A stretch of 60,858 nucleotides of DNA from positions 1-60,858 of the IMG/VR virus record IMGVR_UViG_3300021963_000139; one strand, written 5' to 3'. How positions within the stretch are numbered: position 1 is the stretch's first letter; each line of letters opens with the position of its first letter. The position numbers and the translations under genes are program-made. The notes beneath the pieces were generated by a model. The model had not been told where the DNA came from, ran no database searches, and worked only from the letters and a program-made list of their open reading frames with translations. The DNA is from a virus. This document shows positions 1 through 60,858 of the stretch, piece by piece.

Positions 1-65
1 GTAGGTACAGGCTCAGTAGGTACAAGTTCAGTAGGAACGGGTTCAGTAGGAACGGGTTCAGTAGG
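1..65. repeat. Direct terminal repeat, left copy
   Basis: Bases 1-65 are identical to 60794-60858. The overlap keeps the giant reading frame in phase across the joint: codon first bases fall at positions 2 mod 3 on the left and 0 mod 3 on the right, which agree for a 60,793-bp circle. It most likely marks a circular assembly of a circularly permuted or circular genome. Because it lies inside a tandem repeat, the true repeat copy number across the joint is uncertain. Confidence 0.85.
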
Positions 66-3000
66 AACGGGTTCAGTAGGAACGGGTTCAGTAGGAACGG
101 GTTCAGTAGGAACGGGTTCAGTAGGAACGGGTTCAGTAGGAACGGGTTCAGTAGGAACGGGTTCGGTAGGAACGGGTTCGGTAGGCGTAACAGGAGATGG
201 CGTTTCTTTGACAATATTTATGAGATCTTCTTGCGTAATTGGATTGCCCATATCATCGACAACAATTGTCGGCGTCACGGTTGAGATAGGGGCTGTTGGA
301 GTAATTGTCGGTGCAAACGTAGGTGTTTGAACAGCTGGCGCCTCCCCAGTAACCATTCTGAACAATTCTTGTTGAGTAACAATTTTTCCGTCTTGATCAA
401 CCAAGTCTGTTGGGTCTACGGTTTCTGTAGCTACTCGTAAGTTTCCCTGATCATCTACTAGCCCTGCTATTCTTAATACATCTTCTAATGAATCATCCGC
501 AAATAACAATTCAGTTTGTTGATTTGAACCAAACAAACTTCTTAACTGCTGTACGTCAAAGGGTGAAGGCGTAACCGTTGGGGGCTGACCTCCAACAGGG
601 GGTTCAGGTGGCGGCGTTATATCTACTGTGGGAACTTCGGTCGGAACTGTGGGAACTTCGGTCGGAACTGTAGGAGTTTCTGTAGGAGCAGTCAGTGGTT
701 CAACGGGAGCAACTGTAGGAGTCGTCGTGGGAACAGCAAGTGTAGGAGCTGTCGTGGGGACGGCGGTAGGCGTTGCGCTTCGTGTAATGCTTTGCGTTGA
801 TACGTATAGCGTTTCTCCGGGGGTTAAATCCGAAAACTTTAAACCGCTACTTGTAAATGCCGTTGCGGGCGTAAACGTATATCCTGATCCATCGGTATTT
901 TTGGTCAATACGCCGCGATCATTTGAAACAATGACTTCTCCGCGCTGGGCGGCATCAGAAGCAAACGCAACTGTTTTGGCTGCGTTAACAGCCATTTGAT
1001 TGACGGGGTCATCTTGATTGTCTTGAATGCTTTTTGCAGCATCTGGGTCTTGAAACGTTAATAACTGCAAAACATTGTTGTAAAATTTGTCTGCATTAAT
1101 AACCGTTTCGCCTGCGTCGCCTTCAAACGTAAACGTGCCTTCGTTAGTATCAACGCTTTTTAAATCAAGATTTAGTTTTGGCCCTATGTCTAATACAAAA
1201 GGAACCAAACTTAATGTGGGTTCAGTTCTTGTTGGAACGCCTGTTGCTGTATTGAACTCTAGTTCAACAGGATTGCCGCTTTTATTTGTAATGGTTTGCC
1301 CTGCTAAAGTAAGGGCTTGTTTCCCTAACGATATACCGCCGCCCGTAATTGCAATCTGACCCGTTGTTGTTACAGCAGCATCTCTTGCAATACTGAGCAA
1401 CTCATCCGTTGTGTATTTTTTCCCTGGTTGTAAACCTATATCAGGGATTGTGTCTACATATGCCTGGGCAATTGCCGTTGCTATCTCTGACGGAACATTT
1501 GCCGCCACATTTTTAGCGTAGCCTTCTAAAAATGTTTGTGGTGTAAGTTGCTTTGAAAATAAATCTTTTAAGAACTTTGTGGTGCCAGGAACGCCAATAA
1601 GTTCTCCAGTTCCTTCTAGGCTCGACATGATTGCGGCTCGTGTCGCCGACATGGTTTTTGACGTTTCAGCGTCAAACCCTCTGGCTTCAAACTCTCTAAT
1701 GCCTTTTACATACTCTGATGAAAATAAAGGCAGCGCCGCGCTTGAGAAAGCAACACCTAACGCGACGGGGATGCCTGCTCCTGATAGTGCAGCCAACCCC
1801 ATAGCTGCCGTCGAAGGAATTGATGCGACCGCTGACGCAAAAGCATTTCTAAAATCTTTGTCTCCCTGCTTTGACAATGACTTTTGATACTCAATTAATT
1901 CGTCTACCGTTTCAAATTTTCTCCCTGTTGCAAGTTCCGCTGCGCCTAATACCTGCAATGCAATCTCTGCGCCGCCAATTTGAATGCCTGCCGTTGTTCC
2001 GCTACCCCATCTTTTGGCAACATTCATTAATCCATCAACAGTAGGACTAAAGTCAATGCCTAATCGTTTTTCGCGAATTTGATTAGCTTCATCAATAACT
2101 AATTTTTCTTGTTCTGGGTTTCCTTTTGCCAAGGCAAACTTGGACTCAATATCTTGCATTTCTTCCTCTGAAAAACCAGAGGACATCATCCAAGTACTAA
2201 GATTATTAGGATCATCTTTTGCGTAATAATTGTAATTTGCTTCATCTAACGGACGCGTTAAATATTTTTCTCCTTCTAATTGTGTATAAAGCCCACTTGG
2301 GTAAATATATGTTTGAGCATTTGCCGGAGAGGTTCCTGCTGGAGCAGTAACTGTTATTGATGGCGTCGGCGTTTGTGCAGGCGTTTGTGCAGGCGCCTGT
2401 GTAGGCGTCTGTGTAGGCGTTGCAACTGGAGTTTGATCTACGTAAGAAAAATCGCTTTCGTCTGTGGGAGTACCAATTTCTATTGGTGGCAAGTCCGCTG
2501 GTGGTTTTGCTACTGGCGTAACAGGCGATATTGTTGGAACAGTAGGTAAAGGAGCCGTGGGCGGTGCTATAGGAGTTGTAGGCTCTACCGGTGGCGCTGT
2601 TGGGGTTACAGGAGCCAGAGGTGGCGCTGTAGGCACCGCGGGGGCCGTTGGCGTCACTACAGGCGTAGGCTCTGCTATAGGAGTAACTGTTGGTGTTGTA
2701 GCAGGCGGAGAAACATTAATATCAGGCCAAGTCGTTGGGTCAGACGGGTCAAAACTTGGATCAAGATCTGGATCAGGCCAAGTTGTTGCATCATATGGAT
2801 CAAAAATTGGCTTGTTTGGATCAAATGATTTTGGCGCTATTGGAGTTAATAAATCACCGCCGAGGTCCGCATCAATTGCGCCAACCCCTTCACTATTAAT
2901 AAGTAACTGTCCAACTTGCGATTTAGTAACAAGATAGTTTGCGCCAGCTTGTAAATTTTGCGCCGCGTTTGCAATCGCATTTAAGTTCCCTGATTCAAGA

Positions 3001-5366
3001 GCTTTAACTAATTGCAAGGCTGCGCCGGCGGTTTTTAACTCTGCACTATTTGCCGCGCGGCCCGCATCCATTAAAGCCCCTGCGATATCGCCTTTGACAG
3101 CTTTGTCAACCGCTGATGCCGCATTTAATGCGTCCGATACCGTCAAACCATTGCCAAGGTCTACAGTACCAATGCCTTGACCTAATGAACTACCAGCGAT
3201 TGTTGCCAACGCACCAAGCAAATTGCCTTCTTTGACGGCATTAGCTGCATTGGCCCCCGCCTGTATGGCTGAAGCAGTCGCAGTATCAATTAACCCTGTG
3301 TAACCGCCAAAACCTGCTAAACTTGCGGCGATGGCAAAGGGATTTTCGCTTGCAAGAGCATTGATTGAATTAACGGCTAACGTCAGCGGCGTTAATGCAC
3401 CTCCTGTTAAGAAGTTAGCAATATTGAGAACTGGCCCTGCTTTAGCCACGGCTTTTATGAACGGGTCAGTTGAATCGTCTCCTAAAGTCTGAACCTTAAG
3501 TTTTCCTTCAGCGTCAGCAGTTACGTTCCCGTAGGTCGTTCCTGGACCTTGACCCCATGTTCCAAGCGACCCATCCCAGTCTATTGTTTGGCCTGTCGCT
3601 TTATCAAAAAACTCGGTTTTTGTTGACGCTGGAACGTACTCTTCAAAATCTCCGCCTTCGCCACCAGAAACCGTTCTGTAATATCCTTCAACCGAAACTT
3701 GTCTTGCGCCAAGTTGACTTAAGTCAGTTATCCCTGTTCTTTCTACGATTCTTTGACCAATCTGGTTTAGCATTCCTTGCGTACCAAACCCAGGGCCGCT
3801 ACTTTTGCCCGCCTGTGTTGTCCATGCCCCGCCTGTAGAATTTGGATCTAAAATTGACGCGGCTTGTTTTGCAACTTTTTCTGCTGCAACAAATTGTTTT
3901 TCTATGCCATTTGGTGTAACAACAAACTTTGTGCCATAACCATCATCAAATAACACAGGATTGACTTCTGCCCCTGTGGTTTTATTTATTAGGGCAGTTC
4001 TCGTTTGCGGAGAATTAACAAAATCCTCCAGCCCTTCGCTAATGTTTTCCAACGATAGCTGATCTAGGCTTGTAATTCCTTGTTCTTTCAATTGTTTGTC
4101 TAAAAGCTGCTTTAATAGCTGCGTCTCATCTTTGCCGCTAATTGGGTCAATATACTTGTCTACCCCTGAAAGGAGACTGGATGTTGGCGGCGGCGTAGTC
4201 GGCTTTACTACATCATTGCCGGTTGCTCCTGTGATTGTGTCTGCGCCTACCAGAGGAGACCCAGCAGTCGTCAATAACTCTTGCAGCGTGCGTATCGGCG
4301 TTCCCTGGCCAATAAGAAGCGCATCTACAGATGTCACCTGACCATCTTTATTAACGTCATAAAGCATGTTTGCAGGAATTATTCCTGCCGCCATTTGATG
4401 CGCTATCTCCATGTCCGATAACGTCGGCGCAATAGGTGGCGTCGTCGGCGTTGTGCCTACCAATGTTGGGTCGTAAGGCAGATCGCCCCATTCATTTCGC
4501 GTTTCGTCTACTGTTGGACTTGTTGTAGGCCCTCTCACATCTATATCGACTGGCGACGGACTTCCACCGGTTGAACCTCCACTTACTGTGTCGTTTCCTG
4601 TTCCACCGAAAACAGAGGTTTGCCCTGCCGCTTGCTCCCTAGCTAACCGTTCTGCTGCCTCAATGGCCTCACGTTGAAGTCTTGCTTGTTCGGCAAAATA
4701 CCCAGGGTATGGTTCTCCTGGCAATAGCGTTGTAATCCCCGCAGTAGGTGGTGCAGTAGGTGGTGCAGTAGGTGGTGCAGTAGGTGGTGCAGTAGGTGTT
4801 ACATCCGATTGATTTAAGTAAGTAAAAAATGCATCAACATTTTCTTGTGTTGATATTGGCCTTCCTGCGATACTTTCAATCCTGGCGGCGAGTGCCGCAC
4901 CTTGTTCTGGCGTTAGAAAATCACCAGTTGCTGCGTCTATCTGTGCTTGACGGATTGCAATTAGCTGGGCATTCGTTAATGGACTAGGAGTAGCGACTGT
5001 GGGCGTGTTTGGGACTAGCGAAGCTATACCAACAGAAGGCGGTTCAATTGGTGTGACAGCTATAGGCGAGGCGATTGGCGTTACAAATACAGGAGAAGCG
5101 GTTGGCATCGGGGGTGGAACATAATCTGACTCTACATACGTTGGCGCTGGTGGCGGGTCAGAAGCTGGCGCTGGTGGCGGGTCAGAAGCTGGCGCTGGTG
5201 GCGGGTCAGAAGCTGGCGCTGTATAACTAAAACTCGTCCCTGGATCAGAGTAATATACGTCATACAAGTCAACGCCATACTTAGAAGCAGCCGCAATAAC
5301 ATCATCTAGGCTCGCCCCGCCAGCAAGCATTTCCATGCCTATATTAAGGATTGCTTCTCTATCCAT
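1..5366 (-). CDS. Giant Pro/Thr-rich virion protein, N-terminal ~1,790 residues (continues at 60858-59584)
   Basis: Starts at ATG 5366, 3 bases after the previous stop, and stays open to base 1. Joined through the 65-bp end overlap it ends at 59584, about 2,191 aa. Approximate layout: Ala/Pro octapeptide repeats (~50-75), APPT repeats (~192-208), an RTX-like motif GGTGNDTVSGG (~252), a dockerin/EF-hand-like loop DVNKDGQVTSVDAL (~335), a second RTX-like stretch (~372), Ala-rich helical sequence (~650-820), Pro-rich linkers, hydrophobic helices (~1180-1210), then PTEPV repeats. It lies among nozzle and internal virion genes, so I infer a virion protein (internal/ejected protein or fibre). I do not recognise the family. 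The RTX and dockerin-like motifs suggest calcium binding; that is inference. Confidence 0.85.
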   Translation of the reverse strand, partial: MDREAILNIGMEMLAGGASLDDVIAAASKYGVDLYDVYYSDPGTSFSYTAPASDPPPAPASDPPPAPASDPPPAPTYVESDYVPPPMPTASPVFVTPIASPIAVTPIEPPSVGIASLVPNTPTVATPSPLTNAQLIAIRQAQIDAATGDFLTPEQGAALAARIESIAGRPISTQENVDAFFTYLNQSDVTPTAPPTAPPTAPPTAPPTAGITTLLPGEPYPGYFAEQARLQREAIEAAERLAREQAAGQTSVFGGTGNDTVSGGSTGGSPSPVDIDVRGPTTSPTVDETRNEWGDLPYDPTLVGTTPTTPPIAPTLSDMEIAHQMAAGIIPANMLYDVNKDGQVTSVDALLIGQGTPIRTLQELLTTAGSPLVGADTITGATGNDVVKPTTPPPTSSLLSGVDKYIDPISGKDETQLLKQLLDKQLKEQGITSLDQLSLENISEGLEDFVNSPQTRTALINKTTGAEVNPVLFDDGYGTKFVVTPNGIEKQFVAAEKVAKQAASILDPNSTGGAWTTQAGKSSGPGFGTQGMLNQIGQRIVERTGITDLSQLGARQVSVEGYYRTVSGGEGGDFEEYVPASTKTEFFDKATGQTIDWDGSLGTWGQGPGTTYGNVTADAEGKLKVQTLGDDSTDPFIKAVAKAGPVLNIANFLTGGALTPLTLAVNSINALASENPFAIAASLAGFGGYTGLIDTATASAIQAGANAANAVKEGNLLGALATIAGSSLGQGIGTVDLGNGLTVSDALNAASAVDKAVKGDIAGALMDAGRAANSAELKTAGAALQLVKALESGNLNAIANAAQNLQAGANYLVTKSQVGQLLINSEGVGAIDADLGGDLLTPIAPKSFDPNKPIFDPYDATTWPDPDLDPSFDPSDPTTWPDINVSPPATTPTVTPIAEPTPVVTPTAPAVPTAPPLAPVTPTAPPVEPTTPIAPPTAPLPTVPTISPVTPVAKPPADLPPIEIGTPTDESDFSYVDQTPVATPTQTPTQAPAQTPAQTPTPSITVTAPAGTSPANAQTYIYPSGLYTQLEGEKYLTRPLDEANYNYYAKDDPNNLSTWMMSSGFSEEEMQDIESKFALAKGNPEQEKLVIDEANQIREKRLGIDFSPTVDGLMNVAKRWGSGTTAGIQIGGAEIALQVLGAAELATGRKFETVDELIEYQKSLSKQGDKDFRNAFASAVASIPSTAAMGLAALSGAGIPVALGVAFSSAALPLFSSEYVKGIREFEARGFDAETSKTMSATRAAIMSSLEGTGELIGVPGTTKFLKDLFSKQLTPQTFLEGYAKNVAANVPSEIATAIAQAYVDTIPDIGLQPGKKYTTDELLSIARDAAVTTTGQIAITGGGISLGKQALTLAGQTITNKSGNPVELEFNTATGVPTRTEPTLSLVPFVLDIGPKLNLDLKSVDTNEGTFTFEGDAGETVINADKFYNNVLQLLTFQDPDAAKSIQDNQDDPVNQMAVNAAKTVAFASDAAQRGEVIVSNDRGVLTKNTDGSGYTFTPATAFTSSGLKFSDLTPGETLYVSTQSITRSATPTAVPTTAPTLAVPTTTPTVAPVEPLTAPTETPTVPTEVPTVPTEVPTVDITPPPEPPVGGQPPTVTPSPFDVQQLRSLFGSNQQTELLFADDSLEDVLRIAGLVDDQGNLRVATETVDPTDLVDQDGKIVTQQELFRMVTGEAPAVQTPTFAPTITPTAPISTVTPTIVVDDMGNPITQEDLINIVKETPSPVTPTEPVPTEPVPTEPVPTEPVPTEPVPTEPVPTEPVPTEPVPTEPVPTEPVPTELVPTEPVP
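31..180 (-). repeat. 15-bp tandem repeat encoding PTEPV
   Basis: Ten head-to-tail copies of GTAGGAACGGGTTCA, the last two ending in G. On the minus strand each unit encodes Pro-Thr-Glu-Pro-Val in the giant protein. Near-identical units favour copy-number change by slippage and may be collapsed in a short-read assembly. Confidence 0.95.
4744..4791 (-). repeat. 12-bp tandem repeat encoding APPT
   Basis: Four exact copies of GTAGGTGGTGCA, read on the minus strand as Ala-Pro-Pro-Thr inside the giant protein. Confidence 0.93.
5143..5214 (-). repeat. 24-bp tandem repeat encoding an Ala/Pro octapeptide
   Basis: Three near-exact copies of a 24-bp unit beginning GGCGCTGGTGGCGGGTCA. On the minus strand they encode ASDPPPAP repeats near the N-terminus of the giant protein. 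Confidence 0.92.
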
Positions 5367-5369
5367 TTT

Positions 5370-6011
5370 TTACTCTGGTATTGATGACACAAAAGCCATC
5401 GTCGCAATGACCGAAGGAGTCTCGGGCCTTGTTGGCGATGCCGCCGCGGGCAAATGTTCGATAGTTACCGCTGTGTTCGTTGTAGCCCAATACAGCTCTA
5501 CATAATCACCTGATTCCATGCTCAAAAACAAATTAAGCGCCGCAATCAAATGCCCGTCAATACCACCATGCCTATTAGGAACAGAAAACCGAGAGTTGCT
5601 ATTGTCAACATTCGTCCCATTTACAGCGGCCCAAACATCAACATCGTGAATTTGTGTATTCGTATTATTAAACTGGATACTGAATTGTAGGTTGTAAACG
5701 CCGGGATAGGTTACGTTTAAACGCGAACTATTGCTTAAGTAAACACTATCACTAATATCTGTGACATCATAAGTAACAGCATAGGCTGCTGTTGTACTTA
5801 CCGCCGCCTGATCTGAATCGCTTGAAAACGCCCCAAATGGATTGCTCATGAAACGACCACCATCAGGCCCCAACAAATTTCTTGTAATATTTTCTAATCT
5901 ATTTAAATAAAGCCTTAAAACATTATTTAATTGATCTTGATAAACCCGTGAATAGACCTCTAACCCTTGAGGAAGATTAGGAACTGCGGGGCTGTCAAGA
6001 CGTAATGTCAT
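5370..6011 (-). CDS. Virion-associated protein with jelly-roll/C1q-like C-terminal part
   Basis: 213 aa. The start overlaps the stop of the nozzle-like gene by 4 bases (ATGA), indicating coupled translation. The N-terminal 60 residues look helical (RVYQDQLNNVLRLYLNRLEN). The C-terminal two thirds is beta-rich, with a pattern typical of phage C1q/TNF-like jelly rolls (VYNLQFSIQFNN, SGDYVELYWATTN). Such modules often sit in receptor-binding or tail-decoration proteins. Position between nozzle and giant protein supports a structural role; the exact role is unknown. Confidence 0.7.
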   Translation of the reverse strand: MTLRLDSPAVPNLPQGLEVYSRVYQDQLNNVLRLYLNRLENITRNLLGPDGGRFMSNPFGAFSSDSDQAAVSTTAAYAVTYDVTDISDSVYLSNSSRLNVTYPGVYNLQFSIQFNNTNTQIHDVDVWAAVNGTNVDNSNSRFSVPNRHGGIDGHLIAALNLFLSMESGDYVELYWATTNTAVTIEHLPAAASPTRPETPSVIATMAFVSSIPE

Positions 6012-8155
6012 GCGCCTTGTCCTGTCGCTCTGCCATCTGGCCTGATATCAATACGCGGCGCGCCAAGCTGCCACGCACATCCCACTTGATTTGATTCAAT
6101 TTTAAATATCATCTGCCGGCCTCGAACTCTTACATAAACCTGCCCTGTAAATTGTTCAATTGTTGCAGTTGATGTTCTTGTTACTGTTGCTGATGATGAG
6201 CCACTGTTTGACTGCGGATTGTTGTACCCCGATCCCGAGTTCATCATTGGGATCAATGTCATCGTAACTTCCGGCGCAGAAGACTCTGACCCGTCAAAGG
6301 TAATGTCCGGAAGTATTCTATACACATATCCAATATTATGACCGTCTTGTATATCAAACTCCGCCGATTCAATATACGCATTAATTGCTTGCGGCGTTCC
6401 CGATACGTTATCGTCTACACCGCGTTCGTGATCTACAAGATTATTGCTATACGTTGCCGCTTGTGGGTATGGCCTTAACCCTGAATCGCTCCAAGCGGTT
6501 CTCGCCATCGTGCCGTAGTACCAAACGCCTTGTCCATTATTTTCGGCGTAGTTAAATACAACATAACGATCAACAGACTCAGAATCTTCAGAACAATAAA
6601 ACCACCAAATTTCATTAAACCCTTCATTTGTTCCAGCAAAGATTTGATAGTTTTGATACAGATTAATATCGTTGAAAATATACCTTCGAAGATCACAGTT
6701 TAATGTTTTGACTACGCCGTCATAAATGTAAAATTTATCAATTCCCATCCAATATGTTTTGCTTGACGCAACGGCAACAGCATTTGGCCCAACAATAGAA
6801 ATATTGTCCGCCAAAATTTGTGACCCCCAAACCAACGGCGCGCCAAGAAATTGAATCGAAAAAAGTGACGAATCAGTCCATGTCAAAATTTCTTGCCGTT
6901 GCTGTTGCACAGTAATAATTTGAGATCCGCGTGACAGTCTTATTGACCCTGCGGTGTTTGTTGCCGACGGATTCCAATCAACTAAGGATTCTTGGCTACA
7001 CCATCTAATTAACATTGGGTCAGCCGTTGCGGAGTCTAATGGATTACATCCAAATACCATTAAATAACGATAAGCGTCTGATACAAGTAGCGAATATTGA
7101 ACTTTCGGCACATCTTCAAGAACCATCGAGTGGACTCCTGACTGCGTGCCGGAAGTTATAATTGCAGTTCCCGTCGCTGTTGTTGCTAAATTTGCCGTAA
7201 GACCACTTACGTTGATTAAATAATATGTTGTGTTTGTAGACAGCCCTGTTGGCAACGCACCTGTGGTTGTTAATGAAATCGATGTTCCCGCAACCAACGC
7301 TACGGTAAACGTAATTACACAAGGAGAGGCTATGGTCAAAGTAACAACTCCGCCAAGGCTACTTAGCGCAACGCCCCTTGTTGATAATCCACCTGTGGCA
7401 TCCCAATAATATAAGCCGGCGGCTCGTGGACCAAACACTAAATCTTCGCCCCAATTGTTTGCGTTCCAAATCCTTAATGGATCTGTCACTTGTGGCGTGA
7501 TCCCCCAAGAGCCACCACCCCAAGAGCCACCGCCCCACCCAATGAGCGGGACTTGTGCTACACCTGGACCCGTGTTGACTTGAAACGCACCTACCGCACT
7601 TGCTCCACCATTGCCAACATCAGACGCGTTAGAGGTTACTGCTGCGCCTGTGCTTGGGTTCGTCGCTGTAATTGTGAATGTATTGACTGTCGGTACACTT
7701 GTGATTTGGTACTCTTGGTTTAATACCGCCGCAGTGATATTTCCACCAAGACTCACAGCTCCCGAAAACGTTACGAAATCATTCGTGATTGCGCCATGAT
7801 TTGCCGAGGTTACGGTTATTGTTGATGAAAACGGTGCGGTTGTTACTGCGGCAAAGGTTACTGACTGTGTCAATCTAATAGGCGTGATGTCGGTATATGC
7901 CCCGCCTTGTTCAATGTAATATTTTAAGTTTGTCCCAACGCCAAGTAAATTTGCGTTTGTTAAAGTAACCCAATTCCATAACGACCGGCATATACCTAAA
8001 AAAACAGCCTGAGAAATCCTTAGCCAGCCTCCGATCTTCTCTGGAGTCCCTTGACGAAATCTTACTTTCTCAGATACATACCAACCGTTCTCATTGGTAT
8101 AGCGTGTATTTTCTTTATTAACTCCGGGTTTGTTAATAACCTTTGATAGAGGCAT
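6008..8155 (-). CDS. Tail nozzle / tubular protein B-like
   Basis: 715 aa, beta-rich throughout. The opening (PLSKVINKPGVNKENTRYTNENGW) and the pattern of short strands with WxxG and YRY/YVVF motifs resemble the large nozzle (tubular protein B-like) proteins of podoviruses, which form the tail tip below the adaptor. Residues ~95-230 form an Ig-like, Thr/Ser/Gly-rich insertion followed by a Trp-Gly repeat segment near residue 210 (WGGGSWGGGSWG). It follows the lysozyme gene by 3 bases and overlaps the next gene by 4. The family assignment is from overall pattern, not from a catalytic motif. Confidence 0.65.
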   Translation of the reverse strand: MPLSKVINKPGVNKENTRYTNENGWYVSEKVRFRQGTPEKIGGWLRISQAVFLGICRSLWNWVTLTNANLLGVGTNLKYYIEQGGAYTDITPIRLTQSVTFAAVTTAPFSSTITVTSANHGAITNDFVTFSGAVSLGGNITAAVLNQEYQITSVPTVNTFTITATNPSTGAAVTSNASDVGNGGASAVGAFQVNTGPGVAQVPLIGWGGGSWGGGSWGITPQVTDPLRIWNANNWGEDLVFGPRAAGLYYWDATGGLSTRGVALSSLGGVVTLTIASPCVITFTVALVAGTSISLTTTGALPTGLSTNTTYYLINVSGLTANLATTATGTAIITSGTQSGVHSMVLEDVPKVQYSLLVSDAYRYLMVFGCNPLDSATADPMLIRWCSQESLVDWNPSATNTAGSIRLSRGSQIITVQQQRQEILTWTDSSLFSIQFLGAPLVWGSQILADNISIVGPNAVAVASSKTYWMGIDKFYIYDGVVKTLNCDLRRYIFNDINLYQNYQIFAGTNEGFNEIWWFYCSEDSESVDRYVVFNYAENNGQGVWYYGTMARTAWSDSGLRPYPQAATYSNNLVDHERGVDDNVSGTPQAINAYIESAEFDIQDGHNIGYVYRILPDITFDGSESSAPEVTMTLIPMMNSGSGYNNPQSNSGSSSATVTRTSTATIEQFTGQVYVRVRGRQMIFKIESNQVGCAWQLGAPRIDIRPDGRATGQGA

Positions 8156-8158
8156 GGC

Positions 8159-8671
8159 TCACCTCATCAATGCAGCTTCTGCTGCTCGGCGGCGGGTAAG
8201 TCCGGGGAGTACACGACCGTTTGCTTTGTTCCATTTGACACATTCAGTCGCTGCACCATCCCAATCCCCCGCATCAACACGTTTTTTAAACGTAGAAACC
8301 CTGTAATTCCCTAAGCCACAATTGTAGACCCAGCTTGTCACTGCGGCAATGCGCCGTGGAGATGCCTTTTGAAACGTCGGAGAAAGCTTGCAGATGCCTG
8401 CATAAAAGTAATCAATGTGATGACTCAGCGAATCCTCACACTGCTGCATGGTCCAAATTGTTCCGGGCTGAATGTCAGGGCCAGTAGATCCCCAGCCAAT
8501 CGTCCAAGGATGCCCCCGAGTGCCGGGATCAGGGTATGAAGTTACAGTTCCGTTTGGCAGTAGTCTAGCTAGCCCTTCAAAGGGCTTAATAAGTACATTT
8601 TTAGCTAGCTTTTTAGCCTCATCGTTCATTTCTGATATTTTTCTATTGCGAGCTGCTTGCGTTTTTGCCAC
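8159..8671 (-). CDS. Endolysin, GH24 lysozyme (muramidase)
   Basis: 170 aa from GTG 8671, or 156 aa from ATG 8629. It cleaves the glycan backbone of peptidoglycan for lysis. The GH24 signature is clear: catalytic Glu in IKPFEGL, Asp in SYPDPG, then TIGWGST; later [10 protein letters not shown] and [10 protein letters not shown] match the C-terminal lobe. No signal peptide or membrane anchor is obvious, so it would rely on the holin. The 5' end overlaps the HNH gene by 46 bases, and neither start has a strong ribosome binding site. Confidence 0.92.
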
Positions 8672-9105
8672 CAGATTTTTATGGACTCAGATTGTTTTTT
8701 AACTGATTCTTCAGATCGTTTTTTTCCAAGCCAGTGGCGTGATGACCTTCCCTTTCTTGCTTTGTCTTGCATATTGTCCGCATCAGTTCCAAGGAAAAGA
8801 TGCTCTGGATTCACGCACTTGCGGTTGTCACACTTGTGCAGAACTAATAACCCAGAAGGTATTGATCCGTTAGTAAGTTCCCATGACATGCGATGTGCAT
8901 TTACAGGGGTTTTTGAGTCAAGTGCAAATTGCCCATACCCTGTCTGCGTAAATACAGACCACTGCCATTCCCAGCACCCGCTTTTTACGCGGCTTACCTT
9001 AGACCAAAACCGACAAGCGATTGAACACTGCTTTTCCCTGCCGCCATTTTTACGTTCAAACAGTCTGCCGCAATGACTACAGTTTATTGGAATTTTTTTG
9101 CTCAC
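8626..9105 (-). CDS. HNH homing-type endonuclease (HNH_3-like)
   Basis: 159 aa from GTG 9105, which overlaps the holin stop by 4 bases (GTGA). The N-terminus has a zinc-finger-like CSHCG...CSIAC. The core reads CWEWQ...GYGQF...AHRMSWEL...[19 protein letters not shown], the usual HNH_3 layout, with a Lys/Arg-rich C-terminal tail that could contact DNA. It sits between holin and lysozyme, and its 3' end runs 46 bases into the lysozyme frame, as if a mobile endonuclease gene had inserted at the lysozyme start. Confidence 0.9.
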
Positions 9106-9587
9106 GATTTTCTGTACTTTTCCAGGGGTCTACCAACAAAAAAGAATGAGATACACATCGTAAACAACCCAAAATCGTCAGCATCCCAGACTGTAGTTAC
9201 CACCTCGGTCCATACCGCGCCAGTCTGAAACGCCATAACAAGCGCTGCCGCCTTGACTGCCGCGTACATAAAAAATAATGCCCAAGTGATGCCGGGACGT
9301 ACAAGAGCAGAGATTGCAGCCACAAACCAGCCTGCTGCTTTAGCCGTTTCAGCCTGCTCTTGAAAGGCCGCTTTAATCGCTTCGGTCTGCTGGATGGAGT
9401 AGTCGACATACTTTTCCTCTACTCTGAACTCACCACGCATTTTCTCCAGATCGGTCTGGAGTTGGAACATACTTAGCTCATGCTTACGCTCATTGGCCTT
9501 GTCAAGAAACTTCAGGATTTCGGGGGCAAGCCTAAACAAACCACCAAAGATAGAGCCAAGCAAGCCACCCGAGAGGAGATCAAACAT
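9102..9587 (-). CDS. Holin, three-transmembrane GTA-type
   Basis: 161 aa. An N-terminal hydrophobic Gly-rich stretch ([15 protein letters not shown]) is followed by a charged coiled coil (~35-85), then two membrane segments (~88-118 and ~135-155, ending [11 protein letters not shown]). This matches the holin family first described in gene transfer agents (3TM holin). It would form membrane lesions that release the lysozyme encoded just downstream. Start ATG 9587 overlaps the preceding small gene. Confidence 0.85.
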
Positions 9588-9726
9588 CCTTCTTTTCTTC
9601 TAATTGAGCAACGGCTTGAGACTTAATCTTCTCAAACAATACGGCTATTTGTTTATAGGGCAGGTTCCCTAGGGTATCCAATACCATATTGATTTCATCA
9701 ACCGTAAGCTCAAGGTTGATTTTCAT
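9580..9726 (-). CDS. Small conserved phage protein, 48 aa
   Basis: Starts at ATG 9726, inside the 3' end of the upstream gene, and stops at 9580 inside the holin start. The sequence begins MKINLELTVDEINMVLDTLG and continues as an amphipathic helix-turn-helix-like pattern ending in a charged tail. Very similar short proteins recur beside lysis genes in aquatic phages (from memory). Function unknown; overlap with the holin suggests coupled expression. Confidence 0.75.
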   Translation of the reverse strand: MKINLELTVDEINMVLDTLGNLPYKQIAVLFEKIKSQAVAQLEEKKDV

Positions 9727-10072
9727 TTTTTACCCAACTGGTTGTCTCTTCATCCCAGCTATACATGCCATCTGTGGGCGTGGCAACAGGCGCTTCCCAC
9801 TGTGCATTAGCGTTCAGAATCCATGACGGGAAAGGCTGTGGCGGCACAAACGCGTCAATGTCTTGCCTGTAGGTATAGCCAATCCCTGCGTAGTTCTTAC
9901 GCATGTTGCCGTTATAAGATGTCTGCTTCCATACGCCACCGAGAATTTTCTCTAGATGTGCAGCGCCGATGTGTTCTTTTTCAACGCCAAACGCATCAGC
10001 CGTGTCTTTGTTATCAACAACAACCACACGCAAGACTACGTTGTTTTCATCAAGCTCGCAAAAATGTGCCAT
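9710..10072 (-). CDS. Conserved phage protein of the MAHFCELDENN type
   Basis: 120 aa. The N-terminus (MAHFCELDENNVVLRVVVVD), the YNGNMRKNYAGIGYTYRQDIDAF core and the C-terminal WDEETTSW are typical of a protein widespread in marine and freshwater phages. It lies next to fibre genes. The biochemical role is not established; a tail-fibre-associated role is inferred from position. Start ATG 10072 is directly adjacent to the upstream stop at 10073. Confidence 0.8.
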   Translation of the reverse strand: MAHFCELDENNVVLRVVVVDNKDTADAFGVEKEHIGAAHLEKILGGVWKQTSYNGNMRKNYAGIGYTYRQDIDAFVPPQPFPSWILNANAQWEAPVATPTDGMYSWDEETTSWVKNENQP

Positions 10073-10675
10073 CTAAGCCTCCAGCCTTAAACCGGTTAAA
10101 TCCATCTCTTCCCCAACGACACCGACAGGGAAGGTATTAAATGACAATGAGATTCTTGTGTCATCGCCTTTGACTTCAGGAACCATGTGAGTCAGCGACG
10201 AAGGAAAGAGAATCAAGCGACCTGCATAAGCCTCAAACCACCATGACTCAGAGTTATACGGATTCCACTGGTCAGGAGGAAACTTGATCTGCTGCCAGCC
10301 ATCTTTGTAGAAGTAAATCCGATCATCAGGGTTGGTCTGCACATAAAACACACCTGAGATGTAACTATTAGGATGAGCGTGTTTGTGGTGGTACTGGCCT
10401 TGCTCTGAGTAGTTGCACCAGCTTTGTGTGACCCTTAAAGATACGTTGTGCTTAGGATTGACTGTGGACTTGAAGTATTCGCCTACAGCATCTTCAATGA
10501 ACGATCTTAGGTTCGTCAGCACAGGGCTGCGAAGTACGAAATTATCAGTGCTTGTGGTGTTGCCTTGATTCGGTCTTGTCTGTAACTCACGGATGAAGAA
10601 CAACTCTTCATCTGACAAGGGTCTACCTAACTCAGCAAAGCCAACAGGGATGGGGAATAGGTTATGCAACTGCAC
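10073..10675 (-). CDS. 2OG-Fe(II) oxygenase, TIGR02466-like
   Basis: 200 aa. Predicted double-stranded beta-helix oxygenase using Fe(II), 2-oxoglutarate and O2. Visible ligands: a His-rich metal site H97/H99/H101 (GQYHHKHAHPNSYISGVFYV), a distal H163 (SSLTHMVPEV) and R174 (DDTRISLSFN), which would bind 2-oxoglutarate. The family is common in cyanophages and other aquatic phages; its substrate is unproven. Lying among tail-fibre genes, it is a candidate modifier of a virion protein. It is distinct from the prolyl-hydroxylase-like gene at 28.4-29.6 kb. Confidence 0.88.
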   Translation of the reverse strand: MQLHNLFPIPVGFAELGRPLSDEELFFIRELQTRPNQGNTTSTDNFVLRSPVLTNLRSFIEDAVGEYFKSTVNPKHNVSLRVTQSWCNYSEQGQYHHKHAHPNSYISGVFYVQTNPDDRIYFYKDGWQQIKFPPDQWNPYNSESWWFEAYAGRLILFPSSLTHMVPEVKGDDTRISLSFNTFPVGVVGEEMDLTGLRLEA

Positions 10676-10916
10676 GCTCGAATTCCTCTTTGGCTATGCC
10701 CATCTCTTTGAGTTGCTCGTCGGTGTAGATCGTAGGGATGCTGTCCTCAAACTCTCTGATCTTGTCGATAACCCAGTAGACCTCTTCAATACTCGGACAA
10801 GGCCGTGGGTCATCCCAGCGTGTGAATACGTTATTAGAGATTTCCCACTTAGCACCAGGACGTAGTAGGTGCATGGCTGTGTCAATGCCTAAGAAGCGAT
10901 ATGTTTTAGTAGTCAT
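10662..10916 (-). CDS. Conserved small protein downstream of a tail fibre
   Basis: 84 aa: a beta-like N-terminal half (TKTYRFLGIDTAMHLLRPGA, then NVFTRWDDPRPCPSIEEV) and a helical acidic C-terminal half. It starts 1 base after the stop of the Gly-rich fibre and overlaps the oxygenase by 14 bases. That position is typical of fibre-assembly or chaperone proteins, but no such domain is recognised. Confidence 0.7.
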   Translation of the reverse strand: MTTKTYRFLGIDTAMHLLRPGAKWEISNNVFTRWDDPRPCPSIEEVYWVIDKIREFEDSIPTIYTDEQLKEMGIAKEEFERAVA

Positions 10917-10917
10917 G

Positions 10918-12642
10918 TTATTGATTGATTTTGATGATTACGATACCGGAGCCGCTATTCCCGCCCGCTCCAGACAAACCAGGACCACCACCGCCACCGC
11001 CGCCGCCACCGCCGGTATTAACTGTTCCGGCTGATCCAGCAGCACCTTTTCCACCTGCACCGCCACCGCCTGAACCACCCGATCCTGCTGGACCTGAGGT
11101 TCTTGAATCAACACCACCACCGCCACCGCCAGCATAAGTTACAGATGATCCAGTAATGCTGTTTGCTGTACCTGCGCCGCCATTGCCTCCATCTGTACTA
11201 GATCCAGTTCCTCCAGTACCAGTAGCGCCACCGCCGCCACCACCAGCAAAAGCCGGTGAAGTTCCGGTTCCTACACCCCCATTATTTCCTTGAGATGGGC
11301 TAGTTGACGGTGTATTCCCTGTTCCCGCTGTCAATCCTTGTGAGCTACCGCCGCCAGAACCTCCATTGTTACCCGTCTGTCCTCCAGCGCCATCGCCGCC
11401 ACCACCACCGCCGCCTCCGGCAGAAACAATCCCAGGCGAAGCAAAAGGAGATGGAGAAGATCCTCCAACTATTGATGACAGATTACCATCTGTCCCACGA
11501 TTCTTTCCAACAGCGCCTCCAGGCGATGAAGCTCCGACTGTAATAGTTAATGTCGCGCCAATTGAAACTGTTTGGCTTGAGCCAATCCTAAACCCTCCTG
11601 CACCACCACCTCCGGCCCCAAAACCTCCGGCTGCGCAACCACCGCCGCCACCGCCACTTGCCACGCACAAATAATCAATACTCGTTACGCCAGTAGGCAC
11701 AGTCCATTGTGTCGTACCTTTGAATACAAAGACGGTTTGGCTAGGTACGGCGTACTTTAGGATGACGATACCGGAGCCGCCTGCTGAACCGGGGCCACCA
11801 GCACCGCTTGTTTGCCCTCCTCCCCCTCCTCCACCGCCTGTATTTGCTGAAGCATCCGAAGGTGTTCCATTTCCTTTTTGTCCGGCAGCTCCACCTCCAG
11901 AGCCGCCAGTACCTGCAACAGTGGTAGGAGCGGAAACAACACCACCACCGCCTCCACCAGCATATGTAACGGAAGACCCACTTATAGTAGAGCTAGTCCC
12001 GCTTCCACCGTTGCCACCATTTGTTGTTGTACTATTTGCGCCTGATGACGTTGCGCCACCGCCACCGCCACCGCCAAAACTCGGTCCAGCTCCATCAGCT
12101 CCATTACCTCCATTGGTTCCCTGGGATGGTGAAGTAGACGGTGTGTTACCAGTACCCCCTAAACCAGGATTTGTCCTGCCGCCACCCCCGCTACCTCCGT
12201 TTGCTCCGTTTGCTCCGCTTGCTCCACCACCATAGCCGCCTTTGGTAGATGTAATAGTAGAAAAAATGGAATCATTTCCACTATTATTCTTAGCCCCTCC
12301 ACCGCCAACAGTAACGGTGTAATTGCCATTGCCATCACCGCCGGTAGTAGACACGGGTAATCCAGTTCCGGTTCTAAATCCACCTGCTCCACCACCACCA
12401 CCAACATACGCGGCTCCAGCGTCTCCACCACCCCCGCCACCAGCCACTACCAAATACTCAACCTCTGTCACCCCAGTTGGGCAAGTCCACGTTGAGGTAG
12501 CCGTAAAGGTTTGGATGATGGTGTAGTATCCCGGCCAAATGCCTTGTTTCTGAGCAAGGAACTGCTCCATAAGCGACCAAACACCTTTGGCCGAAGATAA
12601 AGTCGGTATGTTTGCTGGGCCAATAATCCCGCCATTTGTCAT
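10918..12642 (-). CDS. Glycine-rich tail fibre / adhesin with duplicated domain
   Basis: 574 aa. After a short N-terminal segment (~1-45) there are two homologous halves. Each opens with a beta motif (STWTCPTGVTEVEYLVVAG; TQWTVPTGVTSIDYLCVAS) and then runs of Gly with NGG, GGA and TGGGGGGGG blocks, and each ends in GSGIVI. Such sequences can form packed polyglycine-II helices, as in the S16-type adhesin tip. It is a likely receptor-binding fibre. The C-rich DNA runs on the plus strand create long spurious Pro-rich frames. Confidence 0.8.
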   Translation of the reverse strand: MTNGGIIGPANIPTLSSAKGVWSLMEQFLAQKQGIWPGYYTIIQTFTATSTWTCPTGVTEVEYLVVAGGGGGGDAGAAYVGGGGGAGGFRTGTGLPVSTTGGDGNGNYTVTVGGGGAKNNSGNDSIFSTITSTKGGYGGGASGANGANGGSGGGGRTNPGLGGTGNTPSTSPSQGTNGGNGADGAGPSFGGGGGGGATSSGANSTTTNGGNGGSGTSSTISGSSVTYAGGGGGGVVSAPTTVAGTGGSGGGAAGQKGNGTPSDASANTGGGGGGGGQTSGAGGPGSAGGSGIVILKYAVPSQTVFVFKGTTQWTVPTGVTSIDYLCVASGGGGGGCAAGGFGAGGGGAGGFRIGSSQTVSIGATLTITVGASSPGGAVGKNRGTDGNLSSIVGGSSPSPFASPGIVSAGGGGGGGGDGAGGQTGNNGGSGGGSSQGLTAGTGNTPSTSPSQGNNGGVGTGTSPAFAGGGGGGATGTGGTGSSTDGGNGGAGTANSITGSSVTYAGGGGGGVDSRTSGPAGSGGSGGGGAGGKGAAGSAGTVNTGGGGGGGGGGPGLSGAGGNSGSGIVIIKINQ

Positions 12643-12659
12643 CGCGTATCCCCGACAAA

Positions 12660-13037
12660 TTAGTTAATTTCTTCCCAAGAACAGGTCACCACAAGATCGT
12701 TTGCGGTTCCCGCAATAGCCCCAATGGATTGATTCTCAAGCAGATAAATTGCGTTGTCTTTTGAAATGACGACTAAGGTTGCATCAGCGGGAACAGAAAT
12801 CGTTGATGCCACTGCATACGCTGTGCCACTTCCTGCGGTTGCATTTGAATACACATTAATGGTGATGTCAACGGTCGCTGACCCATCCACATTTGCAGCC
12901 ATTAAAGAGTTAATCTTGTAGACTTTCCCGCTTGACGCTGCATTACTAACGATTGAGGTCACCGATGTTGTACTTAATGCGGTAAACGATGAATTACCGT
13001 ATATCGCACTAACATTAATAATATTTGGGTTTGCCAT
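12660..13037 (-). CDS. Small beta-rich virion protein
   Basis: 125 aa, Ala/Ser/Thr-rich with alternating beta-strand pattern (NIINVSAIYGNSSFTALS ... SVPADATLVVISKDNAIYLLENQ). No charged catalytic motifs. The fold pattern resembles small tail-tip or fibre-associated proteins of aquatic phages. It lies between two fibre genes and is preceded by a good AGGAG-type ribosome binding site. Confidence 0.7.
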   Translation of the reverse strand: MANPNIINVSAIYGNSSFTALSTTSVTSIVSNAASSGKVYKINSLMAANVDGSATVDITINVYSNATAGSGTAYAVASTISVPADATLVVISKDNAIYLLENQSIGAIAGTANDLVVTCSWEEIN

Positions 13038-13055
13038 TTGAAATAACTCCTATCT

Positions 13056-15401
13056 TTAACCAAAGACCATAGCCATAGCTACAGCAAACCCATTCGTTGC
13101 CAAAGTTCCCGTGGCATTTGGTAGCGTCAAAGTTTGATTTGCGGTAAGCGTTGTGGGGGTAAGCGTTACTGCGTAACTAGAACTGCCGCCAGCCCTTGGC
13201 AATAACCTTACGGCATCGTAGGCTGTATTAGCTGCTGGTACAACACGAATTGCCCCTGTACCTTTGGGACGAAGGTTGATATCAATATTGCTATCACTGC
13301 CTGATGCAGAAAGAATTGGGCTATTCGTTGTCGCTGCATTGGTGATTGTGAATTCATTGACCGCTGATGCAGTCGCCGAGAATCCAAAAAACTCATTACC
13401 GTTTGTATCATTTAGCGCCGTTATGATACGCGGTGATGTCATTGTCAGAGTCGTGCCATCCGACGTTGCATTGGCAATACCACCAAAAGCACCCGCATTG
13501 TTGTACTGAAGTTGCGTCGTAGATCCGCCCGGACTCCCGCCACCACCTCCAGTGGCAGCAATCGTAATCCCACCCGAACCATTGGTAATCGTAATTCCCG
13601 TTCCTTGCGTCAATGTCGCTAAGGAGAAACCCGATCCATTACCAATCAGCAATTGACCGTTTGTGGGCGTTGCCGTGTTACCCGTACCGCCGTTACCAAT
13701 TGGAAGCGTACCCGTGACTTGGGACGCTAAATTGATGTTACTGATGGTGTTATTAGCACCATTAATCGTCTTATTGGTCAGGGTTTCTGCGCCTGCCAGT
13801 GTCGCCAAGGTTCCTGAAGTCGGTAACGTAACCGCAGTATTACCATTTAAGGTTAAGCCAAGGCTGTAGTTGCCTGTAAAAGTCAGTGTATTAAGAGCGT
13901 TATTAGCAACCCCTGTACCACCGTTAGCAGGACTTAACGTACCCGCTACTGTCACCGCACCAGATGTTGCTGTGTTTGGCGTTAATCCCGTGGTTCCAAA
14001 TGAGATCGTACCTACAGTGCCTGCGGTAGTTGCAAGCGTTCCTGATGTGGGTAGCGTGACGTTGGTCGCGCCGGTTGACGTTAAAGTAATACTATTAGAA
14101 CCCGATGTTGCTAGGGTAGAACCATCTGCCAAGGTCAGGGTTGCACTTGTCGCGGGGGCCGTGAAAGCGACTTTATTAACAGACGTTGCTGTCGCTACAC
14201 CTAATGTCGGTGTTACTAAGGTCGCTGATGTTGCCCTAACGACATTACCAGTACCCGTAGAAGAAACCCACTCTGGAGCCGTAGCACCTGAATTAACTTG
14301 TAAAACCTGTGCGGCTGTTCCAATTGCTAGGAAACTTGTTGCGCCTGAGCCTGTCTGATAAGGCACCGATCCAGCCGCGCCGCCTGCGAGGTTTGTCGCA
14401 GTTCCAACAGAAATCCCGGATAAGGACGTCCATTGAGGCGCCGTGCCAGAAGATGTTAAGACTGTTGATCCACCGCCAATTGCTAACTTAGTAAACGCAG
14501 TTCCTGATGCGTAGTAAACAATATCACCAGCGGTGTAGCTTGTCTGGCCTGTGCCGCCCTGATCTGTTGCCAAGGTTCCGGTGGAGGTCAGCGCATTGCT
14601 ACCATCTGAAAATACAGGTTTACTTGCTGTTAAGGTAGAAACAATCGGCGCAGAACTAAACGTATTGGTCCCTGTAAAGGTTTGCCCTGCATCTGTCCTT
14701 GCAATCGTTGCATTTGTAGACGGGAAAGTTTGTGTTGTCCCATCCGTACCTGTTAAGGTCAAGCTACGGTTAGCCGTGAGCGTTTTGCCGTCAGCAATCG
14801 TAAGCGTTGATCCTGTTGCCGGCGCGGTGATCGTGACCTTGTTATAAGCACCCGCTGTAATAGCACCTGTGGTATCTGCCACCGTTGCAGCGGAGTTTTG
14901 GATAATTTTCCCTGTGGTGCCATCAAAACGTGCAATCGCGTTATCTGTGGCAGAAGCTGGGCCGTCCACATCACCGGAAGCGATCTCTCTAAAATCGCCC
15001 GCATTGGTATCCCAAGCCACCCAAGTCTGTTTTCCTGGAGCTACTGATATACCTGTCGTTGGACCTGTTGAACCACGAATCGTGACGTTGAACCCGCCCG
15101 TGGTGTTATTCATCACAATATAAGCTTTGGATGAATTTGGTACGTTGATATATCTAAGTAATGTCCTTGCGCCGGTACAGTTCAAAATCATGTACTGAGC
15201 AGTTGTTGCGCCAATGTTGTCTGCGCTATTTGTGCCTTGTGTATTAACCAAGGTCACATCTGCATCTGTACTAAGCGTTTGCGTTCCCGCTATTGATATA
15301 TCAAGATAGGCCGTCAAACCGCGATTGACAGCATTCCCCCAAGTACCGGATTCCGTACCTTGTACTGGAGTAATGAGGTCTAACAAACTGGTATAAGGCA
15401 T
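13056..15401 (-). CDS. Long tail fibre protein
   Basis: 781 aa. The N-terminus (PYTSLLDLITPVQGTESGTWG) is characteristic of phage fibre proteins that dock on the tail. The body consists of repeating Thr/Ser/Gly/Asn-rich beta segments: TLPTSGTLAT recurs several times, and NGGTG or GGTGQTS motifs mark repeat boundaries, indicating a trimeric beta-structured shaft. The C-terminus is not a recognisable intramolecular chaperone. Likely host-recognition fibre. Confidence 0.82.
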   Translation of the reverse strand: MPYTSLLDLITPVQGTESGTWGNAVNRGLTAYLDISIAGTQTLSTDADVTLVNTQGTNSADNIGATTAQYMILNCTGARTLLRYINVPNSSKAYIVMNNTTGGFNVTIRGSTGPTTGISVAPGKQTWVAWDTNAGDFREIASGDVDGPASATDNAIARFDGTTGKIIQNSAATVADTTGAITAGAYNKVTITAPATGSTLTIADGKTLTANRSLTLTGTDGTTQTFPSTNATIARTDAGQTFTGTNTFSSAPIVSTLTASKPVFSDGSNALTSTGTLATDQGGTGQTSYTAGDIVYYASGTAFTKLAIGGGSTVLTSSGTAPQWTSLSGISVGTATNLAGGAAGSVPYQTGSGATSFLAIGTAAQVLQVNSGATAPEWVSSTGTGNVVRATSATLVTPTLGVATATSVNKVAFTAPATSATLTLADGSTLATSGSNSITLTSTGATNVTLPTSGTLATTAGTVGTISFGTTGLTPNTATSGAVTVAGTLSPANGGTGVANNALNTLTFTGNYSLGLTLNGNTAVTLPTSGTLATLAGAETLTNKTINGANNTISNINLASQVTGTLPIGNGGTGNTATPTNGQLLIGNGSGFSLATLTQGTGITITNGSGGITIAATGGGGGSPGGSTTQLQYNNAGAFGGIANATSDGTTLTMTSPRIITALNDTNGNEFFGFSATASAVNEFTITNAATTNSPILSASGSDSNIDINLRPKGTGAIRVVPAANTAYDAVRLLPRAGGSSSYAVTLTPTTLTANQTLTLPNATGTLATNGFAVAMAMVFG

Positions 15402-15411
15402 GGTGACTTCC

Positions 15412-15888
15412 TTACGTCGTTATTTGAATCCAATTCGCGGTTTGAGACGTATCAATCTGTTCCCATAAAGCCGACGCTGAAATTGTATCCGCTCCAGACG
15501 CATTTTCAATGACTGATGGATTAATTTGTACACTGATGCTAACAAGATCATTTCCTTGAGCGTTTTCCAAGACGGCACTAAAAAAACTTGCTGACGCAGA
15601 TATGCTGTCCACTCCTGATGAATTCTCCAATACATAGCCGCCAAAATTAGCCGCTCCATAAATTGAGTCAAACCCACTTGCGTTTTCAATAATATTTGCC
15701 GCAAAGTATGGATTTCCAGAAATCACATCATTCCCCGAGGCCTGTTCAAGAATATACGCTGGATACTCAACCCCAGGTACTGCCACAATATCGTTCCCCG
15801 AGGCCAACTCCAAAATACTTCTTTCATACGCTGAACGACCCCACGGCCCGAACCCCCAGTCGCCTGATCCCCAGCCACCTTCACTCAT
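15412..15888 (-). CDS. Virion protein with six ~20-residue ASGNDxI repeats
   Basis: 158 aa. The N-terminus is Trp/Gly-rich (GGWGSGDWGFGPWG). From residue ~25 it contains six repeats of about 20 residues with the consensus (I/V)(L/I)E(N/Q)ASGxDxI followed by an Ala/Phe-rich stretch. This regular spacing suggests a beta-solenoid or trimeric fibre rod. Overlaps the upstream HNH gene by 4 bases. Family not recognised. Confidence 0.72.
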   Translation of the reverse strand: MSEGGWGSGDWGFGPWGRSAYERSILELASGNDIVAVPGVEYPAYILEQASGNDVISGNPYFAANIIENASGFDSIYGAANFGGYVLENSSGVDSISASASFFSAVLENAQGNDLVSISVQINPSVIENASGADTISASALWEQIDTSQTANWIQITT

Positions 15889-16457
15889 GACACCTTGCTC
15901 GGTTGCACATCTTGATACGTCCTATTATGCAGTATGTTCAAGATCGCTTTTTTGCTAACGCCAAATTTTTTACCAAGCTGAATAGTCGTTAGAAGTGGAT
16001 ACGTATCACGAATCTCTCTAACATCATCATCAGAAAGTGTTGAATTTGGCCTTTTAGCAACCGGTTTTGTAAGCGCGTCCAATGGGGGCATCCCGTTCTG
16101 CAATCTTTGATGTAAAATTGCGACGCCGATGTTGTACTGTCTAGCCCACTGCGCTTTTGTTTGGGTGATGCCCTCAATCGTAATGTAGCGATTGTTTGAC
16201 TTGTTGTTTGCTTGCTCAAGTCTTGTCGCCCAACGACAGTTAAAAGGCTCGTAATTACCCCTTGAATTAATCCTTTCAAGGGTGCCTTTTTCTGGGCGAT
16301 CACCCATATCAGCAAGGAAATTATTAAATCCTTGCTTGCCGTGCCATCTTTCACAGACGCGAATGCCCTTGGCCCCATAGTTCTTATAGGACTTTTGGTT
16401 TTCGTTATAACAACGATTATGCATTGCGCGCCACACCCTGTTTAGTTGCATATCCAT
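15885..16457 (-). CDS. HNH/AP2-type homing endonuclease
   Basis: 190 aa. The N-terminal part follows the common layout RVWRAMHNRCYNENQKSYKNYG...GIRVCERW...FLADMG, then LERINSRGNYEPFNCRWAT, typical of HNH enzymes found as free-standing homing endonucleases. The C-terminal 60 residues carry a helix-turn-helix-like repeat (TIQLGKKFGVSKKAILNIL) that would bind DNA. It is inserted between two virion genes. Its AAGGAG ribosome binding site lies in a strong hairpin (16462-16484). Confidence 0.9.
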   Translation of the reverse strand: MDMQLNRVWRAMHNRCYNENQKSYKNYGAKGIRVCERWHGKQGFNNFLADMGDRPEKGTLERINSRGNYEPFNCRWATRLEQANNKSNNRYITIEGITQTKAQWARQYNIGVAILHQRLQNGMPPLDALTKPVAKRPNSTLSDDDVREIRDTYPLLTTIQLGKKFGVSKKAILNILHNRTYQDVQPSKVS

Positions 16458-16461
16458 AGCA

Positions 16462-16484
16462 TCTCCTTAAAAAGTTTAAGGAGA
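16462..16484 (-). promoter_or_regulatory. Hairpin burying the ribosome binding site of the HNH gene
   Basis: A perfect 10-bp stem (TCTCCTTAAA / TTTAAGGAGA) with a 3-base loop. On the minus-strand mRNA the AAGGAG that serves ATG 16457 lies in the 3' arm, 5 bases before the start, so folding would block translation. The homing endonuclease gene of phage T4 td intron is known to be controlled by such a hairpin. Confidence 0.75.
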
Positions 16485-16495
16485 GTACCATAAAT

Positions 16496-17068
16496 TTATG
16501 CAGAAAGACGGAACTCATACGTGCAGCTAAGCACATCACCCGAAACTACCGACCTATCCCCTGGCGCTTGAAAATCTGCCGCTGAGAATAACGTGCCTGT
16601 GCTTCCAAGAATAGTGTTATTACTTGTCAAAAATGCGCCACCAACCGTTGCCGAAGCGTCAATATTAAACACGGCTTTGTTAGAGGTGTTTGTAACCACC
16701 GAAGGGTTCGCATTGGTTGCAGCGGCAAAAGTTGCAGCAGGTCTTGTTGCGTTGCTATAACAATCAATCTCTGTCCAGCCTGCGTGAGAACTCATGGTAT
16801 CTGAAGCCGCTGGCGTATTACTTGCCGCTGCGCCATAAAGACCAACGTACCACGTTGTGATCTGTGCAACGCTTACTAATGAAGTGCCAGCCATGTACTG
16901 TAGCCCTACATTGACCACCAAATTATCACCCTCGGCAGTCCATTTCAGGTTGCCATCTTTGTCATGGCACTCAGCAATATATCTGCCACAAGCTAGTGCT
17001 TTCTCGCCTGAGCCTGTTTTGGCCGTCAGGCCGCTTGACACTAAGTCGCTTGTTTGTGCTTTTTCCAT
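16496..17068 (-). CDS. Conserved virion protein
   Basis: 190 aa from ATG 17068, chosen over an upstream ATG at 17092 because GGATGG stands about 7 bases before it and it follows the previous stop. The N-terminal half contains GRYIAECHDKDGNLKWTAEGDNLVVNVGLQYM and then Ser/Thr/Ala-rich beta sequence with a WTEIDCYS motif, seen in tail or capsid accessory proteins of aquatic phages. No enzymatic motif. Confidence 0.75.
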   Translation of the reverse strand: MEKAQTSDLVSSGLTAKTGSGEKALACGRYIAECHDKDGNLKWTAEGDNLVVNVGLQYMAGTSLVSVAQITTWYVGLYGAAASNTPAASDTMSSHAGWTEIDCYSNATRPAATFAAATNANPSVVTNTSNKAVFNIDASATVGGAFLTSNNTILGSTGTLFSAADFQAPGDRSVVSGDVLSCTYEFRLSA

Positions 17069-17069
17069 C

Positions 17070-17486
17070 TTAATCCATCCGTATAAGTGCATTTGTTGCA
17101 GAGTTGGTTGGCATTGTAATTATAAATTGAGTCGTTGTTGTTTTGTCAGAACCAAAGTCAAGCACAGCTACTGATCGGTCTGCTTTGCTACTGTTGTATA
17201 TCAAAGCACATCTTGTTGTAAAAGATGCTGGCGTCCAAATTACGTTGTCAAAATCTACATAAGCCGTAGTTCCTGAATAGCTAACGGTAGCTCCCGTTAA
17301 CACTTTGCCCCCTAATGAATACCCAGTACCAGAGATTTCGTTTGTTGACGAATAAACCGTGGTGTTTTGATTCAAATCTGCGTTTGCCGTGTAAAGAGCA
17401 ATTTTTAATACGTCCGTCTGCAAATTATGAATGCCAAGATAAAGCTCGTACTTAAAACTCGTTGTTTGCCCTTGGACAATACTCAT
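17070..17486 (-). CDS. Conserved tail-associated protein
   Basis: 138 aa. Opening SIVQGQTTSFKYELYLGIHN followed by DVLKIALYTANADLN and GTGYSLGGKVLTG is characteristic of a protein family found beside adaptor genes in many podovirus-like genomes. Beta-rich, no catalytic residues. Overlaps the adaptor stop by 4 bases. Probably a tail or neck component, by position only. Confidence 0.75.
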   Translation of the reverse strand: MSIVQGQTTSFKYELYLGIHNLQTDVLKIALYTANADLNQNTTVYSSTNEISGTGYSLGGKVLTGATVSYSGTTAYVDFDNVIWTPASFTTRCALIYNSSKADRSVAVLDFGSDKTTTTQFIITMPTNSATNALIRMD

Positions 17487-18394
17487 GACACTTCAACCCG
17501 TACCTGCCCATCTCTATAAGCATCCATGCGTTGTTTGCCATCGCCAAGATTCTTCAACAACGCTATCGACTGAACGTAACGGTCATTTGCTAGCTTGAGT
17601 AAATCGGCCTCTAACTTAAGAAATGCCGACCCTTCAAGAATTGTTGCGTTCAATAAAGCTGAATCAAAATTATCGCCAAGCCACGTAGTTCCTAGCAAAT
17701 TATCTACAGACGATACAACGACTGAAAACCCAGACCCAGTACCGCCAATACTTGAATTGGCACAACTTAAAGAATTATTTGCAACATAAAAGCAACCCGG
17801 ATTAGATAATGTAACCGCTGTGATCGCCCCTCCAGATACTGTAATTGTTGCCGTAGCTGACTCTCCGCTACCACCTGTCAAAGGAACATTAAAATAAGTC
17901 CCGTTTACATAGCCTGATCCGCCTGTAATTACTCCAAAACTGTTGATTGCTCTTTGAACAATTGATGTCGGGTAAAAGTAATAATGCAACTCAGCGCTAT
18001 ACCCCGTGTCAGGAGTGGGGCCTACTATAAAAACTAACTCGTTAGGCGTCGATGGATAGTCAGGGCCAAAAATTGCATAATGCTTTGGCAAGCCTGTACT
18101 TGAAGGATCCGGATACGCCTCTCTAATAAAATTAACATCTTTATTTAAAAGATATAAATACTCGCCATTTGTTTTTACAACCGCCAACGAATACACCGAC
18201 AACATATCGGCTGGGCATTGGAGGTATTTGTTATTTGCTGTTAATGAGCCTGTTACATTTTTACGCAAATAAGCTATTTGCACCGTATTGTAAATACGCT
18301 GCTCTGCCTGACGGATCATGGTATTCATGTCCGCTGTTGTAAAAGTGGTCTCAAGATAATCTTGGACCGCCGTCACAAGCTCCTGATAGTTCAC
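17483..18394 (-). CDS. Head-tail adaptor, SU10-type, with inserted beta domain
   Basis: 303 aa from GTG 18394 (GTGA overlap with the upstream gene). The N-terminal helices (NYQELVTAVQDYLETTFTTAD; MNTMIRQAEQRIYNTVQI) and the C-terminal helical part (FLKLEADLLKLANDRYVQSIALLKN) match the SU10-like/tubular protein A adaptor that attaches to the portal. Residues ~150-225 are an inserted Gly/Ser-rich beta module (GGSGYVNGTYFNVPLTGGSG) seen in other phage structural proteins. This is an important marker for podovirus-like tail architecture. Confidence 0.75.
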   Translation of the reverse strand: MNYQELVTAVQDYLETTFTTADMNTMIRQAEQRIYNTVQIAYLRKNVTGSLTANNKYLQCPADMLSVYSLAVVKTNGEYLYLLNKDVNFIREAYPDPSSTGLPKHYAIFGPDYPSTPNELVFIVGPTPDTGYSAELHYYFYPTSIVQRAINSFGVITGGSGYVNGTYFNVPLTGGSGESATATITVSGGAITAVTLSNPGCFYVANNSLSCANSSIGGTGSGFSVVVSSVDNLLGTTWLGDNFDSALLNATILEGSAFLKLEADLLKLANDRYVQSIALLKNLGDGKQRMDAYRDGQVRVEVS

Positions 18395-18543
18395 GCCATC
18401 GGACCTCTAGCCATTACACCCTTGGTTGCCGCTCCGGTGCCACGGATTTTAATTCCCGTTTTCTTTACATCTTTTTCCGGATATCCCGCAGTGTGCGGAT
18501 TAGGCGCAGGCTTAGGCTGGTTTGGGTTTTTTTTCTCTTTCAT
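18391..18543 (-). CDS. Small basic Pro/Lys-rich protein, 50 aa
   Basis: Starts at ATG 18543, overlapping the upstream stop (ATGA), and ends at 18391 within the adaptor start. Sequence begins MKEKKNPNQPKPAPNPHTAG and continues Lys/Gly-rich. No domain recognised. Tight coupling on both sides argues that it is translated. Confidence 0.6.
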   Translation of the reverse strand: MKEKKNPNQPKPAPNPHTAGYPEKDVKKTGIKIRGTGAATKGVMARGPMA

Positions 18544-18713
18544 TTCATGCCTTTGTACTTGAAAGAAGACTTGTTTTGGTTGGCAACTTTTGCAAGGTTA
18601 CGCCCCATCTTTAACATATCAGCGTTAGTCTTGCCACCCTTGGCTAATTTAGTTAAAGGTTTGCCCGGGTGCAACGCCTTCTCATGTTTGTGTACTGCTG
18701 CTTTTGCATCCAT
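18540..18713 (-). CDS. Small basic protein, 57 aa
   Basis: Starts at ATG 18713 and ends at 18540. Sequence begins MDAKAAVHKHEKALHPGKPL and contains KLAKGGKTNADMLKMGRNLAKV, a motif seen in short phage proteins encoded near connector genes. About one quarter of residues are Lys/Arg/His. Function unknown; one of a group of short basic proteins in the 18-22 kb block. Confidence 0.65.
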   Translation of the reverse strand: MDAKAAVHKHEKALHPGKPLTKLAKGGKTNADMLKMGRNLAKVANQNKSSFKYKGMK

Positions 18714-18723
18714 TTTAAAACTC

Positions 18724-19137
18724 CTAAGTCGTAGATATCGTTACTGTACCAACAGCCGTCGTTGCCACCAAGTAGTTTGGCGTCAAAGGATCATCGTAAG
18801 CTGATGCCCCGCCTACAGGACTCCATCCCCACTGAATATCTCGAGAGCCACCTGTTGGAAATCCGCCTGATGAATTTGGAAGTAACTCAAGACCATTTAC
18901 CCCTGCGGTAACATACGTCGTATCTTTTCTTGGGTTCCTTACGGCTTGCGGATCGTCCACAGGAAACATGCCAAGAAGTAATTGAGGCTGGTCGGGATCC
19001 CAGCATTCATTACATACTAATAGGTTATACCGTTTGGTTTTAATAACTTCAGTACGAAGACGCTTTAACTTAAATTGCTGTCCGCACCTATCGCACATCG
19101 CTATAGAATATTTACCGGAAGCAAATCTATTACCCAT
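18724..19137 (-). CDS. Zinc-ribbon virion-associated protein
   Basis: 137 aa from ATG 19137, with GGAGG 5 bases upstream and an 8-base overlap with the connector gene. Residues ~14-46 form a zinc ribbon: CDRCGQQFKLKRL...VCNECWDPDQPQLLLG. The rest is Gly/Thr-rich beta sequence. The same architecture, with the N-terminal GNRFASGKYSIAMCDRCG, recurs near connector genes in aquatic phages. Presumably a head-tail junction component. Confidence 0.78.
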   Translation of the reverse strand: MGNRFASGKYSIAMCDRCGQQFKLKRLRTEVIKTKRYNLLVCNECWDPDQPQLLLGMFPVDDPQAVRNPRKDTTYVTAGVNGLELLPNSSGGFPTGGSRDIQWGWSPVGGASAYDDPLTPNYLVATTAVGTVTISTT

Positions 19138-20068
19138 AGCCGCCTCCAGATCCAATGAACTGTTGGCGAGGTACGAATCGTATAGCTGCCTTCTCTCTAT
19201 CTTCGCCAGCGGCTAAGTTGAATTGCTCTTCGTAGGCTTCTTTCAACATAGGAACTCGAGTCACAAGTTCCGGTACTTTCATGGCTATATAGTAAGCAAG
19301 ACCCGCCACAAGACACGGCAAGAAACGAAAGTTCATATCGGCTGTTTGAATACCTGAGCCTGCGTTCTGAACCCTTCTCATTCTCCAGTAGACGAATTGG
19401 TACGTCGTGCTGTTGTCTGGCGTAGGCCAGACTGTTATTGCGGGGAGGTTAGGGTTGTAGATCGTTGCGCCTGCTGTATGACTTACGGCTGTCGTCCCGT
19501 TTTGTCCGCGAACTACACCGCCAAGACTATTACCATCAAGCCATTGATAAAGAATATCTTCGCTATCAATCCTAATAAATCCCGCACTCGGAAGGCTAGC
19601 TGTCGAACTTAACGTGATTGTTGTTGTCGATGAATTAATCGTCGAAGACAACGTTGCATTAGCCGGTGATACTTGTCCAGATAAACGCTGAATCCAAACC
19701 TGTATAGGTCTGGCTTGCTGTAATTTGTTTGGAATGGTGGCGTAGGTTGAAACGCTAATACGCGTGATCGTAAGATCCGCTTGTGTCGATGAAACATTCT
19801 GTCCTGTACGTATGACATGCTCGAGCAGGTCAATTGTATCGATAGGTAGTGCATACGTATTAACGCCTGCTGTCAGGGTAATCGTCCCCTGATCAATGGT
19901 CCACATGTTAATGCCGCGGTTTTGCCACTCGATAGTCATCAGGTTCATAGACCTTCTAGCCGTGCGAAGGTCATAACCAGTCCGCATCTCGCGGCCAGCC
20001 CTCTCCCACGCTTCTTCAGCGATCTCTGTGAACTCTGGTGAAAAATCTGTTGAACCGCTAGTTGGCAT
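19130..20068 (-). CDS. Putative head-tail connector / tail tubular protein
   Basis: 312 aa. The N-terminal helices (DFSPEFTEIAEEAWERAGREMRTG, MNLMTIEWQNRGINMWTIDQG) and later beta segments (INTYALPIDTIDLLEHVIRT) give the helix-plus-sandwich layout of gp4/gp11-type connector proteins; the C-terminal half includes a helical FLPCLVAGLAYYIAMKVPE. Near residue 150 a beta insertion rich in Ser/Thr is present. It lies upstream of the SU10-type adaptor. Role inferred from layout and context. Confidence 0.65.
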   Translation of the reverse strand: MPTSGSTDFSPEFTEIAEEAWERAGREMRTGYDLRTARRSMNLMTIEWQNRGINMWTIDQGTITLTAGVNTYALPIDTIDLLEHVIRTGQNVSSTQADLTITRISVSTYATIPNKLQQARPIQVWIQRLSGQVSPANATLSSTINSSTTTITLSSTASLPSAGFIRIDSEDILYQWLDGNSLGGVVRGQNGTTAVSHTAGATIYNPNLPAITVWPTPDNSTTYQFVYWRMRRVQNAGSGIQTADMNFRFLPCLVAGLAYYIAMKVPELVTRVPMLKEAYEEQFNLAAGEDREKAAIRFVPRQQFIGSGGGYG

Positions 20069-20198
20069 GTTTTGCTTCCAGTTCCCTTAAATCCATGGCT
20101 ACATCTGCTACACCGTGCCAATCTTCAAGAGCAATCATTACTTGCAAATACTCTTTTAAAACTTCTTTTTGTATTTGCCAGTCACTATAGTCCTTCAT
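20058..20198 (-). CDS. Small acidic protein, 46 aa
   Basis: Starts at ATG 20198 (ATGA overlap with the upstream stop) and ends at 20058, 11 bases inside the connector gene. Sequence begins MKDYSDWQIQKEVLKEYLQV and is helical throughout. Small helical proteins at this position may be head-closure helpers, but nothing specific is recognised. Confidence 0.6.
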   Translation of the reverse strand: MKDYSDWQIQKEVLKEYLQVMIALEDWHGVADVAMDLRELEAKHAN

Positions 20199-20440
20199 CT
20201 AAATCTCGCAGTCTTAGCGGCAATTTTTGCCGGTTGTTTGACAAACTGTTTTCCTGCGCGTTTGCCAGCGCGTTTTGCTCTTGATGTCGCAGCGTATTCT
20301 GAAGGTGTAAGAGCATTAATTGCCGCCGATGGGAGATACCGCTCGCCAGTTGCTTTTGAACCCTGTGTGCTAGGTTTGCCACTTTTAGTCCTCCACTTCT
20401 GGTCAGTCCAATCTTTCAGGCTTTTTTGCGGTGCTTTCAC
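20195..20440 (-). CDS. Conserved small basic phage protein
   Basis: 81 aa, strongly basic. Contains LKDWTDQKWRTKSGKPS, GERYLPSAAINALTPSEYAA and a Lys/Arg/Ala-rich C-terminus (KQPAKIAAKTARFR). This pattern recurs in aquatic phages and cyanophages beside capsid genes. The charge suggests contact with packaged DNA; that is inference. Confidence 0.75.
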   Translation of the reverse strand: MKAPQKSLKDWTDQKWRTKSGKPSTQGSKATGERYLPSAAINALTPSEYAATSRAKRAGKRAGKQFVKQPAKIAAKTARFR

Positions 20441-20694
20441 TTCATCTTCTTCAACGTCTGCGCCAACCTTGCCCGTTGACCCATCTTACCGGGAGCCTTT
20501 GCTGCTTTGGTTAACTTACCAGCGGGAATCTTTTCACCAGCTTTTACGCCAAGCGATTTACGTAAAGCCCCTGGTTTTTTGACTGCCTCTTGGATCCATT
20601 TACCACCTTTGAACCCTTCTACCCCTCGACCTTTGAGAACGTCCGCTCGAGTAACTTTGCCGTCGTCGTTCAGGTCGGGAAACGATTTAGTCAC
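20437..20694 (-). CDS. Small protein with EF-hand/dockerin-like loop
   Basis: 85 aa from GTG 20694, which has GGAGG about 6 bases upstream; a further in-frame GTG at 20706 lacks one. Residues ~5-20 read FPDLNDDGKVTRADVLKG, matching the calcium-binding loop DxNxDGxVxxxD of EF-hand/dockerin modules. The remainder is basic, with KKPGALRKSLGVKAGEKIP and a Lys-rich tail. It may bind Ca2+ and DNA. A similar loop occurs in the giant protein. Confidence 0.75.
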   Translation of the reverse strand: MTKSFPDLNDDGKVTRADVLKGRGVEGFKGGKWIQEAVKKPGALRKSLGVKAGEKIPAGKLTKAAKAPGKMGQRARLAQTLKKMK

Positions 20695-20965
20695 GATAAC
20701 CTCCACCTTTTTGCTTGTACTTCATGGCAAGCATTTGTGCTTTACGAGCTGACCATTGCCCTGGTGAACCACCTTTACCACCAGCTTTGATCTGATTGAA
20801 TAAAGACTTACGCATTCCCGGCTTAGTGTAATTGCCTGCTTCATTGACCCGAGACTCGCCGCCTTCAGCAAAAGCCATAAAGTCTGTATCGTCTCGACGC
20901 TTTTTACGCCGAGCCGTAGGCATCTTTGAAGGCATGATTGCCCCCATGCCCCTTGAAGACATCAT
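20687..20965 (-). CDS. Small basic protein, DUF5872-like
   Basis: 92 aa from ATG 20965, whose A is shared with the upstream stop (TAATG). Contains YTKPGMRKSLFNQIKAGGKG and PGQWSARKAQMLAMKYK, the signature I associate with DUF5872, plus an N-terminal ARRKKRR cluster. Function of the family is unknown. Part of the basic small-protein block. Confidence 0.72.
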   Translation of the reverse strand: MMSSRGMGAIMPSKMPTARRKKRRDDTDFMAFAEGGESRVNEAGNYTKPGMRKSLFNQIKAGGKGGSPGQWSARKAQMLAMKYKQKGGGYRD

Positions 20966-21360
20966 TAGCACTTACCGCCGTAGTTCATTTTCTTGACCTT
21001 GCCGCCAGCTTTCATGCCGGTAGAACCCTTCATGGTTACTTCCATGCCACGGGTCTTGCCTTTCTTGGCAATGCCATCAGCAGTTTTGTGACCAGCAGCC
21101 AATCCGCCAGAAGCATAAGCTTTGCCCCCACGGTTCATGGCTTTCATCTCGGCTTCTTCGTGTTTGATCATGGACTTAGGCGCGCCTTTCGCTTTCATGA
21201 AGCCCACCTCTTTTTTCATCATTGCTTTGGATTCTTTCATTTGATCACCTTTGGTAAATTCTTTACCTACTGATTGGGGGACGCCTACCTTCTTTGCAAA
21301 CTTAGGGTTATGCGCGACTGCTTGCATGAACCTTTCTTGTTTGTCAGAAACAGTTGGCAT
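20965..21360 (-). CDS. Lys/Met/Gly-rich small virion-block protein
   Basis: 131 aa from ATG 21360, sharing A with the preceding stop (TAATG). Helical N-terminus (SDKQERFMQAVAHNPKFAKK, VGVPQSVGKEFTKGD) followed by a long Lys/Met/Gly-rich region with repeated GGKAYA and KKGKTRGMEV motifs. The N-terminal motif is common in short phage proteins. Highly basic; DNA or capsid contact is possible. Confidence 0.72.
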   Translation of the reverse strand: MPTVSDKQERFMQAVAHNPKFAKKVGVPQSVGKEFTKGDQMKESKAMMKKEVGFMKAKGAPKSMIKHEEAEMKAMNRGGKAYASGGLAAGHKTADGIAKKGKTRGMEVTMKGSTGMKAGGKVKKMNYGGKC

Positions 21361-21581
21361 TACATCTTTACCATCGTTCCGCGGGTGCGTCCTTTTTTGA
21401 CGCATCCATCGGCGGCTTTGACATAACCACCATTCTTGGCAGTCATGATTTCCATACCGTACTCTTCTACCTCAGCCTTCTTCATCGGCTCTTTCTTGGG
21501 CTTAGGCTTTGGAGCAAGCTTTTTGTCGTATTTCGACGAACCCATGTCTGGTGGGCTGGGGATGTTATTGATCACTGCCAT
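21360..21581 (-). CDS. Small basic protein
   Basis: 73 aa, with a Pro/Lys-rich centre (KLAPKPKPKKEPMKKAEVEE) and a C-terminal KKGRTRGTMVKM that resembles KKGKTRGMEVTM in the next gene, suggesting duplication of a short module. Starts 2 bases after the membrane protein stop. Function unknown. Confidence 0.65.
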   Translation of the reverse strand: MAVINNIPSPPDMGSSKYDKKLAPKPKPKKEPMKKAEVEEYGMEIMTAKNGGYVKAADGCVKKGRTRGTMVKM

Positions 21582-21583
21582 GA

Positions 21584-21832
21584 TTATCCTTTCTTTGCGA
21601 GGGCATCAATTTTTGCTTCAAGCCTTTCAAAGCCTGAGTCAAATCGTTCCATAATTTTTTCAAGATCCGCACGAACTTCTGCACGAGTAATGTGGTCACG
21701 AGCGATTTCCTCCCTCGTTCTATTTAGCAAGATCTGAATCCGCTGTTGCTCGTCATGCGAGGTCTTCAGCATAAACATCACCAGTCCCACTAAGATTGAA
21801 GTGATTAGATTCCAAATCAGCATCGGGTCCAT
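21584..21832 (-). CDS. Small membrane protein with coiled coil
   Basis: 82 aa. One transmembrane helix at residues ~5-22 (LIWNLITSILVGLVMFML) followed by a charged coiled coil to the end. Its start directly abuts the previous stop. This layout is seen in phage accessory membrane proteins and some one-helix holins or spanin-like proteins, but the better holin candidate is the three-helix protein at 9.1-9.6 kb. Confidence 0.65.
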   Translation of the reverse strand: MDPMLIWNLITSILVGLVMFMLKTSHDEQQRIQILLNRTREEIARDHITRAEVRADLEKIMERFDSGFERLEAKIDALAKKG

Positions 21833-22093
21833 TTAACACTTCCACGCTTTTAACGACAAAGCTTTACGCGTTGGCCGTCCCTTTTCATCTTTCATTGGCC
21901 CTGGCATTCCACTCATCCTTGCACAAAACGACTTGCGTCGATTGGCATCTTTCTCGGTTTTTGGATTTGGGGCGGGAGGTTTTAACCCAGGCTTTCCAGG
22001 ATTAGCAGCGTTATAAGAAGCCCTTCCCTTGGCATTCAAACCACCTTTAGGATTCTTACCTTCTTTCCTTTGCCAAGCCGGTGTCTTAGCCAT
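21833..22093 (-). CDS. DUF6321-like small basic protein
   Basis: 86 aa from ATG 22093; a TTG further upstream is less likely. Contains TPAWQRKEGKNPKGGLNAKG and RRKSFCARMSGMPGPMKDEKG, the hallmark of DUF6321, found in many aquatic phages. Function of the family unknown. Strongly basic, with Cys residues in the C-terminal half. Confidence 0.78.
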   Translation of the reverse strand: MAKTPAWQRKEGKNPKGGLNAKGRASYNAANPGKPGLKPPAPNPKTEKDANRRKSFCARMSGMPGPMKDEKGRPTRKALSLKAWKC

Positions 22094-22095
22094 GA

Positions 22096-22677
22096 CTAGC
22101 CGCAAATTAAAGTAACTGCTGTTACGTTGGTCGGCGTTACGGTCGCAAAATCATCATTGCTATAAGCCGTCCTAATTCCTTCTGCCGCCATGTAAAGGCT
22201 ATTTACTTGGGTCGCAGAAGCAGGCGTATCAATCTCAAGAAGAATCTGAGAGTCACTGTTGCGAGTAACGATAACCGTTCCGGCGGATCCCCCGGCAAGA
22301 TAGTACAAACCTTTGATCCTTGTGGCCGGTAATGCTAACGCGCCGCCATATCCTACGGTTATAGCACCTGTCGTTCCTGCGCTAACGGAAATAGACGTTA
22401 TTTGCGAGAAGTAATTTGTACTATAGACCGTCGTGGCGTTTGGCCCCGTCACGGTTTCTGTCACGCTTGCGCCAGCCACCGTTTTGCCAACAATAGTAAA
22501 CGTTACGCCTGACTCATCAGAAACGCCGGTAATAGATACTTTATATCCATAACCGTTTATTCCTGGCTGAGTCTTAAGGAGCGTTAATGCCCCTGCGCCG
22601 GAAGGAGTGACCGAGGCTACATAAAACGCAGCACTTGATCTAATCTTTACCGACCATACATCATATTGCATCCCCAT
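22096..22677 (-). CDS. Beta-rich virion protein
   Basis: 193 aa, Thr/Ser/Gly/Ala-rich with predicted beta sandwich (INGYGYKVSITGVSDESGVT; FSQITSISVSAGTTGAITVG). No catalytic motif. Located between the capsid block and the small basic proteins. Probably a capsid- or neck-associated decoration protein. Confidence 0.68.
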   Translation of the reverse strand: MGMQYDVWSVKIRSSAAFYVASVTPSGAGALTLLKTQPGINGYGYKVSITGVSDESGVTFTIVGKTVAGASVTETVTGPNATTVYSTNYFSQITSISVSAGTTGAITVGYGGALALPATRIKGLYYLAGGSAGTVIVTRNSDSQILLEIDTPASATQVNSLYMAAEGIRTAYSNDDFATVTPTNVTAVTLICG

Positions 22678-22689
22678 GATGCACTCCTA

Positions 22690-23040
22690 TTAGGACGCGG
22701 TCGTTATCGAAACCCAAGTCGTTCCGCCATCCGAATTAACATAAGCGCGGGTACTGGTCGAAGACCCATCAGTACGGAGATATAACGAACCCTGGGCAGC
22801 CGATACAGTAGGCGCGCCTGATCCGAAATAAACACCAAGGCCAGCAGTGGTGGTAGCTACAAATGCAGCAGCGCCGCCAGCTGTTACAGCGCTAGCGTTT
22901 AGTGCTGTTACTGAACCAGGAGTACTAGCAGTAGACCCAAACGTAGCGGTGGTAGAAACAGCGCCGGTCGTTGAGTTAACCGAGATGGTTTGGAAACCGT
23001 TTTGCGACCTTACTGGGCCAGAGAATGTCGTGTTAGACAT
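22690..23040 (-). CDS. Head or tail fibre-like small protein
   Basis: 116 aa. Ser/Thr/Ala-rich N-terminal part and a C-terminal GSGAPTVSAAQGSLYLRTDG...TTWVSITT motif that is common at the ends of phage fibre and head-spike proteins. Preceded by GAGGA before ATG 23040 and by the 11-bp-stem hairpin at 23060-23106. Confidence 0.7.
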   Translation of the reverse strand: MSNTTFSGPVRSQNGFQTISVNSTTGAVSTTATFGSTASTPGSVTALNASAVTAGGAAAFVATTTAGLGVYFGSGAPTVSAAQGSLYLRTDGSSTSTRAYVNSDGGTTWVSITTAS

Positions 23041-23059
23041 TTGATCCTCACATGCGATA

Positions 23060-23106
23060 CGGTGTATTAGTCTGCATGTCGTCAGCCGGGACTGTCTAAT
23101 ACACCG
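23060..23106. promoter_or_regulatory. Large intergenic hairpin
   Basis: CGGTGTATTAG at 23060-23070 pairs with CTAATACACCG at 23096-23106: a perfect 11-bp stem around 25 bases. There is no T-run beside it. It lies between the HNH stop and the next start, so it could be an RNA-processing or stability element, or a binding site; the sequence does not decide. Confidence 0.55.
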
Positions 23107-23132
23107 GATAACCCCGGAATATATGTGTTTTA

Positions 23133-23735
23133 TCAGTTTGTTGGGGTGGTGTCAACAAGCTTATTGGACTTTAAAAGGTTCTCCTCTTGGGTGACTACAC
23201 GCAAATTCCAAGGAACATGTAAGCCACATACAGCCTCAGAACGCAAAGGCACAATATGATCAACGACATATTGTTCTCCTGTGGTTTTAGTCATCGTAAT
23301 TGCAATTTGATAAATCTGGCGAATCTCCGACTTTTGTTTTCGACTAAGCCATTTAGGCGTTGCTTCTCTGTGCTTACGTCGCCTTGCCTTGGTGTCAGCT
23401 CTTACTTGGGTTTTATTTTTTTCTTTCCAAGCATTTCTATACTGACGCAAAACATCTGCTGACCTCGTAGCAGCCGCTTGAATAACCTGTTCTTTATGAG
23501 ACAAGTACCAATCATTCTTTCGTTCCTTAACTTCTTCTTTCTTGTTGTACTCGCGGAAATATTCCGTCCGCTTTTCAGCCGCTTGTTGCCACTCTACCTT
23601 AAGACAGTCCACACATGAACCTTTCGTTTTGCGTGGTGCTATGTGTCCATGCTTGCAGGGTTCGCCTGTGAAGTAATACTTAGCACCTTTGTCTTGGGCT
23701 TCTTTGCGGGTTTTGGGTAGGTTTGCGGTATCCAT
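23133..23735 (-). CDS. HNH homing endonuclease
   Basis: 200 aa. N-terminal zinc-finger-like CKHGHIAPRKTKGSCVDC, a long basic helical middle, and a C-terminal HNH core YVVDHIVPLRSEAVCGLHVPWNL then NLLKSNK. Start ATG 23735 has AGGAG about 6 bases upstream. It follows the major capsid gene and its terminator, the usual setting of a free-standing homing endonuclease. Codon use is more AT-rich than its neighbours. Confidence 0.92.
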   Translation of the reverse strand: MDTANLPKTRKEAQDKGAKYYFTGEPCKHGHIAPRKTKGSCVDCLKVEWQQAAEKRTEYFREYNKKEEVKERKNDWYLSHKEQVIQAAATRSADVLRQYRNAWKEKNKTQVRADTKARRRKHREATPKWLSRKQKSEIRQIYQIAITMTKTTGEQYVVDHIVPLRSEAVCGLHVPWNLRVVTQEENLLKSNKLVDTTPTN

Positions 23736-23741
23736 TTCATC

Positions 23742-23762
23742 TCCTGTGACTTAGTAACAGGA
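23742..23762 (-). promoter_or_regulatory. Hairpin covering the ribosome binding site of the HNH gene
   Basis: TCCTGT (23742-23747) pairs with ACAGGA (23757-23762) around a 9-base loop. In the mRNA the AGGA of the ribosome binding site for ATG 23735 is in the stem. Weaker than the hairpin at 16462-16484 but in the same place relative to another HNH gene. Confidence 0.5.
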
Positions 23763-23782
23763 AATGTACCATAAAAGTTTTA

Positions 23783-23812
23783 GAAAACAAAAAACCCCGC
23801 CGAAGCGGGGTT
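23783..23812 (-). terminator. Intrinsic terminator after the major capsid gene
   Basis: On the minus strand AACCCCGC, a TTCG loop and GCGGGGTT form an 8-bp stem followed by TTTTGTTTTC. It lies 26 bases after the major capsid stop (23838). A classical rho-independent terminator that would separate high capsid expression from downstream tail genes. Confidence 0.9.
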
Positions 23813-23837
23813 CTCTGCGCTAAGTGCTTGATTTACA

Positions 23838-24746
23838 TCAAGCTCCTGGCGAACCGAAGATACCTAGCGGATCGCTCACTCCGAATGAGTATCGCTCTCT
23901 ACTTTTATATCTTACATTCCCAGTATCGAAATCACCATCCATTGACGTACTCAACGGTGTCCTTACGAAGTGCTTAAGGCCGTTAGGAACGTCGGTGGTG
24001 AGGAACCATGCGTTGGTGTCAGTCAAGAAGTGATTAACGGTGAAGCCTTCAGGTATTGAACCCATCATCTTCAGTGCGTTCACATCGTTGTCTGCTGTTG
24101 CAACGCGAAGCTCGGTTTGCAGCAAACGAGTTGCCGTAAACATGAGATTCGGAGGAACAACCAACTTGCGGGGTTTGGCCGCGATCAACAGACCACGTTC
24201 ATCCGTCCAGCCTGCGATCTGAATGACAGCATTCTCAAGAGAAGTCTCATTCAAGTCAGCAGCGGTCGAAGGCGTGTTACTGTTAGTTCCACCAGAGATT
24301 AACGGATGAGCGGTAGAAAACAAAGGCTGTCCGTCACCATAAGTGACTACGGAATTAAAGCCGTTGTTAAGCACCGACGCCGCTTTAACCTGCTTGGTAT
24401 ATGCCATCGCACGAGCCAGTGCTTTGGTGTAACGAGACGACAAGCTGTCGTACAAGTTATCTTCCACAGCCTCTTCGGTAATCGAAAAGCCCATAGCAAT
24501 GGTTTCGTGGTTGTACCGAGCGGTCCACGCTTCTTGTGCGTTGTCATACGCAATCGCACTACCTTCCGGTTTTACCGGAGCGGCACTAAAGCCAGACAGC
24601 TTGGTTTCTTCTTCAAACGAACGCTCGGAGGTCTCGGTTTCGTAGATCTCTTTGTGTTCTTCGCCATAACGAGCATACTCAAGGCCGAACAGTGCGTTCA
24701 GGCCAGGAAGCAGCTCTTTCAACAGTTGTGCGCGTGAAATAGCCAT
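23838..24746 (-). CDS. Major capsid protein
   Basis: 302 aa. Contains motifs of Mu-like/HK97-fold capsid proteins: an early YEETETSERSFEEETKL-like E-loop region (residues ~33-52), SITEEAVEDNLYDSLSSRYTKALARAMAYTKQ, TAHPLISGGTNSN, and the C-terminal YKSRERYSFGVSDPLGIFGS. Follows the scaffold and co-chaperonin genes and is followed by a strong terminator, as expected for the most expressed structural gene. No protease domain is fused. Confidence 0.88.
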   Translation of the reverse strand: MAISRAQLLKELLPGLNALFGLEYARYGEEHKEIYETETSERSFEEETKLSGFSAAPVKPEGSAIAYDNAQEAWTARYNHETIAMGFSITEEAVEDNLYDSLSSRYTKALARAMAYTKQVKAASVLNNGFNSVVTYGDGQPLFSTAHPLISGGTNSNTPSTAADLNETSLENAVIQIAGWTDERGLLIAAKPRKLVVPPNLMFTATRLLQTELRVATADNDVNALKMMGSIPEGFTVNHFLTDTNAWFLTTDVPNGLKHFVRTPLSTSMDGDFDTGNVRYKSRERYSFGVSDPLGIFGSPGA

Positions 24747-24756
24747 TTCTTACTCC

Positions 24757-25626
24757 TTAAACGCCAGTTGCGAACTGGTAGCTGTGGTAACCCTGGTTCC
24801 ATTTGACAAGAACTTCTGGGAAACCAACAAAGGTTACCGTCGATCCAGATGCCAAAGTGATAGCCGAGGCCAAGGTAACAGTCGTAGTGTTAACGTTCGT
24901 CACATAGTTGTATGCACCACTGCGAAACGAACCTGCGGTTGCTGCCGGCGCAATAACTTGCATTCCTGCTTGCAAACCCGTAACTGCTGCGGCCAACGTA
25001 AGAGTCGTTGAAGAACCAGACGTTCCACCTGTACCTGTAAGGGTATAAGCGGTTTCCGGAACAACAGCAACAATACGGAAAGGAAGCGCAGTCGTGACAC
25101 GCTTGTTACCCGTTCCATTGGTTGGGTTGTCTGCCGACACAGCCATTGCAGAATTCCCCGTAATCGTGCTACCAGCCGTGCCAGTAACAGCATAAACGTT
25201 TGTTCCAACAAGCCCGGTCGAAGCGTAACCAATCGTGGTAGCTGTGTTAGACACAGAACCAGATTGACCCACCATCGCTACTTTAAAAACTGCCGAAGGA
25301 TCATCCACGACATAAGCAACTGCATCGTTGGCTGCGGTTGAAGCAGGCCAATATTGTGCAAATAACTTTTGTCCTGTGGACGGGTTGGTGTATGAACATC
25401 CAACAAACACCCCAATCTGACCGGCGCGAGCCGTCGAAGTGGTGGAAGTTGTCATGCCCGTAATATTGATTGCACCACCCGCTAGCTCGACTAAGTCACC
25501 ATTGAAGATGCTTGTGCCATAAGCATAAGGGATGGGAATCTGTCGAGTAGCGCCGGCATAAGGAAGGCCATTAAGTTCATTAATTGGCACAAAACCAAAT
25601 GCGGAGCTGACAGTAGGATAAGCCAT
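24757..25626 (-). CDS. Capsid-associated (decoration) protein candidate
   Basis: 289 aa, Thr/Gly/Ser/Val-rich with many short strands; starts AYPTVSSAFGFVPINELNGLPYAG and ends EVLVKWNQGYHSYQF. It lies immediately upstream of the major capsid gene, 10 bases apart, as capsid stabilising proteins do in this type of phage. The middle contains TLTGTGGTSGSSTTLTLAA, typical of Ig-like capsid decorations. Function inferred. Confidence 0.7.
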   Translation of the reverse strand: MAYPTVSSAFGFVPINELNGLPYAGATRQIPIPYAYGTSIFNGDLVELAGGAINITGMTTSTTSTARAGQIGVFVGCSYTNPSTGQKLFAQYWPASTAANDAVAYVVDDPSAVFKVAMVGQSGSVSNTATTIGYASTGLVGTNVYAVTGTAGSTITGNSAMAVSADNPTNGTGNKRVTTALPFRIVAVVPETAYTLTGTGGTSGSSTTLTLAAAVTGLQAGMQVIAPAATAGSFRSGAYNYVTNVNTTTVTLASAITLASGSTVTFVGFPEVLVKWNQGYHSYQFATGV

Positions 25627-25640
25627 CTCTAACTCCTAGA

Positions 25641-26090
25641 TTAAGAAGATCCACGCCCAAACGTTACCTTACTCTGCCGGTCATGAAATAACGGCATACG
25701 AACATCGTTCTGGCGCATAAAGTTATTGTCTACAGACTGCATTTGAGCATCCGTTTGTTTTTGGAAAAACTCATTGCGCTGTTCGACCATTTCAACAGGT
25801 GTTTTGCAAAGCAACAGACCACCGATCTCAATGCTGTCCGGGAACCTTGCGGGTGAGCCGGCCATCATATGAACTTCAGGATGCATCGAAGCTTTTACAG
25901 GCTCCCAGCCTTCTCGTAACTTTGAAGAAATATGACGCGGATCAGCTTCGCCCAATGTACTAATACGAATCCATCGAAACTTATATCCTGGCTCCGGCGT
26001 TGGATCAGGCAATAATTGCGGCGGCACCCATTTTTTTGGGCGTTCCGCTGTTTCTCTTGATTCGCGTTGACTTCGTTCTTGCTTTTCCAT
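25641..26090 (-). CDS. Conserved protein of the capsid operon
   Basis: 149 aa from ATG 26090, chosen because AAGGAAT stands 6 bases before it; an upstream in-frame start lacks a site. Contains WVPPQLLPDPTPEPGYKFRW, RISTLGEADPRHISSKLREGW and GLLLCKTPVEMVEQRNEFF. The pattern recurs next to scaffold genes in aquatic phages. Function unknown. Confidence 0.75.
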   Translation of the reverse strand: MEKQERSQRESRETAERPKKWVPPQLLPDPTPEPGYKFRWIRISTLGEADPRHISSKLREGWEPVKASMHPEVHMMAGSPARFPDSIEIGGLLLCKTPVEMVEQRNEFFQKQTDAQMQSVDNNFMRQNDVRMPLFHDRQSKVTFGRGSS

Positions 26091-26091
26091 A

Positions 26092-26988
26092 TCAATTCCT
26101 TTGCAATTTCGCGACCTCAAGGGCATACCGTTCTAACGGTATTTTGTACCTATTGGCGTAATCTACCTGCTTTTGCGTAAGCTTGACTTTTTTAGGGGTC
26201 ACGCTTCTTGTTGCAGGCGCCACATTTGACCTTACTGTACGCTGAGATTTCTCAGGTGGCTCCTCGGCGTCAAAGTACTCCGGGAACACTTGCCGCATAC
26301 GAGAATTTAATTTCTCGTAGTATTCGTCAGACGACGCATCTATTCCTTGTTTAATTAACTTGGAATGATAAGCCAGAGCAAACCCTGTCATTTCATCGTC
26401 CGCGCCAAACCATTCGTTAGTCTTTTTCCAAGCTTCGGCTTTTGGATCAACGCGTGGTGGACTAATATGTACTTCTTTTTCCGGCTCTTGTCTAGTGGGA
26501 CGAAAATTATTCACCCGTTCTAGTTTAATTTTTGCCGCTGTTAGTTCTTCATTTGCAACAACTAACCGATCTGAATCACCAGACTCATAAGCTTCTTTAT
26601 ATTTTCGTTTGGCAGCGTCCAACTCTTGAGCAACTGTTTTTTTTGCTTGTTCAAGTAACGCTAACTGCCCGTCTGATAGATGGCCTTTGAGTTTTTTATT
26701 CTCTTCGGCTACTGACTGTGCAATACGAAACGCTTCTTCTTTTGCACGTTCAGCCTCTTCGGCTCGACGTTTCTCAGTTTGATATCCCTTATATAAATGG
26801 TCGATCCGATTCTTTACTCGGTCGCTGTACTCTTTAAGTTCAGCGTCATCAAGCGGCTTAGGCTCTTCACGAAGTTTAGAGTGCTTTGGCTTTTCTTCGT
26901 TTACAACTTCAATTTCAACTTTGTCTTCGCCGCCAACTTCAATTTCAATTTGTTTCTTTTCATCTGGGAACTTAAACTCTTCGCTCAT
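26092..26988 (-). CDS. Scaffolding protein
   Basis: 298 aa, highly charged. Residues ~45-160 are long coiled coil (RVKNRIDHLYKGYQTEKRRAEE onward). The C-terminal part has NEWFGADDEMTGFALAYH and a basic KKVKLTQKQVDYANRYKIP segment, as in scaffolds whose C-terminus binds the capsid shell. Position directly upstream of capsid genes agrees. Confidence 0.8.
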   Translation of the reverse strand: MSEEFKFPDEKKQIEIEVGGEDKVEIEVVNEEKPKHSKLREEPKPLDDAELKEYSDRVKNRIDHLYKGYQTEKRRAEEAERAKEEAFRIAQSVAEENKKLKGHLSDGQLALLEQAKKTVAQELDAAKRKYKEAYESGDSDRLVVANEELTAAKIKLERVNNFRPTRQEPEKEVHISPPRVDPKAEAWKKTNEWFGADDEMTGFALAYHSKLIKQGIDASSDEYYEKLNSRMRQVFPEYFDAEEPPEKSQRTVRSNVAPATRSVTPKKVKLTQKQVDYANRYKIPLERYALEVAKLQRN

Positions 26989-26996
26989 ATTGCCTC

Positions 26997-27398
26997 CTAT
27001 GCTCGAGAAATGCCGCGCGGATCTTGAACCACCGCCTCGACTGAATCATCGTTAATGATTCGAAACTCTTTGCCGTGGATTTTGATCCTTGTCCCCGTGT
27101 TTGGACGAACTAAAACAAAGTCTCCTACTTTGCATGACGGCCCCGACGGAAATCGCGTTTTATCTGCATAAGCATCAGGCCCAACTTTAACAACAAATAA
27201 CACGGGCGAAAGCACCTCTTCGTAGTAAACAGTAGACCCAGCCTTTACAAGGCCGCTGTCATATTCCTCATCCACTTCTGGAAGTACGCACAACAAATGA
27301 TAGGTAGAAGGATCAGGCAACTGCTTGGCCTTTTCCTCTGCCGACTCAGGCAACGTCGTTGCCGTTTCTCCGTCTTGGGAGATTAATAACTCATTCAT
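26997..27398 (-). CDS. GroES-like co-chaperonin (cpn10 fold)
   Basis: 133 aa. The core (residues ~33-125) follows the 10-kDa chaperonin pattern: HLLCVLPEVDEEYDSGLVK, VLFVVKVGPDAY, GPSCKVGDFVLVRPNTG, IIHDDSVEAVV-like end. A mobile-loop-like segment (SGLVKAGSTVYYEEV) replaces the usual GIVL loop. Probably assists the host GroEL in folding the capsid protein encoded just downstream. The N-terminal 30 residues are an acidic extension. Confidence 0.85.
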   Translation of the reverse strand: MNELLISQDGETATTLPESAEEKAKQLPDPSTYHLLCVLPEVDEEYDSGLVKAGSTVYYEEVLSPVLFVVKVGPDAYADKTRFPSGPSCKVGDFVLVRPNTGTRIKIHGKEFRIINDDSVEAVVQDPRGISRA

Positions 27399-27582
27399 CT
27401 TCTGTTTCCTTTAAACGACTCGCAAGGTCTTGTACTTCTACTTGTGCTGAACGCAGACCCCGAATAACGCCGCACAGCTCTCGATACTCGGCATAATCTT
27501 TTGCCGAGCCGTTGCTCACTGAATCTTTTAGATCCTCAATCCTGTTGTTTACTTTAGTCATTAACAACTCAAATACATCCAT
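27391..27582 (-). CDS. Small helical protein
   Basis: 63 aa, fully helical and acidic (VFELLMTKVNNRIEDLKDSV, YAEYRELCGVIRGLRSAQVE). Overlaps the upstream glycosyltransferase-like gene by 14 bases and the co-chaperonin gene by 8. Similar short proteins sit near portal genes in aquatic phages. Function unknown. Confidence 0.7.
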   Translation of the reverse strand: MDVFELLMTKVNNRIEDLKDSVSNGSAKDYAEYRELCGVIRGLRSAQVEVQDLASRLKETEDE

Positions 27583-28417
27583 TTTCTTTCCTCATGTTTA
27601 CCCATGACTTTACAGCGCGATAAAAATCGTTTTCTAAAAATTGATTGAAGTTAACATCGTCAACCGACTTGATTATTTTTTTATTAAAACGCGAGTCGCA
27701 TGAATAGTGACTTATGTAATGCCATGATTTATATTCATTAAACCCAGGGACGTATACGACATCTTCATGCCGCATGACAACCCGATGGTTAGCACATGCC
27801 ACTTGCAAAGCATACATCCCCGCCCACCATTTAAAATCTTTTGAAGATGTGCTTTGAAATATCTGCTTATGTGCTTGCAGCCACGTAATAAGTATTTTTT
27901 TAAATGTTTTTGCTTTGGCAATAATTGGAACGAAACCGCCATTGTACGCGCCATGATGTTTTGTTAATAGCGGTTCTATTAAATGTTTATGCTCTGACAA
28001 ACTTTTTAAATGCCATGATTCATATACGTTTGATACAACAACTTCGTCTTTGATGTTTAAGTGCGGATGTTTTTTTAGATGACACATATCGCAATCTAAT
28101 AATTCAATTATTTCGTCATCATCAAATTGATCAATAGTCTGTATTAACGCCGATTGAATATTTAACGGCACAATCAATCTGTCGTAAATTTGCTCAATAT
28201 TTAAAAAGTCAAAACAACTTTTCACAATCACATGCGGCAAATTAAGCCGCCACGGTAAAGCCTTATGACTAGTTTCATCAGGGGCGTTTTTATCTACAAC
28301 CAGTGCCACAGCCTTTCGCCATGCGCCAACACCGTATACTTTTTGATGCTGGTGCCAAAACAAATCCAGTTGTAACCCAAAGTTACCGGCACATACTGCA
28401 ATAGGTATGCTTACCAT
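27569..28417 (-). CDS. DxD glycosyltransferase-like protein, coupled to the prolyl hydroxylase gene
   Basis: 282 aa from ATG 28417, which shares its A with the hydroxylase stop (TGATG). The N-terminus is a GT-A-like start (VSIPIAVCAGNFGLQLDLFW); residues ~98-112 read QFDDDEIIELLDCDMCH, where D108-C-D110 is the expected DxD for a metal-bound nucleotide sugar. Later come YNGGFVPIIAKAK and WWAGMYALQVACA. The layout recalls eukaryotic hydroxyproline O-glycosyltransferases (LDxDM motif), a comparison from memory. Strict coupling to a prolyl hydroxylase makes a joint hydroxylation-glycosylation role plausible. AT-rich compared with neighbours, which may indicate transfer. Confidence 0.62.
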   Translation of the reverse strand: MVSIPIAVCAGNFGLQLDLFWHQHQKVYGVGAWRKAVALVVDKNAPDETSHKALPWRLNLPHVIVKSCFDFLNIEQIYDRLIVPLNIQSALIQTIDQFDDDEIIELLDCDMCHLKKHPHLNIKDEVVVSNVYESWHLKSLSEHKHLIEPLLTKHHGAYNGGFVPIIAKAKTFKKILITWLQAHKQIFQSTSSKDFKWWAGMYALQVACANHRVVMRHEDVVYVPGFNEYKSWHYISHYSCDSRFNKKIIKSVDDVNFNQFLENDFYRAVKSWVNMRKENGCI

Positions 28418-29553
28418 CAAAAAGGCCTTTCTCTAAGCCATTTAGTGGCTATCCATTTCACACCTTTTTTTACAGGAACACCTGCGTGCAATGACTCATG
28501 CTCCATCTTGGGATATTTGAATAGCACTGCGTTTCCTTCCACTGCTTCAAATTCAAGATGCATTTCGGGGAATGTCGTCCCGCCTCCAAGTTCTGGGGTA
28601 TTCAAATAAATTAAAAACGTTGCGACTCTTTGTCCTGATTTTTCTAGCGACTGCGTTGTCGGAGGTTTTGATGCATCAAAATAATCGTGATGAGGCTTAT
28701 ACTCTTGCCCCTCTTCGTACCGCAAAATTTGCAATCCTTCTCCGTTTTCTACAGGAATTCCTGTAAGTTGCGCGATTCTTGTTTCAAGTCTTGATATTAA
28801 TTCTGTGCTTCCGCGTTGCAAAAATGCGCCGTAACTTGTTCTGTTTGGATGGTCTGTAGGATGACCTGTTTCGTGATGAACCACAGTAGATTTTTTAAGA
28901 TTTGGTTGCGCCGCACTTATTAATTCTTGACACTCTTGTTTGGTTAAAAAATTACCAAACAATGTTGTCTCAATAGGCTTTTGCTTTTTGAACAATACAG
29001 TACTTGTTTCTTTAATCTCTGGAAGCGACCAGTGAAAAAACATATACACAGCGCGCTGTTTTTCGCCACACAGTAGCTCATCTCTCCAATGAGGAAACTT
29101 TCGGCCTTCCATTACTGCGCCGTACCCAACACCAAAATGCGCTTCTAAAAACTTTTCTTTAAAATGTGCGTTTTGCGCTTTTAAATCCCAGGTGTCGCCA
29201 TGATAAGTTTTGGCGCTTATATTAAGAGGCCAATCTAAATTGTTTTTATCTTCAAGACAAACACTTAAGGTTAAATCTAACCCTTTTCGATCTGTGTGCA
29301 AATTAAGCACGCTATGTCGGTTATAAACTCTTGTGTACGTATTTGCAAATACCGCCGTAGGATATTTTTCCTTTATTAATTTTGTTGCGCGATCTACATA
29401 AGCAATTGACCCTGGTAAATTAAAATATCCGTAACTATTTTTATAGTATTCTGGGCTGTTGTTTTCGTCGTGGTGATCAACTGAAAAAAACTCTTCTACT
29501 AAAGCCTTGCATTCATCGGGACTAAAAATTTTTAAATTGCTTGTCCAAATCAC
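28417..29553 (-). CDS. Tandem 2OG-Fe(II) oxygenase, prolyl-4-hydroxylase-like
   Basis: 378 aa from GTG 29553 (GTGA overlap with portal). The C-terminal domain (~195-378) has the full P4H signature: H288/D290 (KPHHDYF), TFLIYLNTPELGGGTTFPE, then H356 (SLHAG) and K366 (GVKWIATKW) for 2-oxoglutarate. The N-terminal domain (~1-180) also looks like a double-stranded beta helix, with H86/D88 (LHTDRKGLDLTLSV) and H155 (FPHWRDEL). Two potentially active domains in one chain are unusual. Predicted to hydroxylate Pro residues in proteins; candidate substrates are the Pro-repeat virion proteins. Confidence 0.85.
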   Translation of the reverse strand: MIWTSNLKIFSPDECKALVEEFFSVDHHDENNSPEYYKNSYGYFNLPGSIAYVDRATKLIKEKYPTAVFANTYTRVYNRHSVLNLHTDRKGLDLTLSVCLEDKNNLDWPLNISAKTYHGDTWDLKAQNAHFKEKFLEAHFGVGYGAVMEGRKFPHWRDELLCGEKQRAVYMFFHWSLPEIKETSTVLFKKQKPIETTLFGNFLTKQECQELISAAQPNLKKSTVVHHETGHPTDHPNRTSYGAFLQRGSTELISRLETRIAQLTGIPVENGEGLQILRYEEGQEYKPHHDYFDASKPPTTQSLEKSGQRVATFLIYLNTPELGGGTTFPEMHLEFEAVEGNAVLFKYPKMEHESLHAGVPVKKGVKWIATKWLRERPF

Positions 29554-31868
29554 GTTTTCACCATTTTTGTCAAAACATCGGCTTTAAGTTTTTTGTCTGT
29601 CTCAAGTGATTTTGCCGCCAGTCGTTGTTGTTCTTTTTGAGCTTCTATTGCAATCCTTTCTTGTTCAACTTTTAATCTTGCTTGGGCTAAAGCAATGTCG
29701 GCTTGGTCTTTCATCGCTTTTCTCTTAACTTCTTCTGCTTTAATCTGTAGTTCAGCTTGTTGCATTTGAACAATTGGATCTTGTGCTTGTTGCATGGCTT
29801 GTTGTTGCTGGGCTTGCGCCATGTTTAGCTGCAAGAGCTGTGCCGCGGCTTGTGCCGTGAGCCTTGATAACTCTACTTCTACGTCTTCAGGAAGTTTTTC
29901 GTTTGGCGGCGGTAGAGGAACCCCTACTTGCTCTTCAATTTTCTTTCGGTAAAGAAAAGACAGGTGTTCTGCGACATGAGCCATGACCGCCGCAGCCATT
30001 TGTTGCGCCATAGGGTTTTGTCCTATGGTTTTTTGGATCATGGGATCTTGCAAAAAAGTCATGTGTGTAGCGATATGTGCATCGTGGTCTTGATAGATAA
30101 ATGCTTTAGTGGGTTCCATCCTTAGAAACGCCATGTTTTCAGAAATAGGGTCTTTGGGATGCTGATCTTCTGGTAAAGGAACTAACCTATCCGCGTTTTT
30201 CACCCCTAAAACTTCAATCATTTGCCGATGCAGTTGAGGCAAATCATAAATTTGCGGGGCTTGGGCCGCTAATTGAATGACCGCTTGGTACTGCATAATC
30301 CTTTGCGCCATCGTTGCAGCGTTAGGGTCACTTACCGGGATGATTTCTACGTGTTCGTAGTCCTCTTGTTTGGCTTTTCTATCTCCTCCCTCGGGGATAT
30401 AGCTGTAGTCTTCAGGGCTACAGTCCTTAATAATTTCTTTTAACAGCTTAAATTCCTGCTTCATTGCCGCATGAACACGAGCTTGAACCGCACTCATGGT
30501 TTTTAGCTGTCTTTCTAATAGCGCCAAAGTCGTTCCTACCGGCGCTTGAGACGACATATCGCTGACTTTCATGTCAGCAATTGATCCTAGTCTTCGTCCT
30601 TCTTCGCTGATCTTTTCTAACAGCATGGCTAATACTTGCGACGGCTCCTTATAAGGAAGCGTCATGATGTTATCTTTAATCGCGCCACTCGGAACGTCTA
30701 CGTCTCTGAATTCTCCTGGCGCTATAGGGGTGTCATCGCCTTTTACCCTAAGACCTCGAGACTTAAGGCCTCCCGGTAAATTCGATAAAGTACCTGCATC
30801 GACCAATTGTCTGATTAACATGGTCCCTGCGCGGGCGTAACCACCTATTAAATGAATATACCCAAACCCATAAGCACCAAAGCCAGGGACATAGTCATAC
30901 TGAACGAGATGTTGTCTTTTCCTATAAAGATAATCACCCTCTCGCCAGTTCCTATAAATGGACAAAATCTTGTTCGTTCCTTTATCAATACTTACAATAT
31001 AAGGAACGGCTACGTCGTCTTCCTTTTCAAACCCAGGTAGATTTAAATCCACCTGTATTTCACAAATTAAATATCTGTCATCGTCGTTAATCGAAAACCC
31101 CGTCTCTTCGGCTTTCTTTTCTTCGACGTCGTTTGATATTTTTATGGGGTCTCCTAAATCAACATCCCTGTAAAACCCTTTAACCTGAAGCCGGTGGATA
31201 TCATTTTTAGTCTTACGCATCATGTGTGTGACGCGTTCCGCGGTTCTCGCCCCCGAGGCTCCGTAGGGAATAATTACGTCCTCCGCAGGAATAAATACCG
31301 CGGTCTCTCTTCCTAAATTAGGATCGTAGTAAACCTTCTTAAAGGCAGCGCCGCTTAGGCCTAAATTAAATAACATCCTCTCATGTTCTGGTCTGTACTC
31401 AGGAATCGTCTCGGTTAAACGATAATTCATATCGTCTCGGACTCTCTCGGCAGCGTCTTCTTTTTCTTTGGTTATTTGACCAATAATTTCTGTTTTAACT
31501 GGACCCTGAGCAGGGAAAGTCTCGATAATCATTTCTGACTGAAACCTTACCGCCGCTTCTGTTAATAAGGTCGAAAATACACCGCAGGCTCCGTTCCACG
31601 GCTCTGTTCTTTCTTCATACTTCATGCCTAAAACTTCTAAGCCTTTGACGTACATATCGACCCAGTCTTTTCTAGAGCCGATATCCGCATCCACTTCGCC
31701 CATTAAATCTGACGCAAGCGTTCCTAACTCCGACTCCGACATATACTCGGCTAAATTTGAATCAAACTCATCGTCTGTTTCTTTATCAGGCTCTAAGACA
31801 ATCTCTAACCCATCTATACCAATTGACACTTCTTCGGGGTCAACAATTTCAATCTCAAGTTCACTCAT
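29550..31868 (-). CDS. Portal protein
   Basis: 772 aa. Forms the dodecameric DNA gate of the capsid. Recognisable portal motifs: WVDMYVKGLEVLGMKYEERTEPW, MIIETFPAQGPVKTEIIGQ, NYRLTETIPEYRPEHERMLF, GLSGAAFKKVYYDPNLGRET, then LVQYDYVPGFGAYGFGYIHL. The C-terminal ~150 residues are Gln/Ala-rich coiled coil (barrel). The long length and tail fit podovirus-type portals. Immediately follows terminase. Confidence 0.92.
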   Translation of the reverse strand: MSELEIEIVDPEEVSIGIDGLEIVLEPDKETDDEFDSNLAEYMSESELGTLASDLMGEVDADIGSRKDWVDMYVKGLEVLGMKYEERTEPWNGACGVFSTLLTEAAVRFQSEMIIETFPAQGPVKTEIIGQITKEKEDAAERVRDDMNYRLTETIPEYRPEHERMLFNLGLSGAAFKKVYYDPNLGRETAVFIPAEDVIIPYGASGARTAERVTHMMRKTKNDIHRLQVKGFYRDVDLGDPIKISNDVEEKKAEETGFSINDDDRYLICEIQVDLNLPGFEKEDDVAVPYIVSIDKGTNKILSIYRNWREGDYLYRKRQHLVQYDYVPGFGAYGFGYIHLIGGYARAGTMLIRQLVDAGTLSNLPGGLKSRGLRVKGDDTPIAPGEFRDVDVPSGAIKDNIMTLPYKEPSQVLAMLLEKISEEGRRLGSIADMKVSDMSSQAPVGTTLALLERQLKTMSAVQARVHAAMKQEFKLLKEIIKDCSPEDYSYIPEGGDRKAKQEDYEHVEIIPVSDPNAATMAQRIMQYQAVIQLAAQAPQIYDLPQLHRQMIEVLGVKNADRLVPLPEDQHPKDPISENMAFLRMEPTKAFIYQDHDAHIATHMTFLQDPMIQKTIGQNPMAQQMAAAVMAHVAEHLSFLYRKKIEEQVGVPLPPPNEKLPEDVEVELSRLTAQAAAQLLQLNMAQAQQQQAMQQAQDPIVQMQQAELQIKAEEVKRKAMKDQADIALAQARLKVEQERIAIEAQKEQQRLAAKSLETDKKLKADVLTKMVKT

Positions 31869-31877
31869 CTTAGTTCC

Positions 31878-33359
31878 TTAGTAGTAAGCTTTACGGCGAA
31901 AGGTTACGGGTTCTTCTTCCTCGTCAGACGCAAGCCTTAAGAACCCTCCCTGCCTGAATCGTATCAGTGCCTGCACACTCGAGTCTACGAGGTCATCATG
32001 TTCCGCATTAGGGAAAGCAGCCATCTGTTCGACGACTTCTTCAGCCCATCGTGTATCAGGTCGCCATACTTTCCCTGATCTAAATAAATCAGAAACACTA
32101 TTAATCCTTACAAACTTATCGTTTCCTCTTACCGGGGTGTACTCAGATACTAAAACCCCCATCTGCCTAAGTTCAAACACTAACGGCGCGCCAGCAGCTT
32201 TGGCCTCGATAATACAAGCATCTGGCTCCCAGTACTTATACTGGCTTAAAGCTTTGTCTTTTAACTCAGGGAATTCCATCCTTTTTTGGAAGGCATCCAG
32301 CATTATTATGTTCGGATCCCTTTTATCCTCGTCTTTATAAAAGACTCCCCAAGTCGTACACGCCGAGTAGTCAGCCCTCTCGCTTTTCGTAAACGCGGTG
32401 TCCCAGCTCTGGATAATAAAATCGCATGTCGGAGGATCGTCCTTCTCCCATACTTTCCACCATTCTCTTTTTACTATCGCACCTTCCTCTCCGGTCGGGG
32501 TCTGCTGATACTGAGCATTCCATTTTGAAGGAGGTAATTCTTCCCTTAAAGCCTCTAACTCTTTTAACGACCAGAACTCAGGCCATAGAGGATTTCCACT
32601 TGGCATAATCGCCGGTAGTTCAATAACCTCCCACTCCTCGTGCTTATCCCTCTTCGCCGCTTCTTTAATTATTTTCCCTGTTAAGTCTCTGTCCGACCAC
32701 CTAGTCATGACGACGACTATAGCCCCTCCAGGCTGTAGACGCTGACGCGGTCCAGACGTATACCACTCAAATACCCGATCAAACGCCGCGGGATCCCCTG
32801 TTGCTTCCTGCTCTGAATGCGGGTCGTCAATAATTAATAAGTCTGCACCCTTACCCGTTACCGTACCGCCCACCCCGATAGCAAAATATTCCCCATCAAA
32901 ATTAGTCGCCCACCTTCCCGCGGCCTTGGAGTCTTGCCGTAGAGATACATTAAAGATCTCCCGGTACTGCTCACTCATCACTAAATTTCTAACTTTCCTG
33001 CCAAAGTTCACAGCCAAATCCGCCGTGTTCGAAGTTTGTATAACCTTCTTATTAGGATATTTCCCCAAGTACCAACTTGGCAATAAGTAACTGGCAAATT
33101 CGCTTTTTGTATGCCGAGGAGCAATGTTAATAATTAACCTCTTTAAACTCCCCTCCGCAATCTCCTCAAACTTTTGCCCCATTAATGCGTGATGCCGACC
33201 TAATATAAACCCCGGCCACATCTTTTTCACGTAAGACATGAAGGACTTCTGGCATCTTTCTCTTTCTAAAGCGTTTTTATATTCCACAACCTGACTTAAC
33301 AGTTTCTCCTGTTCCGCCGCGGGCAATTTCGCTATCAGGTCACTTAAATTCATAGACAT
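31878..33359 (-). CDS. terL: Terminase large subunit
   Basis: 493 aa. DNA-packaging ATPase plus nuclease. ATPase: Walker A IAPRHTKSE (~79-87), Walker B LLIIDDPH (~174-181), coupling motif MTRWSDRDL (~218-225). RNase-H-like nuclease: D320 (QSWDTAF), E385 (IIEAKAAG) and D455/D456 (AEHDDLVDS). The R-H-x-K-S form of Walker A is typical of a large family of aquatic phages. Overlaps the upstream nuclease gene by 20 bases. Confidence 0.96.
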   Translation of the reverse strand: MSMNLSDLIAKLPAAEQEKLLSQVVEYKNALERERCQKSFMSYVKKMWPGFILGRHHALMGQKFEEIAEGSLKRLIINIAPRHTKSEFASYLLPSWYLGKYPNKKVIQTSNTADLAVNFGRKVRNLVMSEQYREIFNVSLRQDSKAAGRWATNFDGEYFAIGVGGTVTGKGADLLIIDDPHSEQEATGDPAAFDRVFEWYTSGPRQRLQPGGAIVVVMTRWSDRDLTGKIIKEAAKRDKHEEWEVIELPAIMPSGNPLWPEFWSLKELEALREELPPSKWNAQYQQTPTGEEGAIVKREWWKVWEKDDPPTCDFIIQSWDTAFTKSERADYSACTTWGVFYKDEDKRDPNIIMLDAFQKRMEFPELKDKALSQYKYWEPDACIIEAKAAGAPLVFELRQMGVLVSEYTPVRGNDKFVRINSVSDLFRSGKVWRPDTRWAEEVVEQMAAFPNAEHDDLVDSSVQALIRFRQGGFLRLASDEEEEPVTFRRKAYY

Positions 33360-33777
33360 ACCCCTTACCCCGTCCTAAGTCTTTTATGTTCTCCTCCTTA
33401 AATAAGTTCTCCTTCTTTACATATCCCTTATACTCCCCGCCCCTATCATCCACCACCATCAGCACATAAATATCGCACGGGTCTTGGGTCTTATCCAGTG
33501 TAGCTAGAAGCCGCCCGTTCCTATACCTCGTACTCTTCACATCAATACTTTCACCACTCCTCGAGACAAAATCAGCTTTCCTCTTCCCCAAACTTACATC
33601 CACGTAATAGTTAAACAACTTCCCAAAACACATCTCACCAATCATCCCGTCCACATCCGCCTGGAAGCCGTCATCCATCTTTTTCTTATCCCCATAATTC
33701 CTCCTCCCATACGTCTGCCTCGACGCCGCAATAAAACGCGCCATCATCAACTCCATCTCACTTAACTCAACCCTCAA
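33340..33777 (-). CDS. PD-(D/E)XK-like nuclease
   Basis: 145 aa from TTG 33777, which has AGGAAT 6 bases upstream and overlaps the preceding stop. Layout of a PD-(D/E)XK enzyme: Glu in MIGEMCFGKLF, Asp in KADFVSRSGESID and then the core DVKST (D-x-K). Could act in DNA processing near packaging. Assigned from motif spacing only, so the family is tentative. Confidence 0.6.
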   Translation of the reverse strand: MRVELSEMELMMARFIAASRQTYGRRNYGDKKKMDDGFQADVDGMIGEMCFGKLFNYYVDVSLGKRKADFVSRSGESIDVKSTRYRNGRLLATLDKTQDPCDIYVLMVVDDRGGEYKGYVKKENLFKEENIKDLGRGKGYVYEFK

Positions 33778-34052
33778 TCTAAATTCCTAAAATTTATATA
33801 CACAGGCCTTATCGTCCTACCCCTCCTCTCCACCTTCTTTATCGCCCCTATCCTCTCCAACTGATCCACAATCCTCTTCGTGTTTCCTATCCCCATCTTC
33901 CCCCTCAATATCGCCAACTCCCTGATCGTCGGACTATATTGAAACTTCTTCCAGAACTCATCAATCAATATAAACACATCCCTCTGTACCGGCGACATCA
34001 CTTCCACCATCTCATTTAACGTTGATTTTTTGGTAAATTTTATATAACCCAT
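33774..34052 (-). CDS. LexA-type winged-helix DNA-binding protein
   Basis: 92 aa, the size of a LexA N-terminal domain alone. It has VMSPVQRDVFILIDEFWKKF, YSPTIRELAILRGKMGIGNT (recognition helix region) and RIVDQLERIGAIKKVERRGR (wing). No Ser-Lys peptidase domain follows, so it cannot self-cleave. A perfect 26-bp palindrome sits 5 bases before the start codon and contains the ribosome binding site; a second near-copy precedes the VRR-NUC gene. I infer autoregulation. Confidence 0.82.
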   Translation of the reverse strand: MGYIKFTKKSTLNEMVEVMSPVQRDVFILIDEFWKKFQYSPTIRELAILRGKMGIGNTKRIVDQLERIGAIKKVERRGRTIRPVYINFRNLD

Positions 34053-34057
34053 AACTC

Positions 34058-34083
34058 AAACTCCAGTAACGTTACTGGAGTTT
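34058..34083. promoter_or_regulatory. 26-bp perfect palindrome, operator/RNA hairpin candidate
   Basis: Perfect dyad whose central 20 bases are CTCCAGTAACGTTACTGGAG, flanked by AAA/TTT... halves (13 of 13 pairs). It is 5 bases upstream of the LexA-like ATG. The GGAG of the likely ribosome binding site is in the right arm on the minus strand. Either a dimeric repressor operator or an mRNA hairpin that blocks translation. The copy at 46051-46076 differs at a single base. Confidence 0.85.
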
Positions 34084-34135
34084 TGGTATGAAACGGTAAA
34101 AATAACTATGCCCCGCCGCATTTGATGGTACCTTT

Positions 34136-34855
34136 TTACACCTGGGGGGAGGTGCTATAAACTTCATCATTATCATCGGGGGAAATTTTGTCTGGGGAGG
34201 GGGTATCTTCGAGAGTTGATTTGAGGGGAATAGATGTTGATTTGTGGGGAATAGTATGTACAGGCGAGGCCGGATCCGTCTCAGCATCCAGGGGGGTGGG
34301 GGAGGGGTGGGCCTGCCCCAGTTCCTGTAACAATTGGGTGGGGTCCACGTCGATCGCCTCGGCCTTGATCAGCGCCGACAGTTGATCCATGATCATCTTT
34401 CGCGCATCGTCGGATGACGAAACGTGTTTGATTTCCTTCCGCTCCACGAATGCGCTAACCTCGGTTACAGTGCCAAGTACTCGAGCGGCGCTGATTCGAG
34501 CGGATTGGCTAGACTCTGGATCGACTAGCACTTGCACCAAGCTTTGGACAACCAATTCTCGCAAGGCGAGCGGAGAGCGATATTTCGCCGACTCAATCGC
34601 CAGCTCGTAAGCTTCGATCTCACGCGCAATCCGAGGGTTTGCGGTTAGCCGGTATGGTTCGTTGTTCAGCGTATTAGGCTTTGCATCATGCTTATATGCT
34701 TTCCGGTATGCACTCGCTTTTGTCTCCCCCATTGCCACTCGTCTCGCGAATTCCCTTTGCTTGTGAGTTAACTGTCGGGAAACGTCTTTACCAAGTACTT
34801 CAACCATTGGCATTTGCTCTAGTGCTTGCTTTGCTTGCTTTCTAGAAAGTTTCAT
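34136..34855 (-). CDS. terS: Terminase small subunit
   Basis: 239 aa from ATG 34855; an upstream ATG at 34966 would add a Cys/Arg-rich peptide with no typical features. Residues ~25-75 are the HTH/packaging domain (HKQREFARRVAMGETKASAYRKAYK ... NPRIAREIEAYELAIE). The middle is helical, and the Pro/Ser/Thr-rich C-terminal 60 residues look disordered. It recognises the phage genome for packaging by the large subunit encoded 2 kb downstream. Confidence 0.83.
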   Translation of the reverse strand: MKLSRKQAKQALEQMPMVEVLGKDVSRQLTHKQREFARRVAMGETKASAYRKAYKHDAKPNTLNNEPYRLTANPRIAREIEAYELAIESAKYRSPLALRELVVQSLVQVLVDPESSQSARISAARVLGTVTEVSAFVERKEIKHVSSSDDARKMIMDQLSALIKAEAIDVDPTQLLQELGQAHPSPTPLDAETDPASPVHTIPHKSTSIPLKSTLEDTPSPDKISPDDNDEVYSTSPQV

Positions 34856-35033
34856 TTTGTACTGTCTCGCTTCGCTCGTGGTGGGTCGAATTCTATAGGA
34901 ACAAATGCGGAATCCATAGCCCTGGCTGCAACCCCTAACCGCGCAGCAAATCCGGGTGATTTGCATGGTAAGAAAAAGTAGGATATAGTGGAATCTCGGT
35001 TACTTATTCGATATTAATTTTATAGGGGTTTTT
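34856..35033. other. Divergent intergenic region between late and early genes
   Basis: 178 bases separate the start of the late minus-strand block from the first plus-strand gene. The right part is AT-rich (ATTCGATATTAATTTTATAG), with TATAG-like and TATAAAA-like -10 candidates on the two strands, but no convincing -35 at correct spacing. I expect promoters for both directions here but cannot assign them. Confidence 0.35.
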
Positions 35034-35351
35034 ATGAAAGCTTACCGACACTTAATCAAATATGCCCTTCGCAAAGGGTTTACGGTTTCCGTTGATACCG
35101 GTGGCGACGAACTAGACCTTCGCCGTTCGCAATCCTTTAAGGATATCGTTGATGCCGTTGAAGCTTGCGATGAAGCCGTTATGCTTTTCCGCGATCAGGA
35201 AAACAAAAAACAAGGGTTCGCACTGGTCATCGCCGGGTTAGCCGATGACGAAACCGTCGCCGATCATGCCGTTATTCAATGGCTTGAAGACTGGTCCGAA
35301 GATTACGCGGACCACCAAATCCGCGCAGCTCGCCTAATCCCGAGTCGCTAA
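35034..35351 (+). CDS. Conserved phage protein of unknown function
   Basis: 105 aa, AGGGG 8 bases before the ATG. Mixed alpha/beta: HLIKYALRKGFTVSVDTGGDE, IVDAVEACDEAVMLFRDQ, then GFALVIAGLADDETVADHA and an acidic C-terminus. The same layout recurs in small early phage proteins. First gene of the plus-strand block, so probably early expressed. Confidence 0.7.
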   Translation: MKAYRHLIKYALRKGFTVSVDTGGDELDLRRSQSFKDIVDAVEACDEAVMLFRDQENKKQGFALVIAGLADDETVADHAVIQWLEDWSEDYADHQIRAARLIPSR

Positions 35352-35355
35352 CCGC

Positions 35356-35375
35356 TAGCCCTGCGCGCAGGGCTA
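35356..35375. other. 20-bp perfect GC-rich palindrome
   Basis: TAGCCCTGCGCGCAGGGCTA is self-complementary and lies in the 53-base gap between two plus-strand genes. There is no T-run afterwards, so it is not an obvious terminator. Possible mRNA stability hairpin or protein-binding dyad. Confidence 0.6.
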
Positions 35376-35404
35376 TAGGGTATCGATTCAACTTGGAGAT
35401 AAAC

Positions 35405-36070
35405 ATGAGATTACGTCCAACAAATCCGGCCCTGGAATACGGCATAACCATACACCCGAAGACCGTTAAACCCATCGCCGACTATGCATCACGCCTATTG
35501 AAACCCGCGTCATCAAATGACAAGCTTGGGAATGGTTCGAATGTAATCAGCAAGGGTAAATGGCGCGATTTTCCAATGTACTCGCTTACGTTGGAAGAAA
35601 GATCAACTTGTGATCGGTCTTGTCAACAATGGGCAAATTGCTTTGGCAATAACATGCGCTTTGCTCATCGGATTGGAAACGATGATCCGGATCTACTCAT
35701 GCTTCGCCTGAATGATGAACTCGATCACCTTAGCCGAGTGCATCCCGAGGGTTTTGTTGTCAGATTGCATGTGCTAGGGGATTTTTTTAGCGTGGATTAT
35801 GTGGATTTTTGGGCTAACGCCCTTCGGGCATATCCCGCACTCCACTTGTTCGGCTATACCCATCGCATCGGATCCATAGGCGAAGCAATCGCCAAGCATT
35901 TGCAAAATAGCCGCGCATGGATCCGATTTTCCGACCGTGGTGGTGACATGTCAGCAAATGTCGGAGGGGAGGGGATTGTATGCCCCGAGCAAACGGGCAA
36001 GACCGCGTCTTGTCTGACATGCGGATTATGTTGGACCACGACAAAAGCGATTGCTTTCATCGAACACTGA
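35405..36070 (+). CDS. Cys-rich GP88-like protein
   Basis: 221 aa from ATG 35405 with GGAG 7 bases upstream. Two Cys groups: C69-x3-C73-x5-C79 (ERSTCDRSCQQWANCFG) and C193-x9-C203-x2-C206-x2-C209 (IVCPEQTGKTASCLTCGLCW), seven Cys in all, a pattern fit for an iron-sulfur cluster or zinc. RLHVLGDFFSVDYVDFW (~120-136) is a family hallmark. The alternating strands and helices suggest a TIM-barrel-like fold. Family usually called gene product 88; function unknown. DpdA-like gene lies 1.2 kb downstream. Confidence 0.7.
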   Translation: MRLRPTNPALEYGITIHPKTVKPIADYASRLLKPASSNDKLGNGSNVISKGKWRDFPMYSLTLEERSTCDRSCQQWANCFGNNMRFAHRIGNDDPDLLMLRLNDELDHLSRVHPEGFVVRLHVLGDFFSVDYVDFWANALRAYPALHLFGYTHRIGSIGEAIAKHLQNSRAWIRFSDRGGDMSANVGGEGIVCPEQTGKTASCLTCGLCWTTTKAIAFIEH

Positions 36071-36078
36071 GGAAAACC

Positions 36079-36243
36079 ATGACCGACGAAATTTTTGAAG
36101 TCATTTGGAGTTATGCGGATGACGCCTACATTATGCGAAAGCTTATGCCATACAACATGATCACGCCCGAATTTATTGGGAGTGCTGAAGACTGTAAGGC
36201 TTGGATGTTGGCGAACGTTCAACCGTTCATCCTGTCACATTGA
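36079..36243 (+). CDS. Small protein, 54 aa
   Basis: ATG 36079 has GAGGA 5 bases upstream. Sequence begins MTDEIFEVIWSYADDAYIMR and ends in a helical segment. No domain recognised. Lies 8 bases after the preceding stop. Confidence 0.6.
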   Translation: MTDEIFEVIWSYADDAYIMRKLMPYNMITPEFIGSAEDCKAWMLANVQPFILSH

Positions 36244-36250
36244 ATCGCTT

Positions 36251-36277
36251 AAAGCACATTCTACCGAGTGTGCTTTT
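36251..36277 (+). terminator. Weak intrinsic terminator or attenuator
   Basis: AAAGCACA (36251-36258) pairs with TGTGCTTT (36269-36276) around a 10-base loop, then a short T-run of four. It follows the stop at 36243. The T-run is short, so termination may be partial. Confidence 0.45.
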
Positions 36278-36303
36278 GGATGTTCAACGCCAAAGGAAAA
36301 ACC

Positions 36304-36426
36304 ATGACCCATGACGAAATCCGCGAACTATATACGCGCAAGTTAAACATGACCCTTCGGGAACTCTCACAAATCACCGGGTTATCAATCCCGGCTTTAA
36401 AGAAAATCCTCATGGAGCAATCATGA
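36304..36426 (+). CDS. Short helix-turn-helix protein, 40 aa
   Basis: From ATG 36304 to stop 36426. The sequence begins MTHDEIRELYTRKLNM and contains TLRELSQITGLSIPALKKIL, which fits a helix-turn-helix. The stop overlaps the next ATG (ATGA). Preceded by AAAGGA. Possibly a small early regulator; too short for certainty. Confidence 0.5.
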   Translation: MTHDEIRELYTRKLNMTLRELSQITGLSIPALKKILMEQS

Positions 36427-36737
36427 TCAAAATCACCCGATACACTGAACGCCAACCATGTCCGGATGACCGCAATGATTGCCCCGACTACATCCTTGAT
36501 GACGAATGGACTTACGACGTCGGCTTTCGCGAGCTTGTCGAATTGATGCGCGACTTCGCGTATCCCTCAACGTCGCATCCATCCGGTTCGACCTACGAAT
36601 GGCTCATGTCTGAACCTTCATCCGACTTCCGGACGGGCGATGAGATCCAAGAGTCATTGCACTTTGCCCATCAAAATCATCCGCGCGCCGAAAAGTATTG
36701 GGCGAAAGCGATGCGCGCATCGGGATTCATCAAATGA
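36423..36737 (+). CDS. Hypothetical protein, 104 aa
   Basis: Coupled to the previous gene by ATGA. Acidic; contains CPDDRNDCPDYILDDEWTYD and RELVELMRDFAYP, and C-terminal HAQNHPRAEKYWAKAMRA-like helix. Similar small early phage proteins exist, with no known function. Confidence 0.62.
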   Translation: MIKITRYTERQPCPDDRNDCPDYILDDEWTYDVGFRELVELMRDFAYPSTSHPSGSTYEWLMSEPSSDFRTGDEIQESLHFAHQNHPRAEKYWAKAMRASGFIK

Positions 36738-36802
36738 AAGATTGGATCATTGCCATAGTATTTGGCATAGCCCTTGGATCATCCATCTTTTTTTTCTTAT
36801 AG
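36734..36802 (+). CDS. Single-helix membrane micropeptide, 22 aa
   Basis: ATG 36734 overlaps the previous stop. MKDWIIAIVFGIALGSSIFFF... is a short hydrophobic peptide long enough for one membrane helix. The translated size is at the edge of detectability. Confidence 0.4.
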   Translation: MKDWIIAIVFGIALGSSIFFFL

Positions 36803-36810
36803 GGGGAAAC

Positions 36811-37002
36811 GTGGACGAACACCTATTTGTTGACCGTGAAGACGGTATGGCTGCGCATGTCTTTTATAAGCCTGGAAATAATCCTTGGGCGGTTCGAATC
36901 ATAGACATGGATTCGGACAATACCGTCGAACTTCGCCGCTTCGCTGATATCGAAGCCGCTCATCAATTCATCCGGCGTTGCTTGCCAAACGTGGAGGTCT
37001 AA
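36811..37002 (+). CDS. Small acidic protein, 63 aa
   Basis: Starts at GTG 36811 with AGGGGG 5 bases upstream, better than upstream candidates. Sequence MDEHLFVDREDGMAAHVFYK, then ADIEAAHQFIRRCLP. No known domain. GGAGG of the next gene lies at its end. Confidence 0.55.
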   Translation: MDEHLFVDREDGMAAHVFYKPGNNPWAVRIIDMDSDNTVELRRFADIEAAHQFIRRCLPNVEV

Positions 37003-37003
37003 C

Positions 37004-37201
37004 ATGATCCAAGGAGCTAGAGTCCAGACCCCTCGAGGTCTAGCCGTCTTCGAACGCCAAGACGGCGATGAATACCTTGTCCGGCTGATCAATACATCCG
37101 ATTGGCCTTTTCCTGAATGGGTAAGGTTTAGACGGTCTCAGCTTCGACTTGTACGTCCGCCCAAAAAGACGGTGGAGAATTACGGCGAGGCGTTGTACTG
37201 A
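37004..37201 (+). CDS. Small SH3-like or KOW-like protein, 65 aa
   Basis: ATG 37004 after GGAGG. Beta-rich: MIQGARVQTPRGLAVFERQD, EYLVRLINTSDWPFPEWVRF, RRSQLRLV, with charged ends. The fold pattern is compatible with a small SH3/KOW barrel; not certain. Confidence 0.55.
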   Translation: MIQGARVQTPRGLAVFERQDGDEYLVRLINTSDWPFPEWVRFRRSQLRLVRPPKKTVENYGEALY

Positions 37202-37284
37202 TGCGGATCCTGACCAACGCCCTACTCGACCTAGTCATTCTCATTGTCTCGGTCTTTTCAATCCTTCGAAATAAGATCAAATGA
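37201..37284 (+). CDS. Single-helix membrane micropeptide, 27 aa
   Basis: ATG 37201 overlaps the previous stop by one base (TGATG). Sequence MRILTNALLDLVILIVSVFS then a short basic end. One membrane helix. Its stop is directly followed by the hairpin at 37284-37304. Confidence 0.4.
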   Translation: MRILTNALLDLVILIVSVFSILRNKIK

Positions 37285-37304
37285 ACCCCCGAAAGGGGGT
37301 TTTT
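37284..37304 (+). terminator. Terminator-like hairpin overlapping the dpdA ribosome binding site
   Basis: AACCCCC (37284-37290), GAAA loop, GGGGGTT (37295-37301), then TTT. The stem and U-tract are those of a rho-independent terminator, but the dpdA-like ATG is only 4 bases after the U-tract and the only upstream purine-rich stretch is the GGGGG inside the stem. It could therefore limit both transcription and translation. Confidence 0.7.
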
Positions 37305-37307
37305 ACT

Positions 37308-38036
37308 ATGCGATTCTTCACTGGACTACATCACCCCGCTGACGCAAAACACTTTGAGTCGGCTTTTATTTCGGTCAATACGATTCGAAACCGCAAGAGC
37401 CATTTCCCGGTTAATGACTGGATCATGGACTCCGGCGCATTCACCGAGGTCGTCAGACATGGGGGCTATCGTTTCCCCGTCTCAGAATACGCAAGCCAAA
37501 TCAAACGCTTTTCATCGTGCGGGAATCTACTTGCTGCCGTCTCCCAAGATTATATGTGCGAGGCCTTCGTCCTTGAGATGACCGGCAAGACCATCCCCGA
37601 ACATCAAGCCATGACCATCGAACGCTATGATGAGCTGCTTAAACACGACGTTGGCGGCATCACAATCATCCCCGTCCTTCAAGGCTACGACCCATCCGAC
37701 TACGTCAACCACATTCGAATGTATGGCGACCGGCTAAAGCCAAATATGTGGGTCGGTGTAGGCTCTGTCTGCAAACGAAACGCAAACGTCGGGGCTATTG
37801 AAAATGTTTTGCTCGCGATCAAGACCGAACGTCCGGATTTGAGACTTCATGGCTTCGGTGTAAAAACAACTGCCCTATCATCCGGTTTAGTCCGCGAATT
37901 GCTTTATACCGCTGATAGCATGGCTTGGTCTTTTGCCGCTCGATATGAACGCCGCAACGGGAATGACTGGCGCGAAGCGAAAGTGTTTGAAGATCGCATC
38001 AATACCATGCAATATCAGAAACCACTATTCATCTAG
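37308..38036 (+). CDS. dpdA: DpdA-like DNA-modification enzyme (TGT family)
   Basis: 242 aa from ATG 37308. Family relatives (phage and bacterial DpdA) exchange guanine in DNA for a 7-deazaguanine base such as preQ0. Family hallmarks: MDSGAFTE (D41), AVSQDYMCE (D81), HDVGGITIIPVLQGYDP, MWVGVGSVCKRN (~148-157), HGFGVKTTALS, and DSMAWSFAARY (~203-212), matching the TGT-like catalytic barrel. No preQ0 biosynthesis genes (folE/queC/D/E) are seen in the window, so a host-supplied base would be needed. The function is inferred from family features. Confidence 0.8.
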   Translation: MRFFTGLHHPADAKHFESAFISVNTIRNRKSHFPVNDWIMDSGAFTEVVRHGGYRFPVSEYASQIKRFSSCGNLLAAVSQDYMCEAFVLEMTGKTIPEHQAMTIERYDELLKHDVGGITIIPVLQGYDPSDYVNHIRMYGDRLKPNMWVGVGSVCKRNANVGAIENVLLAIKTERPDLRLHGFGVKTTALSSGLVRELLYTADSMAWSFAARYERRNGNDWREAKVFEDRINTMQYQKPLFI

Positions 38037-38044
38037 GCTTTGTT

Positions 38045-38239
38045 ATGAAAACCATGTTCGCAATCTATCTCATGGAAGACGATAACGGGTTCGTCCGAGT
38101 CAGTGCTGACCACTATGGCCCCGGCCATAACAGCTATGAACTCGGGGTCGAGCTGCTGATGCACCTCAAGTCATGCGAAATGGAAAACCCCCAAGGCCTC
38201 AAAGTTGGGGGCGTGTTCTATGCTTCAAAGCTTCAGTGA
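38045..38239 (+). CDS. Hypothetical protein, 64 aa
   Basis: ATG 38045, 6 bases after the previous stop. Sequence MKTMFAIYLMEDDNGFVRVS, then a helical C-terminal half. Its 3' end overlaps the convergent Toprim gene by 15 bases. Function unknown. Confidence 0.6.
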   Translation: MKTMFAIYLMEDDNGFVRVSADHYGPGHNSYELGVELLMHLKSCEMENPQGLKVGGVFYASKLQ

Positions 38240-39028
38240 CTTTGTCAAAGCTAATCCGGCCTTTAGTATTCCGACCTTCCGATGGTAATCATTGAAGTCA
38301 TCCCCAACTTCGGGGGGCATGAAATAATTCAAACCGGTTCGCTTCGCTACCTCCTCGCCCGTCCCGCTGGCATCATTGTCCGCGATCACATACCCGTCCT
38401 TCGCTAGCTTCGCCAAGTTGTGTGCCGAAAAGCATACGTGGATCGTGTATCTTCGTTTCATGGACTTCAAGATCATCCGGAGCGATAACGCCGTGGCATA
38501 GCCCTCGCAATAAAAATTCGGGCCATGATTGTCGAAGGTAAAACTCGCTCCCGAGGTCCGCTGCCCAAACAAAAACTTCTTCTCGCCCGTCTCCGAAATC
38601 ATCTGGCATCCGACCAATCGGTTACCAACCCGCATGGGGATGACCAGGATCTTCTGATCATCCTTGAACCACACATTACCCTTCTCATCCTGGAAGCCCT
38701 TCCGAACAAAGTATTCATGCGTGAACAACTCGCACTGGTTCAGAATCCATCCGGCCTTCTTCGCCGCTTTTTCTTGCATGAACTGGACCTTGTCGGTCGC
38801 AGCTTGAATAAACTGCTTGAACTTATGATCATCCGGTTTGTCCGACTGCCACACACTGACCGCGGTATCGAGTGCGTGGTTCTGAACAAAACCGTAAGTC
38901 CCCATCCACTTGACCGCGCCATTCTTTTTATTCGGGTGATCTTCTGTTCTGTATCGTTTCCAAACACCAATCGGTGGAGTCTGATCGATGATGATGCCGT
39001 GTCCCCGGCAGAATGAAATGAAGTCCAT
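38225..39028 (-). CDS. Toprim primase-like protein
   Basis: 267 aa. Toprim domain at the C-terminal half: E175 (FYCEGYATALSL) and the acidic motif IADNDASGTG (D217/D219), preceded by the primase-type sequence HEYFVRKGFQDEKGNVWFKDD and IPMRVGNRLVGCQMIS. The N-terminal half is typical of phage/plasmid Toprim primases. Primes DNA synthesis at phage forks. Adjacent to helicase, 1-base overlap. Confidence 0.9.
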   Translation of the reverse strand: MDFISFCRGHGIIIDQTPPIGVWKRYRTEDHPNKKNGAVKWMGTYGFVQNHALDTAVSVWQSDKPDDHKFKQFIQAATDKVQFMQEKAAKKAGWILNQCELFTHEYFVRKGFQDEKGNVWFKDDQKILVIPMRVGNRLVGCQMISETGEKKFLFGQRTSGASFTFDNHGPNFYCEGYATALSLRMILKSMKRRYTIHVCFSAHNLAKLAKDGYVIADNDASGTGEEVAKRTGLNYFMPPEVGDDFNDYHRKVGILKAGLALTKSLKL

Positions 39029-40509
39029 TACGCTCTCCCCGTCTGAATGATCCGCTTTTTATAAAGAAATGCCCTAAGTTTTTTCTGAATGAACTTCTCG
39101 ACCTCAAGAGACGGTGGTTTCGAAATGTTCTTAAGACCTCGAGGCCAGACACCGAACTTCTCTTTAAACGTATGCGCTGCTCGGCCTTCCCTCCAACCTT
39201 CAAACTCGACCTTGTACCAGAGCTGCGACCACCAGTCCTGTTTGTTTTCACGACTCATCGTACCGAGTTCTGTCAACTCACCGGCTACGCTTGCGACTTT
39301 GTTCTTTCTCTCCCGTACATGCCCACAGTTCGCACAGGTATCCGACCCCTTGGGCCAAAGTGCTGAACACTTCGGACATTTGGACTCTAACTTCTCCTTT
39401 TCGGAAGGTTCTTTCTTTGGCTTTTCTTTACTGTCATCCAACTCATGAACGCCAGACTCGAAAATCTCCTCCCATTCGTCCCTAAATCGCACGTAGTTGC
39501 CCGAATGATCTAGCCATAGGGCAAACTCCTTTCCGGGCGATCCGCGCATCACACGGCCCATCTGTTGGATGTGGGAGGATAAAGACTTCGAGAACGGTCT
39601 CGCACTCACACCGATCTTTACATCCGGTACATCAAAACCTTTAGTCAAGATGTCCGTAGCGATCAGCCCATGAATCTCGGTATCTGGTTTGCTGAACTCC
39701 TTGATAACGTCCTGTTTGAATGCGTCATCATCAAGATACGACACAGCCACAAAGTTATATCCCTGTTCAGCGAACTTCCTCGACAGATCTGCGCCATGTG
39801 CCACGCCCGAACAAAACACAATCGTTTTTTCGGGTTTCCCGAAAACCTCGTGCGTCTTCTTGATCCACTCAGCCACAATATCCCCGGTGATGACCATCCC
39901 TCGTTTTTCAGTCTCAGCCGGTGACCATTCCCCCGCGACCTTCTTAGCCCCGGTCATGTCAATTTCCTTCGCCACAAAGACTTTCAGAGGAACCAACACA
40001 CCCTGATTGACTAATTGCCCCGTAGTGACCGTTGATACGACGTTCTCATAGACCTTGCCTAGACCCTTTGTGAAAGGCGTAGCCGTTAGCCCGATGACCC
40101 GCACCTCGGGATTGTTCTTGATGAAGTCCATCGTTTGTTTTCTTGTGGCATGGCACTCATCCACAATAAGTAGGTTCAACCCTGGGAATGAACCTCGCTT
40201 CTCGAGCGTCTGCGCCGAACAAACTTGAATGTATTCATACGGCCTCCAACGCCAGTGTTTAGACTGAAGGACACCGTGGTCAATGTTGTATCTGTCGAGC
40301 CTTTGACTCGTCTGGTCGCACAGGATGATCCTGTCTAAAATCATGGCTGCGCGCTTACCCTTTTCTCTCGTTGCGTTCAGAAGAGCAATCGCCATCTCAG
40401 TTTTTCCAGCTCCCGTAGGAGCATATAGGATCTGAACCCTTTTCCCCGCGGCAAAGCCTTGTCTTAAGGCCTCGAGCGTCGCGTTCTGATAGTCGCGTAA
40501 ATGAAGCAT
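39028..40509 (-). CDS. SF2 DNA helicase with C-terminal zinc ribbon
   Basis: 493 aa from ATG 40509, with AGGAG 6-7 bases upstream; a GTG farther upstream has no site. Motifs: Walker A APTGAGKT (~30), DECH (~117), TATP (~143), IATDILTKGFDVP (~283) and QMGRVMRG (~316). Residues ~385-412 form a zinc ribbon CPKCSALWPKGSDTCANC. Probably unwinds DNA for replication with the Toprim protein; no replicative DNA polymerase is seen in the genome. Confidence 0.94.
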   Translation of the reverse strand: MLHLRDYQNATLEALRQGFAAGKRVQILYAPTGAGKTEMAIALLNATREKGKRAAMILDRIILCDQTSQRLDRYNIDHGVLQSKHWRWRPYEYIQVCSAQTLEKRGSFPGLNLLIVDECHATRKQTMDFIKNNPEVRVIGLTATPFTKGLGKVYENVVSTVTTGQLVNQGVLVPLKVFVAKEIDMTGAKKVAGEWSPAETEKRGMVITGDIVAEWIKKTHEVFGKPEKTIVFCSGVAHGADLSRKFAEQGYNFVAVSYLDDDAFKQDVIKEFSKPDTEIHGLIATDILTKGFDVPDVKIGVSARPFSKSLSSHIQQMGRVMRGSPGKEFALWLDHSGNYVRFRDEWEEIFESGVHELDDSKEKPKKEPSEKEKLESKCPKCSALWPKGSDTCANCGHVRERKNKVASVAGELTELGTMSRENKQDWWSQLWYKVEFEGWREGRAAHTFKEKFGVWPRGLKNISKPPSLEVEKFIQKKLRAFLYKKRIIQTGRA

Positions 40510-40543
40510 ACTTTTCTCCTGCCGGGACACCCCCCGGCGTAGG

Positions 40544-40771
40544 TTAGTAAATACCGTGTTCCTTCTCTGTCGCTCGGACTAACCTCCAGCCCGAATAGTC
40601 CATCGCAAGAAGTCGTACACGGTCCTCTGGAATCGGCGTCTCACGTAGATGTAATGCCTCCCGTAGCGCTTGAAGAGCGTCTTCATCATGCTGCTCCCAG
40701 TCAATTGAATGAACCTTCTTCCATTGTTCAAGACTCTGGATAGCCAGAGTCATAGCTACTGTTGTCTTCAT
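40544..40771 (-). CDS. Hypothetical protein, 75 aa
   Basis: Starts at ATG 40771, overlapping the ParB-like stop (ATGA). Acidic and helical: AIQSLEQWKKVHSIDWEQHD, and a C-terminal VRLLAMDYSGWRLVRATE. No domain recognised; lies in the replication operon. Confidence 0.62.
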   Translation of the reverse strand: MKTTVAMTLAIQSLEQWKKVHSIDWEQHDEDALQALREALHLRETPIPEDRVRLLAMDYSGWRLVRATEKEHGIY

Positions 40772-41529
40772 GACTTCCTCTGAAGCGCAGCGACTTGTTT
40801 CTTCAGTTGAGCATTCTCATTCTGAAATGTATCTCTTGATATCTTCAATGCTTCGTTTTCTATCTTAAGTATTCTTATCTCTTCTCTTAAGGATTCTATG
40901 GTCTCCTGTGCCATCCACCCTTCGGGTGTGTCCCCGAGCTTCGCAATAGCTAATTGATCCTTGAGCGATTCGTTTTCCTTAAGCAAATCATCAATCGCTT
41001 CTTGCGTTTCATCAACAGGCTCAGGAGGTTTAGGCTCGACGGGTTTAGTCTCTATGGTCGCTACCTTGCCAGTCGATGTTTTGAATTTCCGAACAGTAGG
41101 CTGAACACCAACCTCTTTCCGAAGCTTTGACACAAACGGATGAGACACATGACAATTCCTAGCGATCTCATTGTCAGACCAGCCCGACCACTCCGGATCT
41201 TCCAACATGATCATCACAGCATTACGCTTGTCCTCAGTCGTCCTGCGTAAACCATGAAGTGCGTTCGCGCCACATGCATGTAGGATTGCATCACGCAACG
41301 TCCCTGTTATGACATCTGCATCAATCGCCTTACGTTTGATCCGATTGTGTGCGTGATATCTGTGAAACCCATCAGCCAAGTAATAATTTATGCCATCGTG
41401 ATAGACACGCACCGCGGGAAAGATGCTTCCGTTCTGAAGCGCCTCAGCATATTCAGTCACCGTTTGCTCGTTGATCTCCGCTCTTGACTGCGTCCCCGCA
41501 GATATATTAATTAGATCAATATTAATCAT
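40768..41529 (-). CDS. ParB-like nuclease domain protein with HTH and coiled coil
   Basis: 253 aa from ATG 41529, with AAGGA about 8 bases upstream and ATGA overlap with the previous gene. N-terminal ParB/sulfiredoxin-type domain (~1-90) with GFHRYHAH; an HTH around residues 115-140 (WSDNEIARNCHVSHPFVSKL); then a Pro-rich linker and a long coiled coil (~180-253). Such proteins may act in replication control or as CTP-dependent clamp-like DNA binders. Upstream member of the replication block. Confidence 0.82.
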   Translation of the reverse strand: MINIDLINISAGTQSRAEINEQTVTEYAEALQNGSIFPAVRVYHDGINYYLADGFHRYHAHNRIKRKAIDADVITGTLRDAILHACGANALHGLRRTTEDKRNAVMIMLEDPEWSGWSDNEIARNCHVSHPFVSKLRKEVGVQPTVRKFKTSTGKVATIETKPVEPKPPEPVDETQEAIDDLLKENESLKDQLAIAKLGDTPEGWMAQETIESLREEIRILKIENEALKISRDTFQNENAQLKKQVAALQRKS

Positions 41530-41675
41530 TTCACATCCTTCGTTGAGTAGCCCAGCCAAAACCAACGCCAGTAGGTTTGTACGTTTTTAGTGGTGTATTT
41601 CTTGCCATCCCAGGCAGGTATGTCCCGCCCTCCGGCTAACAGCATAGCCTCAAAAAGCTTACGCGCTTGATCCAT
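41526..41675 (-). CDS. Small protein, 49 aa
   Basis: From ATG 41675 with GGAG 7 bases upstream; a longer upstream start is possible. Sequence MDQARKLFEAMLLAGGRDIP then YTTKNVQTYWRWFWLGYSTK, typical of a short phage protein. First gene after the divergent promoters. Confidence 0.58.
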   Translation of the reverse strand: MDQARKLFEAMLLAGGRDIPAWDGKKYTTKNVQTYWRWFWLGYSTKDVK

Positions 41676-41705
41676 TTCGACTCCAAAAAGTGTGAATGAG
41701 TATGC

Positions 41706-41734
41706 AGAATAGCACTTGCGCTTACCCAAGTCAA
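41706..41734 (-). promoter_or_regulatory. Sigma70-like promoter for the replication operon
   Basis: On the minus strand TTGACT (complement of 41729-41734), exactly 17 bases, then TATTCT (complement of 41706-41711). It points into the ParB-helicase-primase operon, about 30 bases before the first start. Confidence 0.72.
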
Positions 41735-41744
41735 CTGGTATATT
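41716..41744 (+). promoter_or_regulatory. Sigma70-like promoter for the plus-strand block
   Basis: TTGCGC (41716-41721), 17 bases, TATATT (41739-41744), directed to the genes from 41.8 kb onward. It overlaps the minus-strand promoter almost completely, so RNA polymerase could serve only one direction at a time. Confidence 0.6.
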
Positions 41745-41782
41745 AGTGTCTTACCAATCAGTTAGGAGTGAAAACTAATGCC

Positions 41783-41986
41783 ATGAAAACTTGTCCGCCT
41801 TGTCATCAGGAGTGCAGCCAAGGGCGTTTGTGTCCAGCGCGTTTGACAGATCACGACATCCGTAATTGCATAGCTGAAATCCCCAAAAGCATTACAGCAG
41901 AAAACTTTTTATACGCTTTTGCAAGAGCTGTTGAATTTAAAGTGAGGAATCATGGACTACTCAAATCACATCCAAAGAGCGAGTGA
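41783..41986 (+). CDS. Small Cys-rich protein, 67 aa
   Basis: ATG 41783 (TAGGAG is 16 bases upstream; a GTG at 41768 lies too close to it). Contains CPPCHQECSQGRLCPARL, which could bind zinc through four Cys/His. The C-terminal half is helical. The start choice is uncertain. Confidence 0.5.
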   Translation: MKTCPPCHQECSQGRLCPARLTDHDIRNCIAEIPKSITAENFLYAFARAVEFKVRNHGLLKSHPKSE

Positions 41987-42119
41987 TGCTCTCAAAAAAA
42001 TGTATAACCTTTGCCAAGAAGGCAGGCACAAAGAAGCTATTGAGTACGGACTCGAGGCGATAGCTGAGGCAAGGATGGCTACACTTTCTGTAAGAGAAAT
42101 CATAGGGGATGACGAATGA
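41952..42119 (+). CDS. Small helical protein, 55 aa
   Basis: ATG 41952 lies inside the preceding gene; stop at 42119 overlaps the next ATG. Sequence MDYSNHIQRASDALKKMYNL then an amphipathic helix with Ala/Glu/Arg repeats. Function unknown. Confidence 0.55.
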   Translation: MDYSNHIQRASDALKKMYNLCQEGRHKEAIEYGLEAIAEARMATLSVREIIGDDE

Positions 42120-42400
42120 TTAGAATTTATATCGACAATAAAGGTAGTGGTGATGTAGTCGTTCAAACCACCGCTACGGATACTGAACAGTTCTTGGCAG
42201 AGTTAGCCGAGGCGATGCACCACGCCATCATCAAAGCCTCTGATGACGGGCTGACTGCCCTTCAGATTATGAAGGTTGCCATGCCTATTGCGTACAAACT
42301 TTCTGGCTACAAAGCCGATGGCGTTTCTGAACAAAGAACTTTGGTGTGCGGGTATGTCAGTCCAGAAAACTGTGATGTCCTGAGTACCGCGGGTCGGTGA
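42116..42400 (+). CDS. Hypothetical protein, 94 aa
   Basis: Coupled by ATGA to the previous gene. Beta start (MIRIYIDNKGSGDVVVQTTA) and helical middle (EQFLAELAEAMHHAIIKA). No domain recognised. Stop overlaps the next ATG. Confidence 0.6.
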   Translation: MIRIYIDNKGSGDVVVQTTATDTEQFLAELAEAMHHAIIKASDDGLTALQIMKVAMPIAYKLSGYKADGVSEQRTLVCGYVSPENCDVLSTAGR

Positions 42401-42933
42401 TGTTTACGTCACGCGGTGCTGAGTTTTTTTGGTCAAACAAATTCGATGCTTTTGAGCGATGGGTTGATCTTGCGGCACCACAACCGCTGAAACTCGATGA
42501 GGTGATGCGTCTTGCATCTGTTGCAAGACCAAACTCAAGAGAGGGAATCGGTTGGAAAACTGATGTCATCGGCAACCCAATCGTTCAAATTGTTACTAAC
42601 GAATTTTCTTTTTGGAAGGCATGTATGGAACTTGAAACCGTTGCAAAAGAATCCTCTGCCAGAGTTGAGCAGGAGTTACATAGGGTTAAGCAAGTTGTGA
42701 TGTCGTTTCGAGAGACAACCAAGAATGACTTGTCATCTCTCAAAGCTACATCTGATCGTGTTCAAACTGAGACGTTAAAGATGAGCAAAGAATATAAGCA
42801 AGCCGCAGACCTTCTGACTAGCCCTCAGTTTGTCCAGGCTATAGAGAATGCTGAACGCCTAGCCGTAGCGTTGCAAGCGATTCAGAATTTGAATCAAACC
42901 AAAATCAACTTTGCGGTGTTTGGAAATGAGTAG
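42400..42933 (+). CDS. Coiled-coil hypothetical protein, 177 aa
   Basis: ATG 42400 shares its A with the preceding stop (TGATG). N-terminal half starts MFTSRGAEFFWSNKFDAFER; the C-terminal half (~65-155) is coiled coil (VKQVVMSFRETTKNDLSSLK...). Possibly a small structural or regulatory scaffold. Function unknown. Confidence 0.62.
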   Translation: MFTSRGAEFFWSNKFDAFERWVDLAAPQPLKLDEVMRLASVARPNSREGIGWKTDVIGNPIVQIVTNEFSFWKACMELETVAKESSARVEQELHRVKQVVMSFRETTKNDLSSLKATSDRVQTETLKMSKEYKQAADLLTSPQFVQAIENAERLAVALQAIQNLNQTKINFAVFGNE

Positions 42934-43111
42934 CCCTCTGTGGAAGTACGCCATGTTAGCTAGCAAGCTTGAGGGTTATAGCCAGGGACTTCCTGATTAC
43001 TGCGAAGCAGAAAAGGCCATGACCAAAGAAGCCGCTGCGCTTTTGAATGAAGTGTATGAGGAAAAGATGAGAGCAAGCGAGCAGTGGAAAACAGATAACG
43101 ATCAAGCATGA
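42926..43111 (+). CDS. Small protein, 61 aa
   Basis: ATG 42926 overlaps the upstream stop by 8 bases. Helical, with MSSPLWKYAMLASKLEGYSQ and KEAAALLNEVYEEKM. Overlap with the previous gene supports translation. Confidence 0.55.
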   Translation: MSSPLWKYAMLASKLEGYSQGLPDYCEAEKAMTKEAAALLNEVYEEKMRASEQWKTDNDQA

Positions 43112-43118
43112 GGACAAC

Positions 43119-43376
43119 ATGGACGACCAACTAAAACTGGAAGCATACGAGCTGTTGATTGAATCTTTGAACGAAGAACGAAACGAACTTCGAGAAAAGG
43201 TTGATCGCGCTTCTGATTCGTGGATCTTTGGGTTCACTCACTTAGCCAAGTTCATACACAAAACACATGGCTACCACGTATTACATGACCTCGCATTAGA
43301 GATCGATGCCGAGGAGTCTAAACACGGCAACAACAAGGGGTTTGCTGAAATGGTGGAGATTGATTATGGCATTTAA
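43119..43376 (+). CDS. Coiled-coil protein, 85 aa
   Basis: AGGA precedes ATG 43119. Strongly charged N-terminal coiled coil (LLIESLNEERNELREKVDRA), followed by a helical C-terminal half. Stop overlaps the following ATG by 11 bases. Unknown function. Confidence 0.6.
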   Translation: MDDQLKLEAYELLIESLNEERNELREKVDRASDSWIFGFTHLAKFIHKTHGYHVLHDLALEIDAEESKHGNNKGFAEMVEIDYGI

Positions 43377-43572
43377 GGGTTACGTCAACATGGGTCCGAA
43401 AGAATGGATAGAGCGATGCAACCGTAAGTGGAAAGACCTTACGGATGAAGAAATCCATATGGCGTTTTGTCATGCCGAATACGAGACTGACAGTAATTGG
43501 CAAGACGATCCTGAAGCTTGGTGCAAAGCGTTCGCTCGGCACTTAGAAAAAACTTTTAAGGACAAAAATTAA
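43366..43572 (+). CDS. Hypothetical protein, 68 aa
   Basis: ATG 43366 with GGAG 8 bases upstream. Contains MGPKEWIERCNRKWKDLTDE and NWQDDPEAWCKAFARHLEKT. The WxxR/C and acidic pattern resembles short early phage proteins. Stop shares a base with the next ATG (TAATG). Confidence 0.58.
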   Translation: MAFKGYVNMGPKEWIERCNRKWKDLTDEEIHMAFCHAEYETDSNWQDDPEAWCKAFARHLEKTFKDKN

Positions 43573-44132
43573 TGGATAACAAAGAAGTTCCTTGCAAAGA
43601 TCACCCCGACGCACCGCATGGCTTCATGCGTGACGCATCACACAGCGCAGGACGATATGTCTGTGAGTGTGAGTTTTGGGAACCGCAAGGGGTTGCGGCA
43701 ACTTGCGGCAAGGGGTTGCACCAAGCGCAAGACCACACACCAGAACAAAAACCTGTGGGATATGTATCGGGGTTTTATGGCGGTTATTGCGTCATACAGC
43801 CGACTGATCCTGCTGTTGTTTTGCCTGTTGGCACGGCCCTGTACCGCGCATCACAACCCATTCAACACAGGCGCACAGATATGAACAAGCAAGACATCTT
43901 AAAGCTGGCGGCGGACTGCGGAATTATCTGTTGGACAAGACATCGATGGGCCAACAAAAATTTTGTTCCGATTGACGATGGCATGGAAGGCGATAGCGCC
44001 TGTCTTTTGCAATTCGCCGAACTGATTGCCAAGCGAGAACGTGAGGCGTGTGCGAAGTTGTTTGACGGTGAGGTATGGGCGTATGACTACCGCGAAATAG
44101 CGGCCGCCATCAGAGCAAGGGGTGAGCAATGA
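43572..44132 (+). CDS. Ead/Ea22-like phage protein
   Basis: 186 aa. ATG 43572 is coupled by TAATG. Two parts: a Cys/His-rich N-terminus (CKDHPDAPHGFMRDASH ... VCECEFW) followed by PVGTALYRASQ, the motif common to many accessory early phage proteins, and a C-terminal half (MNKQDILKLAADCGIICWTR; ELIAKREREACAKLFD) also common in such proteins. Functions of these accessory proteins are mostly unknown. Confidence 0.62.
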   Translation: MDNKEVPCKDHPDAPHGFMRDASHSAGRYVCECEFWEPQGVAATCGKGLHQAQDHTPEQKPVGYVSGFYGGYCVIQPTDPAVVLPVGTALYRASQPIQHRRTDMNKQDILKLAADCGIICWTRHRWANKNFVPIDDGMEGDSACLLQFAELIAKREREACAKLFDGEVWAYDYREIAAAIRARGEQ

Positions 44133-44350
44133 AACGCGAACTATATGACTTCACTACACCGCCAGACACTCCCAAAGAAGCTGTGACAACGATGTATTAC
44201 TTCCCGCATCAAACGGCGAGTAGCATGGGATTACAGTCTCGCGCGCCAGCATACAACGATCCACCCTGCATGGCAGCACACTACGACACTTATGGGAGGT
44301 TATTGTTTACACGTTTTATCTTTAAAGATGGCACATGGAGAGACGCATGA
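44129..44350 (+). CDS. Hypothetical protein, 73 aa
   Basis: ATGA overlap with the previous gene. Contains MKRELYDFTTPPDTPKEAVT and YYFPHQTASSMGLQS; no domain recognised. Overlaps the next start. Confidence 0.58.
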   Translation: MKRELYDFTTPPDTPKEAVTTMYYFPHQTASSMGLQSRAPAYNDPPCMAAHYDTYGRLLFTRFIFKDGTWRDA

Positions 44351-44532
44351 TCAATGACCTTACACTTCGTGACTACTTCGCCGCTAAAGCGATGGCTGCG
44401 TACATTCAGGACGTAGAAGAACAGAAATTTTGGGGAGAAGAATACTCTATCGAGGAGATGATCCAGTTCACAGCAGAGCGTGCTTACGAGCAAGCTGATG
44501 CCATGTTGGTGGCTAGAGAAAAAGGAAGATGA
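44347..44532 (+). CDS. LTLRDYFAAKAM-type small phage protein
   Basis: 61 aa. ATG 44347 overlaps the previous stop. MINDLTLRDYFAAKAMAAYI followed by a helical acidic tail is a signature of short proteins widespread in tailed phages of proteobacteria. Function unknown. Confidence 0.75.
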   Translation: MINDLTLRDYFAAKAMAAYIQDVEEQKFWGEEYSIEEMIQFTAERAYEQADAMLVAREKGR

Positions 44533-44535
44533 ACC

Positions 44536-44883
44536 ATGGGCATGGGCATTGTTCGATTGAGGATGAAAGCAAAAGAAGATCGCGGTCAAGCTTGTCTTAA
44601 ATACATGGAGACAAGAACCACGCCAGTCACTTTGAAAGATTTGGCAAGCAAGCTGGGTATGACAACGAAAGCCATATCCAATTCATTGATGCCGCTGCTA
44701 GATCAAGGACTGATCAAGCGCGAACTTGTGAAACGTCAATCTTCTATCTGTAAGAAATCAGGATGGGCTTACGGCTACGTCGTCACAGAAAGGAAGATCG
44801 AAGGAAAGAAAGAAAAAGAACCTAAGTTTCAATACCACAACCCCTTTGGAATTAAACATGAGTCCCGACCAACTTTGGCTTGA
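44536..44883 (+). CDS. Winged-helix transcription regulator
   Basis: 115 aa, GGAAG before ATG 44536. Central winged helix (~33-75): TPVTLKDLASKLGMTTKAIS, SLMPLLDQGLIKRELVKR. The C-terminal 40 residues are basic. Likely regulates an early phage operon; target unknown. Confidence 0.68.
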   Translation: MGMGIVRLRMKAKEDRGQACLKYMETRTTPVTLKDLASKLGMTTKAISNSLMPLLDQGLIKRELVKRQSSICKKSGWAYGYVVTERKIEGKKEKEPKFQYHNPFGIKHESRPTLA

Positions 44884-45094
44884 CTACTGTAAAGATTACG
44901 GCATGGACCCCTACAACCGGCATATGAGGTCTGTTTTCATGGCTGGCGTAGTAGCGGAGAGAGAAGCTTGTGATGACGAAATTGCCAAGGTCTATCACAA
45001 GTTTGTTTTAGACCGTGACTACGAGGCCGCAGATATCGTTGAAATGTGTTCTGAAGCCGTCTTAAGTCGGAGAACTTATGAAAATCAATATTGA
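44858..45094 (+). CDS. Hypothetical protein, 78 aa
   Basis: ATG 44858 lies within the 3' end of the winged-helix gene. Contains LWLDYCKDYGMDPYNRHMRS and VFMAGVVAEREACDDEIAKV, a phrase seen in small accessory phage proteins. Overlaps the following start by 17 bases. Confidence 0.6.
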   Translation: MSPDQLWLDYCKDYGMDPYNRHMRSVFMAGVVAEREACDDEIAKVYHKFVLDRDYEAADIVEMCSEAVLSRRTYENQY

Positions 45095-45269
45095 CCCTCG
45101 GGTCATCCTACAGCTCCGCGCAGAGGCTCTGATGGAGGAGGCAGAACGCGCAGCGGAAAAGGCCAAAGCCTTATTAGTAACGTCCGCCGCAACAAAGTCT
45201 TTGGCCGAATCGATCCTAAAAGAACTAAAAGAAAACATGACCCGCCCCGCAGGCAAAAAGCAATCTTAG
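45078..45269 (+). CDS. Hypothetical helical protein, 63 aa
   Basis: Overlaps the previous gene by 17 bases. MKINIDPRVILQLRAEALME followed by an Ala/Glu/Lys-rich helix. No domain recognised. Last gene before the structured gap. Confidence 0.55.
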   Translation: MKINIDPRVILQLRAEALMEEAERAAEKAKALLVTSAATKSLAESILKELKENMTRPAGKKQS

Positions 45270-45680
45270 CTATTTATCACCCAAAGGCTCCCCCTACCCC
45301 ATACGGGTAAAGGGAGGATGCCTTCGGTGATCTTCATCACCCCCTTGCGGGAAGTCCCATGTGCAGGACGGGTTATCTCCTACACCCCCAGGCTTGGAAC
45401 TACGGCGAGCCTGTCGGATTGGCGGATTTGCACCGGCTCAGGTTACCCTGGCATACCGACTACCTATTCTTCCACGCGTCCGGTTTAGACCTTACTAACG
45501 GATGGAGTCCGGTCGGCACCAAAAGCAAAACCCCAGAAGACTTAGGTGGGGCATGGCCCTTGGCATGGGCAATCACGCAGTCTCCCCTACAAAAGACCTT
45601 ATGACCACACACGCCCCACCTAAATACTCTGGGGTTCCTTGCAGGGGACTGCCGGTTGCCACGCCGACCTTTTGACTATA
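45270..45680 (+). ncRNA. Structured, probably non-coding RNA region
   Basis: About 410 bases with no convincing gene (an 81-codon frame at 45359-45604 has no known features). Several stems are visible: TACCC/GGGTA near 45288; GGTGAT/ATCACC (45326-45341); CAGGCT/AGCCTG around 45388; and a long-range stem in which AACCCCAGA and TTAGGTGGGGC (45529-45552) pair with GCCCCACCTAA and TCTGGGGTT (45613-45636), 20 bp with a 4x4 internal loop. This suggests a long structured RNA. Orientation is assumed, and no known class is recognised. Confidence 0.5.
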
Positions 45681-45682
45681 CC

Positions 45683-45710
45683 AAAAAAATGCCCCTCATT
45701 GCAAGGGGCA
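45683..45710 (-). terminator. Intrinsic terminator for the VRR-NUC gene
   Basis: On the minus strand TGCCCCT and AGGGGCA form a 7-bp stem with a 7-base loop, followed by seven T. It lies about 50 bases after the stop of the VRR-NUC gene. Confidence 0.85.
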
Positions 45711-45760
45711 AATGTTGGGAAGACCAACAACAGGAGACAACATGGACTACAGCCCTCATC

Positions 45761-46048
45761 CTATCTGCATTCCTTCAGTACGGCAAGCGCCTCATCGACA
45801 CTGTTTACGATCAACAATTTGCCGCCGGTCCATGTATCAAAAAAGTTTTGCTCTGCCTCGGTGAGCTTGCGCTGCGACGGTATCTTATCCCCGTCCTTCA
45901 CTTCCATCAGAATCGTATGGCCGCGGTAGCCAACGAGTAGATCTGGTATGCCATCCCCCTGAGAAATGACTCGGACAGTCGCCCCGCAGGCTCGAAGTGC
46001 CTGGACGATAAGCCCTTGATTTGCATCAACTCTTGCTGCGCGTCGCAT
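45761..46048 (-). CDS. VRR-NUC (PD-(D/E)XK) endonuclease
   Basis: 95 aa. Compact nuclease of the VRR-NUC family: Asp in GIPDLLVG, then ILMEVKDG (E49-x-K51) and SQRKLTEAEQNFFDTW. Such phage enzymes resemble Holliday-junction resolvases or restriction-like nucleases. Its ATG lies 2 bases from the 26-bp palindrome, and a plus-strand recombination operon starts on the other side, so both may be controlled together. Confidence 0.9.
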   Translation of the reverse strand: MRRAARVDANQGLIVQALRACGATVRVISQGDGIPDLLVGYRGHTILMEVKDGDKIPSQRKLTEAEQNFFDTWTGGKLLIVNSVDEALAVLKECR

Positions 46049-46050
46049 AA

Positions 46051-46076
46051 AAACTCCAGAAACGTTACTGGAGTTT
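46051..46076. promoter_or_regulatory. Second copy of the 26-bp palindrome
   Basis: Central 20 bases CTCCAGAAACGTTACTGGAG; identical to the copy at 34058-34083 except for one A for T, leaving 12 of 13 pairs. It separates the VRR-NUC start (2 bases away) from the plus-strand promoter (-35 begins 7 bases away). The GGAG in its arm is the likely ribosome binding site of the VRR-NUC gene. Confidence 0.85.
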
Positions 46077-46082
46077 ACATGC

Positions 46083-46111
46083 TTGACACGCTCACAATAT
46101 ACCTGTTATAT
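46083..46111 (+). promoter_or_regulatory. Near-consensus sigma70 promoter for the recombination operon
   Basis: TTGACA (46083-46088), 17 bases, TTATAT (46106-46111; TATATT with 18). The best promoter seen in the window. The first gene starts at 46142 with TAGGAGAG upstream. Early transcription by host polymerase is likely. Confidence 0.85.
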
Positions 46112-46141
46112 TGCGTACACAACTAGCAGATAGGAGAGAAC

Positions 46142-46369
46142 ATGACACGAGATGAAATGCTTCGGCGACAGATCGAAGGGGCTAGGAATTTCTCCTGGCA
46201 CCTTGGCGAAGTAGCCAACAACCTTGATCTCTTTTTTTTCTATGAGTATCGAGGCGACCATGACACAGCGATGTACTACCACCTTCAACTCTTAGAGGTG
46301 TACGACGAGTACAAGAAGCTGACCAAAGAACATATGGATTTCGTTATCGCACTGAATCATCTGACATGA
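46142..46369 (+). CDS. Hypothetical protein, 75 aa
   Basis: TAGGAGAG precedes the ATG. Helical, aromatic-rich: MTRDEMLRRQIEGARNFSWH, NLDLFFFYEYRGDHDTAMY. First gene of the recombination operon; stop overlaps the next start. Confidence 0.65.
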   Translation: MTRDEMLRRQIEGARNFSWHLGEVANNLDLFFFYEYRGDHDTAMYYHLQLLEVYDEYKKLTKEHMDFVIALNHLT

Positions 46370-47244
46370 AACTTACAAACAAATTCAATCTGCCGCAGAC
46401 GTTTATCAACGTCATTCATAGACCAACCTACAACAAAGGTGACTCGCACGTTTCAGTCACAGAACTATTGAACTCACCACAGATTGTGAGTCTTAGGCAT
46501 AAGCATTGGGATGAGTTAGAACAGGATGCTTCTGAGATGGTCTGGCAACTGTTCGGCTCCGCCGTCCACAAAGTCCTCGAGCATGGCAAAGACTCACATC
46601 ACATCATCGAGGAACGCCTCTACACAAAACTTGATGGATGGACGATCTCAGGCCAGATGGATCTTCAAGAAGTCTATGAAGACGGCATCGTGATCTCTGA
46701 CTACAAAGTCACCGGAGCTTGGTCCGTCATGAACGAAAAGCAAGACTGGCATAACCAGCTCAACGTTTACGCATGGCTTATCGAACGAACCAAAAACGTC
46801 AAAGTAAAGTCTGCTCAGATCATAGCCATCGTAAGGGATTGGACGGCCCGTGAGGCGCAAACGAAGGAGGGCTACCCACAATCCCCTGTTGCCGTGGTTG
46901 AGATCCCTCTGTGGCCTTCTGAGGCCCGTGAGGCCTATGTCAAAGGAAGGATCTCTAAACACAACGAGGCTTACTTCTCACTTCAACTCGACGACGAGAT
47001 GCCTGAATGTTCGTCTGAGGAAATGTGGGAGCGGCCTACAAGATACGCGCTGATCAAGACCGGCAACGTCCGGGCTAAGTCAGTACACCCAACTTTAGAA
47101 GAAGCTAATCAAGCGTTGGCTTCTTTAAAGGACTCCAAGGGTTACACCGTGGAGGTTAGAGAAGGCGAGCGTGTGCGGTGCGTTTCGTACTGCCAAGTCG
47201 CCAGTTTTTGTAATCAATACAAACGTTATCAGGAGAAAACATGA
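46366..47244 (+). CDS. RecB/Cas4-like PD-(D/E)XK exonuclease
   Basis: 292 aa. Motifs in order: H68 (GSAVHKVLE), D99 (SGQMDL), the D112-x-K114 core (ISDYKVTG), and Q131xxxY135 (HNQLNVYAWL), the RecB-type Q-motif. Three C-terminal Cys (C272, C276, C282) may bind a metal or cluster as in Cas4/AddB nucleases; the fourth ligand is unclear. It likely resects DNA ends for the annealing protein encoded 0.3 kb downstream. Confidence 0.88.
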   Translation: MKLTNKFNLPQTFINVIHRPTYNKGDSHVSVTELLNSPQIVSLRHKHWDELEQDASEMVWQLFGSAVHKVLEHGKDSHHIIEERLYTKLDGWTISGQMDLQEVYEDGIVISDYKVTGAWSVMNEKQDWHNQLNVYAWLIERTKNVKVKSAQIIAIVRDWTAREAQTKEGYPQSPVAVVEIPLWPSEAREAYVKGRISKHNEAYFSLQLDDEMPECSSEEMWERPTRYALIKTGNVRAKSVHPTLEEANQALASLKDSKGYTVEVREGERVRCVSYCQVASFCNQYKRYQEKT

Positions 47245-47486
47245 ACGTTTTTTTAGGCAATAAAGATCTTGAATTGGTATTCCGTGGTCTGATGGTTCTA
47301 CCTTGGGTCGAGGTTAATCATTTAATTATTCGACTCCAGAACGCAGCAAAGAACGAAGACCTTGCTAATCAAAAACAGATGAGCCAGCCAGTAGCAAAAG
47401 AAGCGCCGCAAGCTAAAAAAGTTGAATACGGTCTTCGTAAAGACGGAACGCCCCGTAGCAAGCCTGGACCAAGGACAAAAAAATGA
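47241..47486 (+). CDS. Small protein with basic, AT-hook-like tail
   Basis: 81 aa, ATGA overlap. N-terminal helical half (FLGNKDLELVFRGLMVLPWV) and a basic C-terminal half ending KDGTPRSKPGPRTKK, which resembles a DNA-binding tail. No catalytic motif. Confidence 0.6.
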   Translation: MNVFLGNKDLELVFRGLMVLPWVEVNHLIIRLQNAAKNEDLANQKQMSQPVAKEAPQAKKVEYGLRKDGTPRSKPGPRTKK

Positions 47487-47602
47487 AACACGAAGACATT
47501 GCCTGGATCCTGTGGGCCTTACAGGACATACGCCAACTCATCGATCAAATTGAACATGTATTAAGGAATCCTGATGAAACAGATCGCCCAATCATTCGTT
47601 AA
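47483..47602 (+). CDS. Small protein, 39 aa
   Basis: Start ATG 47483 overlaps the preceding stop (ATGA); stop at 47602 is inside the ERF gene start. Sequence MKHEDIAWILWALQDIRQLI then acidic/basic end. Unknown function. Confidence 0.5.
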   Translation: MKHEDIAWILWALQDIRQLIDQIEHVLRNPDETDRPIIR

Positions 47603-48272
47603 AGCACAGAAGGCCTTCGGGCCTGCGCTAAAGTCTTCAACAAATCCCCATTTCAAAAACAAGTACGCCGACTTAGCAACTTGCGTTGAAGCCGTGATTG
47701 ATGCATTAAACGATAACGGTATCGCCATGATTCAAAACATACATGATTGCGATAACGGTGTGATCGTTGAGACCGTCTTTATCCATGAGTCAGGCGAGAC
47801 CTTAAGCAACGGTAGACTTCATGTACCCGCGGCTAAACATGATCCTCAAGGATATGGCTCAGCATTGACCTATGCGCGTCGCTATAGCCTCATGGCTGCG
47901 TGCGGTATCGCCCCTGAAGATGATGATGCCAACGCCGCAAGTAAACGCAAGGAAGAGATTAAAAAGCCAGAGCCTAAGCCTGAACCCAAGGTACAAGCCA
48001 AACCTCCGGCTCACATCGAAGGGCAGAAAAAAGACTGGCAAATTAAGATAGACATCACGCCAGACGCAAATCTGGAAGATTGGACAGAGAAAGTCGCTCA
48101 AGCCACATTGGCCGGCCTTGCATTTTGCAAAACACCAGACGAAGTCAAGGAGTTATTCAAGGTCAACAGGAATATCTTTGACCAACTCAAAACCCTTGAT
48201 GAGCCTAACTACAAAGACCTGATGAAACATTTCGTAGACAAACAAAACAAACTTAAAGGAGAAGGAGCATGA
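47574..48272 (+). CDS. erf: ERF-family single-strand annealing recombinase
   Basis: 232 aa. ERF core (~1-125): KAFGPALKSSTNPHFKNKYAD, LATCVEAVIDALNDNGIAMI, GYGSALTYARRYSLMAACGI (the family RRYSL motif). Followed by a Lys/Pro-rich linker and a helical C-terminal domain. Anneals complementary single strands, probably with the RecB-like nuclease and SSB encoded beside it. Confidence 0.92.
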   Translation: MKQIAQSFVKAQKAFGPALKSSTNPHFKNKYADLATCVEAVIDALNDNGIAMIQNIHDCDNGVIVETVFIHESGETLSNGRLHVPAAKHDPQGYGSALTYARRYSLMAACGIAPEDDDANAASKRKEEIKKPEPKPEPKVQAKPPAHIEGQKKDWQIKIDITPDANLEDWTEKVAQATLAGLAFCKTPDEVKELFKVNRNIFDQLKTLDEPNYKDLMKHFVDKQNKLKGEGA

Positions 48273-48646
48273 GTGTTAACCGCGTAATCCTTATCGGTCG
48301 AGTCGGTCAAGATCCTATCGTGAGATACACCGGGGAGGGGATGGCAATAGCCAACGTATCCCTTGCCACATCCACCAAGGTCAAAGGCCAGGAAGAAACA
48401 CAATGGCATCGTCTTGTCTTCTTTGGAAAGCTTGCTGAGATCGTTTCTGAATACGTCAAGAAAGGCGTTCAGATCTATGTTGAAGGATCAATTAAGTACG
48501 GCAAATACACCGACAAAGAAGGCAACGAGAAGACCACTGTTGAGATTTCTTGTTCTGCCATGACCATGCTCGGTGGGAACAAGGAAGTAGGCCGTCCTGA
48601 AAAGCCTACGATCAAACAAGACGATGACCACGACTTGCCGTTCTGA
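48269..48646 (+). CDS. ssb: Single-stranded DNA-binding protein
   Basis: 125 aa. OB-fold SSB: NRVILIGRVGQDPIVRYTGEG, WHRLVFFGKLAEIVSEYVKKG, and an acidic C-terminal tip DDDHDLPF that recruits partners. Bacterial-type layout, ATGA overlap with erf. Works with recombination and replication proteins. Confidence 0.95.
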   Translation: MSVNRVILIGRVGQDPIVRYTGEGMAIANVSLATSTKVKGQEETQWHRLVFFGKLAEIVSEYVKKGVQIYVEGSIKYGKYTDKEGNEKTTVEISCSAMTMLGGNKEVGRPEKPTIKQDDDHDLPF

Positions 48647-49086
48647 TGAAAACCTCACAATTTGAAGCCGCCAAGGTGGCTATAAAACAGGATAAGACGG
48701 GTTATGTCCTAACCCTTTGTATCCACCCTGACGAAATCCCTGATGAGATTCTGAGGGACTTTGTCGGGGCGAGATATCAAGTGGTAATGGTCAGACTTAA
48801 CACTGATGAAACCCCGATGGTTAGGGAGCGTGAGTATGGACGCGATCCCGTCAGAGCCTCAGCCATGATCTGTAAGGATCCAGCGTTTGCAAGGTTCCTC
48901 GTAGATACAGGAAATATCTTCGAGGAATCAGAAAGCGCCGCCACTGATTGGCTGAAAGAAACCCTCGAGGTGACATCACGTTCTGAACTTAAGAACAAAC
49001 CAGCCGCGGCTAAACGTCTATTCAATATCGAACAGGAATTCAATTCATGGAAAGCAAACGTCTCATCCCCTACTCAGTCCATCTGA
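48646..49086 (+). CDS. Conserved phage protein of unknown function
   Basis: 146 aa; TGATG start. Contains FEAAKVAIKQDKTGYVLTLC, HPDEIPDEILRDFVGARYQV and YGRDPVRASAMICKDPAFAR. The last motif is shared by many early phage proteins near SSB. Its 3' part overlaps the next gene by 40 bases. Confidence 0.68.
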   Translation: MKTSQFEAAKVAIKQDKTGYVLTLCIHPDEIPDEILRDFVGARYQVVMVRLNTDETPMVREREYGRDPVRASAMICKDPAFARFLVDTGNIFEESESAATDWLKETLEVTSRSELKNKPAAAKRLFNIEQEFNSWKANVSSPTQSI

Positions 49087-49352
49087 GAGAGGATATTTAT
49101 TTAAAGCTGAAGGAAGCCGCGAAGGACAGGAAAGCTACCGCCTTAGTACGCGACGCTATCACGATGATGATTGAAGGCAATGACGAATTCAATGCCGGAT
49201 ACAACAAAGCTATTAGAGATGTGGTTAGCGTCCTGCATGAGGATGAACTATGTAGCCGCCTTGGTTATCAAGGCCAAACAATTGCAGAATTTCTTGATGA
49301 TTTGTTAAGCGCGATGATTATTCATCAACGCCCGAATAGGAGAAAAAAATGA
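49047..49352 (+). CDS. Ribbon-helix-helix protein
   Basis: 101 aa. N-terminal RHH-like pattern: RLIPYSVHLREDIYLKLKEA then ATALVRDAITMMIEG. C-terminal helical half without known motif. Could be a small repressor of the operon or a DNA-binding accessory. Long overlap (40 bases) with the upstream gene. Confidence 0.66.
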   Translation: MESKRLIPYSVHLREDIYLKLKEAAKDRKATALVRDAITMMIEGNDEFNAGYNKAIRDVVSVLHEDELCSRLGYQGQTIAEFLDDLLSAMIIHQRPNRRKK

Positions 49353-49600
49353 ACGAACGCATATGGAAATCCGGCGCAAACGCAATTGAAATTTGGAAGA
49401 AACAAAAAGCCCCGACTCATGTAGTGAAGATTGATATCTATGGAAAAATTAGCGAACCAGAACCCATCCCACAAGAAGAAGGCGAATGGCCGTCGGTTCC
49501 GCCCACATGGGTCCCGCCATCAGAAGATCCGGCTTATCAAAAGAAATGGGCTTACTGGAGAAGCCTCTTTTCCCACGGTGAGCATGATGAAAGGCGTTGA
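49349..49600 (+). CDS. Hypothetical protein, 83 aa
   Basis: ATGA overlap. Trp/Pro-rich: AIEIWKKQKAPTHVVKIDIY, then EEGEWPSVPPTWVPPSEDPA. No domain recognised. Confidence 0.6.
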   Translation: MNERIWKSGANAIEIWKKQKAPTHVVKIDIYGKISEPEPIPQEEGEWPSVPPTWVPPSEDPAYQKKWAYWRSLFSHGEHDERR

Positions 49601-49784
49601 ATCCCTGGTTAAAGAAGAAGCTGAATCTGATCTCACCATGCTCGATTGGTACGCAGCTTTTGCTATGGTTCGGTATGCTGTCTTGAAAACGCCTTTTGAT
49701 GATCTTCCATGGGCATGTTTTAACCTCGCCGAAGAAATGATGAAAGAAAGAAAAAAACGGATGAGAAAGAAAGGCTTTGAATAA
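49584..49784 (+). CDS. Small helical protein, 66 aa
   Basis: Start ATG 49584 (or 49587), overlapping the previous gene by 17 bases. Helical with LTMLDWYAAFAMVRYAVLKT and a very basic end (KERKKRMRKKGF). The motif LDWYA is common in short early proteins. Confidence 0.58.
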   Translation: MMKGVESLVKEEAESDLTMLDWYAAFAMVRYAVLKTPFDDLPWACFNLAEEMMKERKKRMRKKGFE

Positions 49785-50034
49785 CAAACTAACCGCTAAG
49801 GAACGTGAACATATACACAGGGTAAAACTCTTACCCTGTAGTGTATGTGACGCACCGGGACCATCTGACGCACACCACGTTAAGCAGCATCAACAATACA
49901 CCGTGGTGGCTTTATGTAAAGACTGCCATCAAGGTTCTATCCTTGGATGGCATGGTCAAAAACGGGCGTGGTCTATCCGTAAGATGGACGAACTCGACGC
50001 ACTTGCCGTGACGATTGAACGATTACTTGGATGA
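49777..50034 (+). CDS. HNH-like nuclease, Ref/DUF968-type
   Basis: 85 aa from TTG 49777, where AAAGG precedes it and it overlaps the previous stop. Zinc and HNH-like residues: PCSVCDAPGPSDAHHVKQHQ, ALCKDCHQG, GWHGQKRAW. This matches small recombination-linked nucleases such as P1 Ref (needs RecA). Last plus-strand gene; its end overlaps the convergent giant gene by 12 bases. Confidence 0.72.
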   Translation: MNNKLTAKEREHIHRVKLLPCSVCDAPGPSDAHHVKQHQQYTVVALCKDCHQGSILGWHGQKRAWSIRKMDELDALAVTIERLLG

Positions 50035-53000
50035 CTTCCTGACTTCTTCCGCCTGTTGAGCCAAGTCAGCAATAATCAATTTCATTCGATCAATCTCTTC
50101 ACGCTTATCCGCTCCGCTCATGGTGGTATCCGCCATGATGACGCGGATTTGTTTTCTAATCTCAGACATGTTCTTTGATGTCTTGTCATAGAACTTAGCC
50201 AAGGCGATCTTGTCTCCCTTCTCAGAGATGATCTCCTCGACCTTAGCAGCATCACCGACCTCAGCGTAATGCCGCATATCTGCAAAGGCTTGATTGATCT
50301 CTTTGGCATTCTCATAAAAGGATGTCACGTACTTAGCCTGATTAGCCGGTAGATCTCTTGCCAAACCTAAGCTTGCACGATCAATCCACTTTGCATCAGG
50401 ATATTCCCCTTCCCTAAACGGCATGACCGCATAAGTTGATATGGTTGAAGCCGCTCCACCAAGCCATCCAAAGTATCCCTTGATGGCGTAGTCAACCTGA
50501 ACAGGCGAAAGCTCCGCCGCTTTAGGTAAAACTGTCGAACTTAAAATTGACGAAACGCCGCCAAGAGCGATGGCAAGCGGACTTGTTTGATCGGTCATAC
50601 GCTCTTGTTTTGATAGACGCTCAAGACCAGCCGTTTCAATAGGCGCGCCTGTGAATGTACTCTTGTTTGCGTAAAGATCTAACAAGGGTTTAAACATTTG
50701 CGGCGTTGGGTTCATGGCAAACGTATCAAAAATTGCTCGACTAATAGCAGCTTTGAACTGTTTACCCTCTGCTTCTTGGTCTACCATTTGCTCTAAGATT
50801 CTTTCGCTTAAAGTTCCTAACGCGCCTATTTCAAATGGCTTTGGAATCCGATATGCAACGTCTATGCCTGGAAGCTTAAACCACCAAAAATTATCTCTGT
50901 CCCATTCGTCACGCTTCTGGAATTCCTCGTCATCTTTAAAAGCTAAGTAAAGAGCCATAGATGCAAGCATCGTTGCCATTGCTACGTACCCAAACGCTTC
51001 TGCCTTTTGCTTGTCCGAACCTGTTATTTCTTTGCCAGTTGAAACGTTATACAAAACTCTTGAGGTCGGAATAACTCCGTCTCTTCCTAGTTTATAAAGA
51101 CCTTGAATGCGAGCATTTAAAAATGGAACAATTTGTGTAAGGTACCTAAAAGCAGGCCAAGACCCTTGTTTAGAAAAGTCGAGCAAGTCTCTTGCGTAGT
51201 AACTTGCTTCTAAATGACTCATTTTTTTGTCGCGTAAGTTCTTATATAAAGTAAGACGGTTAGCCGATTCAGACGCATTGCCCCAGTCTTGATATTTATC
51301 AAGAAGAAATCGCAGACCGTTTTTAATCCGCTCTCCACTATCAAGGATAGTGTCACGCCCTACACCTTTATCAATTAACCTCTTAATTAGTTTCGATTGG
51401 TCACCTTCATAAGCAGTGCCAAAATTAAAAATAGCACCACCTGCTAACGCCCCAATGTATGTTTCTTTTTTCTCATTGAAAATGGAAACACCATTGAGAA
51501 CGTTTGTGAATGGATTTGAACCAAGTCCACCCCCACTCAGCGCCATCGATTGCCATGAGTCTCGAATTAAGTTGTTTACTTTAAATACTGGAGAAACCGT
51601 CACCCCAAGTTGCAACAGATTCTTGAAGCCTCGCATCACATCAACAAACATATTCTTAGGACCAAGATATCCAATCGCAGAAATTGACTCTAGCAACAAT
51701 GGATCATTGACCTTAAAGTATTTGGCTTGCCCATCAATCATAACTTTTACAGAACCGGTCTTCTCCTTGGTCGGCTCGACCACAGGTGTATCACCTAGTA
51801 CTACACTTTGGGCGGCTTGTAATGTTGATACCGCGGCTTGGTTCTTCATCGCTGCCGACAGGATGTGATTCCAATTTCGTAAAGTGTTCTCTACCAGATC
51901 ACCGAATGGACGCTCACCACCTTTGAGCTGCTTTGAGAAGTACTGACTCGTAAGACCTGATGCTATAGAAGGAGCGTCGATATCCTTATCTTCCATTTCT
52001 TTATAAAAGGGTACGTAATAAATATCTTTTGAAAACTTTTCGAATCCATTTTTATCTATCAATCCGGTATCTAAAGCTATCTGCAAGACAGAACGGTTTA
52101 TGCTATTCATGTCTTGCAACACATCGTTGTAGACTTTTATTCTTTGCTGTCCGTTTAACTGTCCTTTTGAAAGCTCATCTTTTTGGTTGAGCAAATCATC
52201 AGGAACAGACGGGGTTTTTCCTTCTTTACGTAGCTGCTCTTCACGGTTGAGAGCGACCCAGATCATAAAATTATCAACCTCAGTTCCTACAGGCTCCAGT
52301 GCTTTGATAAAACCCTTTGTGTTTTGTTTGATGTTTAACGCGCCGTCGTCGTTAATGACCTCCCCATATAGCATCAAGCCTTCTAACGCGCCGTCAACCG
52401 AGCGTGAAAGCGTGGCTTGCATATGAGCTTTATCACTGTAGTCTTTAATCGATCTAAACTGATCGGCCATACCCTGAGCAATACGCTGCCAGAAGCGATC
52501 CTTTAGACCCTCGATCTTATCGATGATGGTTTTATTCTCAGGAGCGAAGGTAGCCTGTAACTGCTGTGCGATTTGCTCAGAGATCTGTGGCGCAAGTCTG
52601 AGTGGCTCGCGTTTCTGCATGGCTTGTTGAGCTGTTTTCTTTATGCGTTGTGCCGCGCTTGGCTCGCGATTTTCTTCTGAAACAACTAGGTCGCTTGGTA
52701 ATTTGCCAAACGTAGGGCGAGATGTTTGCGACAATTGTTCTACTAAATTTAAAATTTCACTAAGAGCCGTTTTGTTTTTAATGCCCAACAAATTTGCAAC
52801 AAGTTCAACAAACTTAGACCAAACGCTTTGCGATTGGCTGTAAGGAATTTGCATCAATTCATATTGAAACTCAGGGTAAGCCAACGCTTCAGTTACAAAT
52901 TCTAATCCTACTTTTTGAACATCGGTGCGTGTATCAAATGCGTACCACTCAGAGTTTGTATTTGGATCAATTAACTTGCCACGTTTTTTTAATTCCTTTT

Positions 53001-56000
53001 TTGCGTACTCTCGTAATTTTTTAATTTCTTGAACAAATTTACGTGCTTGTGGCGACGGCGCAAGCTGTTGTCTTGCCACCAATGCATGTACTATTTCATG
53101 AATTGTGGTTTTTTCGCTTCCCGCAAAATTAACGCTCATCGTAATTTGATCATATGCGGGGCTGTACTGCCCTTTGCCCCCAATTCTTGCGGGACGCATA
53201 ATTTTTACTTTGTTGCGAAGCGGCTCTGCCAATTCAGCGACTCGTCTATAAACCGGGTTTTTGTGTGTTTTAAAAAAATCAATTAACCCGCCAAAATCCT
53301 TCGCATAATGTAATTTTTCAACGATTGGATTGTTGTAATTGACAGGCAACACATCTTTAAATTGTTCAAGCGTTAAAATTTTCCCTGGCTCAGTAGGCTC
53401 CGTAGGTTCTGTTGGTTCAACGGTTTTTTGTTCAGATTTTTGAGGCGTTTGCTGACCTTCTTTTCTAAGAGCTTTTTCTATAAAACCTCTAGAAATTTGA
53501 TTTTCTTTGTATGCTTGTAGAAATGCTTTTATTTTTTCTTGTTGACCTTTTTCTTCTTGCGTTATTGGTTCAGAACGAACCATTTCATTAAGCAGACGCA
53601 AATAGTAATCAACCGCATCAACACTAGGATTATTAAGAAATTGTATTGCTGGTAATTCAATGCCACTTGTAGGCTCAACTTGACCGGCTTGAATTGTCCA
53701 AATTGTATAACCTAAAGGAGGTTTAGATGTTGGTATGTCATATGGCTTGGCGGTAGGCTTTGCAACATTAGTGACAGGACGGCCAAATACATCTCGAACA
53801 CCTTGAAGCGTAGGACCGGCAATAGGCTGTTGAGATATCTTGGCTTCAGGAGAACCAAGGAATGTCAGGGGAGGAAGCTGTAGTACTTGACGCTCAGTCT
53901 GTAACGCACGTTGGACATCCTCTCGTGGGATACGCCCTGCTTCCCAATCCTTTACAAACCTTTGTGATGCCGGCGTGTTGGTCTGTCTAGCGATCTTGAC
54001 GTAAGCCTCGACCGGATCAATCACAACAGGTTTCTCGGGCGTACCAAATGCCGTAGCCTGTTGTTCAGTAGATAACTTAAATGGTAAGTCAAAAGACTTG
54101 ATTGCAAACTTACCTTGAACCGTTGGATGAGGAACTATACCAAGGCTATTAGGATCTCCGCCCTCGATTTGAAGCATGTTTTTCAGTACACCAAGCCGTG
54201 CGTTAGCTTGCTGTTCTGTTAGCGGTCTTGGATCAACAAGCTTAGGCACCGGAGACTTTCCGATCTTTGGCTTTTCAACTTGGGTGATGCCAGCTCGTTG
54301 CTGTTCTGCCGTAGGAAGTCCTGCCTCCTGGCGGCGACGATCAATCTCTGCCTGTCTTGCTGCTATGGCTTCAGGGCTAGACGCGGTTGGAAGTTGTTGT
54401 GCTAATGGACCTCGCTCTTGTACTTCTGGTCGAGTCTCTGGGCCTACCCTTGGTTGCGGTTTGGCTTGTTTCTGAAGTTCAATCAAACGATTCTTCAGAT
54501 ACTCTCGCTGTTCTGTCGTAAGAGGGTTTGGCGTGTTAGGCAAATTGGCAAGTTGTAATTGCCTAATGATGTCTAGCATTTCTTCGCTAGCCGCTCTAGC
54601 TTCGCCAGGAATAGCCTGTACTTCTCTTACACGTTTACGTTCAGCGTCTCTTGCAATCTTTTCCCGAGCGGCAATGTCTTCTTGTATCTGCTGCGCCTCA
54701 GCCGTAGCAGGCTTTTCAAACTCAGGCATCCTCTCTACTTTTGTTTCGCCAGGACGCAAACCAAACTTACTTGTTGCCTGTTGAAACTCAGGCATATCTT
54801 CGACGCGGGTTTCTCCGGGCTTTAGTAATGAGGCAACGCCACGCTCAAACTCAGGCAACTTAGCCCTTGCCTCTCCTGGTCGAAGCGGTCTACGTTCTTC
54901 TTCTTGCGCGGCAGCTTCTTGTGCCGAAAGCAAACCCTCAATACCAACTCCTGGTTGTCTTCCAACACCGGTCAATGCTTCAATGCGTTGTTGTGTAGCG
55001 GTCGGCTCTACGGGTGGAAGCTGTTCCTCTGGAGTAACGGGAGGCGCCGGTTCTTGGGGAGTAGGCCTTCTAGCCAAACCCGCTATACCACCAAGTCCAA
55101 CGCCACCAATAGCGGCCATACCTGCGGTTTCGCCCAAGCCTTCAGTCAAGGATTGCTCAGGCTTGACCTCGCGCATCGCAAGGTTCTGCGTGAATCGGCC
55201 ACCAACTTCCTCACCGACTTCACTAACACCTTCACCTACCGCACCACGACCAACACGACCGGCTCTGCCTGCGACGCTCGGTACGCCTGCGAATGTTTCT
55301 TCTAAAGCCCTCGCACCAGGAAGTCGTTGAGCCAATACAGAAATGATTGCACCTGATGCGCCTGCCGCCCGGGCAAGATTCAACGCACCTTGCGCCGCCT
55401 CTGTATCGGTTGCGCCTTTAGACTTAAGTTCGTTGTAGATGTTCTCGTAAGCACCAGCGCCAACATCTGCGCCTTGCTGAACACCCGCGGCTCCAATCGC
55501 ACCACGAACACCGGCTTGTGCTGCCGCGGCTTCACCCGCGCCTCGAGCGACTGTCGCACCCTTGGCGATCTTTGCCGCCCCGAAGGGGACTAGCAACTGA
55601 GGAGCCTGCTCTGCAAGAAACGTTAATAACAAACCTGGGTCTTTTACCGTCTCAGAGAACGCAGACTTAAACGCACCAAACTGCCCTTCCTTAGCGGTGG
55701 CTTCTTCAATCGCTTTACGTCTTGCTTCTTCTCTAGCTTTTAGCCCTGCCGACTTCAAAGACTCGGCATATTCTTCGATATCTTTACCAACGCCTAACGC
55801 TCCGGTACGTCTCATATCTCCCGTAGCAAGGCCATATAACTGACCAGGGAGTTGGACGAGCGAACCGATTCCACCTACAACCCCAGCGCCGATATCCTGT
55901 AACGCCTCGCCGTAGGTACGCTCTTTGGATGGTGGCTGTTGCTTTGCAAGGTAAGCAAGGATCTTTGCTTTAGCTGCGGCAGGATCAGTTTCAGCAAGAT

Positions 56001-56034
56001 CATAATGCTGCCCTTGGTATTCATAGACAGGCAT
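50023..56034 (-). CDS. Giant internal virion protein with zinc-peptidase-like motif and LPD38-like domain
   Basis: 2,003 aa. Start PVYEYQGQHYDLAETDPAAAKAK and an Ala/Gly-rich N-terminal region (~60-310) with hydrophobic helices; a Pro/Gln/Glu-rich linker (~330-560); a metallopeptidase-like motif TTIHEIVHALVARQ (~975-985); and a C-terminal region (~1475-1660) with KVNNLIRDSWQSMALSGG, ASESANRLTLYKNL, SYYARDLLDFSKQGSW and PFLNARIQGLYKLG, typical of large polyvalent protein domain LPD38. A membrane helix follows (~1675-1700). Probably ejected into the host cell envelope at infection, like the large T7 core protein. A Pro-rich region is a possible substrate of the hydroxylase. Confidence 0.85.
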   Translation of the reverse strand: MPVYEYQGQHYDLAETDPAAAKAKILAYLAKQQPPSKERTYGEALQDIGAGVVGGIGSLVQLPGQLYGLATGDMRRTGALGVGKDIEEYAESLKSAGLKAREEARRKAIEEATAKEGQFGAFKSAFSETVKDPGLLLTFLAEQAPQLLVPFGAAKIAKGATVARGAGEAAAAQAGVRGAIGAAGVQQGADVGAGAYENIYNELKSKGATDTEAAQGALNLARAAGASGAIISVLAQRLPGARALEETFAGVPSVAGRAGRVGRGAVGEGVSEVGEEVGGRFTQNLAMREVKPEQSLTEGLGETAGMAAIGGVGLGGIAGLARRPTPQEPAPPVTPEEQLPPVEPTATQQRIEALTGVGRQPGVGIEGLLSAQEAAAQEEERRPLRPGEARAKLPEFERGVASLLKPGETRVEDMPEFQQATSKFGLRPGETKVERMPEFEKPATAEAQQIQEDIAAREKIARDAERKRVREVQAIPGEARAASEEMLDIIRQLQLANLPNTPNPLTTEQREYLKNRLIELQKQAKPQPRVGPETRPEVQERGPLAQQLPTASSPEAIAARQAEIDRRRQEAGLPTAEQQRAGITQVEKPKIGKSPVPKLVDPRPLTEQQANARLGVLKNMLQIEGGDPNSLGIVPHPTVQGKFAIKSFDLPFKLSTEQQATAFGTPEKPVVIDPVEAYVKIARQTNTPASQRFVKDWEAGRIPREDVQRALQTERQVLQLPPLTFLGSPEAKISQQPIAGPTLQGVRDVFGRPVTNVAKPTAKPYDIPTSKPPLGYTIWTIQAGQVEPTSGIELPAIQFLNNPSVDAVDYYLRLLNEMVRSEPITQEEKGQQEKIKAFLQAYKENQISRGFIEKALRKEGQQTPQKSEQKTVEPTEPTEPTEPGKILTLEQFKDVLPVNYNNPIVEKLHYAKDFGGLIDFFKTHKNPVYRRVAELAEPLRNKVKIMRPARIGGKGQYSPAYDQITMSVNFAGSEKTTIHEIVHALVARQQLAPSPQARKFVQEIKKLREYAKKELKKRGKLIDPNTNSEWYAFDTRTDVQKVGLEFVTEALAYPEFQYELMQIPYSQSQSVWSKFVELVANLLGIKNKTALSEILNLVEQLSQTSRPTFGKLPSDLVVSEENREPSAAQRIKKTAQQAMQKREPLRLAPQISEQIAQQLQATFAPENKTIIDKIEGLKDRFWQRIAQGMADQFRSIKDYSDKAHMQATLSRSVDGALEGLMLYGEVINDDGALNIKQNTKGFIKALEPVGTEVDNFMIWVALNREEQLRKEGKTPSVPDDLLNQKDELSKGQLNGQQRIKVYNDVLQDMNSINRSVLQIALDTGLIDKNGFEKFSKDIYYVPFYKEMEDKDIDAPSIASGLTSQYFSKQLKGGERPFGDLVENTLRNWNHILSAAMKNQAAVSTLQAAQSVVLGDTPVVEPTKEKTGSVKVMIDGQAKYFKVNDPLLLESISAIGYLGPKNMFVDVMRGFKNLLQLGVTVSPVFKVNNLIRDSWQSMALSGGGLGSNPFTNVLNGVSIFNEKKETYIGALAGGAIFNFGTAYEGDQSKLIKRLIDKGVGRDTILDSGERIKNGLRFLLDKYQDWGNASESANRLTLYKNLRDKKMSHLEASYYARDLLDFSKQGSWPAFRYLTQIVPFLNARIQGLYKLGRDGVIPTSRVLYNVSTGKEITGSDKQKAEAFGYVAMATMLASMALYLAFKDDEEFQKRDEWDRDNFWWFKLPGIDVAYRIPKPFEIGALGTLSERILEQMVDQEAEGKQFKAAISRAIFDTFAMNPTPQMFKPLLDLYANKSTFTGAPIETAGLERLSKQERMTDQTSPLAIALGGVSSILSSTVLPKAAELSPVQVDYAIKGYFGWLGGAASTISTYAVMPFREGEYPDAKWIDRASLGLARDLPANQAKYVTSFYENAKEINQAFADMRHYAEVGDAAKVEEIISEKGDKIALAKFYDKTSKNMSEIRKQIRVIMADTTMSGADKREEIDRMKLIIADLAQQAEEVRKSSK

Positions 56035-56037
56035 TGC

Positions 56038-57909
56038 TTACCTCAGTTTAATTGGATTAGCCGCACTTCCTTCTGGCGCGCTTGATGCCGCACCGCCAAG
56101 CAGTTGATTTTCTATCGCCTTAATCTCTTGCTGTAAACGTTTTATCTCCTCTTTGACTTCAGGCTTGCTGGCGTATGCCATGTTTTCCATATATGTCTTT
56201 AAGGTGTTTCGTTTGGAGTCAAGTGCCGCTTTAAGTCTTTGTTGTTCTACCGACTCTGCCCCTCTTGCGCCTTTCAACCTTTCAACGGTAGACATATAAG
56301 CTTCCGCTTTTTTGCCTGTTGGATCTTCCCTAAGCAACCTTTGGTACTCATCAAACAATCGTTCCGTTTCGCCGGGACGGTTAGCGGAGGCTGCTTGGAT
56401 TCTAGCAACCAGTAACTGCGTCTCGCGGCTAAGTTTATTTTCTTCAGCCCGAGCCTTGAGTTCTGCAAACGTCCTTGCATTAGATGCTTCAATTTGTGCA
56501 AGGTTACTCGTTAACTGACCGGCAATCTCTCTATCTTTCTGCTGGTACTTTGCAGCTTCCATATCAGCTTGACGCTTGGCTGCGAAATCACCACGCGACT
56601 GAGCGATCCTTGCGGTCTCAATTTCCTGCATCATCTTGATGCGGTTCATCTCACGTTCACGTTGCAGTAATTGTTGTTTCTCTTCACGGCCTCGAGCGGC
56701 TTCGGCCTCTGTCTCAGCGGCTCTACCAAACCCGCCTAGCAAAGCACCGATCCCACGCTGACCACGAGACGCTTCACCAGCAGCCATAAGTGATTTCCAT
56801 AAAGCAGATCTGGTTCTATCTTTCTCCATCTGTTGGAAACGTTCTTGATCTTCTCGGTCGCGACGTTCAAGCGTAGCCAGATATTGCTCAATCTTTTCGC
56901 CAGGAAGCTTCGTGAGATAAGGATTCTTTTCAGCCGCCTTTTTCCATTCCTCTTCGTAGCTTTGAATGGTGGTCGGTTGTTGTTGAGGAATAGATGTTCT
57001 TAAGGCTTGCATCGCTGGGGTTTCAGCAATAGGCTGAGGCGCAACCGTGGCTATGCCTTGCGGGGATGGAATAGGGGCTGGCGCTTGTACCGACGGACCT
57101 CTAGGCGGCGTTTGTGTAGACGTACCAATTCCTTGCGGCGCTTGCGGAGGAGGGCCGGGAGGAAAACGTTGTTCCATCCTCGGGGTTACAGGTTGTGACA
57201 CGGTTTGCCGCGCAGGCGGTGGTGGCGTAGTTCCTAATTCAGCCTGAGCTAGTTGCTGCTCTAGCATCCGTCTTGTCGCCGTAGCCTTTTCATATTCTTC
57301 TTTGCGTTCTGGAAACTCACGCAATTGTTTTGAACCCATAATTCCGGGTTCTAAGAATGCTTGCTCTAAGGCTTTTGCTTGTATAACTTGTTCACGTATT
57401 TCATCAAGCTTTTTCAAATCATCTTCGGTAAGTTCTTTTCTTTGTCCCGGTGACCCACCCGCAAACGCAATGATGCCACCCGATCCAAATTCAAACTGAT
57501 TATCAGGAACACGAATTGTTGCAACACCACCACCTGCCATCTCTATCGGCATTTCTTCGGGCATTTCAGGAACTTGTGGTTGCGGTACTCCTTGCGGGGC
57601 AGGCCCGGGCATTCTTGCCATTTGCTGACCCTGACTCATGGCCGCTTGTTGTTGGCGCAAGCCTTGGGTCTGTAGCTGATCCATCAATTGTTTTTGCAGC
57701 GCAGAAAGGCCAACTTCTTGTTCAAGTTTTTCTTTGACAGTACCTTGCGGCATCTGAGCAGGTTGCATAGCCTGCTCCATTTTCTTTCGCCTGTTCAGTT
57801 CGCCAAGCGCCAGATAAGGCGGAACCTCGGGGTTCATACCATTGGCATACATCATCACCGCTTGAAGCGGCATGTCCTTAAGACGCTCTTGAATTTGAAC
57901 AAGATTCAT
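56038..57909 (-). CDS. Coiled-coil internal virion protein
   Basis: 623 aa. Starts NLVQIQERLKDMPLQAVMMYANG, then Gln/Met-rich and Pro/Gln-rich sections (~190-340), and long coiled coil (~370-610) such as ARGREEKQQLLQREREMNRI. The N-terminal motif is common to proteins of aquatic podoviruses encoded between internal virion proteins. Probably a core or ejected protein; overlap of 3-4 bases with neighbours. Confidence 0.75.
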   Translation of the reverse strand: MNLVQIQERLKDMPLQAVMMYANGMNPEVPPYLALGELNRRKKMEQAMQPAQMPQGTVKEKLEQEVGLSALQKQLMDQLQTQGLRQQQAAMSQGQQMARMPGPAPQGVPQPQVPEMPEEMPIEMAGGGVATIRVPDNQFEFGSGGIIAFAGGSPGQRKELTEDDLKKLDEIREQVIQAKALEQAFLEPGIMGSKQLREFPERKEEYEKATATRRMLEQQLAQAELGTTPPPPARQTVSQPVTPRMEQRFPPGPPPQAPQGIGTSTQTPPRGPSVQAPAPIPSPQGIATVAPQPIAETPAMQALRTSIPQQQPTTIQSYEEEWKKAAEKNPYLTKLPGEKIEQYLATLERRDREDQERFQQMEKDRTRSALWKSLMAAGEASRGQRGIGALLGGFGRAAETEAEAARGREEKQQLLQREREMNRIKMMQEIETARIAQSRGDFAAKRQADMEAAKYQQKDREIAGQLTSNLAQIEASNARTFAELKARAEENKLSRETQLLVARIQAASANRPGETERLFDEYQRLLREDPTGKKAEAYMSTVERLKGARGAESVEQQRLKAALDSKRNTLKTYMENMAYASKPEVKEEIKRLQQEIKAIENQLLGGAASSAPEGSAANPIKLR

Positions 57910-57912
57910 GGC

Positions 57913-58743
57913 TTATCCTGTAATAACACCAAGTTTTTTCAACAAATCGTAGGTCGATCCTAATGCGCCTACTGTTGACGACAACTGCCCAATACCACTT
58001 TGTGGAGCTTGAGAAGTAGATACAGTCGAAATAGGTAACCCTTGAAGCATTGATTGCTGAAACTGAAGTTGCTTCGTTGGATAATCACGCTGGGCTAAAA
58101 ACTCGTTGTAGTCTGCTGTAATACCTTCTTGTTCTATAGCCCTTTGCTGCGCGCCTGCGCTAGCCATCATATCTGCTAAGGTTTTGGCCTGTGCTTGTTC
58201 CGTATTGAACTGTTGCATTGCTTTGTCGTAAGCGTTTGCATAGCCCGTGCCAATAGTCTTATTCATTTCCTGAAGAAGATTCCTCGCGCCTTCAGCTTCC
58301 ATAAGCCCATAACGCGACCCACCAAATGCGCCGGCTTGTGCGGCTTTTCCGGCTTGCGCCGCTTGCGTTATGCCAGATTGCCTTCTTAACTCATCTAATT
58401 GCGGAGCAAGAACTGCTTGTAGATATGGGTTCATATACTGCGCTGCCGGCCCCGTTGGAGTCGCGCCACCCGCGGCTCCTGAAGTAGCCGACGGCAATGC
58501 AGGAGCATTAGCCGAAGTAAAGCTTTGCCCTAGTTGTGAAGGAAAAGTAAGCGACCCCAAACCGGCAAAGTATTTAGACTGAAGAGCCGACTCCCCGGCA
58601 GTCATAGGACCGCCATAGACTTGGTAGGGCGTTTCTGCTAAAGCTTGGGCTTTGCCAAGCATATCTGTTACATACTGTCCTGCCCAATCTGATAGGGTGG
58701 ACTGTGTCGAAGTGCCAGCAGCAGGGGTTGTTGTAGTAGCCAT
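57913..58743 (-). CDS. Internal virion / DNA-ejection-type protein
   Basis: 276 aa, Ala/Gln/Ser-rich. Contains LSDWAGQYVTDMLGKAQALA, TPYQVYGGPMTAGESALQSK, PYLQAVLAPQLDELRRQSGI and GSRYGLMEAEGARNLLQEMN, a pattern common in small core proteins of aquatic podoviruses. Helical, with a coiled-coil middle. Neighbour of the other core genes. Confidence 0.78.
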   Translation of the reverse strand: MATTTTPAAGTSTQSTLSDWAGQYVTDMLGKAQALAETPYQVYGGPMTAGESALQSKYFAGLGSLTFPSQLGQSFTSANAPALPSATSGAAGGATPTGPAAQYMNPYLQAVLAPQLDELRRQSGITQAAQAGKAAQAGAFGGSRYGLMEAEGARNLLQEMNKTIGTGYANAYDKAMQQFNTEQAQAKTLADMMASAGAQQRAIEQEGITADYNEFLAQRDYPTKQLQFQQSMLQGLPISTVSTSQAPQSGIGQLSSTVGALGSTYDLLKKLGVITG

Positions 58744-58745
58744 AT

Positions 58746-59582
58746 TTACCTCGGCAAATAACGATCTGTTTTGGTATCAGCCGCAATGTCTTTGGCTTTG
58801 CGTCTGGCGTTTTTAATCCTATCCATCATGGCGTAAAGCTTCCTTGCGCCAGCTTCTGTAGAGCCATTGCCTAATTCAGAAACAATACGGGCAGGAATAA
58901 CGAATTCGCCGTCAGCCAATCGAGCAGGCTGTTTATCAGTAATGGTTGCGGGAATATCATCGCTCACTCCATCTCCAGGTCCACGAAGTAACTGACCGCC
59001 GTCTGAATAAGAGCCAAGATGTCCATTACGTAAGGACATAATCCCACCGCTTGCGCCTGTTACGGTGTCGTTACCACCCCCACCCGAAACCGTGTCGTTA
59101 CCGGCGCCGCCTGTTGCAGTGCTAACAGGTGTGTACACCATAGGGCTAAAGTAAGTAACACCACCAGACCCTGGCCTGCGAGGAATGGTTGCTAATTGTC
59201 CCGATTGTCCTGCCAACGGATTTGCCATCGTAGTCGGAATAGCATTCATGGTTCTTGTGGCTGTGTATGTGGGAATTTTTCCTTGATATCCTGCATATCC
59301 TCCGCCGCCGCTTGAGCCAAACATTTTATTGGCAAGCGCGCCAACTCCTAAAAGACCAGCCATCTTCGTCGCATTAGAACCAAACAACGCTTTTAACGCC
59401 GCACCCCAATCACCGGTGCCAGTAAGAATTTCCGTCAAATCGGGATTATTACCATCAGTTATCGCTAAGTCTCCAGTAAAAATACTTGGATCTAGCCATT
59501 CTGTTTCTTCACTAGATGCATTTGCCGCAGCATTTGGATCTGCCATCGACGGGTCGTTAAATAAACCAAGATCGACTGCCAT
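58746..59582 (-). CDS. Virion protein with RTX-like repeats
   Basis: 278 aa. Residues ~160-180 hold GGAGNDTVSGGGGNDTVTGA, two RTX-type GGxGxD repeats that bind Ca2+ in haemolysins. The C-terminal part GPGDGVSDDIPATI...PARLADGEFVIPARIVSELG...ARKLYAMMDRIKNARR is a hallmark of a podovirus tail/core protein family. It lies between the giant protein and the smaller core proteins. Confidence 0.8.
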   Translation of the reverse strand: MAVDLGLFNDPSMADPNAAANASSEETEWLDPSIFTGDLAITDGNNPDLTEILTGTGDWGAALKALFGSNATKMAGLLGVGALANKMFGSSGGGGYAGYQGKIPTYTATRTMNAIPTTMANPLAGQSGQLATIPRRPGSGGVTYFSPMVYTPVSTATGGAGNDTVSGGGGNDTVTGASGGIMSLRNGHLGSYSDGGQLLRGPGDGVSDDIPATITDKQPARLADGEFVIPARIVSELGNGSTEAGARKLYAMMDRIKNARRKAKDIAADTKTDRYLPR

Positions 59583-59583
59583 A

Positions 59584-60858
59584 TTACTGACCTCTCAAAA
59601 TCTGAATAAGTTCATCAAAAGACACGGTCTCGTCGTCTACCGCCCGTAGGATTTGATCTACGGGATTTTCCTCTCTTTTCTCTGTTCGTTCAATCTGTTC
59701 GGCTAACTGTTCCGGCTCCACGCCTGCTTGCGTCACGCTTAAAGGTTTGTATTCTTCCTGCTCGAGCGTTCCTTCTTTGGTGAGTTTTTGTTTCTTTGAG
59801 CCAAACTCTTTGCCGTAATAAAACACATTTGCTAACTGAGGCATACCAAACGAAGCAGCAATAGCCTGCGCCATCGGCCATGAAATTGGTTCAGATGTCG
59901 GCTTAACAGGCACTGTCGGTTTGGTCGGTGTAATTGGTGTAGCGGTTGGTGACGTAGTAGGAACTACAGGAGGAGCGGTAGGAACTGTAGGTGGCTCAGT
60001 AGGAACCGTTGGGGGTTCGGTAGGAACTGTAGGTGGTTCGGTCGGAACTGTAGGAACCGTTGGCGGTTCGGTCGGAACTGTAGGAACGGCAGTGGGGGTA
60101 ACCGTAGGAGCAACCGTAGGAGCAACCGTAGGCGTGACCGTAGGAGCAACCGTAGGAGCAACCGTAGGCGTGACCGTAGGAGCAACCGTAGGAGCAACCG
60201 TAGGAGCAACCGTAGGCGTGACCGAAGGCGTTTCTGTTGGCGTGACCGTAGGCGTGACCGTAGGAGTGATTGTTGGCGTTTCGGTGGGCGTAACTGTAGT
60301 AGTGGCCGTAGGGGTTTCGGTGGGAGTTTGAGTTGGAGTAACCGTAGGAGTCTCTGTAGGGGTCTCTGTAGGAGTCTCTGTAGGAGTCTCTGTTGGAGTA
60401 ACCGTAGGGGTCTCTGTAGGGGTAACCGTAAGGGTCTCTGTCGGAGTCTCTGTAGGGGTAACCGCGGGAATTTCCGTAGGCGTAGCCGTGGGAGTGGCCG
60501 TAGGCGTTTCTGTAGGAGTCTCAGGTACAAAAACAGTGGGAGTTACAGGAGTCTCTACCTCAACACTTGTCGGAGTTATTGTAGGAGTTATTGGCGCCTC
60601 CGTTGGGACAACCGGAGCCTCGGTAGGAACGGTGGGGGTCTCAGTAGGAACGGTCGGAGCCTCAGTAGGAACGGTCGGAGCCTCGGTAGGAACGGTGGGG
60701 GTTTCGGTAGGAACGGTGGGGGTTTCGGTAGGAACGGTGGGGGTTTCGGTAGGTACAAGTTCAGTAGGTACAGGCTCAGTAGGTACAAGTTCAGTAGGTA
60801 CAGGCTCAGTAGGTACAAGTTCAGTAGGAACGGGTTCAGTAGGAACGGGTTCAGTAGG
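59584..60858 (-). CDS. Giant Pro/Thr-rich virion protein, C-terminal ~400 residues
   Basis: Continues from base 1. Upstream part consists of Thr-Pro/Val-Pro/Ala-Pro repeats ([22 protein letters not shown] types); the final ~110 residues (59584-59913) form a folded end, [20 protein letters not shown], then a charged helix ending [14 protein letters not shown] at 59913 could be mistaken for an independent start, but the frame upstream is open and repeat-coded, so the long form is preferred. Confidence 0.85.
59920..60858 (-). repeat. Degenerate Pro/Thr repeat array of the giant gene
   Basis: Nested 12-18 bp units. Examples: GTAGGAGCAACC/GTAGGCGTGACC around 60105-60230 (AP-TV and TP-TV), GTCTCTGTAGGG units around 60345-60470, and GTAGGAACGGTGGGGGT around 60620-60750. 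They encode alternating Thr-Pro, Val-Pro and Ala-Pro dipeptides. Confidence 0.9.
60794..60858. repeat. Direct terminal repeat, right copy
   Basis: Identical to bases 1-65. Removing one copy gives a 60,793-bp circle. Confidence 0.85.

Follow-up and report, generated by a model that had tools for sequence, protein, structure and literature searches.

Why does a tailed phage carry a prolyl hydroxylase gene and a glycosyltransferase gene, in overlapping reading frames, among its head genes, and what might the two enzymes modify? The question is raised by one IMG/VR virus record, IMGVR_UViG_3300021963_000139, which was analysed over its whole length of 60,858 nucleotides (the window). A sequence-only reading of this DNA had suggested that the phage hydroxylates and glycosylates its own proline-repeat virion protein.

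Organization of the locus

The window phage is tailed and probably of the podovirus type; by its portal protein, the closest isolates are HTVC023P-type pelagiphages, Caulobacter phage RW and Planktothrix phage Pag-Yong1, at 33-42% identity. The genes of interest lie on the minus strand in the order portal, prolyl 4-hydroxylase (P4H), transferase, small ORF and GroES-like gene, and the interval from the portal to the GroES-like gene is referred to below as the slot.

29550..31868, minus strand: portal protein (phrog_1216, E 6.6e-20), upstream border of the slot
28417..29553, minus strand: tandem 2OG-Fe(II) oxygenase/prolyl 4-hydroxylase, 378 aa, GTG start (PF13640, E 3.3e-16, C-terminal domain)
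29029..29553, minus strand: N-terminal second 2OG-like domain, residues about 1-175 (phrog_2954, E 3.8e-14, residues 25-175)
28423..28965, minus strand: C-terminal catalytic P4H domain, residues 197-377 (H288xD290, H356, K366)
27569..28417, minus strand: predicted HPAT-like (GT95/GT96-type) GT-A glycosyltransferase, 282 aa (PF23452, E 6.4e-8)
28088..28096, minus strand: DCD (DxD) motif of the transferase, residues 108-110
27391..27582, minus strand: small conserved ORF, downstream border of the slot
26997..27398, minus strand: GroES/Cpn10-like gene (PF00166, E 2.7e-5, above cut-off), adjoining the slot

The genes of this head operon are closely spaced. The GTG start of the P4H gene overlaps the portal stop by 4 bases, the P4H stop has one base in common with the transferase ATG (TGATG, at 28417), and the ATG of the small ORF (27582) falls within the 3' end of the transferase gene. 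The shared base had been noticed in the sequence-only reading, which spoke of genes fused by overlap; the reading frames do overlap, but they do not make up one protein. Both the P4H and the transferase are under purifying selection (pN 0.14-0.21 with pS saturated; dN/dS about 0.04-0.1 in close pairs). A search of the window for RNA genes returned none.

Several other features of the window deserve mention. The GroES/Cpn10-like gene lies within the head operon and is found beside the slot in every relative examined. The 2003-aa product of 50023-56034 (minus strand) contains the protease-like motif HEIVHAL (HExxH) and matches uncharacterised phage families (phrog_18222, E 5.5e-177); it is probably a virion protein that is ejected. 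The ORF at 58746-59582 (minus strand) has a match to RTX calcium-binding nonapeptide repeats that is barely above the Pfam cut-off.

The hydroxylase

The gene had been described as a tandem 2OG-Fe(II) oxygenase with a full P4H signature, and this description is borne out. The best PDB match is Chlamydomonas P4H-1 (2jig/3gze; E 5e-38, residues 197-377), and in this P4H-type domain the HxD...H iron triad (H288xD290/H356) and the 2OG-binding lysine K366 align with the residues of the algal enzyme and are invariant in 12 phage homologues. In our reading of the PDB-match alignment, Y285 falls on the peptide-contacting Tyr140 of the Chlamydomonas protein, which has been crystallised with (Ser-Pro)5 (PMC9676403). 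Sequence comparison thus strongly supports a predicted prolyl 4-hydroxylase, closest to the algal Ser-Pro hydroxylase, as the identity of the C-terminal domain. The N-terminal 2OG-like domain has its own H86-T-D88 and a distal H155, invariant in 12 homologues, and the label 'ferrochelatase' carried by phrog_2954 is probably a misnomer. NCBIfam returned no match for either the P4H or the transferase.

The transferase

The 282-aa protein, earlier called a DxD glycosyltransferase-like product, matches the hydroxyproline O-arabinosyltransferase (HPAT) family PF23452 with 32.8 bits against a curated Pfam cut-off of 23.9 and over most of the domain (profile positions 55-250 of 307). The same family is matched by six of seven close relatives, and above the cut-off in 22 of the 38 records with homologues. 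D108-C-D110 is invariant in 31 homologues. An AlphaFold model built from 31 phage and bacterial homologues (pLDDT 92.7, pTM 0.90) has a GT-A fold. A fold search had been proposed as a check on this protein; with the model as query, the solved structures that came closest were those of retaining GT6-type GT-A enzymes (E about 1e-7, TM about 0.5), whereas a PDB search by sequence gave chance matches only and found no solved HPAT. Membership of the HPAT family with a GT-A fold is strongly supported by profile and model, though both remain predictions, and 'HPAT-like' is used here as a predicted family placement that implies no specificity for arabinose or hydroxyproline (Hyp). Plant HPATs constitute GT95, a family for which a relationship to GT8 and GT96 has been described (PMC4908140; PMC8012813). 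Among 50,697 phage records no match to the transferase was found; these include the isolates nearest by portal, that is, the HTVC023P pelagiphages, Caulobacter phage RW and Pag-Yong1 (about 60-65 kb), which have no HPAT-like match.

An interchangeable slot

In about 96% of the sampled relatives the slot is empty and spans about 160 bases. A transferase or P4H gene occupies it in 3 of the 52 loci identified through the capsid and in 2 of the 73 identified through the portal, two sets that overlap slightly. When filled, it holds P4H plus the HPAT-like gene (the window, G001, G047), P4H alone (G067, G091, L013), a GT2 gene (G039, G083, G088, G094, G104, G108, G124, G130), a GT60 gene (G119, G121, G136) or a 2OG oxygenase plus GT60 (G111, L350), the GT2 and GT60 assignments resting on Pfam for six and on the reading of clear homologues for the remainder. 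The slot is a site of interchangeable modification enzymes, and since both the 2OG-GT60 and the P4H-HPAT-like combinations occur in it, two Hyp-transferase families are paired with hydroxylases at one position. Five loci (L015, L016, L017, L018, L020) have a different gene, of 236 aa, after P4H in the slot; read by eye as GT-B/GT9, it had no useful Pfam match and its AlphaFold model (pLDDT 33.6) was worthless, and the assignment was dropped.

Hydroxylase-transferase pairs in other phages

The pairing of P4H with an HPAT-like gene recurs in unrelated phages; it is no chance feature of a single genome. The order P4H then HPAT-like is kept in the window clade (L002-L008, L012), L029/L031, L032 and L072/G047. 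In L055/L056 a tandem P4H with reversed domain order, directly preceded by a TPTPSP/APTP-repeat gene, lies next to a gene that joins a GT60 domain (PF11397, E 4.6e-37) to an HPAT-like domain; in L041 a single 720-aa ORF combines HPAT-like and 2OG domains; in L036 a tandem P4H lies 3.2 kb from the HPAT-like gene; and in L047 the P4H is on the strand opposite the HPAT-like gene, with an (AP)n-repeat gene alongside. Very dense TP/AP repeats were found in four HPAT-like/P4H phage loci (three of them independent) versus none of 80 capsid-relative loci. Many HPAT-like phage records, most of them fragments, have no detectable P4H, and L013 and G067 have P4H without an HPAT-like gene. The co-occurrence proposed as a check by the sequence-only reading is therefore seen in part: both genes are present in unrelated phages, in some beside Pro-repeat genes, but they do not go one-to-one with the giant protein discussed below.

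Related arrangements were observed elsewhere. An HPAT-like domain is fused to a JmjC/cupin hydroxylase domain in a gammaproteobacterial MAG (L026:7842-9926), and a Planctomycetaceae MAG (L025:3333-5795) encodes an FkbM methyltransferase-GT60-HPAT-like fusion. The GH130-like ORF at L040:8884-9993 (mannooligosaccharide phosphorylase family) lies directly before an HPAT-like gene, and in L050 and L058 a tail-fibre gene of collagen-like type (GPTGxTGPTG) is close to an HPAT-like gene that has no adjacent P4H. GT60 genes also occur outside the slot in G135 (L363:5324-6856) and G137 (L364:3518-5131), records that carry PPT/TPPPT-rich proteins as well.

The giant Thr/Pro-rich protein

The presumed substrate is divided between the two ends of the record.

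1..5366 (ORF 3-5366), minus strand: giant Thr/Pro-rich protein, N-terminal part, running off the left end of the window
59584..60858, minus strand: giant Thr/Pro-rich protein, C-terminal part, the same ORF across the 65-base end overlap

Positions 1-65 and 60794-60858 are identical and lie inside the Pro-repeat gene; either the genome is circular or terminally redundant, or the assembly broke at the repeat. Joining the ends at this overlap keeps the reading frame and gives one protein of 2191 aa, of which 286 residues are Pro and 331 Thr; the number of repeats may have been collapsed by assembly. The ORF is real and, as previously stated, full of Thr-Pro, Val-Pro and Ala-Pro: T, V, A or S precedes 174 of the 286 prolines, and the C-terminal part carries PTETPT/APTV/PTEPV repeats. 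Plant HPATs act on contiguous Hyp in extensin-type blocks. The prolines of the giant are mostly single (230, with 19 double and 6 triple runs, 25 runs in all) and Ser-Pro(3+) blocks of the plant type are lacking, so the plant contiguous-Hyp rule is not matched. The gene is part of the structural module, adjoins DNA-ejection and tail-fibre genes, and is 22 kb from the P4H/transferase pair.

Records with a homologue of the giant C-terminus range from Pro-poor to extremely Pro-rich. Where the giant is Pro-rich and the slot readable, the slot is filled in 10 of 10 records, whereas it is empty in three Pro-poor close relatives (G099, G100, G107). Predictions made beforehand held for G130, whose slot is filled and whose giant is Pro-rich, and for G129, G131, G132 and G133, whose slots are empty and whose giants are not; G136 (filled) also has a Pro-rich giant, the expectation in this case not having been recorded in advance. 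The Pro index was 15-40 for filled slots (n=15) and 7-15 for empty ones (n=15; Mann-Whitney p=2e-6), G083 (filled) tying with the top empty genomes, and these figures are to be read with an index and threshold picked after the first genomes had been seen, several giant genes read in part only and some 'empty' records that are incomplete genomes. With relatedness removed by means of a tree of two neighbouring proteins, the contrasts fall to five phylogenetically independent ones, all in the predicted direction (5/5, p=0.0625).

The enzymes involved are mostly not those of the window. Among the 10 Pro-rich relatives with a readable slot, P4H is present in one (G091) and the HPAT-like gene in none, the others having GT2 or GT60 in the slot, with a 2OG oxygenase in addition in G111. 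A direct co-occurrence of P4H/HPAT-like genes with a Pro-rich giant, considered initially, is weak because most Pro-rich relatives lack P4H, and it was replaced by the association with slot transferases. Better supported is an association of the Thr/Pro-rich giant with a transferase and/or P4H in the slot. It also follows from the missing P4H that hydroxylation is not required for the giants of most of these phages.

Proposed function and alternatives

We propose that the pair forms a phage-encoded module for protein O-glycosylation, housed in the head operon's interchangeable slot, with the phage's own Thr/Pro-rich giant as its most likely substrate, a reading to which we assign a probability of roughly 0.57. 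P4H would convert prolines of the Thr/Pro-rich protein into 4-hydroxyproline, as its family and active site suggest, and the HPAT-like transferase, judging by family and fold, would then use a host nucleotide sugar to glycosylate Hyp. Alternatively, the sugar may be placed on a neighbouring Ser/Thr, as by the related plant SGT1 (GT96), which modifies the neighbouring residue only with Hyp present. The association between slot and giant points to the giant as the target; attachment to Hyp, the sugar and the function are what we infer from enzyme families. The virion would thereby acquire a brush of sugars resembling mucin or extensin, making the protein extended, stiff and protease-resistant; the sequence-only reading had likewise named shielding or a stiffer fibre as possible roles. 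We noticed no sugar-nucleotide gene in the window, which counts against a module of this kind. The earlier suggestion that the phage modifies its own Pro-repeat protein is thereby upheld as far as the enzymes and the slot-giant association go, but is weakened by the Pro-rich relatives, most of which have a transferase without P4H.

The same relatives argue for a different view, that the slot transferases glycosylate Thr/Ser of the giant in the mucin manner, with no Hyp-linked sugar, and that P4H is a separate accessory, modifying the backbone or acting elsewhere. Because such giants are common without P4H and the prolines of the window giant are mostly single, Thr/Ser-linked sugar is a serious rival, and the giant has Thr in abundance. 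GT60 enzymes also start Ser/Thr mucin-type glycosylation in protists (PMC8724618), and the HPAT-related plant SGT1 modifies Ser (PMC4908140). Nevertheless, HPAT-like and GT60 genes are repeatedly found beside or fused to P4H/2OG domains, an arrangement that would be needless for a Thr-only transferase, and we consider this view unlikely. The location of the pair among head genes, remote from the giant gene, together with the HPAT-like genes of L050, L051 and L058 (a collagen-like GPTG fibre gene being nearby in L050 and L058), would fit a target such as a tail fibre, a capsid protein or a host surface protein, for example in superinfection exclusion. However, occupancy of the slot follows the Thr/Pro-rich giant, P4H of L055 has the Pro-repeat gene immediately before it, and no collagen-like run of at least six Gly-X-Y triplets, sought as an alternative target, exists in the window; a target other than the giant appears quite improbable.

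Some phages possess DNA-modification systems consisting of a TET/JBP oxygenase and a base glycosyltransferase. A 2OG oxygenase with a transferase follows the same broad logic, and the L041 fusion weakly matches Tet_JBP (E 5e-4, under the cut-off), but modification of nucleic acid by the pair is very hard to credit: the window oxygenase is of the P4H type, with its best structural match to a peptide hydroxylase and no match to a TET/JBP domain, the transferase is predicted to come from a peptide transferase family, and the pair is located in the head operon, not in a replication module. Protein O-glycosylation of the giant is thus retained as the preferred reading. Its extension to a whole family of tailed phages, which would make Hyp-linked glycoproteins on a giant Thr/Pro-rich structural protein while HPAT-type, GT60, GT2 and hydroxylase genes swap in the slot, is more tentative, and we hold it at somewhat less than an even chance.

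Attachment of sugars to Hyp is considered a eukaryotic trait, and to our knowledge Hyp-linked glycoproteins are so far known from plants, algae and protists. If the proposal is correct, the phages would have a bacterial-virus version of it, in the form of a compact overlapping gene pair and a GT60-hydroxylase pairing, and mucin-like glycoprotein brushes would be predicted on phage particles. The question of the origin of plant HPATs would then be raised, and small soluble enzymes would become available for hydroxyproline glycoprotein production in bacteria.

Comparison with known systems

The literature searched, in which subscription papers and preprints were thinly covered, contained no report of phage Hyp glycosylation, in agreement with the sequence-only reading, which knew of no described phage system of this kind. 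Virion glycosylation by phage transferases has been suggested for structural proteins of mycobacteriophage Maravista, the abstract of that report mentioning neither a prolyl hydroxylase nor a Pro-repeat substrate (PMC11256854). The nearest precedent is the chlorovirus P4H, which is likewise virus-encoded, the PBCV-1 enzyme being present in virions and acting on Pro-containing peptides. PBCV-1 is, unlike the window phage, a eukaryotic virus, and we know of no Hyp transferase adjacent to its P4H. Hyp was sought in PBCV-1 virions and not detected despite the encoded P4H (PMC7019647), which counts against a Hyp module.

Two eukaryotic pathways resemble the phage arrangement. The Skp1 pathway of Dictyostelium and Toxoplasma combines the prolyl hydroxylase PhyA with a GT60-related GlcNAc-transferase, and GT60 includes a family related both to this Skp1 Hyp GlcNAc-transferase and to protist mucin-type transferases (PMC8724618). 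The 2OG-GT60 slots of the sister phages G111 and L350 and the GT60-HPAT fusion of L055 are similar, whereas the window slot has no GT60 and the presumed phage target is a repeat protein, not a single Skp1 proline. Plant and algal Hyp O-glycosylation (P4H with HPAT, GT95, and SGT1, GT96) employs the same two enzyme families by Pfam and PDB comparison, and a Pro-rich repeat protein is the presumed substrate in the phage too. In contrast to the plant and algal system, the phage genes are cytoplasmic, lie in a head operon and have no Golgi anchors, the prolines are mostly single, and the activities are predicted ones. The novelty lies in the setting: the enzyme families are known, but the kind of genome in which they occur is new, as is their arrangement in a modular slot.
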